Virus record (IMG/VR): IMGVR_UViG_3300002144_000388
Coordinates: 1-28,451 of that record
DNA from: a virus
Direction: 5' to 3' (one strand)
Length of the DNA stretch: 28,451 nt
The translations under genes were made by a program, and so were the position numbers. This document shows positions 1 to 28,451 of this stretch, in pieces. The number at the start of each line of letters is the position of its first letter. Positions within the stretch are counted from its first letter, which is position 1. Under the pieces are notes generated by a model. The model was not told the origin of the DNA and did not search any database. It was given only the letters and a program-made list of their open reading frames with translations.

Positions 1-22
1 GTTCGAGGAGCCAATCAAGGGG

Positions 23-98
23 GGGGGTATAGCTCAGTTGGGAGAGCGATTGCTTTGCAAGCAATAGGTCATCGGTTCGATCCCGGTTACCTCCACCA
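23..98 (+). tRNA. tRNA-Ala (UGC)
   Basis: Complete cloverleaf with the 3' CCA encoded. The acceptor GGGGGTA (23-29) pairs with TACCTCC (88-94) with one G-U. The anticodon stem is ATTGC/GCAAT with loop TTTGCAA, so the anticodon is TGC at 56-58. The T arm has loop TTCGATC. The gene is preceded by a run of nine G. It is the first of five tRNAs. Confidence 0.95.
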
Positions 99-106
99 AA
101 TAACAA

Positions 107-180
107 GCGGGATTAGTTTAATGGTAAAACTGTAGATTTCCAATCTTCCGTCATCAGTTCGATTCTGATATTCCGCTCCA
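107..180 (+). tRNA. tRNA-Gly (UCC)
   Basis: The acceptor GCGGGAT (107-113) pairs with ATTCCGC (170-176), followed by discriminator T and encoded CCA (178-180). The anticodon loop TTTCCAA gives anticodon TCC at 139-141. The anticodon stem has one mismatch (T-T), which is weaker than usual. It lies 8 nt after tRNA-Ala, so the two are likely co-transcribed and processed. Confidence 0.92.
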
Positions 181-194
181 CGTGCAATCAACTT

Positions 195-1217
195 ATGCAT
201 GCAGATAAGGTTGGGCACTACTACCCAGGGCACGATTTAATGAACAAGATAAAGATACAACATTTAGATATACCAATTATCAGGTCGTGCAACTTAGCAT
301 GCATAGGGTGCATGACGCACAGCAATCACAAAAAAATAAACGGGTTAGTACGGATTGAAGAAAGCATTAGTTGGTTGAAGTTTTGGGCGGAAAAAGTTGA
401 GCCTGAGACAATAACGCTGTTTGGCGGCGAGCCCTTGCTACATCCTCGATTTGTTGACTGGGCATTAACTGTCAGAGAAATTTTTGGTCCCGCTGTTAAT
501 ATCAGTGTCAATACAAACGGTTACTATTTAGATACATTGCATAACGATATTCATCGTTTGTTCGACGACAATGTTGCATTAAGTATGGTTATTAGTAAAC
601 AAACAGGAACTGAGCCCTACCTTGGTAAAGTTACTAGTAGCATAGAAAGTCTAAAACAGGCAATACTAGATTATCGGACAAGTTTACCCGGAGTCGAATC
701 GGCTGCGTGGGAGTGCTGGCTCGATGAGTCGGATGTTAATACTAAACAATGGTTTAGAATACGCTCAAACAAAGACGACACATCTCGTACTGGGCTAACA
801 ACATGCGATCAGTATAAACTAAGCTGGTGTATTCATTACACCGGGACAGGCACAGACATGCGCCCCGTATATAATTACAATGATCAGTGGGCCGCACCTA
901 ATCATGCAAGATGCCAGACTAACAACTTTGTTACGTTGTTTAAAGGTAGAATGTGGAAATGTCCCCCAATGGGAGTAATCGAACATACTCTAGAAACATT
1001 TGACTTAACTGATCACCCGGACTGGGCACCTTTCTTGGATAACTATGTAACAGTGGGACCCGAGTCAACGGACAGTGAAATCAGTGATTGGTTTCGACGT
1101 CAATCGCAGCCAGAACAGGTTTGCAATATGTGCGGATTCGAAGGTCCTAATTCCCAAGAAATAACGAGCGAAGCCCGCAGTCACGTGCTAAAGAATCACT
1201 GGAATTATTCAGTATAA
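195..1217 (+). CDS. radical SAM protein with extra C-terminal cysteines
   Basis: The predicted 340-aa protein has a radical SAM cluster motif CX3CX2C (C32, C36, C39) and a GGEP motif (77-80) on the next strand, typical for binding [4Fe-4S] and S-adenosylmethionine. Further cysteines cluster in the C-terminal half, including an MWKCPP segment and a VCNMC pair (C310, C313). This resembles a SPASM/twitch auxiliary-cluster region. The substrate is unknown; such proteins modify peptides or small molecules, and related genes occur in marine T4-like phages. The gene starts 14 nt after tRNA-Gly without a visible Shine-Dalgarno sequence. An internal ATG at 240 is an alternative start that keeps all motifs. 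No maturase peptide substrate is evident next to it. Confidence 0.85.
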   Translation: MHADKVGHYYPGHDLMNKIKIQHLDIPIIRSCNLACIGCMTHSNHKKINGLVRIEESISWLKFWAEKVEPETITLFGGEPLLHPRFVDWALTVREIFGPAVNISVNTNGYYLDTLHNDIHRLFDDNVALSMVISKQTGTEPYLGKVTSSIESLKQAILDYRTSLPGVESAAWECWLDESDVNTKQWFRIRSNKDDTSRTGLTTCDQYKLSWCIHYTGTGTDMRPVYNYNDQWAAPNHARCQTNNFVTLFKGRMWKCPPMGVIEHTLETFDLTDHPDWAPFLDNYVTVGPESTDSEISDWFRRQSQPEQVCNMCGFEGPNSQEITSEARSHVLKNHWNYSV

Positions 1218-1237
1218 AGTATTACATAATACACCGG

Positions 1238-1266
1238 TTGACATTATTGGCAGAATTCTGTATAAT
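1238..1266 (+). promoter_or_regulatory. sigma70-like promoter for the tRNA/ncRNA region
   Basis: TTGACA (1238-1243) and TATAAT (1261-1266) with a 17-nt spacer: consensus boxes. The downstream sequence (ACACATAGCAAGCAA) matches that after the early promoters at 16181 and 18965. It is placed to drive tRNA-Glu and the structured RNAs that follow. Confidence 0.85.
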
Positions 1267-1319
1267 AAACACATAGCAAGCAAATTGCTACTGTTCATTA
1301 AAAATTGAAATAGTTTTTT

Positions 1320-1394
1320 GCTCGGTTCGTCTATCGGTTAGGACTCCAGGTTTTCATCCTGGCAAGAGGGGTTCGACTCCCCTACCGAGTACCA
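1320..1394 (+). tRNA. tRNA-Glu (UUC)
   Basis: The acceptor GCTCGGT (1320-1326) pairs with ACCGAGT (1384-1390), then A and encoded CCA (1392-1394). Anticodon stem CCAGG/CCTGG with loop TTTTCAT gives anticodon TTC (1353-1355). The T arm is GGGG/CCCC with loop TTCGACT. The last A is also the first base of the following long hairpin. Confidence 0.95.
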
Positions 1395-1499
1395 TATAGA
1401 AACACATTAGCCTGACTGAAACGGGCATCTAGACTTGTAGCAAGGTTGCTTTAGTGGTTCGAGTCCACCAAGTCTTATTTCAGTAGTGTGTTTCTATAT
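1395..1499 (+). ncRNA. long hairpin RNA carrying a tRNA T-arm mimic (element I)
   Basis: The ends form a 16-bp helix (1394-1409 with 1484-1499, one G-U; the first base is the last A of tRNA-Glu). Inside, ACTGAAA (1415-1421) can pair with TTTCAGT (1478-1484), AGACTTG (1431-1437) pairs with CAAGTCT (1469-1475), AGCAA (1439-1443) with TTGCT (1446-1450), and a T arm GTGG-TTCGAGT-CCAC lies at 1454-1468. The T arm is canonical, but there is no normal anticodon arm and about 18 nt separate it from the closing helix, so this is not an ordinary decoding tRNA. It may be a tRNA-derived RNA or a domain of a larger RNA spanning the region. Seen: the complementarity. Inferred: that it is transcribed and folds. 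Confidence 0.5.
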
Positions 1500-1507
1500 T
1501 GTACATG

Positions 1508-1623
1508 TCATATATAAGTCAATTGAGTTCAACTCGCAAGGTTGGATGGGGTGTTGAAGTTGAGAGGACCTGCAGGACTGCTCATACACATATACACCGA
1601 GATACCAGTTGGCTTATATATGG
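1508..1623 (+). ncRNA. structured RNA closed by a 17-bp helix (element II)
   Basis: Positions 1509-1525 pair with 1606-1622 over 17 bp, including two T-G wobbles. Internal pairings such as TTCAAC with GTTGAA are available. It lies 9 nt after element I and 9 nt before tRNA-Tyr. A 77-codon open frame overlaps it but runs on through tRNA-Tyr, so coding is unlikely. Function unknown; it could be a separately processed RNA or a domain of a larger one. Confidence 0.4.
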
Positions 1624-1631
1624 TATATTTT

Positions 1632-1715
1632 GGAGATTAGGCTACAAGGTGTGGCAGGGGACTGTAAATCCTCCGAGGAAACTCACGAATGGTTCGATTC
1701 CATTAGTCTCCACCA
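1632..1715 (+). tRNA. tRNA-Tyr (GUA)
   Basis: Class II tRNA with a long variable arm. The acceptor GGAGATT (1632-1638) pairs with AGTCTCC (1705-1711), then A and CCA (1713-1715). The anticodon stem GGGGA/TCCTC has loop CTGTAAA, anticodon GTA at 1664-1666. The T arm is AATGG-TTCGATT-CCATT. Confidence 0.94.
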
Positions 1716-1998
1716 AGTTTTGTAAGTGTTAGCAAGAGAAATCACGCTAGTAAAGTTTCTTCGAAGGACTGAACTAGTAGAAGGTGAGGGTTCGATTCCC
1801 TGGATGTGCTCAACAGGCGAGAACACTGGATCTATCCCAAGTAACGTACCCAATCCCGTCCGGACTAGATACTCGGTGTGAAAGGTTTCGATAAATCAGG
1901 GCGAAACTACTTACAAATTAATATAGTCAGTTCCGATAGGACTTTAAACTCGGCCGCTCAATCGCCAACGGAAAGAGCATAAGGTAACAGTTGGACCA
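1716..1998 (+). ncRNA. structured non-coding stretch with a tRNA-like element (element III)
   Basis: No convincing gene lies here. AGTGTT (1725-1730) pairs with AACACT (1822-1827). Inside are a D-arm-like TAGC/GCTA, a 5-bp stem with 7-nt loop CTTCGAA (would-be anticodon TCG) and a T arm AGGG-TTCGATT-CCCT (1787-1801). About 20 extra nt sit between the T arm and the closing strand, so a standard Arg tRNA cannot be completed. Further on, GTTTCG (1885-1890) pairs with CGAAAC (1902-1907) and GACTA (1863-1867) with TAGTC (1924-1928). The motifs GAGAAATCAC (1736) and TGGATCTA (1827) recur at 2178 and 2145. Best read as part of a large structured RNA interleaved with tRNAs. Confidence 0.45.
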
Positions 1999-2075
1999 GG
2001 ACTGGTAGCTCAGTTGGTTAGAGTATTGGCCTGTCACGCCAAGGGTCGCGGGTTCGAGTCCCGTCCAGTCCGCCA
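1999..2075 (+). tRNA. tRNA-Asp (GUC)
   Basis: The acceptor GGACTGG (1999-2005) pairs perfectly with CCAGTCC (2065-2071), then discriminator G and CCA (2073-2075). The anticodon loop CTGTCAC gives GTC at 2033-2035. The T arm is GCGGG-TTCGAGT-CCCGT. It lies between two stretches of structured non-coding sequence. Confidence 0.96.
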
Positions 2076-2509
2076 ATAAAACCCGGAGTACACTTTTCCG
2101 TTATGTGAAGTGGGTAATTGCCAAACCATAAGAGCACGGTGCATTGGATCTACCGCAAGGCTTGTTTAAAGCGACTTGAGAAATCACAAAGGCGGGGACG
2201 CTTCCCGTCTAAATGGAAAAGAACGTGGACAGGGTAACAACTCAGTTTAGGGCCTATGTGGTGTAGGTAGCTAGACACTTTATTGAAGCATACTGATCGA
2301 CTGTAAAATTCAGTAAGCATTTAGGGATGATCCACGTTAGTGTGTTTCAATAAAATTATTGCGGGAAGGCTCCATTTACAAAAGTTTAGTTCCTCTGGTA
2401 ATAACCAGCCTGCACAGCTCGCAGGGGCAGTGGTGACGCAAGTCACAGGAACGTCCAGTTAACCTGCCGTGTGAAGGCATGGGGCATTCGTAAGATATAA
2501 GTCCCCAAC
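2076..2509 (+). ncRNA. candidate large ornate structured RNA
   Basis: This 434-nt gap has no plausible gene but is dense in helices. A 15-bp helix joins 2279-2293 to 2340-2354. AACGTGGA (2222-2229) pairs with TCCACGTT (2331-2338) and crosses that helix, so together they make a pseudoknot. Local hairpins include GGCGGG/CCCGTC (2191-2209), CTGGT-AATA-ACCAG (2395-2408), CCTGC/GCAGG (2409-2425) and GTGAC-GCAA-GTCAC with a GNRA tetraloop (2433-2446). GGGG...CCCC near 2480-2506 could close or terminate it. Known families of this kind are GOLLD and ROOL, large phage-associated RNAs often near or around tRNAs; membership is an inference from architecture. The strand is chosen because the tRNAs and promoter point this way. 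Confidence 0.5.
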
Positions 2510-3049
2510 CTATGCAACTGATTTTCTACGCCACTCGGCATATAGTCTATTTTTCGAGTCGTGTTGGAAGTCTACCATATCGAAGCAATATGCATTAGCA
2601 AAATGCTCTAAGTATTCTTTACTCCATGTAAAGAATTCGATATTCAGGCATTCGTCGTTGCCGTGGTCGGCTAAACCAGGATTACACCTCCAAAACACTC
2701 TACCAGTGGCTGGATGCACACAGCGACTTACAGCGGCAACTTGCTTGTTGATGTAATCTTCATTACCAAAATTGATACTACCTAAACACAACGCAACATC
2801 GTATTGTTCATTAGTGTAGTAATCTTCAATTGCAACGACTTGGTCAGCACCTACGTCGGTAATGTCAATTCCCCATAGATTTTTAATTTTAGTTTTAAAC
2901 GGATTTGTTCCGCACCCAACATCCAGCACCCTGTCGGATTCTGGATTTATTTTATCAAGTATAGCCCACCCGGAGTGTTGATATTGGTCAAAACTTCTGG
3001 ATCTATTTAACCAAGCTGTGCTAAAATATTTTTCTAGTAAAGTACGCAT
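2510..3049 (-). CDS. SAM-dependent methyltransferase
   Basis: The predicted 179-aa protein has the class I methyltransferase motif I VLDVGCGTNPF (41-51), the glycine loop that binds S-adenosylmethionine, followed by an acidic strand GIDITD. The start at 3049 is preferred to one at 3139: the longer form would overlap the divergent gene by about 80 nt and adds nothing recognisable. With this start, the ATG lies inside an 18-bp palindrome shared with the divergent gene, and no Shine-Dalgarno sequence precedes it. The acceptor is unknown. It is the only minus-strand gene in the left part of the window and converges on the structured-RNA region. Confidence 0.82.
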   Translation of the reverse strand: MRTLLEKYFSTAWLNRSRSFDQYQHSGWAILDKINPESDRVLDVGCGTNPFKTKIKNLWGIDITDVGADQVVAIEDYYTNEQYDVALCLGSINFGNEDYINKQVAAVSRCVHPATGRVFWRCNPGLADHGNDECLNIEFFTWSKEYLEHFANAYCFDMVDFQHDSKNRLYAEWRRKSVA

Positions 3050-3064
3050 ATAAATATTTATATG
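3047..3064. promoter_or_regulatory. 18-bp palindrome with divergent T4-late-like boxes and both start codons
   Basis: CATATAAATATTTATATG is a perfect palindrome. On each strand it contains TATAAATA, the T4 late promoter consensus, and ends in the ATG of the divergent genes at 3049 (minus) and 3062 (plus). The box-to-ATG distance is 13 nt on both strands, which would give near-leaderless mRNAs if the boxes act as -10 elements. Confidence 0.55.
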
Positions 3065-3610
3065 ATACTTCCATCCAGAATATTTTTTACAGGCGTTCCC
3101 GGCAGTCGCTGGAGCGGTCTGGCTCAAAAGATTGAGCAAGAGTTAAATTTAAACATTAGTGATCGCACCCCTGCACGAACTTATGCTCACGGAGAGTTCA
3201 CTGGGCACCAGGGTGCATACTTTGGTACTAGGATGGAATTTCCAGCCAAATTAGATACTGCCACACTGGACGCACCGTACGCCGACCAAGGGCCTGGGAA
3301 ACTTCATAAAAGTCACGAGTGGGCTTATATGCTAGATGCAATTACTGAACTGTATCCACAAGATCCGATATTTCTAATCTATAGGCCAACTAAGTCAAGT
3401 TTTGATTGGTGGAAGCAAGCCGGCGGATGGGACATTAGTTATCCTGACTACAAGTGGTACATCGACGATGAAACTATGATTAGAAAAATTGATGAACAGA
3501 ATCAATTAATTCTTAAATTTGCATCACAGAAACAATTAGTGTGGAGTCATGTCAACGACTTTACTGACATACTAATTGCGTATTATATTCCGGTAGTTAA
3601 TAGTGATTGA
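3062..3610 (+). CDS. P-loop protein, sulfotransferase-like
   Basis: The predicted 182-aa protein begins with a strand and phosphate-binding loop FFTGVPGSRWSG (8-19), like the 5'-phosphosulfate loop of sulfotransferases or a P-loop kinase. Downstream there is a possible second strand FLIYRPTKSSFDWW. Related proteins occur in marine T4-like phages; the acceptor is unknown. There is no Shine-Dalgarno sequence; the ATG closes the palindrome that also carries the start of the divergent methyltransferase. Its end overlaps the GTG start of the next gene by 8 nt, which couples it to the first TctA permease. A nucleotide kinase role cannot be excluded. Confidence 0.6.
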   Translation: MILPSRIFFTGVPGSRWSGLAQKIEQELNLNISDRTPARTYAHGEFTGHQGAYFGTRMEFPAKLDTATLDAPYADQGPGKLHKSHEWAYMLDAITELYPQDPIFLIYRPTKSSFDWWKQAGGWDISYPDYKWYIDDETMIRKIDEQNQLILKFASQKQLVWSHVNDFTDILIAYYIPVVNSD

Positions 3611-5045
3611 AATAACAGTTGCATTATTTGCAGGAGTTATATACGGATTACTAATCGGTATCATTCCAGCGGCAGGTGCTACTACAGGGCTAGTAGCATT
3701 ATATAGTGTAATGCCGTACTTCGTTGACTACCCTAATGCTGGTGTAGTATTTTTAATGGCAGTAGTAGCCGCAAGTACAACAGGTGACAGTTTTACCAGT
3801 ATATTGCTAGGTATACCCGGTAGTAACAGTAGTGCGGCTACGATACTTGACGGATTTCCATTGGCGCAACAAGGTCGTGCAGAATATGCGATAAGCGCGG
3901 CGATAACTGTTAGTACAGTAAATGGACTAATATGGGGCGGACTGGTGTTTTTATTCTTACCGTACTACGCTCAACTAATGCTAGTGCTAGGTGTCCCTGA
4001 GTTATGGGCATTTACTATGATTGCGTTAGTAACTGTTGGGTTTATTAGTACTAGTAATAAAGTTAGGAGTATATTAGCAATTGTACTAGGTCTAGTAGTT
4101 GGTAGTATAGGGGTAGATCCTAACACAAATGCCGCTCGGCTTACAGGTGGCTGGATGTACATTGAAAACGGAATTCAACTAATGCCTGTTGTTGCAGGAT
4201 TATTTGCAATACCTGAACTATTAGAAGCATTTAGAACATCTACTAAACTAAGCGGAGTTATAAAGGTGTCGAGTAAGCAACAGGTAATCGCCGGCATAGT
4301 AGACAGCTTTAAGTACAAGTGGACGTCGCTACGAGGAGGCGCAATCGGCGCGGTAGTAGGGCTACTACCAGGACTAGGCGGAGCAATTAGTGATTGGCTA
4401 AGTTACGGCGCAACTGTAGCAATGAACCCAACTGAACGATTCGGTTCCGGCAACATTAAAGGTGTAATCGGACCCGAAGGTGCAAACAATGCGCAGAAAG
4501 CTACAAGTATGATTCCAACTGTATTGTTTGGAATCCCAGGCGCACCATTTGCGGCGGTACTCATGGGTTTGCTCATGTATTTAAATATTGAATTAGGTAG
4601 CCCTGACCTAATAGACAATACAGAATTTTTTACTAGTATGAGTTTAGGGTTTCTTGCGGCAACAGTAATAGTTGCAGTAATAAGCTACATGACTATACCG
4701 ACTATTAGTAAAATAGCCCACATTCCGTTTATATTGTATTTTCCCATACTGCTTGCAATCATAGTATGGAGTTGTGTACAGTATACCGGAGGATGGGAGG
4801 ACTATGCTATTCTAGTAACTTTTTCGGTTATTGGGATAGCGATGAAAAAATTTAAAATCAGCAGACCTGCATTTTTGATAGCATTTATTCTCAGTGAAAA
4901 AGTAGAAAATATGACTATTCAATTAACTAGTTTGTACAACATTGATATGTTATTATCTCGGCCTGTGTTTATTACACTAGTGGTTGTATTAATTGGTATT
5001 GTAGTTGCTAGTTTTAAACTTCGACTAAAAATTGATTATGCTTAA
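3603..5045 (+). CDS. tctA: TctA-family permease, large subunit of a tripartite tricarboxylate transporter (set 1)
   Basis: The predicted 480-aa inner-membrane protein is near the usual TctA length of about 500 aa and highly hydrophobic. It shows the internally repeated TctA signatures: a GIIPAAG loop (19-25), GIPGSNSSA (70-78) followed by DGFPLAQQGRA, then GLLPGLGGAISDW and GPEGANNAQKA followed by GIPGAP. TctA carries a solute delivered by a periplasmic TctC protein using an ion gradient. The start is GTG at 3603, overlapping the previous gene. A TctC-type binding protein follows 22 nt after its stop. The substrate is not predictable. This is the most canonical of the three permeases here, and an unusual cargo for a phage. 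Confidence 0.9.
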   Translation: MIEITVALFAGVIYGLLIGIIPAAGATTGLVALYSVMPYFVDYPNAGVVFLMAVVAASTTGDSFTSILLGIPGSNSSAATILDGFPLAQQGRAEYAISAAITVSTVNGLIWGGLVFLFLPYYAQLMLVLGVPELWAFTMIALVTVGFISTSNKVRSILAIVLGLVVGSIGVDPNTNAARLTGGWMYIENGIQLMPVVAGLFAIPELLEAFRTSTKLSGVIKVSSKQQVIAGIVDSFKYKWTSLRGGAIGAVVGLLPGLGGAISDWLSYGATVAMNPTERFGSGNIKGVIGPEGANNAQKATSMIPTVLFGIPGAPFAAVLMGLLMYLNIELGSPDLIDNTEFFTSMSLGFLAATVIVAVISYMTIPTISKIAHIPFILYFPILLAIIVWSCVQYTGGWEDYAILVTFSVIGIAMKKFKISRPAFLIAFILSEKVENMTIQLTSLYNIDMLLSRPVFITLVVVLIGIVVASFKLRLKIDYA

Positions 5046-5067
5046 ACTTAACAAAAGGATATTTAAA

Positions 5068-6114
5068 ATGAAAAAGATTATACTACTACTGGCATGTGCA
5101 ATTGGCATAGCCAACACAGCACATGCTGACTATACATTTGTAGTACCACAAAAGCCAGGCGCTGGCACTAGTGTGTGGGCACAAATTGTTGCAACTGAAT
5201 TAGAAAAACATCTCGGCGAAAAGATTGTTATTAAACATCTACCGGGCGCACGTGACATTCCGGGGTTCAATGAGTTCCACAACACGTTACAACAAGACGA
5301 TAAAACCATTATGGTTAGTCATGGCGGCAACGGCGTTGCATTCCTTGAAGAAGATGTAGATTACAACTACGCCGATTACGACAGCATCGGTTTAATGAAT
5401 CTAAATATCATCGCTGGCAAGCAAAAAGGTGACCCGATGGACAAAGTTAGATTTGCCGCAGGGTCAGGAATGACACCCGAGGCACAGGCAATGACTATGT
5501 TAATTTGCGGTCCTAACAAGTCTGTGGATCAATATATTGCTTGCTTCAAAGAAAATGTTGTTTGGGTAAACGGAATGTCGGGCGGAGAAAGACGATTGGC
5601 ATTTAAACGCGGAGAGCTAAATGGTACTCGTGAAAACCCGGCTGCATACAAGAAACATGTTGCGTCAGATGCAAATGCTGAGATATGGTTTCACCACGGC
5701 ATACTAAACGCAAAAGCAGGTACGCATAGCGATGATCCTAACTATCCTGGCTTCCAATTTGAAGTGTTGTTTAAAAAGCGGTGGGGTGTCGAACCAGCTG
5801 GTGCATTTTATGATTCTTATAATTTGTCTAAGAGCTTCCGCGATGGCTTACAAAAAGCATTATGGGTCCGTAAAGGAAACCCGAATACAGAAACTTTGCG
5901 TACAGCATTAACTAAAATGGCAGAAGATCCTGCTAGTCGTGCAGTAATTGAAAAGAATGTTGGTCAATACCAATGGCTAATCGGTGATGCCGGTACCGAA
6001 CAGTTAACTACGTTAATGGGTATGATTACTGCTCAAGCGCTGAAAGATCTAGTGCAATTTAACCAACAAGCTCTTGGGCTAAAAAGTGTGTTTAAGCAAA
6101 ATCTTGTGAAGTAA
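5068..6114 (+). CDS. tctC: TctC-type periplasmic solute-binding protein (set 1)
   Basis: The predicted 348-aa protein starts at ATG 5068, after AAAGGAT; an upstream in-frame ATG at 5032 would bury the signal peptide. The N terminus is a Sec signal (KK, then LLLACAIGIA) with likely cleavage AHA-DY. The mature part has TctC-like features: VVPQKPGAGTSVWAQ, then KIVIKHLPGA. TctC captures a carboxylate or other solute in the periplasm and hands it to TctA. It is slightly longer than typical TctC (about 320 aa). It directly follows the first TctA gene, supporting a functional pair. The signal peptide implies a Gram-negative host. Confidence 0.85.
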   Translation: MKKIILLLACAIGIANTAHADYTFVVPQKPGAGTSVWAQIVATELEKHLGEKIVIKHLPGARDIPGFNEFHNTLQQDDKTIMVSHGGNGVAFLEEDVDYNYADYDSIGLMNLNIIAGKQKGDPMDKVRFAAGSGMTPEAQAMTMLICGPNKSVDQYIACFKENVVWVNGMSGGERRLAFKRGELNGTRENPAAYKKHVASDANAEIWFHHGILNAKAGTHSDDPNYPGFQFEVLFKKRWGVEPAGAFYDSYNLSKSFRDGLQKALWVRKGNPNTETLRTALTKMAEDPASRAVIEKNVGQYQWLIGDAGTEQLTTLMGMITAQALKDLVQFNQQALGLKSVFKQNLVK

Positions 6115-6123
6115 CAAGCGGAT

Positions 6124-6345
6124 ATGAACCATATCACCGTTGTAAAATACCTTAGTGCAGTTACTATTCTTTGTGCAATGGTACTGCACGTACTAGGTGC
6201 AACACCGTGGAATAGTATTGTTCAGATGCTTGGTGCGTCAGGTTGGATTTATGTGGGATATAAATGGAAGGAGCGGGCGTTAATATTAAATTTTCTTCCG
6301 CAATTCTTCATTATATTGCCGATGCTGTTTTATTTGTATAAATAA
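6124..6345 (+). CDS. small two-helix membrane protein, possible TctB stand-in
   Basis: The 73-aa protein has two or three hydrophobic segments (about 8-27, 30-45 and 52-72). It sits between a TctC gene and a second TctA gene, the place where a tctB gene (small membrane subunit, about 150 aa, four helices) would be expected. It is only half that length and no clear TctB motif is seen, so a TctB-like role is an inference from position. The start has only a weak purine-rich upstream sequence. Confidence 0.6.
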   Translation: MNHITVVKYLSAVTILCAMVLHVLGATPWNSIVQMLGASGWIYVGYKWKERALILNFLPQFFIILPMLFYLYK

Positions 6346-6361
6346 AATTATCAACTAATGC

Positions 6362-6402
6362 GCAAACATATTACTAGGTTTGCTACAATCGTCAGTATAA
6401 AT
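6362..6402 (+). promoter_or_regulatory. hairpin and TATAAAT box before the second TctA
   Basis: GCAAAC (6362-6367) and GTTTGC (6378-6383) form a 6-bp stem with a 10-nt loop. TATAAAT (6396-6402) resembles the T4 late box and lies 12 nt before the ATG at 6408, almost the same spacing as at the palindrome near 3050. No Shine-Dalgarno sequence is visible. Confidence 0.35.
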
Positions 6403-6407
6403 CCCAC

Positions 6408-7703
6408 ATGATAGAATTAATAGCAGTAGCAATACTAGGTATTGTTGTTGGCATAGCCGCAGGGCTATTGCCAGTGCTTCCAGTATTCACTGGACCACTG
6501 ATATTATATTATTTTGTTGGAGACTATTACCCACTGGAATACTTGCTGATATTTTGGTTAGCTAGTTACAGTGGAACGCAATTCTTTGGTAGTATATCTA
6601 CTATTACTACTAAGATACCCGGCGAAGAAAGTTCGGCGATTTACCTTAAAGATATAGACTATCTAACGCACGACCAAAAGCGTAATTTACTGTATGATAC
6701 AGCATTGGGCAGTTGGCTAGCTAGTACCGTTAGTTTAATTTTTGTTTGGTTGGTAGTAAAATATTTAGGAGTTAGTTACTTCCCAGAGTTGCTGAGTCTA
6801 CCAGTGCAATTGAGTGTGTATGCCTTGGCTATCGGATTGTTTTTCTTTATAGGTAACAATTGGACAGTAACGGCATTGTTAATTGCAGTAGGGCTATTCA
6901 TTGGCCCTAGACAGAATTATGCATTGCCACCTATGTGGTACGATGTGCAACAGGTATTCAATGGATATACATTATATATGGTAGTACTAGGTACAATATT
7001 ATTTCCTAGCATATTTGACAAAGTTGAAAAACTACCGCACATCGAAAAGTTTGGAAAAGTACGCAGTCGAGGATACAGTGTATTAACTGGATTAAAAAGT
7101 AGCCTAATAGGCGCTATTGCTGGATTGATACCTGGACCTAGTGCAAGTGTTGCAACCGCATTTGCGTACAAGACAGCAGGAGAGAGTCGGTACAAACGAA
7201 TCTTAAATGCAGAAACTGCAAACAACAGTGCAGTGATAACTTGTGCAATTCCGTTCTTTTTAATGGGATTGCCTATTAATCAGAACACACTGTTAATGAG
7301 TAATATCATGGATGTACAAAGTCTGAATATTATTCATGCAATTCTCGAGCCTGGTATATTTGGTTTACCGGTGCTTGATGTTGTAATGGGTGCTAGCCTA
7401 ATAATAATGTTAATTTATTTCTGGCTTAGCACACACCTAATCGACTTCTACGCAGGCATTGTGCAAAAACTACACAATCGTATGCGTTGGGTTGTAGCCC
7501 TGCTATTGATAGCAATGGTTGGGATCGATATACAGTTTGCTGAGATCAATTTGATAAAATATTTTGTATTATTGTCAGGATTTACAGCATTTGGTTTTCT
7601 ATTAAAGCGTTATAGGATATCAGCTATTCCGTTTTTGTTTGCACTTATACTAGCAGACAAGATAATTTGGTTAGGTATTCAAACTATCGCTATATACTTT
7701 TAA
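6408..7703 (+). CDS. divergent TctA-family permease (set 2)
   Basis: The predicted 431-aa multi-span membrane protein follows the TctA plan: GLLPVLP near the N terminus, GTQFFGS and KIPGEESSA in place of the canonical GIPGS loop, GLIPGPSASVATAFAY in the second half, then AETANNSAVI and GLPIN. It is about 50-70 residues shorter than bacterial TctA. Shared motifs (GxQFFGS, PGExSS, ETANNSA) tie it more closely to the permease at 11744 than to the one at 3603, so the two form a divergent subgroup. A binding-protein gene follows 30 nt after it. Substrate unknown. Confidence 0.8.
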   Translation: MIELIAVAILGIVVGIAAGLLPVLPVFTGPLILYYFVGDYYPLEYLLIFWLASYSGTQFFGSISTITTKIPGEESSAIYLKDIDYLTHDQKRNLLYDTALGSWLASTVSLIFVWLVVKYLGVSYFPELLSLPVQLSVYALAIGLFFFIGNNWTVTALLIAVGLFIGPRQNYALPPMWYDVQQVFNGYTLYMVVLGTILFPSIFDKVEKLPHIEKFGKVRSRGYSVLTGLKSSLIGAIAGLIPGPSASVATAFAYKTAGESRYKRILNAETANNSAVITCAIPFFLMGLPINQNTLLMSNIMDVQSLNIIHAILEPGIFGLPVLDVVMGASLIIMLIYFWLSTHLIDFYAGIVQKLHNRMRWVVALLLIAMVGIDIQFAEINLIKYFVLLSGFTAFGFLLKRYRISAIPFLFALILADKIIWLGIQTIAIYF

Positions 7704-7733
7704 ATTAAAAAGAGTTTATCCTAAAGAGTAAAA

Positions 7734-8561
7734 ATGAACTTAGTAAAACACATTGTGCCCGTAGTATTGTATGCACTAAGCATTGGCACTGCTTATGCGT
7801 CTGACCTTACAGTAATTAACCAGAGTAGTGCCGCTAGCCCAGCCGGTGTGTACGCTCAGGCTGTACGGAAAAGTCTTGATGCTAAGTGGTATCAAAGCAG
7901 TAACTGCAAAGATGCCGCAAACAAATTTCAGACGACTGAAAATGCAGTAATGGTCTACAACTCAAGTGTAGCGTTTGCCGCAAAAAATAAGAAAATGGAA
8001 AACTGCCAATTAGATCAAATTGCTAAAAATAAAGCATCAGTGGTTCTAGTTAGCGCAAGCCGCATGCTTATTTGCTCAAAGCCTGGGCAAGCTAAGTCGT
8101 TGTTAACCGACAAAGTGTCTCTTGGCATGGCTAGTATGTATGCAGTACCAAAGCATCAAGCACAATGGAATGCCAATGGAGGAAACGTCACGTTGGTCCC
8201 ATACAGCGGAAGCAAAACAGTTTTAACAGCTTTGCTAGCAGGTGATATCGAGTGGGGGTGGATGGGCGAAAGTCTTGCACTAAAGCAAGGCGACAAGTTA
8301 TCATGCCAATACAGTACTGATCCAGCTAGCGATAATTTTTTAGGTAAAGCAGTACCGTCATTGACAATTGCTGACTTTGCAATTAATGTAGTAGTCTACA
8401 CTAATGCTAAAGACCCTATTGCTGTAGTATATGCATTAAAGGGAGATGCTGATTTCCAAAATTACCTTATTAAAGGAAAGAATGCAACTACATTCTCAGT
8501 AACTGACGTATCATCTGTTGATGCGTATGTTACAACGATGTTCGATACTTGGGCCGATTGA
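7734..8561 (+). CDS. periplasmic solute-binding protein for TTT set 2
   Basis: The predicted 275-aa protein has a Sec signal peptide with cleavage near AYA-SD. The mature part resembles a compact TctC: a lobe ending in ASRMLICSKPGQAK, then VTLVPYSGSKTVLTALLAGDIEWGWMG, the usual TctC region where a solute-site strand precedes 'GDIE/D'. Four cysteines (in NCKD, NCQL, ICSK, SCQY) match in order those of the protein at 13053, suggesting two disulfides and export. It follows the second permease by 30 nt, with AAAGAG before the ATG. Confidence 0.75.
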   Translation: MNLVKHIVPVVLYALSIGTAYASDLTVINQSSAASPAGVYAQAVRKSLDAKWYQSSNCKDAANKFQTTENAVMVYNSSVAFAAKNKKMENCQLDQIAKNKASVVLVSASRMLICSKPGQAKSLLTDKVSLGMASMYAVPKHQAQWNANGGNVTLVPYSGSKTVLTALLAGDIEWGWMGESLALKQGDKLSCQYSTDPASDNFLGKAVPSLTIADFAINVVVYTNAKDPIAVVYALKGDADFQNYLIKGKNATTFSVTDVSSVDAYVTTMFDTWAD

Positions 8562-8595
8562 GCTCAACAATAATAGTATTATATTTCAATATGCA

Positions 8596-8614
8596 CCTGT
8601 TGATTGGCAACAGG
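8596..8614 (+). terminator. stem-loop after TTT set 2
   Basis: CCTGTTG and CAACAGG form a perfect 7-bp stem with loop ATTGG. There is no immediate T tract. It may act as an RNA 3'-end stabiliser or weak terminator, just before the strong terminator at 8652. Confidence 0.45.
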
Positions 8615-8651
8615 ACGACTCAACTTATTATTTAAATATTATAATCTAATT

Positions 8652-8682
8652 AGACATGGTGGATTACCCACCATGTCTTTTA
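8652..8682 (+). terminator. strong rho-independent terminator
   Basis: A perfect 11-bp stem (AGACATGGTGG with CCACCATGTCT), 5-nt loop ATTAC and a TTTT tract. It separates the first transporter operon from the dCMP deaminase gene, whose ATG is only 23 nt further. Confidence 0.82.
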
Positions 8683-8704
8683 TCTACTTTACAGGAACGT
8701 TAGC

Positions 8705-9181
8705 ATGAAAGAAAAGTTTGTTAATTTGTATATCGATTGGGCAACACGGTTAGCGGAGCTTAGTTACGCTAAACGATTACAAGTCGGCGCTGTTATTGTC
8801 AAAGACGACACAGTTATTAGCTATGGTTACAACGGTATGCCATCAGGGTGGGATAACAACTGCGAAAATGCAATCTATTGTGGACCCAATGACAACAGTG
8901 TTGATTTTGAATATCGGACCGAAGATGGCACAGCATATAATTTAAAAACAAGACCAGAAGTTTTACATGCTGAATCCAATGCTATTGCAAAGTTAGCTAA
9001 GACAGGAAACAGTGGCGCAGGCGCTGATATATTTGTAACGCATAGTCCTTGTATCGAATGTGCAAAGCTAATATTTCAAAGTGGTATCAGTAACGTGTAT
9101 TACCGCAATAGTTACCGTGACGATGCTGGAATTACATTTTTAGAAAAAAGCGGGATAAATGTAACACACGTAGATAAATAA
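8705..9181 (+). CDS. cd: dCMP deaminase
   Basis: The predicted 158-aa protein has the zinc cytidine/deoxycytidylate deaminase motifs HAE (88-90) and PCIEC (115-119). It makes dUMP from dCMP, feeding thymidylate synthesis during phage replication; T4 gene cd is the counterpart (193 aa, so this one is shorter). The N-terminal YAKRLQVGAVIVKDD stretch is also typical. The start has AGGA 9-12 nt upstream. Flanked by a terminator upstream and a stem-loop downstream, it may be its own transcription unit. Confidence 0.93.
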   Translation: MKEKFVNLYIDWATRLAELSYAKRLQVGAVIVKDDTVISYGYNGMPSGWDNNCENAIYCGPNDNSVDFEYRTEDGTAYNLKTRPEVLHAESNAIAKLAKTGNSGAGADIFVTHSPCIECAKLIFQSGISNVYYRNSYRDDAGITFLEKSGINVTHVDK

Positions 9182-9207
9182 CTTGCTAGCAATCATTGCT
9201 AGTCAAG
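9182..9207 (+). terminator. stem-loop after dCMP deaminase
   Basis: CTAGCAAT and ATTGCTAG are inverted repeats around one base, extended by CTTG/CAAG with a bulged T. The stem is strong but lacks a T tract, so it may be a terminator or a processing/stability element. Confidence 0.45.
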
Positions 9208-9249
9208 AGTGTTAATTGCATTTAAGCATACCAATCTCAAGGACATCGA

Positions 9250-10140
9250 ATGAAATTCTTTAAATCTCTCCAAGTGCTGGTTGGAGACATCACATGTTCA
9301 CTGAACATGACCTACCACAACAAATTGCTAACCACTGTATACTTTTGTCATATAGCGGGTCTTGCTGGTCTAATTTACTACTGGGATCCAATGTTTTTAC
9401 TTTGGACCTTGCTTGGTAAATTTTTATTCCACTTCATCGGAACTGAAGTTGCCTTACATCGATTGTTTGCTCATAAGACATTTAAAACGGCTAAGTGGAA
9501 AGAGCGTACTTTAGCATGGTTGAGCATGTACGGTTTGTATGGTAGCACTTTAGGTTGGTGTGCTAACCATCGCGTACACCATAAAAATTCAGATAAAGAA
9601 AACGATCCGCATCCTAGTCTTGATGTGTTTAATACATGGTTTTGGGTTGACACAGAAAAAGTTGCAACAGTAAGCCCGACTGTTATTAAAGACTTATTGC
9701 GTGATCCAATTCATAGATTTATGCGTGATCACTATTTTAAAATTTACTACCTAACACTAGTAGTGTTTGCTTTGTTAGTGTCTCCTAAGTTTGTAGTATA
9801 TTTCTTCATATTACCGGGCGCAGTAGCACAGTTAAGTGGCGGCATCGTTAATGTTGTTTGTCACCGATGGGGTTACCGAACGCACGAAACCGACGACCTG
9901 AGTAGAAATAATTTCTGGGCAAATATGTACGGTTTTTTCAGTGGCGTTGGACTACATAATAATCATCATAAATTCCCGTGGAAATATACAACTCTTCCAG
10001 ACAATCCAAAATGGCACGAAATTGATTTAGGAGCTTGGTTTATTAGGGTGTTCCTGTTAGATCGCACCGATCCTGCTAGAACTACACAACAAGACACAAC
10101 CGAACAATTCCTTAAAGATACAGGAGTAACTGCAAAATGA
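9250..10140 (+). CDS. membrane fatty acid desaturase 1
   Basis: The predicted 296-aa integral membrane protein has the three histidine boxes of delta-9-type acyl desaturases: HX4H (H70-H75, HRLFAH), HX2HH (H107, H110, H111) and HX2HH (H236, H239, H240). These bind a di-iron centre that inserts a double bond into a fatty acyl chain using O2 and electrons. Length and box spacing fit the acyl-lipid/acyl-CoA desaturase family. A strong AAGGA site precedes the ATG. The next gene is a second desaturase overlapping by ATGA. Desaturases are occasionally carried by marine phages and may adjust membrane fluidity; the position of desaturation is not known. Confidence 0.9.
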   Translation: MKFFKSLQVLVGDITCSLNMTYHNKLLTTVYFCHIAGLAGLIYYWDPMFLLWTLLGKFLFHFIGTEVALHRLFAHKTFKTAKWKERTLAWLSMYGLYGSTLGWCANHRVHHKNSDKENDPHPSLDVFNTWFWVDTEKVATVSPTVIKDLLRDPIHRFMRDHYFKIYYLTLVVFALLVSPKFVVYFFILPGAVAQLSGGIVNVVCHRWGYRTHETDDLSRNNFWANMYGFFSGVGLHNNHHKFPWKYTTLPDNPKWHEIDLGAWFIRVFLLDRTDPARTTQQDTTEQFLKDTGVTAK

Positions 10141-10916
10141 TACTAAGTCCGTATAAGCAAACACTATGGGTTGTATGGGGGAACCATATCCTAGCATTAG
10201 CTACATTGATTTTATTCTTCAGTTGGTGGATGATCCCGCTGGCATTTGTTGCCGCTCGCATCTTCGGGGTGTTTAGTGAAGTGGGAGTACATAGGTATTT
10301 TACACACAAATCTTTTACAGTTGAAAAACGTTGGAAAGAGCATGTGATGAAAGCGTTTGCTTTCTTAGCAGGCCAAGGTGCAATTTTAAGTTGGGTCACT
10401 GTACATAGACACCACCATGCACACGAAGACCAGCCGGGAGATCCGCATAGCCCATTGTTGTTCCCTGCATGGAGAATCTACGTAGGATTATTTCCTGCTG
10501 ATTACAAAAAGAATTTAGTAATGGACTTGATCCGACATCGAGATCGTCGTTACTTTGTATTTGAAAATAACTATTACTGGTTGATGTGGACTGCACTATG
10601 GGTAGTATCGTATTTAATTAGTCCTGTATTGTTCTTTGCAGTAGTAAGCGGTGCCGCAGGTTGGTACGGTATTACAGCCTTAGTTAACATTGCATTACAT
10701 AGTTCTATGCTAGGTTACAAAAAGTATCCCGAAGCAGTAGCAACAAACAGCGTGTTCCTTGACCGTATTACGGGAGTAGGTTATCATAACAACCATCACA
10801 AAAATTCACGCAGCTACTCATATAGCTTGGATGGAGCAGAGCCAGACTGGATTGGCAACGTCATTGAGCGTTTTGCAGACTCTGTTGCTGTACCACAAGG
10901 AACACCTAATGCCTAA
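10137..10916 (+). CDS. membrane fatty acid desaturase 2
   Basis: The predicted 259-aa protein has HX4H (H52-H57), HX2HH (H90, H93, H94 in VHRHHHAHED) and HX2HH (H217, H220, H221). Its start overlaps the stop of desaturase 1 (ATGA), so the two are translationally coupled. It is shorter and clearly diverged, so this is an old duplication or two acquisitions rather than a recent copy. The box-2 context (RHHHAHEDQPGDPHSP) is typical of bacterial delta-9 enzymes. The two could act on different positions or form a heteromer; neither can be decided here. Electrons might come from a ferredoxin such as that at 16677, an inference. Confidence 0.9.
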   Translation: MILSPYKQTLWVVWGNHILALATLILFFSWWMIPLAFVAARIFGVFSEVGVHRYFTHKSFTVEKRWKEHVMKAFAFLAGQGAILSWVTVHRHHHAHEDQPGDPHSPLLFPAWRIYVGLFPADYKKNLVMDLIRHRDRRYFVFENNYYWLMWTALWVVSYLISPVLFFAVVSGAAGWYGITALVNIALHSSMLGYKKYPEAVATNSVFLDRITGVGYHNNHHKNSRSYSYSLDGAEPDWIGNVIERFADSVAVPQGTPNA

Positions 10917-10938
10917 GTTCTTACAATCAAATTGATGC

Positions 10939-10974
10939 AGTCTGGCAATCAAGCATTGCCTACCTAAGCAGACT
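10939..10974 (+). promoter_or_regulatory. nested stem-loop in the gap before the gene at 11000
   Basis: AGTCTG (10939-10944) pairs with CAGACT (10969-10974) and encloses GCAAT/ATTGC (10945-10949 with 10955-10959). There is no T tract. It could be a leader structure, since the next ATG lacks a Shine-Dalgarno sequence, or a 3' stabiliser of the desaturase mRNA. Confidence 0.4.
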
Positions 10975-10999
10975 AACGTAAACAGATATTCTTAATCAA

Positions 11000-11668
11000 A
11001 TGAACAATGTAACAGTCAAAGAATTTAGTAACCAAGAGCTCTTACAACCAGAAAATGCCACCGCTCTTAAAGAGCTGGCAATAGTTTGGCTGGGAGCCAC
11101 GAAATCTATGGGCACACCGACCTTCCGTGACATGGCCGGATTTAAAAAGTTTTTAAATAAATATCCTGGTTTTTTTGTGTGTGCATTTCAAAACAATATT
11201 ATGACAGGATATATGAAATGCATTCCTTCAGGATTACACTCCACTATTCCCATGTACCAACTTAACTGGGTACAGGTGCGTAAGGGGTTGTATAACACAG
11301 CAGACTTTAGCAATCCTGAACATCCATGGATACATATTACCGATTACATTCTGTCAAAGATGGAACAGGCTGGATATTATTCATGGATGAACTTCCAAGC
11401 GATTCGCCCTGCTTTACGAAAGATGCACAAAGGGCGTCGCGACATGATGCGATTTTGTAAAAAAGGGTGGGATGATGAAAAACAACAGTATAGATACATC
11501 CGCCTTCCGCTGCATATAGTCCCAGCCGGAACGTTATCTGACCACGAAACATATAAGTTACGCCTTGGCCCGGTTCCATGGGATCATGACGTGGTTGTAT
11601 ACCAATGGGTATTAAGGTCAGAGTACCGCCCAGAATATCAGCAAGTTAAAGATTTCTGGGTTGATTAA
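11000..11668 (+). CDS. unknown protein, possibly GNAT-like
   Basis: The predicted 222-aa soluble protein is not firmly recognised. It has an N-terminal region rich in charged residues, a central QLNWVQVRKGLYN segment, and a basic stretch LRKMHKGRRDMM (about 138-149). The mixed alpha/beta pattern with 'ITDYILSKMEQAGYYSWMNFQ' loosely resembles an acetyltransferase fold, but no acetyl-CoA loop is evident. It lies between the desaturases and a TctA operon with its own promoter downstream. The start codon has no clear ribosome-binding site. Confidence 0.55.
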   Translation: MNNVTVKEFSNQELLQPENATALKELAIVWLGATKSMGTPTFRDMAGFKKFLNKYPGFFVCAFQNNIMTGYMKCIPSGLHSTIPMYQLNWVQVRKGLYNTADFSNPEHPWIHITDYILSKMEQAGYYSWMNFQAIRPALRKMHKGRRDMMRFCKKGWDDEKQQYRYIRLPLHIVPAGTLSDHETYKLRLGPVPWDHDVVVYQWVLRSEYRPEYQQVKDFWVD

Positions 11669-11677
11669 TTATGGACA

Positions 11678-11715
11678 CCAGTGTAGTTGACACACTGGCA
11701 GTTCTAGTCTATAAT
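11678..11715 (+). promoter_or_regulatory. sigma70-like promoter with inverted repeat over the -35 box
   Basis: TTGACA (11687-11692), 17-nt spacer, TATAAT (11710-11715). CCAGTGT (11678-11684) and ACACTGG (11692-11698) form a perfect 7-bp inverted repeat around the -35 box, suggesting an operator or a terminator/promoter overlap. It drives the third transporter set. Confidence 0.75.
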
Positions 11716-11743
11716 TAACCATTATAATATGAATAGGTGAGTA

Positions 11744-13015
11744 ATGTTTGACATAGTTTTTGCTGGCTTAGTTGGAGTATGCTCGGGTGTGATAACTGGC
11801 ATCGCTCCCGGGATACCAATCCTATTGGGATTTTTTATATTTTTGCCACTGATTGATCAGAGTGCAATGCCGTTGTTGACCTATGCAATAGTATCAATGA
11901 TGGGAAGCCAGTTCTTTGGAAGCCAGGCAGCACTGTACTACAAGGTGCCTGGCGAAGCAAGTTCGTTTCCTGTGCTGTTTGAGATGAAAAACTTTACTAA
12001 TCCTGCAGACATATACAAAGCAGTGCAATCAACTACCTACGGAAGCCTGGTTGCTAGTCTTTTTGGCACAGCGGTTCTAATGGCAACGTTAATGTTTGGC
12101 CTGGTGTCGGGGCTGTATCTTCCGATACTATTGAAATTTTCAATCTTTCTATTCGTATTTGCAATTGGCATATTTGGGGACAAGAAGCCTGTTACTAATA
12201 TTATTGTTATCGCAACGGCAATTTTTATAGCGTACTACGAAGATGTTGCGCCATACATAGGCACACCAGGGTATTACTTTAATAGCATACTAGCATTAAT
12301 TATTATTGTAGCATTTCAATTAGCGTTTAAGAAACCAGAGGCTGTCAGTGGTAATGTTGTTGATAATGTCACAAAGACTCCGTTTAAATGGTCTCCGTGG
12401 ATTTGGATCTATATCAAGTACAGTGCTATCGGATCGCTGTTTGGATTTATTCCGCAAGCTGGCGCAACTATATCTAGTTATGCAACATACATGTGGGAAA
12501 AGTACCGTAACTCAGATTCTATAACCAGGATCACTGCTAGCGAAACTGCTAATAATTCTGCAATTGTTGTAGCATGGTTACCATTGATTGTATTCGGAAT
12601 TCCAATCAATGCATCTGAGATCATGCTGGTTCAGTACTATAACCAGCTCGGGCTAGACTTTTCTTTTATGCGGGATTTTACAGCACAGCTAACACTATTA
12701 GCAGTATTAGTGTTGTCCACATTAATATATTCTGCACTAGCACTTACTACTAATAAATTACTATATGGCTCACTGGCATTGATCCTGAATCATAGATGGT
12801 TTGGGTTAGCAGTGGGGGTGATTAGTGTGTTTATATTCTTTTATGTAAACAACTATACAGCATGGTATATATTCATTCACTTGGCGGTGTTTCTACCGCT
12901 AAGTTATATAACTGCTAGACTGGAAATTAGCCTGGTACCGATTGTGATTGGTCTATTGTTGTCTGACCAACTAACAAGAACTGGACATCAAGTCTTTCAA
13001 ATTTATATACTATAA
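11744..13015 (+). CDS. divergent TctA-family permease (set 3)
   Basis: The predicted 423-aa multi-span membrane protein shares with the permease at 6408 the motifs GSQFFGS, KVPGEASS, SETANNSAIV and GIPINASE. It also keeps the TctA-type GIAPGIP loop near the N terminus (about 20-26) and FIPQAGATISSY in the second half. It is shorter than bacterial TctA (about 500 aa) and belongs to the same subgroup as set 2. AGGTGAG precedes the ATG. The binding-protein gene follows 37 nt downstream and a sigma70-like promoter lies upstream, so this is an independent transporter operon. Confidence 0.8.
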   Translation: MFDIVFAGLVGVCSGVITGIAPGIPILLGFFIFLPLIDQSAMPLLTYAIVSMMGSQFFGSQAALYYKVPGEASSFPVLFEMKNFTNPADIYKAVQSTTYGSLVASLFGTAVLMATLMFGLVSGLYLPILLKFSIFLFVFAIGIFGDKKPVTNIIVIATAIFIAYYEDVAPYIGTPGYYFNSILALIIIVAFQLAFKKPEAVSGNVVDNVTKTPFKWSPWIWIYIKYSAIGSLFGFIPQAGATISSYATYMWEKYRNSDSITRITASETANNSAIVVAWLPLIVFGIPINASEIMLVQYYNQLGLDFSFMRDFTAQLTLLAVLVLSTLIYSALALTTNKLLYGSLALILNHRWFGLAVGVISVFIFFYVNNYTAWYIFIHLAVFLPLSYITARLEISLVPIVIGLLLSDQLTRTGHQVFQIYIL

Positions 13016-13052
13016 TAATTTTCAACGTTCAAACTTAAAAAAGGAAAATTCG

Positions 13053-13898
13053 ATGAACTTTAAAACTTTACTCACAACTACAATTATTACCTCAGTGATT
13101 GCAACATCGGCGCAGGCATTTGATGTGGTAGTAACTTCAACACTAAACGGTCCACAAGGGGTAATGATTAATAACATCAGCGCCGAAGCAGCTAAATCCG
13201 ATATTGTTGTAGTTGCTAAACAGACCGGCGGATGTGGCGAAGCAGTTAGTTATTTTAATACTACCACTGCCCCAGTGGGTATTATTTGGTCCAATAGCAT
13301 GTATCGCAACAGTGCAAAGTCTAAACAGAATTGCATTATTGATGTAGAAAAATCCACTCCAGTGATGGTTGCATACGCACCATACGATATTTGTGTACGT
13401 GCAGGTTACAAACTTAAACCGGGTGCCACGCTGTTGTTTGGTAACACTAAGTTTAATCCCCAAGTAAGTCAACTAGAGCATATTAACACTAATAAAATGA
13501 ATATTACATTTAAGAATGTAACATACAGCGGAAGCGGCACAACGTTAACTGGATTAGTTAACGGCGACATTGATGTGGCAATGATTGCTACGTCAGTGGC
13601 ATCTGCAGGTGTTAAACTCGGAACCATTGAGTGCCCGTACTCCACTGGTTCAAGTGTACACGGACAAGTTCCATTTTCAACCTTTGCAGAGCCAGGCGCT
13701 TTAAGCGAGTTTAGCCTTGGCATGATGCTGTTTGTTCGCAATATGTCAGCTGACGATGTTGCTAAATTGCAATCTGCATTGGCGAACACAGTTCAGACGC
13801 TAACAGCGCAAGATATGGTTAACGTAACCACTGATATGTCTAAGCCAACATTTGACTACTTCATGACAGGTGCTAAATTACAAGTTGGATGGAAGTAA
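13053..13898 (+). CDS. periplasmic solute-binding protein for TTT set 3
   Basis: The predicted 281-aa protein has a Sec signal peptide (cleavage near AQA-FD) and a strong AAGGA site. The mature part is TctC-like: VTYSGSGTTLTGLVNGDIDVAMIA corresponds to the YSGSKTVLTALLAGDIEWGWMG region of the protein at 7734. Four cysteines (GCGE, NCII, ICVR, ECPY) occur in the same order as in that protein, so the two are paralogues and probably contain two disulfides. It ends one base before the next start, linking the PP-loop gene to this operon. Confidence 0.75.
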   Translation: MNFKTLLTTTIITSVIATSAQAFDVVVTSTLNGPQGVMINNISAEAAKSDIVVVAKQTGGCGEAVSYFNTTTAPVGIIWSNSMYRNSAKSKQNCIIDVEKSTPVMVAYAPYDICVRAGYKLKPGATLLFGNTKFNPQVSQLEHINTNKMNITFKNVTYSGSGTTLTGLVNGDIDVAMIATSVASAGVKLGTIECPYSTGSSVHGQVPFSTFAEPGALSEFSLGMMLFVRNMSADDVAKLQSALANTVQTLTAQDMVNVTTDMSKPTFDYFMTGAKLQVGWK

Positions 13899-13899
13899 C

Positions 13900-15126
13900 A
13901 TGCAGTTAATTAGCTCATCAGCCGTGGGAGACCGTAACGGCTTTTATCAAGTAGGCAATCGAAAAACTTACTTAAAAACTGAGCTAATGGACTGGATGCA
14001 CCACTTGCCAACAGACTGGCATTGGAACTATAACGATGAGTTCTTTGGGCAGTTTGATTGGCAAGTGGAGCCATCAGAAGATATACGTGAGTTGTATAAG
14101 CAACGTGCATTAGAACTCAGACAAAACTACGACTATCTTGTTTTATACTATAGCGGCGGCCACGACAGTTCTAATACACTGTATGCATTCCTAGATAACG
14201 GAATCCCACTGGACGAAGTGTGTGTGTATTACAGTAGACACGATACAGTTAGTAACCAGTATAAAGAGCTTAATACACTTACATGGAATAAAGTTAAGTG
14301 GCTTAAGGATAAGTATCCACATCAGAAATTTCGCATCATCGATTATGCTGATATGTATAAAAATTGGTCTGACATTATAGCTAGCTACGGATACAAAGAC
14401 GACTTGTTTGATGTGTTTGGCAGTATGCTTAGTGTTAATCGTATTATTGCAGACGAGTTTTACCAAACAGTGCCAGACTGGAACCAGTTGATTGCTAATG
14501 GAAAAAAGTTTGCCTGGGTATTCGGCGCAGATAAACCAATGATTAGGTATCTAGACGGTGCATGGATATTCAACTTCCACGATGCATTTGTACAATGTCG
14601 AATGACGCCATTGCGACAGTTATACGATGATGGTACCCGCGGTAGCTATGAGTACTTTTATTGGAGTCCAACTGAGGCCTGTCAGAAGATTATTCGCAAG
14701 CAATGCCATTTGCTAGCACATGCATATAACGAGCAAGCAAAGATCGACTTTAGTAAAATACCCGGCGCAAAAAAGTTTAATCCAGGGTACGGATGGGAAA
14801 TAGACACTATGAGCAAACAGTTTGTTAGTACCATCTACCCTCGCTTATTTGACTTTGGCGAAACATATTACGTTGAAAAGCATCACCAATACATATTCGG
14901 TAATAGGGACCAATGGTTCTTTGACAGCAATCACGACGGTGCTCGCAAGCACCAAGACATGTACCAAAGTTTAAATAGTACATTGTATAGCCACTACCAT
15001 AGTTGGATGAACGATGGCACTAGGATCGAAAACGGCTTAAAAAACTGTATAAGTCAAAACTATGTATTTTTAGAAAATAAATCCATAGAAGACCCCGACG
15101 TAAAGTTACATTCTGGTGTAATTTAA
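13900..15126 (+). CDS. PP-loop ATPase / adenine nucleotide alpha-hydrolase-like protein
   Basis: The predicted 408-aa protein starts at ATG 13900, one base after the preceding stop. The phosphate-binding PP-loop YYSGGHDSS (83-91) matches the SGGxDS motif of asparagine synthetases, tRNA thiolases and QueC-like enzymes, which adenylate a substrate. The rest is rich in aromatic residues and not assignable; no glutaminase domain is present, so it is not a complete AsnB. Possible roles are nucleotide, tRNA or small-molecule modification. Similar PP-loop proteins occur in marine T4-like phages. Co-transcription with TTT set 3 is likely; functional coupling is not shown. Confidence 0.75.
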   Translation: MQLISSSAVGDRNGFYQVGNRKTYLKTELMDWMHHLPTDWHWNYNDEFFGQFDWQVEPSEDIRELYKQRALELRQNYDYLVLYYSGGHDSSNTLYAFLDNGIPLDEVCVYYSRHDTVSNQYKELNTLTWNKVKWLKDKYPHQKFRIIDYADMYKNWSDIIASYGYKDDLFDVFGSMLSVNRIIADEFYQTVPDWNQLIANGKKFAWVFGADKPMIRYLDGAWIFNFHDAFVQCRMTPLRQLYDDGTRGSYEYFYWSPTEACQKIIRKQCHLLAHAYNEQAKIDFSKIPGAKKFNPGYGWEIDTMSKQFVSTIYPRLFDFGETYYVEKHHQYIFGNRDQWFFDSNHDGARKHQDMYQSLNSTLYSHYHSWMNDGTRIENGLKNCISQNYVFLENKSIEDPDVKLHSGVI

Positions 15127-15148
15127 TACTTACGCATTACCTTATAGG

Positions 15149-15177
15149 TTGACAGTACTGCGAGTTGGTGTTATTAT
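15149..15177 (+). promoter_or_regulatory. sigma70-like promoter
   Basis: TTGACA (15149-15154), 17-nt spacer, TATTAT (15172-15177); TATAAT at 15175 would need a 20-nt spacer. It lies 31 nt before the small gene at 15209. Confidence 0.65.
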
Positions 15178-15208
15178 AATAGAACACTAACAAAACGAGG
15201 TACATCCA

Positions 15209-15385
15209 ATGAACAACTTTGAATCTGTTGAAATTCGCAAAGCTACAAATGGCTTTATTTTAATTGTAACTGATAACGACGGCGAAGCAAAAGAATATGT
15301 GTACGATACTAGTCGTAAACTAATGCGTGTTCTTAAACCAATGCTAGAATCTGGACGTGCTATTTCCACTAATGAAACCGATTAA
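15209..15385 (+). CDS. small hypothetical protein (58 aa)
   Basis: An ATG follows ACGAGG and a sigma70-like promoter. The 58-aa product is soluble and mixed in charge (MNNFESVEIRKATNG... to SGRAISTNETD). A frame on the opposite strand of the same region is a shadow. It has no recognised domain. The next gene begins 9 nt downstream, so the two form one unit of early-type genes. Confidence 0.65.
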   Translation: MNNFESVEIRKATNGFILIVTDNDGEAKEYVYDTSRKLMRVLKPMLESGRAISTNETD

Positions 15386-15394
15386 GGTTGATAT

Positions 15395-16123
15395 ATGCCT
15401 ACCATTCAAGAGCAAGAAGATTTAGTAGAATTAATTAAACACGGTCCTCAGACATATCGAATTAGTCTGTCAGGCTACGGTGGCGAAATGGTATTCGGAA
15501 CAGTCACCGACGAACAAGGCGAGTATTGGAAAAGTCGCCCTGCCAACGACTTTTTCGAATATATAATGGATTGCGATAGGGAAGAAAACGAAGAGTTTGC
15601 AGATGTTCCGGAAGATGCTAAGTTCGATGGTGAATGGTATGAGCAAGAAGATATCTCACATGAGAATGGAGCAACTAACGATCGTATCGGTACTCACGTC
15701 ACAATCGAAAAGCTAGAAAGTGATGAATACAATGCAAACATCATCGAAACAATCTTCGAAGGGCGCTACGGCGAACTAATTGATCAGTTTGGGTTAGAGT
15801 TTGACGATAGTCAATATACTGGAACTGATTACGGTGATCTGCAAAACAATAGAACAAGTCGTTATGTATTTTACGGAATGAGTGTTGAGAAAGGTAACTT
15901 TAGTAATTTCTGCTTTACACATATTGGCAAGATTGATTGGAGTTTACTTCGATTTACTGAAGAAGAATTTCCCAATGGCGATACATTTATCTCTAATGTA
16001 CATTTTGTCAACCCAGACGGTACTCCGAATACTCAAATTGATATTGAAGACCATGGCGGCGATGGAAGTAATGGTAAAGGTATGTATGCTGAGATATGGG
16101 ATCTAGACGACGAACAAGGCTAA
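15395..16123 (+). CDS. acidic hypothetical protein (242 aa)
   Basis: This is a strongly acidic soluble protein: aspartate and glutamate dominate, for example DCDREENEEFADVPEDAKFD (about 48-67), and it ends in DLDDEQG. No domain is recognised. Acidic early phage proteins can mimic DNA or inhibit host enzymes, but nothing here demonstrates that. It starts 9 nt after the 58-aa gene, and a stem-loop/promoter cassette begins immediately after its stop. Alternative frames inside it are shadows. Confidence 0.7.
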   Translation: MPTIQEQEDLVELIKHGPQTYRISLSGYGGEMVFGTVTDEQGEYWKSRPANDFFEYIMDCDREENEEFADVPEDAKFDGEWYEQEDISHENGATNDRIGTHVTIEKLESDEYNANIIETIFEGRYGELIDQFGLEFDDSQYTGTDYGDLQNNRTSRYVFYGMSVEKGNFSNFCFTHIGKIDWSLLRFTEEEFPNGDTFISNVHFVNPDGTPNTQIDIEDHGGDGSNGKGMYAEIWDLDDEQG

Positions 16124-16186
16124 TGTTGCATAAAAACAACAAGAACTAAGTTTTTGGTAGACAATAATTACCAAATTTGTTATAAT
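16124..16186 (+). promoter_or_regulatory. PeSL-like cassette: stem-loop plus early promoter
   Basis: TGTTG-CATAAAAA-CAACA (16124-16141) lies right after a stop codon. It is followed by TAGACA (16158-16163), a 17-nt spacer and TATAAT (16181-16186). TTTGGTA (16153-16159) and TACCAAA (16169-16175) make an inverted repeat over the -35 box. The same stem-loop recurs at 18400. AGGAG and an ATG follow at 16219. Confidence 0.7.
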
Positions 16187-16218
16187 ATACACATAGCAAA
16201 GCAAAACAGGAGTAAGAG

Positions 16219-16680
16219 ATGAAAGTAGTAATCAACACCCAGTACAAAGAAAACTACGGTACGGTAGCTGAACCCTACTGGAAGTTCAAAGGCGGCTCTA
16301 CTTACATTGTGGTGGCAGCAGATCGTGCTGAAGCAGATCAAATTATTGCACAAGGTATGCCTACTCTTACCGCGTTGATCGAGGACTGTAACCCAATGTG
16401 TGAGGAGTACATCATTGGAACCAGCATCCAGTCTGATGGTGCGCAGATATACGAAGACTGGGAATCACCTACTCAGCTGATGTGGAAGGCCGGTCGCTGG
16501 AGTGCATACCGTGTTACTGAAAATGGTGAGTATGGTTATATGCGCTCAGAGATAGCCCGCAAAATCGAAACGTGGGACATGATGATGGCAGGCGAGCGTG
16601 AGAATTATGTCTGCACTTACGTGATGCGTGATGGCAGGATTGTTAAAGAATCAGATTTATCTTTGGAGTTAGTGGATTGA
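16219..16680 (+). CDS. hypothetical early protein (153 aa)
   Basis: A canonical AGGAG lies 6-10 nt before the ATG. The product is soluble (153 aa) with no recognised motif. It begins [16 protein letters not shown] and contains a tryptophan-rich middle ([16 protein letters not shown]). It is the first gene of an operon whose later genes overlap by ATGA or TTGA, including the ferredoxin that starts inside its stop codon. Such proteins are common in T4-type early regions and usually target host functions; none can be assigned. Confidence 0.75.
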
Positions 16681-16997
16681 CATTTCTAGTTACTGATAAT
16701 TGTATTAAGTGTAAGCACACCGATTGTGTTGATGTTTGTCCTGTGGATTGCTTTCACGAAGGCCCTAACTTCTTAGTAATTAATCCAGACGAGTGTATTG
16801 ATTGTGGGGTATGTGTGCCGGAATGCCCTGTTGATGCAATTTCGGACGAAGGTGATCTAGATGATAGAGACTTTTGGTACGACACAAATAAGAGGTTAAG
16901 CGTCAAGTGGCCTGTAATCTATAAAAAGAAATCTGCATTACCTGGCGCGGCAGAGTGGGACGGCGTGCCAGATAAAATCAATTTACTTGAAGAATGA
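16677..16997 (+). CDS. fdxA: 7Fe ferredoxin, FdxA type ([3Fe-4S][4Fe-4S])
   Basis: The predicted 106-aa protein closely follows the pattern of Azotobacter ferredoxin [39 protein letters not shown] and PECP. By that alignment C9, C17 and C50 ligate a [3Fe-4S] cluster; C21, C40, C43 and C46 ligate a [4Fe-4S] cluster; C25 is the extra conserved cysteine. Length matches (107 in Azotobacter). The start is TTG overlapping the previous TGA (TTGA), so translation is coupled. It is an electron carrier, possibly for the desaturases or the radical SAM enzyme (inference). Phage ferredoxins known from cyanophages are plant-type 2Fe; a bacterial 7Fe type is unusual. Confidence 0.93.
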
Positions 16998-17221
16998 ACG
17001 ACGAAAGCAATTTACCAATTGAACAGCAGAGTCTGGTGTTCCGTCTGAAAAAACGTGCGGAGATTCGTAGACAAATTGCACACCGTAAGAGTGTTGCAGA
17101 AGGCAAGACTGACAGAATTGCTGATCTACTGGACGAAGCAGCCAAAGAGATTTTAATACTACAGTCAACCTTGGCCGAAGCAACCAGGCATACCATAGGA
17201 AGGGATAACTTTCAACCATGA
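16994..17221 (+). CDS. small hypothetical protein (75 aa)
   Basis: The start overlaps the ferredoxin stop (ATGA). The product is charged and probably helical, with a basic patch [14 protein letters not shown] (about 18-31) followed by an acidic helix [15 protein letters not shown] helical or coiled-coil role is likely, but no family is recognised. Two frames on the opposite strand are shadows. Confidence 0.65.
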
Positions 17222-17400
17222 ATGAATATTTTAAAGAACAAATTGCAGGTGGTGCTACAGATCAATTCTTCTATGGCACAGAACACAATGGAGAAGTAAA
17301 GATCCAACGACATCGTGGATCATTGGACGCTTTTCCAGAAGGATTAGTATTTGATCGTATGATGGGATCTACTCCATTTTTTAAATTGGCGGCAGAATGA
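17218..17400 (+). CDS. small hypothetical protein (60 aa)
   Basis: It overlaps the previous gene by ATGA and the next by ATGA, which supports translation. The 60-aa product ([12 protein letters not shown]... FKLAAE) has no recognised motif. Confidence 0.62.
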   Translation: MNEYFKEQIAGGATDQFFYGTEHNGEVKIQRHRGSLDAFPEGLVFDRMMGSTPFFKLAAE

Positions 17401-17618
17401 ACGAACGAATTAATGGACTTTGGTGGAAGGCTCGGATAGGTTATAACAATCAAAGTTGTGATCCAGAGGTGTTGGAAAAGTTCGCCGAGTTGATTGTGCG
17501 AGAATGTGTGACTGTTATGTACGATGATGCTATCAAACGAAAAGTTCCACCTGACATAAATCAAACACCTACTCATTATGCTGTGGCAGTATTAGAACAT
17601 TTCGGAGTTGAAGAATGA
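17397..17618 (+). CDS. small phage protein of the KFAELIVREC family (copy 1)
   Basis: The 73-aa product begins MNERI and contains KFAELIVREC (about 28-37), then ends with HFGVEE. The same frame of motifs (MNERI, KFAELIVREC, HFGVKE) occurs in the gene at 17685, so they are paralogues. This short family is common in T4-like and other phages with unknown function. Overlapping ATGA junctions on both sides place it in the early operon. Confidence 0.72.
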   Translation: MNERINGLWWKARIGYNNQSCDPEVLEKFAELIVRECVTVMYDDAIKRKVPPDINQTPTHYAVAVLEHFGVEE

Positions 17619-17683
17619 TTGAGATTGTAGCACTGATTTGCGTAGTTGGACCAACGATTGTTGTACACTACTTGGGGAAATAA
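17615..17683 (+). CDS. predicted 22-aa single-helix membrane microprotein
   Basis: A 22-codon frame starts ATGA-overlapping the previous stop and ends 1 nt before the next ATG, filling the gap exactly. The product MIEIVALICVVGPTIVVHYLGK is almost entirely one hydrophobic helix. Position and composition support it, but its length makes the call tentative. Confidence 0.5.
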   Translation: MIEIVALICVVGPTIVVHYLGK

Positions 17684-17684
17684 T

Positions 17685-17897
17685 ATGAACGAACGAATTC
17701 AACAACTTGCTGAACAGGCTGGATGGGGTAAGGGAGAAACACATGACGATTGTATGCAGTGCAGTCCTTTTGACAAAGAAAAGTTTGCCGAGTTGATTGT
17801 TCGGGAATGTGCTGCCGAGGCCGACAAGCAAACTATTTACTGTAGAGGTATTCCATGGGGTAAGTGGATTAAGCAACATTTCGGAGTTAAAGAATGA
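17685..17897 (+). CDS. small phage protein of the KFAELIVREC family (copy 2)
   Basis: The start is set at 17685 (MNERIQQLAEQ), matching copy 1; an extension to 17646 would overlap the 22-aa frame. The 70-aa product has KFAELIVREC and a C-terminal HFGVKE as in copy 1, but a different middle (GETHDDCMQCSPFDKE, with two cysteines spaced CX2C). Only one CX2C pair is present, so metal binding is uncertain. It ends in ATGA with the next gene. Confidence 0.72.
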   Translation: MNERIQQLAEQAGWGKGETHDDCMQCSPFDKEKFAELIVRECAAEADKQTIYCRGIPWGKWIKQHFGVKE

Positions 17898-18193
17898 GAA
17901 ATTCTGACGTACAGCGAGAGATCAACTCCATGACAAAAAATATGAGTAAGTATAAAACAACTATTTTGCAAGTGTGTATTCATCGTGAAGAAGTTAATCC
18001 AATTTTTGGAGAAGGCAATACCTATGTTAGTGTAGATGATGAAGCAGGCGGCCCGTTCCTTACTATTGAGCAACACAACGATGACATTGAGCCCGGAAAA
18101 GTTCGCATGGACTATGAAGAATTTTTAGCAGTTGCAGAAGCGGCAAAAATGCTAATGCATCAGATGTACATTGAACAGGCAGCACAAGAATGA
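17894..18193 (+). CDS. hypothetical early protein (99 aa)
   Basis: Starts by ATGA overlap. Soluble, acidic in the middle (VSVDDEAGGPFLTIEQHNDD) with a helical C terminus (FLAVAEAAKMLMHQMY). An internal ATG at 17930 is a possible shorter start. No family recognised. Confidence 0.65.
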   Translation: MRNSDVQREINSMTKNMSKYKTTILQVCIHREEVNPIFGEGNTYVSVDDEAGGPFLTIEQHNDDIEPGKVRMDYEEFLAVAEAAKMLMHQMYIEQAAQE

Positions 18194-18375
18194 ACGACCG
18201 TCTGGCATACTACAATGTGATCCAGGCAGAAATTGCTACCTTATACGATATGCTTCGTCCTGAAGATACCGGGCACATTTATACAGCAATCAGTGTGTTG
18301 GAACACCGACTGACTGAAATTAAAACAGAGATGACTGCGCAAGAACGCACGTTTATTATACTTAGAGACGGGTAA
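18190..18375 (+). CDS. small hypothetical protein (61 aa)
   Basis: Starts by ATGA overlap and is the last gene of the operon. The 61-aa product looks helical (MNDRLAYYNVIQAEIATLYD...). It is followed by a stem-loop/promoter cassette. No family recognised. Confidence 0.63.
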   Translation: MNDRLAYYNVIQAEIATLYDMLRPEDTGHIYTAISVLEHRLTEIKTEMTAQERTFIILRDG

Positions 18376-18398
18376 GTTTGCACCCAGCGGTTAACTAA

Positions 18399-18465
18399 GT
18401 GTTGCATAAAAACAACACAAATTTGGTAGATTTTGGTTGACATTATAGTTGGTGATCTGTATAAT
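18399..18465 (+). promoter_or_regulatory. PeSL-like cassette: stem-loop plus early promoter
   Basis: GTGTTG-CATAAAAA-CAACAC (18399-18418) contains the same 18-nt sequence seen at 16124. It is followed by TTGACA (18437-18442), 17-nt spacer, TATAAT (18460-18465), then AGTATACATAGACAGCAACA and AGGAG. Nearly the same sequence recurs around 19290. Confidence 0.8.
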
Positions 18466-18501
18466 AGTATACATAGACAGCAACAAACAGGAGTAAGCAA
18501 A

Positions 18502-18675
18502 ATGGCAGGTAAAGCAAAATCGGTATATCTTCAAGTAGTCCCAAAAGGGGAGTTGATCAGCATATTTAAAAAAGTATTTTTCGACGCTAAAAGTTATAAT
18601 GAGTTTGTAAAAACAGATGAGTTCAAAGAAAAATATCCCACAGATCAATATCAAATTATTAAAGAAGTTTATTAA
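18502..18675 (+). CDS. small hypothetical protein (57 aa)
   Basis: The start ATG 18502 is chosen because AGGAG lies 9-13 nt upstream; a longer frame back to 18433 would run through the promoter. The product is basic and soluble (MAGKAKSVYLQVVPKG...). No family recognised. Confidence 0.7.
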   Translation: MAGKAKSVYLQVVPKGELISIFKKVFFDAKSYNEFVKTDEFKEKYPTDQYQIIKEVY

Positions 18676-18694
18676 TAATACAACGGAGACTAGT

Positions 18695-18931
18695 ATGGGA
18701 TATCGTGTTATAGCAGATAAACAACAAATGGATATGATGCGTGAAACATACGGTCCGCGCAAAGGACTTGAAGGTCCGTTTAACTTCGGCGGCAGGGTGT
18801 TGTATTATGACAACAAAGAAGGTCAGTACTACGATCCTACTACTGATTTTTATGTTGAGCAGGATGAAATGGACATGATTCATGCTCAACTGTTAACTGT
18901 AATTAGTGGCAAGGAAACAACAGAAATCTAA
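18695..18931 (+). CDS. small hypothetical protein (78 aa)
   Basis: The start at 18695 (MGYRVIADKQQM) has GGAG 8-11 nt upstream; a longer frame back to 18617 would overlap the previous gene. The product contains a RVLYYDNKEGQYYDPTTDF stretch. It ends inside the stem-loop that precedes the next promoter. No family recognised. Confidence 0.68.
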   Translation: MGYRVIADKQQMDMMRETYGPRKGLEGPFNFGGRVLYYDNKEGQYYDPTTDFYVEQDEMDMIHAQLLTVISGKETTEI

Positions 18932-18970
18932 TAGATTTTGGTTGACAAGAAACGCCCATATCTGTATAAT
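18924..18970 (+). promoter_or_regulatory. PeSL-like cassette: stem-loop plus early promoter
   Basis: AAATCT-AAT-AGATTT (18924-18938) spans the stop codon of the previous gene. TTGACA (18942-18947), 17-nt spacer and TATAAT (18965-18970) follow, then AGTATACATAGCAAAGCAAGGAG. The spacer AACGCCCATATCTG nearly equals that at 19299. Confidence 0.78.
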
Positions 18971-18999
18971 AGTATACATAGCAAAGCAAGGAGTCGGAC

Positions 19000-19263
19000 A
19001 TGAAAGTTTCAGAATTGACAGCGTTTGTAGATCGTAAAAACGCATTTTCTTTTGGTGGTAAACTGCTCAGTCTGCAAAGCGCCGCTGATCGTCAAACGAT
19101 TGCCGAACTGATTGATAGTGAACTAAGTCCAGAGAACCTGAGCTGTGATGGTGAAATTAGTATGACTGAAGTGCGTCGCAAACTCAATGGGCTTACTAAA
19201 GCAGGCAATCAGTTGCTCAAGTTAGATCCCACTGTTAAAATGTGGGAACTAGATGTTGTTTAA
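19000..19263 (+). CDS. hypothetical early protein (87 aa)
   Basis: AGGAG lies upstream of the ATG. The predicted product is soluble, 87 aa (MKVSELTAFVDRKNAF...). It has its own early promoter 30 nt upstream of the start, and its stop codon lies within the next stem-loop. No family recognised. Confidence 0.7.
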   Translation: MKVSELTAFVDRKNAFSFGGKLLSLQSAADRQTIAELIDSELSPENLSCDGEISMTEVRRKLNGLTKAGNQLLKLDPTVKMWELDVV

Positions 19264-19318
19264 AAACAACAAAAATTAGCAGATTTTGGTTGACAAAAAA
19301 CGCCCAGATCTGTATAAT
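19255..19318 (+). promoter_or_regulatory. PeSL-like cassette: stem-loop plus early promoter
   Basis: GTTGTTT (19255-19261) and AAACAAC (19264-19270) form a stem spanning a stop codon. TTGACA (19290-19295), 17-nt spacer and TATAAT (19313-19318) follow, then AGTATACATAGACAGCAACA and AGGAG, identical to the copy after 18465. Confidence 0.8.
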
Positions 19319-19352
19319 AGTATACATAGACAGCAACAAACAGGAGTTTAAT

Positions 19353-19529
19353 ATGCCAGGTACTATTCGTTTTATTGCAGGATTGTTAATGACATTTGGC
19401 GCAGTTGGTACATTGGACGTAGATCCAAGTGCAAGTGTTTTGATCCAGGGTGCATTAGCAGTTTGCGGACTAGCTATTATGTGGTCAGGCGTATCAGCAA
19501 TAAAGCAATCACAGGTTGACACATTTTAA
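19353..19529 (+). CDS. small two-helix membrane protein (58 aa)
   Basis: The start ATG 19353 follows AGGAG; the longer frame to 19242 runs through the promoter. The 58-aa product has two hydrophobic helices (about 5-20 and 29-47) joined by a short polar loop (DVDPSAS). Inner-membrane location is likely. Small early membrane proteins of T4-type phages often affect the envelope or superinfection; no role can be assigned here. Confidence 0.7.
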   Translation: MPGTIRFIAGLLMTFGAVGTLDVDPSASVLIQGALAVCGLAIMWSGVSAIKQSQVDTF

Positions 19530-19543
19530 ATCTGTGCTATACT
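19516..19543 (+). promoter_or_regulatory. sigma70-like promoter for the AAA ATPase
   Basis: TTGACA (19516-19521), 16-nt spacer, TATACT (19538-19543). It overlaps the end of the preceding small membrane protein gene. AAGGAG and ATG 19586 follow. Confidence 0.75.
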
Positions 19544-19585
19544 AGTAGAGTAAGTTTAGTCAATTGAGGAATTAAGGAGCCAAAA

Positions 19586-20602
19586 ATGACAGCAATGATT
19601 CGAGTTAAGCAAGGACAGTATCGCGCTAATGATGTTAGTGGGCAGGTATTTCGTTTAGCAGAGCAATTCAAGTACACCGCTAAAGGTTCATACGTTACAG
19701 TTTTCAATGATGATAAGTTTGCAGGGATGCCAGACAAGCTTCGCGTTAAAGTTGCTGATATTTCAGATTACGAGTTTTTGGGAGAGCACGAAGTGAGCGA
19801 AATGTCAACACCTATTGCGCAAGTTAGCGACGAAGAGCGCATGGCAGAAATTCGTGATCGTTTTAATATTCTGACAGAAATGACTACCGCATGTGTTGCA
19901 GGCGACATTCGTGCAATGATTGTGAGTGGCCCCCCTGGTGTAGGCAAGAGCTTTGGTGTTGAACGAGAAGTTGAAAAAGCAACTCTGTTCGACGAGCTAG
20001 CAGGACGCAAACTCCGGGCAGATGTTGTTAAAGGTAGCACTAGCCCAATCGGATTGTACACTACCTTGTACAAATTCAGTGATGCTAACTGTGTGTTAGT
20101 GTTTGATGACTGCGACTCTGTGTTGCTCGACGACACCTGCCTGAACTTGCTTAAAGGTGCCTTAGACTCGGGCAAGAAGCGTAAGATCAGTTGGTTGAGC
20201 GACAGTCATATGTTGCGTCGCGAAGGAGTGCCAGACAGTTTTGAATTTAAAGGCTCGGTTATCTTCATTACTAACTTAAAGTTTGACACAATGAAAAGTC
20301 AGAAGTTGCGAGATCACCTAGACGCATTGCAATCACGTTGCCACTATTTAGATCTGACATTGGACACTATGCGTGACAAGATTTTGCGCATCAAGCAAAT
20401 TGCTGGCGACGGCGAGTTGTTTACTGACTACGACTTTACTCAGTCACAACAAGATGAAATTATTAATTTCATGTATGCTAAAAAAGATGTACTGCGCGAA
20501 ATGAGTTTGCGTATGGCATTGAAGATTGCTGATCTTGCTAAGAGTTTCCCAACTCGCTGGCAGGCAATGGCAATGGTAACTTGCGCAAAAGCAGGTTGCT
20601 AA
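19586..20602 (+). CDS. phage AAA+ ATPase
   Basis: The predicted 338-aa protein has Walker A GPPGVGKS (115-122), Walker B VLVFDDCD (170-177) and a sensor-1 strand IFITN (226-230). The first 75 residues form a separate N-terminal region. It belongs to a phage AAA family found in many tailed phages. It is not the gp44 clamp loader: the Walker B is FDDCD rather than the DExx form and it lacks the RFC-type N terminus. It probably remodels a DNA or protein complex during replication. It has its own promoter, a strong AAGGAG site and a strong terminator 50 nt after its stop, so it is a separate transcription unit. Confidence 0.82.
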   Translation: MTAMIRVKQGQYRANDVSGQVFRLAEQFKYTAKGSYVTVFNDDKFAGMPDKLRVKVADISDYEFLGEHEVSEMSTPIAQVSDEERMAEIRDRFNILTEMTTACVAGDIRAMIVSGPPGVGKSFGVEREVEKATLFDELAGRKLRADVVKGSTSPIGLYTTLYKFSDANCVLVFDDCDSVLLDDTCLNLLKGALDSGKKRKISWLSDSHMLRREGVPDSFEFKGSVIFITNLKFDTMKSQKLRDHLDALQSRCHYLDLTLDTMRDKILRIKQIAGDGELFTDYDFTQSQQDEIINFMYAKKDVLREMSLRMALKIADLAKSFPTRWQAMAMVTCAKAGC

Positions 20603-20652
20603 TATGGATTGTGGTGGTTCCTGACTGCTCCTAAAGCCACAAATCCATTTTG

Positions 20653-20687
20653 CCCCGGGGTACATTTTTTTGCCCCGGGGTTTTTTT
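20653..20687 (+). terminator. strong rho-independent terminator
   Basis: CCCCGGGG (20653-20660) and a second CCCCGGGG (20673-20680) pair as an 8-bp GC stem, followed by seven T. Each arm is itself palindromic. It ends the AAA ATPase unit. Confidence 0.88.
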
Positions 20688-20697
20688 AATTAAGTCG

Positions 20698-20726
20698 TTG
20701 CAATTTTCCTTAAAGGGTGTTATAAT
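20698..20726 (+). promoter_or_regulatory. promoter giving a near-leaderless mRNA
   Basis: TTGCAA (20698-20703), 17-nt spacer, TATAAT (20721-20726). The ATG of the next gene is at 20733, only 7 nt after the -10 box, so transcription would start at or next to the start codon. No Shine-Dalgarno sequence is present. Confidence 0.65.
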
Positions 20727-20732
20727 AAAAAA

Positions 20733-21923
20733 ATGTTAAAACAATTAGATACAATTGAGGAATATTTGTTAGTTATTTGCGGTCAGCCTGCAAAGCAAAG
20801 TTCGCCGAGTGTGTTAAGTTGGAATGCAACATTTAATCCTATTATCAAATTGGCTAGATACGATGTATCGGTTTTAGAAAACTTCTTAAACCAAGTAACC
20901 CGTGGTATCGGATTTACTGCTCGCCAAGCAGATCTTGCGGCAAAGATTATATGCAAATACGAACGTCAGCTCAGTGACAAGGGGTTTGATGTTGAACCAG
21001 TTAAATCTGGTAGCGTAACATTTAAAACACCAGTACGCTCTGTTAATTACGAGCGGCGAATTTCAGTATCGGCTGATAGCAATCAGTTTATTGCAGTGTT
21101 CCCATTTAACGAAGAACTAATTACTGCATTTAGAGAATACAAAAAAGTTGGTAATGGATTAGTTGAGTGGGATCAAACCACACGGCAATGGCATTTAGCA
21201 TTAACTGAAGGTAACCTGATGTGGTTACTTGATATTGCGGCAAAGTTTAATGTAGTTCTAGACCCTAGTATGGATCAGTACATAGATACCTGTAAGCAGG
21301 CCATTGATATCACGCCAACTCTTCGTGTAGTTAACGGAAAGGTTGTTATGGACTATTCCCCCCAGTCGATGGTAAATTTTGTTACATCTAAATTAGGTGA
21401 TTTAGAATTAAGCAAAATAGAAAAGATAGCTGATTACGCACCTATATGCCAATTTTCAATTGACGATAGCGTAGTACAATATCTGCCAACTAGTGCCGCT
21501 ATGCTAGAATTACTGCTGAGCCGGACTGTAAAGTATCCGGTAATTGAAGAATGCCATCCTGAGATTATGCAAAACTTGTGTGCATATATTAAGCGGGTTA
21601 ATCGGTATCCGGTTATTGTATTTGACCCAAATCAATTGTCTAATCAAATCTTAAGTAAGCCTAGTCTGGCCCAATCAGTTATCGGCAGCTTCGGCTCAGA
21701 TGGCGTTACGTTTTTCAATGACAGTATTGCTGATGATTTAGACACATATAAAGTAATAATAACTAATACCTTTGGTACTGCACTAGAAAAATTAAACTCA
21801 ATTGGACTTCTTATTAGCGGAAACGGCCTGCTGTTAAATACAGGACGTAGGCAATTAACTGTACAAAAAGCAGAAAAGATTGTGTACTTCGCACATCATG
21901 TCACTCAACACGGTAACAATTAA
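20733..21923 (+). CDS. HARP-like domain protein upstream of uvsW
   Basis: The predicted 396-aa protein has a region (about 108-175) like the HARP domain of SMARCAL1: FPFNEELITAFREYK followed by WDQTTRQWHLAL, matching the HARP pattern of a hydrophobic strand, helix, 'D..TR.W.F.L'. The C-terminal part (about 280-390) has strand/turn patterns such as YPVIVFDPNQL and YKVIITNTFGTALEK and may be a degenerate RecA-like fold. In SMARCAL1, HARP sits before an annealing helicase in the same polypeptide; here the helicase UvsW is the next gene, overlapping by TAATG. A partner or cofactor of UvsW is a fair inference. Confidence 0.6.
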   Translation: MLKQLDTIEEYLLVICGQPAKQSSPSVLSWNATFNPIIKLARYDVSVLENFLNQVTRGIGFTARQADLAAKIICKYERQLSDKGFDVEPVKSGSVTFKTPVRSVNYERRISVSADSNQFIAVFPFNEELITAFREYKKVGNGLVEWDQTTRQWHLALTEGNLMWLLDIAAKFNVVLDPSMDQYIDTCKQAIDITPTLRVVNGKVVMDYSPQSMVNFVTSKLGDLELSKIEKIADYAPICQFSIDDSVVQYLPTSAAMLELLLSRTVKYPVIEECHPEIMQNLCAYIKRVNRYPVIVFDPNQLSNQILSKPSLAQSVIGSFGSDGVTFFNDSIADDLDTYKVIITNTFGTALEKLNSIGLLISGNGLLLNTGRRQLTVQKAEKIVYFAHHVTQHGNN

Positions 21924-23380
21924 TGGCTACTTGTAAACTTGTAATTAAAGATGAAGTAAATGTAAAACTTGAAGGGCTAGACTTGCATGCTAGAAAGAAA
22001 CTAGTCAACATGTTTAAGTTTGATGTTCCCGGTGCAAGGTACATGCCAGCAGTCAGACTAGGCAGATGGGATGGTACAGTCAGCTTCTTTCAGCTAGGCG
22101 GCAGCACTTACATTAATCTATTAGAGCAAATACTGCCAGTGCTAGTAGGTGAAGGCTACGATATTGAAATTGATGATACTCGCGATTATCAGACTAAATT
22201 TGAATTTGCTCAAATAACAGAAGATAGTTATGCGGATCGTAACTGGCCAGTGGGTCATCCTATTGCGGGGCAACCAATCCGACTGCGCGACTATCAAATT
22301 GAAATTATTAATAGCTTTTTAAGTAATCCACAATGTATGCAAGAAGTTGCAACTGGTGCAGGTAAAACGATTATGACTGCCGCACTGAGTCAGAGTGTAG
22401 AACACCTGGGACGTAGCATTGTTATTGTGCCTAATAAAGACTTAGTTAGGCAGACTGAAGCTGACTATCGTAACATGGGGCTAGATGTCGGTGTGTATTT
22501 TGGCGACAGAAAAGAGTTTGGACATAAGCATACTATCTGTACTTGGCAAAGTCTCAACGTGCTAATGAAGGCAACACGCAATGACGAAGCTAACATTACT
22601 ATCCATGAATTCATTGAAGGGGTAGTATGTGTAATGGTTGACGAAGTACACATGGCCAAAGCAGATGCACTTAAAACTCTACTAACTGGAGTAATGGCGC
22701 AAGTGCCGATTCGATGGGGATTGACCGGAACCATTCCTAAAGAGAAGTACGAACAGGTCAGTTTGTTTTGTAGCATTGGACCAGTGACTGGTAAGTTATC
22801 TGCCAGTGAGTTGCAGGACGCCGGGCACTTAGCCCAATGTAATGTTAACATCGTTCAATTAGCAGACCATACCGAGTACGCAAACTATCAGAGTGAACTT
22901 AAGTACTTGGTTGAAACCGACAGTCGATTAGACTACATTGCTAGTTTAATTACTCGGGTAAACGAAACAGGCAACACGCTAGTCTTAGTAGATAGATTGT
23001 CTGCAGGAAAACTGTTAGTTAGTAAATTGGAAAATGCAGTATTTGTTTCAGGTGCGACTAAAGCAAAGGATAGGAAAGACGAATATGACGAAGTGGCAAC
23101 CGCAGAGGGTAAAATTATTGTGGCAACTTACGGTGTGGCTGCTGTTGGTATTAACATTCCTCGCATCTTTAATCTAGTATTATTAGAACCTGGTAAAAGT
23201 TTTGTACGAGTAATCCAGAGTATCGGGCGCGGTATTCGCAAAGCACAAGACAAAGACAGTGTAGAAATTTGGGATATTACCAGCACATGTAAATTTGCTA
23301 AACGACATTTAACTAAGCGTAAACAATTTTATCGAGAAGCAAACTATCCTTTTAATATTGAAAAAGTAGAATGGAAGTAA
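21923..23380 (+). CDS. uvsW: UvsW-like ATP-dependent DNA/RNA helicase
   Basis: The predicted 485-aa superfamily 2 helicase has an N-terminal small domain (1-115), a Q-like LRDYQ (121-125), Walker A ATGAGKT (143-149), DEVH box (240-243), LTGT (267-270) and motif VI QSIGRGIR (432-439). Length and order agree with T4 UvsW (503 aa), which unwinds branched DNA and R-loops, drives fork regression and helps shift from origin- to recombination-dependent replication. Its ATG overlaps the stop of the HARP-like gene (TAATG), so the two are translationally coupled. Confidence 0.93.
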   Translation: MATCKLVIKDEVNVKLEGLDLHARKKLVNMFKFDVPGARYMPAVRLGRWDGTVSFFQLGGSTYINLLEQILPVLVGEGYDIEIDDTRDYQTKFEFAQITEDSYADRNWPVGHPIAGQPIRLRDYQIEIINSFLSNPQCMQEVATGAGKTIMTAALSQSVEHLGRSIVIVPNKDLVRQTEADYRNMGLDVGVYFGDRKEFGHKHTICTWQSLNVLMKATRNDEANITIHEFIEGVVCVMVDEVHMAKADALKTLLTGVMAQVPIRWGLTGTIPKEKYEQVSLFCSIGPVTGKLSASELQDAGHLAQCNVNIVQLADHTEYANYQSELKYLVETDSRLDYIASLITRVNETGNTLVLVDRLSAGKLLVSKLENAVFVSGATKAKDRKDEYDEVATAEGKIIVATYGVAAVGINIPRIFNLVLLEPGKSFVRVIQSIGRGIRKAQDKDSVEIWDITSTCKFAKRHLTKRKQFYREANYPFNIEKVEWK

Positions 23381-23393
23381 ACTAAATTAGCTC

Positions 23394-23422
23394 TTGCATG
23401 ATTCAGTTTACTAGTGTATACT
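23394..23422 (+). promoter_or_regulatory. sigma70-like promoter
   Basis: TTGCAT (23394-23399), 17-nt spacer, TATACT (23417-23422). It lies in the gap between uvsW and the gene at 23452. Confidence 0.6.
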
Positions 23423-23451
23423 TAATAGCATAACGAACGGACATTTAGAAT

Positions 23452-24261
23452 ATGAATAAATTAATGGTTTGCGGGTGTAGTTTTAGCGCACCGGCAAGTG
23501 CAGAATATACAAATCTCAAAGGAACTGGCTACGGTGAAGTGTTGGCTAGCAAATTAGGGTGGGAAGTCGAGGTACTTGCACGCCAAGGATGCAGTAATGG
23601 CGGAATCCGTGTGCAGATCAACGAAGTACTACGACAGCGCCCAACATTTGCAATTATTGCGCCAACCTTCCATGACCGTATGGAGATTCCGGCAAGTGCG
23701 GCACCTTATGTCCCGCCTGCAAATGAGAACAAAGGATGGAATAGTGACCTGCAACAACACTTACAAAAGTCGCACTTAAATGGCTACGATCGAGAAGTAG
23801 GCATTGATAATGTCAACTACGGGTCTAATCCATATAGAATGATTTGCGAAACTATTTTTAGTCTAGCAGAAAACTATCCCCATCCGTATAGAGCTAGCAA
23901 GATTGACAAGAATACACAGTCGGCAGTTAAGCAATATGTTAATCATATGTATGACAGCGAATGGAAACGTCAACAGGACGAGTGGATTATTCGAGACGGT
24001 ATTATGCAATTGCATTATGCAGGTATTCCGTTTCTGTTGGTAGCAAACAACTTGTGGACATCGAACACTGTGAGGACTGAATTCCCGGATGTAATTCCGG
24101 ATCATTGTCTAACTTTGCGCTACGAAGATACCCCGGCACATGCCACAAATACATATCCTTTTACTACTAGCTATGATCCTGGTTATCACGGTGATCCTAA
24201 GAGCCAAGAGTACCTGGCAGATGTGTATTACAAATTAATTAAGGAAACGTGGAAACTATGA
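23452..24261 (+). CDS. SGNH/GDSL hydrolase-like protein
   Basis: The predicted 269-aa protein begins with MVCGCSFSAP (5-14), the block I serine region of SGNH hydrolases (Ser10 or Ser12 as nucleophile), followed by GCSNGG (46-51), where Asn49 may be the block III oxyanion Asn, and near the C terminus DPGYH (242-246), the Asp-x-x-x-His form of the catalytic pair. Such proteins are esterases or acetyl-hydrolases; the substrate here may be a sugar or capsule/lipid acyl group. It overlaps the next gene by ATGA and sits with a PIG-L deacetylase two genes later. Confidence 0.7.
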   Translation: MNKLMVCGCSFSAPASAEYTNLKGTGYGEVLASKLGWEVEVLARQGCSNGGIRVQINEVLRQRPTFAIIAPTFHDRMEIPASAAPYVPPANENKGWNSDLQQHLQKSHLNGYDREVGIDNVNYGSNPYRMICETIFSLAENYPHPYRASKIDKNTQSAVKQYVNHMYDSEWKRQQDEWIIRDGIMQLHYAGIPFLLVANNLWTSNTVRTEFPDVIPDHCLTLRYEDTPAHATNTYPFTTSYDPGYHGDPKSQEYLADVYYKLIKETWKL

Positions 24262-24758
24262 GAATTTTAACACTAGACAATCAAGCATTTGATATGACCG
24301 AGCTTCCGGAAGAAGTAGATGATTTACGTTTCTCAGTATTAGATAATAGTGATCCTAAGAACCCCGATTTTTATTTTATTCCGCTGATATTCTTAGAAAG
24401 TTTTAATAGCCCAGCATTAGTACTACGCATTGGCAACCGGCAAGTACAAATGCCAGTTGATTGGCAATTGCTGATTGGCGAACCGGAGATGGGTGACCTA
24501 GAAGTAGTTCCGCTAACTAGTATTAACGATCGCGGATTTAAAGCATTTTGTTTTAACCCATTAAGTAGCTTCAGAGCTGAGTTTGAGGATGTTGAGATTG
24601 TTGACATTTACCAAGATGTTAAATGGTATTTTCCAAAATTACGCCCCGGGCAAATGTTAGCTATCCCTATTGACGAAACCGCTAAACCGCGCTGTGTGTA
24701 CTTTGTTAAAGACGTTAGTCGACAAAGCGAAGTCGTTGATTACGGTAACCTTTGGTAA
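24258..24758 (+). CDS. conserved T4-like phage protein (166 aa)
   Basis: Start at ATG 24258 (overlapping TGA of the previous gene) is preferred to GTG 24249. The product begins MRILTLDNQAFD and contains DDLRFSVLDNSDPKNPDF and LTSINDRGFKAFCFNPL. I recall closely similar proteins in cyanophage-type T4-like genomes near replication genes, but no function is established. It is soluble, with a likely beta-rich fold. It lies between two putative hydrolase genes. Confidence 0.7.
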   Translation: MRILTLDNQAFDMTELPEEVDDLRFSVLDNSDPKNPDFYFIPLIFLESFNSPALVLRIGNRQVQMPVDWQLLIGEPEMGDLEVVPLTSINDRGFKAFCFNPLSSFRAEFEDVEIVDIYQDVKWYFPKLRPGQMLAIPIDETAKPRCVYFVKDVSRQSEVVDYGNLW

Positions 24759-24769
24759 TAGGACCTAAC

Positions 24770-25306
24770 ATGAACGCTGTACTCGTTGTTGCCCATCCAG
24801 ATGACTGTGTTATATTTGCATGGCCGTGCATAAAATATAAGTCAGACTGGAACTGGCGTATTGTTTATTTGACATACAACAAGCATGACGCTCGAGCGCA
24901 AGAAGCATCTGCTTTTTGGGATAGCCAAGGCATTAGTACAGAGTTTCTAGGATTCGAAGACCACTACCGAGATTTTGAGCAGGGCGAAATTACTACGTTT
25001 AATAAGACCATTGCTAAGACAAGATTGCATATGGCAATTGATACTGCTGATGTTATCCTAACACATAACCCTGACGGAGATTATGGTCATATACATCACC
25101 AGTTTGTTAATGCATGCGTAGTAGAGTTAAATATTCCAGCAATATATTTTGCAAGTACACATAACTGTGATACGGTTATAAAGGATCAGCCTACGTTCGA
25201 CATATCCATGTGGCCTTTGCACAAAGAAGTAATCGAAGGGTTCCAAGATAGACACATCGGTAGATACTATACCAAACGAGTAAAGGCAGCTGGGCTATGG
25301 GTGTAA
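24770..25306 (+). CDS. PIG-L/LmbE-family deacetylase
   Basis: The predicted 178-aa protein has the family zinc motif AHPDD (8-12) near its N terminus and a second motif HNPDGDYGHIHH (99-110) corresponding to the family's conserved H..D..H region. PIG-L enzymes remove N-acetyl groups from amino sugars. Start ATG 24770 has AGGA 8-11 nt upstream; a TTG at 24752 would add six residues without support. It may modify a bacterial surface sugar or a sugar on phage DNA, which is not decidable here. It overlaps the next gene by 10 nt. Confidence 0.85.
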   Translation: MNAVLVVAHPDDCVIFAWPCIKYKSDWNWRIVYLTYNKHDARAQEASAFWDSQGISTEFLGFEDHYRDFEQGEITTFNKTIAKTRLHMAIDTADVILTHNPDGDYGHIHHQFVNACVVELNIPAIYFASTHNCDTVIKDQPTFDISMWPLHKEVIEGFQDRHIGRYYTKRVKAAGLWV

Positions 25307-25515
25307 TTTTTGAATCGCCTGATGGAGGCAAAACTATTAGAGCCAGGCAGTTTGGCGACATAACAGACTCAATCGAATTTGATGCCGACAACATTAAACC
25401 CTTGCACAAGTATCTCGATTGGGTGGACATGATGGAGTTATCCAAGGAACATAAATCGTTGCAAGAAGCGTTAGATCATGTTATAATGATTTATAACTTA
25501 GTAAAGAAGACATAA
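25297..25515 (+). CDS. small conserved phage protein (72 aa)
   Basis: The start overlaps the PIG-L gene and the end overlaps the next ATG by TAATG. The product MGVIFESPDGGKTIRARQFG... is followed by a helical C-terminal half. Similar short proteins beginning with GVxFESPDGG occur in T4-like phages; function unknown. Confidence 0.68.
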   Translation: MGVIFESPDGGKTIRARQFGDITDSIEFDADNIKPLHKYLDWVDMMELSKEHKSLQEALDHVIMIYNLVKKT

Positions 25516-25985
25516 TGAGCACAGATAAGTTAAACATTAGAAACGAAATGGCTGCCGCTGATCGAAAAGACAGGGACTACTATGATTCGTTTGACAGTGA
25601 AGAAAAGAAAAAGTTTGCTCCGTTCCTCATGATTCGCTGGACTAGTTCGGTTAAAGGTAATGCGGATATGCAAGCGTATTATTTGATGAGTGTTAACGAA
25701 CGTTTAAATAAGAACTTCTTTGATATTAGCGCAAAAGATCATAAGAAGTTCCTTTGGTTACTTACTACTACAGTTAGTCCCGGGATGGGAAACCAATTCC
25801 ATCAGTGGATAGCTCCAAAGAAGAAAGAGTCAAACAATAAAGCAGTAAAATTCTTAAGACAAATTTTTCCTGAACGGTCCGAGAAGGACTTAGAATTAAT
25901 GGCGCAAATAAATGATACAAGAGATCTTAAAGACTTGGCTAGAGAACACGGATGGGATGACAAGCGAATCAAGTCAGACCTATAA
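25515..25985 (+). CDS. 62: clamp-loader small subunit, gp62-like
   Basis: The predicted 156-aa protein has a central block resembling T4-like gp62: KKFAPFLMIRWTSSV (about 31-45), then ADMQAYYLMSVNERLNKNFFDI and KKFLWLLTT, matching the family's order 'PF...R.LS...' and 'hNe.Lnk'. In T4 the gp44/gp62 complex loads the gp45 sliding clamp for the DNA polymerase. Sequence identity is low, so the call rests on motif order, size and context (with a DnaE-like fragment and UvsW). No gp44 or gp45 gene is in the window. Confidence 0.65.
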   Translation: MSTDKLNIRNEMAAADRKDRDYYDSFDSEEKKKFAPFLMIRWTSSVKGNADMQAYYLMSVNERLNKNFFDISAKDHKKFLWLLTTTVSPGMGNQFHQWIAPKKKESNNKAVKFLRQIFPERSEKDLELMAQINDTRDLKDLAREHGWDDKRIKSDL

Positions 25986-26652
25986 GTGCCAATACTGTAA
26001 CAAAGGCTATCGTAAAGAAAGCACGTTAACAGCGCATCTGTGTGAAACAAAGCGCAGGTTCCAGCAGGAAAAAGAGATTGGCGTTCAAATGGGATTCCAA
26101 TCGTATTTGCGCTTTTTTGAGTTAACACAAGGTAGTGCTAAACTTAAAACGTACAAGGATATGGTAAGTGGGCCATACTATAGTGCATTTGTTAAATTTG
26201 GTAGACATTGTCAAAGCATCCGATGTGTAAACTTTAAGAGCTTTGTCGAATGGTTGCTTAAGAATAATAAAAAATTAGATCAATGGTGTAAAGAAGATTT
26301 TTACGTTGAATGGTTGCATCAGTATATGCGCAAGGAATCAGTGCAAGACGCATTAGAGCGCAGTCTACTTGAGATGCAAAAATATTCTGACAAAGTAGAA
26401 AGTCTACAATTTATTGACTATTTTAGATATGGTAACGAAAACAGAATTTGTTTCCATATAAGCAACGGTCGAGTTAGCCCATGGGTGGTATTCAATTGTC
26501 AAAGTGGCATTGAATTTCTTGAACGTTTAAATGAAGAACAAGTAGCGACAATTATGCCGTGGATTGATCCCGAGTTCTGGCAACGCAACTTTGTTGACTA
26601 CATGGCAGACAAAGAATGGGTTAGTAAAATTTTAAAGGATGCAGGACTATGA
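25957..26652 (+). CDS. zinc-finger protein conserved next to gp62 in T4-like phages
   Basis: The start is set at 25957 (MTSESSQTYKC), inside the end of the gp62-like gene (29-nt overlap). The 231-aa product has an N-terminal C2HC finger: CQYC then HLC about 12 residues later. The rest is mostly helical, with LQFIDYFRYGNENRI and a C-terminal EFWQRNFVDYMADKEW stretch. I recall similar proteins beside gp62 and the DNA polymerase in cyanophage-type genomes; the function is unknown, with DNA binding suggested by the finger. It overlaps the next gene by ATGA. Confidence 0.65.
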   Translation: MTSESSQTYKCQYCNKGYRKESTLTAHLCETKRRFQQEKEIGVQMGFQSYLRFFELTQGSAKLKTYKDMVSGPYYSAFVKFGRHCQSIRCVNFKSFVEWLLKNNKKLDQWCKEDFYVEWLHQYMRKESVQDALERSLLEMQKYSDKVESLQFIDYFRYGNENRICFHISNGRVSPWVVFNCQSGIEFLERLNEEQVATIMPWIDPEFWQRNFVDYMADKEWVSKILKDAGL

Positions 26653-27227
26653 AGTTTAAGTCAGACATTGATATCGATTTTGGCGATAGGACACAACTCC
26701 TTAATCTCCTTAAGCACACACCTGCAAGTATTCTGCGTGACCATAAACTAGTTAAACACAATACTGGTGTGTATTTTCAATCGGTGCCAGTTGATCCGTT
26801 TACAGGACTTTGTTCGATTGAGCACAAAGAATCAGAGGATCGGGGATACATTAAATTAGACTTGCTAAATGTAAATGTATACAAGCAAGTATCTAGTCCC
26901 GAGCACTTGGACCAATTAGTTAAGCAAGAACCTAGATGGGATAAGTTGTATGATAAAGCGTTTTGTGAACAGATGATTCACATCGGAGATCATTATGATA
27001 CGCTTATTAAGATGCCCGAAGCTGTTAACACTATTCCACGACTAGCAATGTTGCTAGCAGTGATTAGACCAAGTAAACGACACTTAATTGGCAAAACGTG
27101 GAAAGAGGTTGCTGAAACGGTGTGGGAAAAGCCCAGTGATGATACCTACTACTTTAAAAAAGCACACGCAGTTGCTTACGCACATCTAGTAGTTGTTAAT
27201 ATGAACTTAGTCGGTCCGACGGACTAA
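26649..27227 (+). CDS. DnaE (DNA polymerase III alpha)-like fragment protein
   Basis: The predicted 192-aa protein begins FKSDIDIDFGDR, close to the DnaE palm motif PDFDIDF that carries catalytic aspartates, and contains HAVAYAHLVV near the C terminus, similar to a fingers/palm helical segment. It has no PHP, OB or complete palm, so it cannot be a polymerase alone. Similar stand-alone pieces are known in T4-like phages and are often labelled DNA polymerase III alpha. It may be a domesticated module helping the phage replisome. Starts by ATGA overlap with the zinc-finger gene. Confidence 0.6.
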   Translation: MKFKSDIDIDFGDRTQLLNLLKHTPASILRDHKLVKHNTGVYFQSVPVDPFTGLCSIEHKESEDRGYIKLDLLNVNVYKQVSSPEHLDQLVKQEPRWDKLYDKAFCEQMIHIGDHYDTLIKMPEAVNTIPRLAMLLAVIRPSKRHLIGKTWKEVAETVWEKPSDDTYYFKKAHAVAYAHLVVVNMNLVGPTD

Positions 27228-27593
27228 TGTAATACTGCGTCTTTTTGTTTTACGGCTAGCAAGCAGTTTTAAGCTGGTTGCTGGACCATGTCTAACATCA
27301 ACATCTTTACTGTTCATGGTTGCAATGCAGGGTTTAAATGGTTCCCATTCTTGTTTCAAAAACACATTAATCGGAATCAAGCGGTTACTTTCCCACCACC
27401 ATTGCTCTGCAAGTTCTAGGAATGCTACTTTATCGTTGTATGTTCTTAAACGCCCGTAGTCGTATATTGTGGTGATTTGATCATCGGAATTTTGCACTAT
27501 ACCGATATATTCGTTGCCACCATAGATTAAGTATGTTAGAAACGGGTACGATTCGAGCAATTTTGCGATATTGTCTGATGAGGTACTGGCCAA
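27207..27593 (-). CDS. conserved T4-like hypothetical protein (128 aa)
   Basis: The frame begins with TTG at 27593 directly after an in-frame stop, the only available start that includes the conserved N terminus SYPFLTYLIYGGNEYIGI. Further conserved segments are LRTYNDK and EQWWWESNRLIPINVFL, and the C terminus is basic (SRKTKRRSITLVRRTD). I recall close relatives in cyanophage-type genomes; function unknown. It is transcribed opposite to the replication genes, its end overlaps the DnaE-like gene by 21 nt tail-to-tail, and its start faces the late gene at 27641. Confidence 0.7.
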   Translation of the reverse strand: MASTSSDNIAKLLESYPFLTYLIYGGNEYIGIVQNSDDQITTIYDYGRLRTYNDKVAFLELAEQWWWESNRLIPINVFLKQEWEPFKPCIATMNSKDVDVRHGPATSLKLLASRKTKRRSITLVRRTD

Positions 27594-27605
27594 TTTGGTT
27601 TATCG

Positions 27606-27628
27606 CTAAATAGTTATATATTAAAAGG
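27606..27628 (+). promoter_or_regulatory. T4-late-like promoter box and ribosome-binding site
   Basis: CTAAATA (27606-27612) resembles the late promoter box of T4-like marine phages, and AAAAGG (27623-27628) precedes the ATG at 27641. It fits late expression of a virion gene. No -35 element is evident, as expected for T4-type late promoters. Confidence 0.45.
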
Positions 27629-27640
27629 TTATGTCCGCAC

Positions 27641-28084
27641 ATGCAAACAATTACAAGTTATTTATACACTCCGAGAATCACTGCACAAATTTTGGACGCT
27701 GGAGTAACCCGAACACAGGAGCGAGTAGTGTACAACAGAACAATTGAGCTTTACCAAGGTACAGATAACCCTGTACAGGTTAGGTTTTTAAATCAAGATC
27801 AGAAAAAATTCGATGTAACAAACTATACGTTTGTTGCTAGTGTAATGGATCCTCAAGAAGGCTACACTATTTTCCAACCAACAATTACTATTAACGATGC
27901 CGCATTAGGCCGTGCTACTATTGTGTTTACCGAAGCAGAATTAGCAACACTAGATGCCGCTCGTTATGTTGTTGCCGTTGAAGGAACACTAAACGGACAG
28001 CGAGCACCATTGTATGCTGATGACAATTACGGGTTAAGTGTTGATCTACACATTAACAGCGGGTTCTTACCGATTAGCCCGTAA
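27641..28084 (+). CDS. virion structural protein, baseplate/BppU-like
   Basis: The predicted 147-aa beta-rich protein includes RTIELYQGTDNPVQVRFLN and a DPQEGYTIFQPTITI strand pair, like the BppU N-terminal immunoglobulin-type domain found in phage baseplate and fibre-associated proteins. Related proteins occur among virion proteins of T4-like marine phages. It lies behind a late-type box and converges with the minus-strand virion gene at the right edge. Exact location in the particle is not known. Confidence 0.65.
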   Translation: MQTITSYLYTPRITAQILDAGVTRTQERVVYNRTIELYQGTDNPVQVRFLNQDQKKFDVTNYTFVASVMDPQEGYTIFQPTITINDAALGRATIVFTEAELATLDAARYVVAVEGTLNGQRAPLYADDNYGLSVDLHINSGFLPISP

Positions 28085-28111
28085 TTGCCATTGGTCCTGA
28101 TATACTATGCC

Positions 28112-28132
28112 AGGCAAGCGAGTTACTTGCTT
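28112..28132. terminator. bidirectional stem-loop between convergent genes
   Basis: AGGCAAG and CTTGCTT form a 7-bp stem (one G-U) with 7-nt loop, between two convergent genes. The T-rich tail is weak. Confidence 0.4.
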
Positions 28133-28451
28133 TAAATTCCTGTATTACCGTTAAGCGCATATATTGCAGCAGCAAGTCTATTTATTGCGTCAGTTGTGCC
28201 TGTAGGCTTAGGATCAGCCCAATGTGCATCTGTGCTTACTGCAAAATCTTGTGTATATGCTGCCAATCTATCTATCGCACCATCTACTGTTGTTGGCGGA
28301 ACGCCGTCCCAAGTTACTCCTGCGTTTGCAGGATATGGTATTGCCGCATTATGTGTAACTTCACCTGTTGTAACATCGTAACCAAGTATGGTTGTCATTG
28401 TTGCATTTCTAATTGGTTTGACTACAAATACATCTTCTACTATATTGTTTA
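28132..28451 (-). CDS. virion structural protein, 5' end beyond the window
   Basis: The frame stays open to the window edge; the ATG at 28398 is internal, because upstream codons (...VEDVFVVKPIRNATM) continue without a stop. The visible C-terminal 106 residues contain two similar blocks: AGVTWDGVPPTTVDGAIDRL and a later PKPTGTTDAINRLAAAIYAL, a repeat typical of T4-like virion or fibre-associated proteins. It is presumably a late gene on the minus strand. The total length is unknown. Confidence 0.7.
   Translation of the reverse strand, partial: NNIVEDVFVVKPIRNATMTTILGYDVTTGEVTHNAAIPYPANAGVTWDGVPPTTVDGAIDRLAAYTQDFAVSTDAHWADPKPTGTTDAINRLAAAIYALNGNTGI

Follow-up and report, generated by a model that had tools for sequence, protein, structure and literature searches.

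The TctA and TctC families have an established role in import, in which a periplasmic TctC protein binds the solute and TctA acts as the permease (PMC5812351). The bacterial tripartite tricarboxylate transporters (TTT; TctCBA, TC 2.A.80) share with the phage locus described here the TctA domain, a TctC/Bug-type fold and adjoining genes, whereas the phage sets are devoid of TctB, carry the permease gene first instead of following the tctCBA order, and include two short permeases, TctA2 and TctA3, that fall in a phage-only clade. An archaeal TctA has been suggested to suffice without TctB or TctC (PMC5812351); the phage TctAs are likewise devoid of TctB but are accompanied by a binding protein, the likeness being one of description and not of archaeal sequences. 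On viral DNA, the SUP05 viral contigs were noted to bear tctA, as no more than a domain hit (PMC4164917), and tricarboxylate transport genes have been mentioned in passing for a norB/nirK myovirus scaffold (PMC8115048). Both cases resemble the present one in their tctA-type genes, whereas the passages concerned describe no TctA–TctC pairs, multiple sets or PP-loop partner. Full-text searches of a literature with few subscription papers and preprints found nothing on phage TctA–TctC pairs, several sets per phage or a PP-loop linkage; the multiplicity, the phage-only lineage and the PP-loop cassette appear to be undescribed, phage tctA itself having been mentioned already.

The window analysed here is the whole of the 28,451-base IMG/VR virus record IMGVR_UViG_3300002144_000388 (positions 1–28,451), handled as a fragment. 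It holds three TctA–TctC pairs (sets 1, 2 and 3), which probably belong to a jumbo-phage metabolic island encoding three independent, TctB-less carboxylate importers that feed the infected cell. In every set, the TctC-type protein would bind its solute, a carboxylate or an amino acid, in the periplasm and pass it to TctA; the permease would import the solute using an ion gradient, and the infected cell would gain carbon or nitrogen beyond what its own transporters supply. The features are given below, with identities to one related phage represented by contigs G001 and G002 (99.9% identity across their overlap).

1238, 11687, 18437, 18942 and 19290: five exact TTGACA-N17-TATAAT promoter sites
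2510–3109, minus strand: methyltransferase-like gene beside set 1 (weak Methyltransf_23 match; start trimmed from the 3139 ORF)
3062–3610, plus strand: 182-aa protein beside set 1 with a P-loop-like GxPGSxxS motif (no Pfam match)
3603–5045, plus strand: TctA1 permease, 480 aa, GTG start (PF01970, 312.9 bits)
5068–6114, plus strand: TctC1 binding protein, 348 aa, signal peptide (AlphaFold pLDDT 92; PDB fold matches)
6124–6345, plus strand: DUF6552 small membrane protein, 73 aa, behind TctC1 (PF20189, E 1.1e-9)
6408–7703, plus strand: TctA2 permease, 431 aa (PF01970, 109.4 bits; 69% orthologue in G001/G002)
7734–8561, plus strand: TctC2 binding protein, 275 aa, signal peptide (62% orthologue in G001/G002)
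8705–9181, plus strand: dCMP/cytidine deaminase-like gene in the conserved island (PF00383, E 1.5e-21; syntenic in G001/G002, 63%)
9250–10140, plus strand: fatty acid desaturase 1 (PF00487, 38.7 bits; 65% in G001/G002)
10137–10916, plus strand: fatty acid desaturase 2 (PF00487, 39.7 bits; 64% in G001/G002)
11687–11715, plus strand: the exact promoter before TctA3
11744–13015, plus strand: TctA3 permease, 423 aa (PF01970, 101.7 bits; 59% orthologue in G001/G002)
13053–13898, plus strand: TctC3 binding protein, 281 aa, signal peptide (AlphaFold pLDDT 79; PDB fold matches; 62% in G001/G002)
13870–15126, plus strand: PP-loop ATPase-family protein (SGGHDS), cassette partner of TctA3/TctC3 (73% in G001/G002)
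19586–28084, plus strand: jumbo-phage replication block with AAA protein, UvsW helicase and DnaE-like piece (PHROG and tblastn matches)
27207–27593, minus strand: single minus-strand gene within the replication block

The assignment of the window to a phage is secure from sequence comparison. The UvsW-type helicase shares 53.7% identity with that of Sinorhizobium phage Phosso (469 kb) and ~52% with those of Atu_ph07 and PA5oct, the DnaE-like polymerase piece is 51% identical to its Phosso counterpart, and PHROG models concur with the jumbo-phage assignment of the block. Phosso has the matching order of helicase, DnaE-like piece, minus-strand gene and virion structural protein, and the order of the replication block is also common to contigs G031, G039 and G047. 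The window is accordingly read as a fragment of a jumbo phage with a Phosso/Atu_ph07/PA5oct-like replication block, for which we infer from the relatives a full genome of several hundred kilobases. An independent contig matches positions 17,780–28,195 with 99.96% identity. The island sits in a phage genome since the replication block shares its record, and the location in a bona fide phage genome that is asked of a phage auxiliary metabolic gene (AMG) is seen both on this record and in its relatives.

The preliminary description had named three TctA-type permeases, each followed by a signal-peptide-bearing TctC-like protein. All three permease frames are open on the plus strand and exceed the PF01970 cut-off of 28.9 bits with coverage near the full length of the model, which places them among TTT permeases of the TctA type and not in unrelated membrane families. 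The core motif (E-x-x-N-N ... P ... G-I/L-P) is kept in TctA1–3, and the C-termini of TctA2 and TctA3 are ~50 residues shorter than that of TctA1. Pairwise identity among the three is 18–26%, and the divergence of the three pairs would fit different substrates. No PHROGs model matched any of the six transporter proteins.

The binding-protein ORF overlaps or starts at most 40 nt after each TctA, and the N-termini of the three ORFs read as signal peptides with an AxA cleavage site, the start of TctC1 likely being 5068 and not 5032. Profile searching, which had recognised the permeases in three of three cases, did not extend to their partners, as the Pfam TctC and NCBIfam models gave no match to TctC1, TctC2 or TctC3, and PDB profile searches were no more than suggestive (BugD, E 0.038; TphC, E 0.1). 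Because sequence models fail to recognise TctC here, assignment by Pfam and NCBIfam was replaced by a comparison of the TctC1 and TctC3 folds with the PDB, using AlphaFold models built from 29 aligned phage sequences for TctC1 and 7 for TctC3. The best 17 fold matches of the TctC1 model were all TctC/Bug proteins, with MatC and BugD first, and so were the best 14 of the TctC3 model, with Bug27 first. TctC2 is 27.6% identical to the TctC3 orthologue of G002 (E 1.9e-7). TctC1 and TctC3 are thus predicted to be of the TctC type by modelled fold, and TctC2 is a putative member by homology alone, so that the signal-peptide-bearing, TctC-like protein claimed behind each TctA is borne out by the signal peptides of all three and by the modelled TctC/Bug fold of TctC1 and TctC3.

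No candidate for TctB (PF07331) was found among the window ORFs with predicted transmembrane segments. Because TctB is absent from the window, the three sets are termed two-component, TctB-less and TTT-like within this 28.5-kb fragment, a distant TctB elsewhere in the genome being possible. The three TctA–TctC pairs of the preliminary description stand, but they do not make up full tripartite systems. The DUF6552 membrane protein has homologues in ~20 related viral loci, mostly right behind TctC1, while its homologues in 16 alphaproteobacterial genomes had no TctA or TctC within loci of ~3 kb. As a cryptic TctB, DUF6552 was rejected upon profile comparison, which showed no TctB similarity. TctB may be substituted by a host TctB or, for set 1, by DUF6552, or TctA may act alone. 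A genuine TctB–TctA pair (PF07331) occurs on the jumbo-phage contig G039 (L161 16985–18918 and L162 1250–2000), followed after ~2.3 kb by a protein with a TonB-dependent-receptor plug domain.

The gene directly after TctC3, missed in the preliminary description, encodes the PP-loop ATPase-family protein. The family lies near TctA, before or after the pair, in 34 of 41 short-TctA loci, which are partly near-duplicates and not all independent, against none of 80 UvsW loci and one of 80 set-1 loci as controls. Three of the seven short-TctA loci without the gene are cut by contig ends, and in L274 it lies beyond the compared stretch and is visible in L005. In the reverse survey, TctC-like proteins were present in 56 of 80 PP-loop loci and TctA in 14, so the binding protein with the PP-loop gene is a more general phage association than TctA with the PP-loop gene. 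The family was observed at window 13870–15126 and in L273–L313 and L370–L449, and many other phage contigs combine it with TctC-like proteins and several PP-loop paralogues, TctA being absent. A conserved protein that by eye resembles a TRAP DctP binding protein, with no obvious signal peptide, lies near phage PP-loop and TctC genes (L417 2951–3910, L439 7190–8161, L442 8730–9695 and L273 4963–5931).

The SGGxDS-type motif is nearly invariant in a 30-member alignment of the family, whose profile gave a weak match to LarE in the PDB (E 0.0022) that is confined to the PP-loop region. The phage family shares the SGGxDS motif with LarE-type PP-loop ATPases, to which its profile match is tentative, whereas it is linked to TctC and TctA, and no Pfam or PHROG model is common to its members. 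In a cassette with set 3, and perhaps with set 2, the PP-loop enzyme likely acts on the imported solute and would activate or modify a carboxylate, and the picture of transport alone is amended in that transport is probably not the whole story for this set. A tentative reading, held at a little under even confidence, is that of a phage-specific import-and-activate cassette of short TctA, TctC and PP-loop protein, to which the set 2 pair and the unrelated lineage of set 1 have been added; a particular carboxylate would be taken up and converted for the virus's own use. In G010 (L152 10803–12357), CT_C_D and CT_A_B (PF02682, PF02626) are inserted between TctC and the PP-loop gene, and these PxpB/PxpC-like 5-oxoprolinase subunits hint at pyroglutamate or related acids as candidate substrates in G010, which is not evidence for the window.

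At least 457 stretches related to TctA1 were detected in IMG/VR, 80 of which were analysed. TctC1 was present in 77 of 82 set-1-related viral loci, the methyltransferase-like gene in 64 and the 182-aa GxPGSxxS protein in 53, and with hardly any exception among the related loci TctC came immediately after TctA. G031 (316 kb), G039 (182 kb) and G047 (204 kb) bear set 1 together with the replication block. Of 48 contigs chosen by UvsW alone, 3 carried TctA; among the four longer than 150 kb the figure was three, and most of the others are too short to judge its presence. The statement that three sets are exceptional for a phage held in a survey of 88 other distinct TctA-bearing viral records, where two copies were counted in 12 (near-duplicates of one virus included, and one copy in G130 partial) and three in none. 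One or two TctA genes are a recurring habit of such phages and the window is its extreme; as it is a 28.5-kb fragment, its three sets are a minimum.

Exact TTGACA-N17-TATAAT sites were observed five times in the window against 0.05 expected, and the one at 11687 ends 29 nt upstream of the TctA3 start codon. G002 has a close variant of this promoter upstream of its TctA3. Several of the five share CTGTATAAT and a conserved downstream stretch. Taken together, scans for promoter-like and terminator-like sites gave no excess over shuffles, the exact 12/12 promoter sites alone being significant, and the five exact sites probably form a family of phage promoters for the host RNA polymerase. The transporter reading frames are intact throughout. 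Among the relatives of set 1, median dN/dS was 0.055 for TctA and 0.078 for TctC, indicating strong purifying selection, while comparison of sets 2 and 3 between the window and G002 gave pN of 0.20–0.28 versus pS of 0.67–0.78, values reported in place of dN/dS because synonymous substitution is almost saturated. For the same reason purifying selection is claimed for these two sets without a statement of its strength. Syntenic retention and low dN/dS indicate that the genes are kept by selection in phages, as expected of AMGs.

The gene order from sets 2 and 3 through the replication block is the same in the window and in G001/G002, where the AAA protein is 74% identical and UvsW (in G001) 78%. 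Given the same order and comparable identities, the age of sets 2 and 3 in the phage lineage seems close to that of its replication genes. In a midpoint-rooted TctA tree of 84 sequences, TctA2 and TctA3 fell among 43 phage sequences split from all 30 bacterial sequences with support 1.0, "phage-only" being relative to a bacterial sample of one phylum; the nearest relatives of TctA2 among 399 Pseudomonadota genomes share 24–27% identity. TctA1 is one of 11 sequences in another phage clade (support 1.0) whose sister group is formed by bacterial TctA–TctB fusions (0.98); these fusions are the nearest bacterial relatives of TctA1, at 34–37% identity. One bacterial-genome sequence alone falls in this phage clade, on contig L186 of a Candidatus Pelagibacter MAG, which also gave the only bacterial-genome match for TctC1; as the contig bears the set-1 neighbour genes, it probably represents phage DNA binned with Candidatus Pelagibacter and has little bearing on the host. 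On this tree and these identities, the three pairs are best regarded as old phage lineages and not as recent host cargo.

An assembly chimera, which the preliminary description had set as a refutation, or freshly captured host DNA is hardly credible as an explanation of the island. For sets 2 and 3 it was rejected on their synteny in G001/G002, which extends from within the island to the replication block, and on the distance of bacterial relatives. The compared part of the G001/G002 phage showed no set 1, and no second contig was found spanning the exact junction of sets 1 and 2, which leaves some room for a chimera there; the occurrence of set 1 and its own neighbour genes on jumbo-phage contigs, together with its distant bacterial relatives, makes this unlikely as well. 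We infer expression, transport, ion coupling, substrates and benefit to the infected cell, and import is the likeliest function because it is established for both families. Against the importer reading, TctB is missing, unlike in canonical systems, TctA2 and TctA3 are short, and the binding proteins have diverged beyond the reach of the Pfam TctC model. Secondary transporters can run reversibly, so the TctAs might export metabolites in infection, but each TctA comes with a periplasmic binding protein, as is characteristic of uptake systems, which renders export very improbable.

A dedicated pathway, of which sets 2 and 3 would form one half, refines the importer explanation for these two sets only, and we give it somewhat less than an even chance. 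TctC and TctA would import one particular carboxylate, and the PP-loop enzyme would adenylate it and couple it to something such as an amide, a tRNA or DNA base, or an envelope component, so that the product and not general nutrition would be the purpose. The adjacency of PP-loop gene and TctA and its rarity in the controls argue for such a pathway, as do the PP-loop loci that lack TctA and still carry a TctC-like protein and the PxpB/PxpC-like subunits gained by the G010 cassette, but the weak LarE match is the sole structural lead for the family, and set 1 is without a PP-loop partner. Phage TctC-like proteins often neighbour a PP-loop gene in a locus devoid of TctA, which also agrees with an envelope role, for instance in sensing or in excluding other phages that rely on TctA/TctC-type proteins of the host, transport then being a side effect; sensing has been proposed for orphan bacterial TctC proteins (PMC5994714). 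Every TctC in the window is, however, paired with an intact permease that keeps its core motif under purifying selection, and such a role is unlikely here.

Phage metabolism is mostly discussed as enzymes, while the window presents binding-protein-dependent importers of old phage lineages, three on one fragment. On the importer reading, phages of this kind would supply infected hosts by means of their own uptake systems, and virus-specified nutrient uptake in the infected cell, if functional, would affect models of carbon and nitrogen flow. The linkage of PP-loop, TctC and TctA offers, for an enzyme family without prior description, a specific hypothesis that can be tested, and the PP-loop cassette is the part that could prove more than the known phage auxiliary transport genes.

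Other genes accompany the transporters. The two desaturases stand in tandem between sets 2 and 3, and the related phage (L118 6283–8770) has a third, related ORF; an adaptation of the membrane by these enzymes is speculation. G002 carries a Vut_1 family transporter (PF02592; L118 5012–5665) between TctC2 and the dCMP deaminase, which is absent from the window. Five tRNA genes (Ala, Gly, Glu, Tyr and Asp) lie upstream of the island at 23–2075, with a radical SAM protein gene interspersed, and the downstream phage region encodes a ferredoxin (Fer4, DUF3470; 16677–16997) and a PIG-L-type deacetylase (PF02585; 24752–25306).
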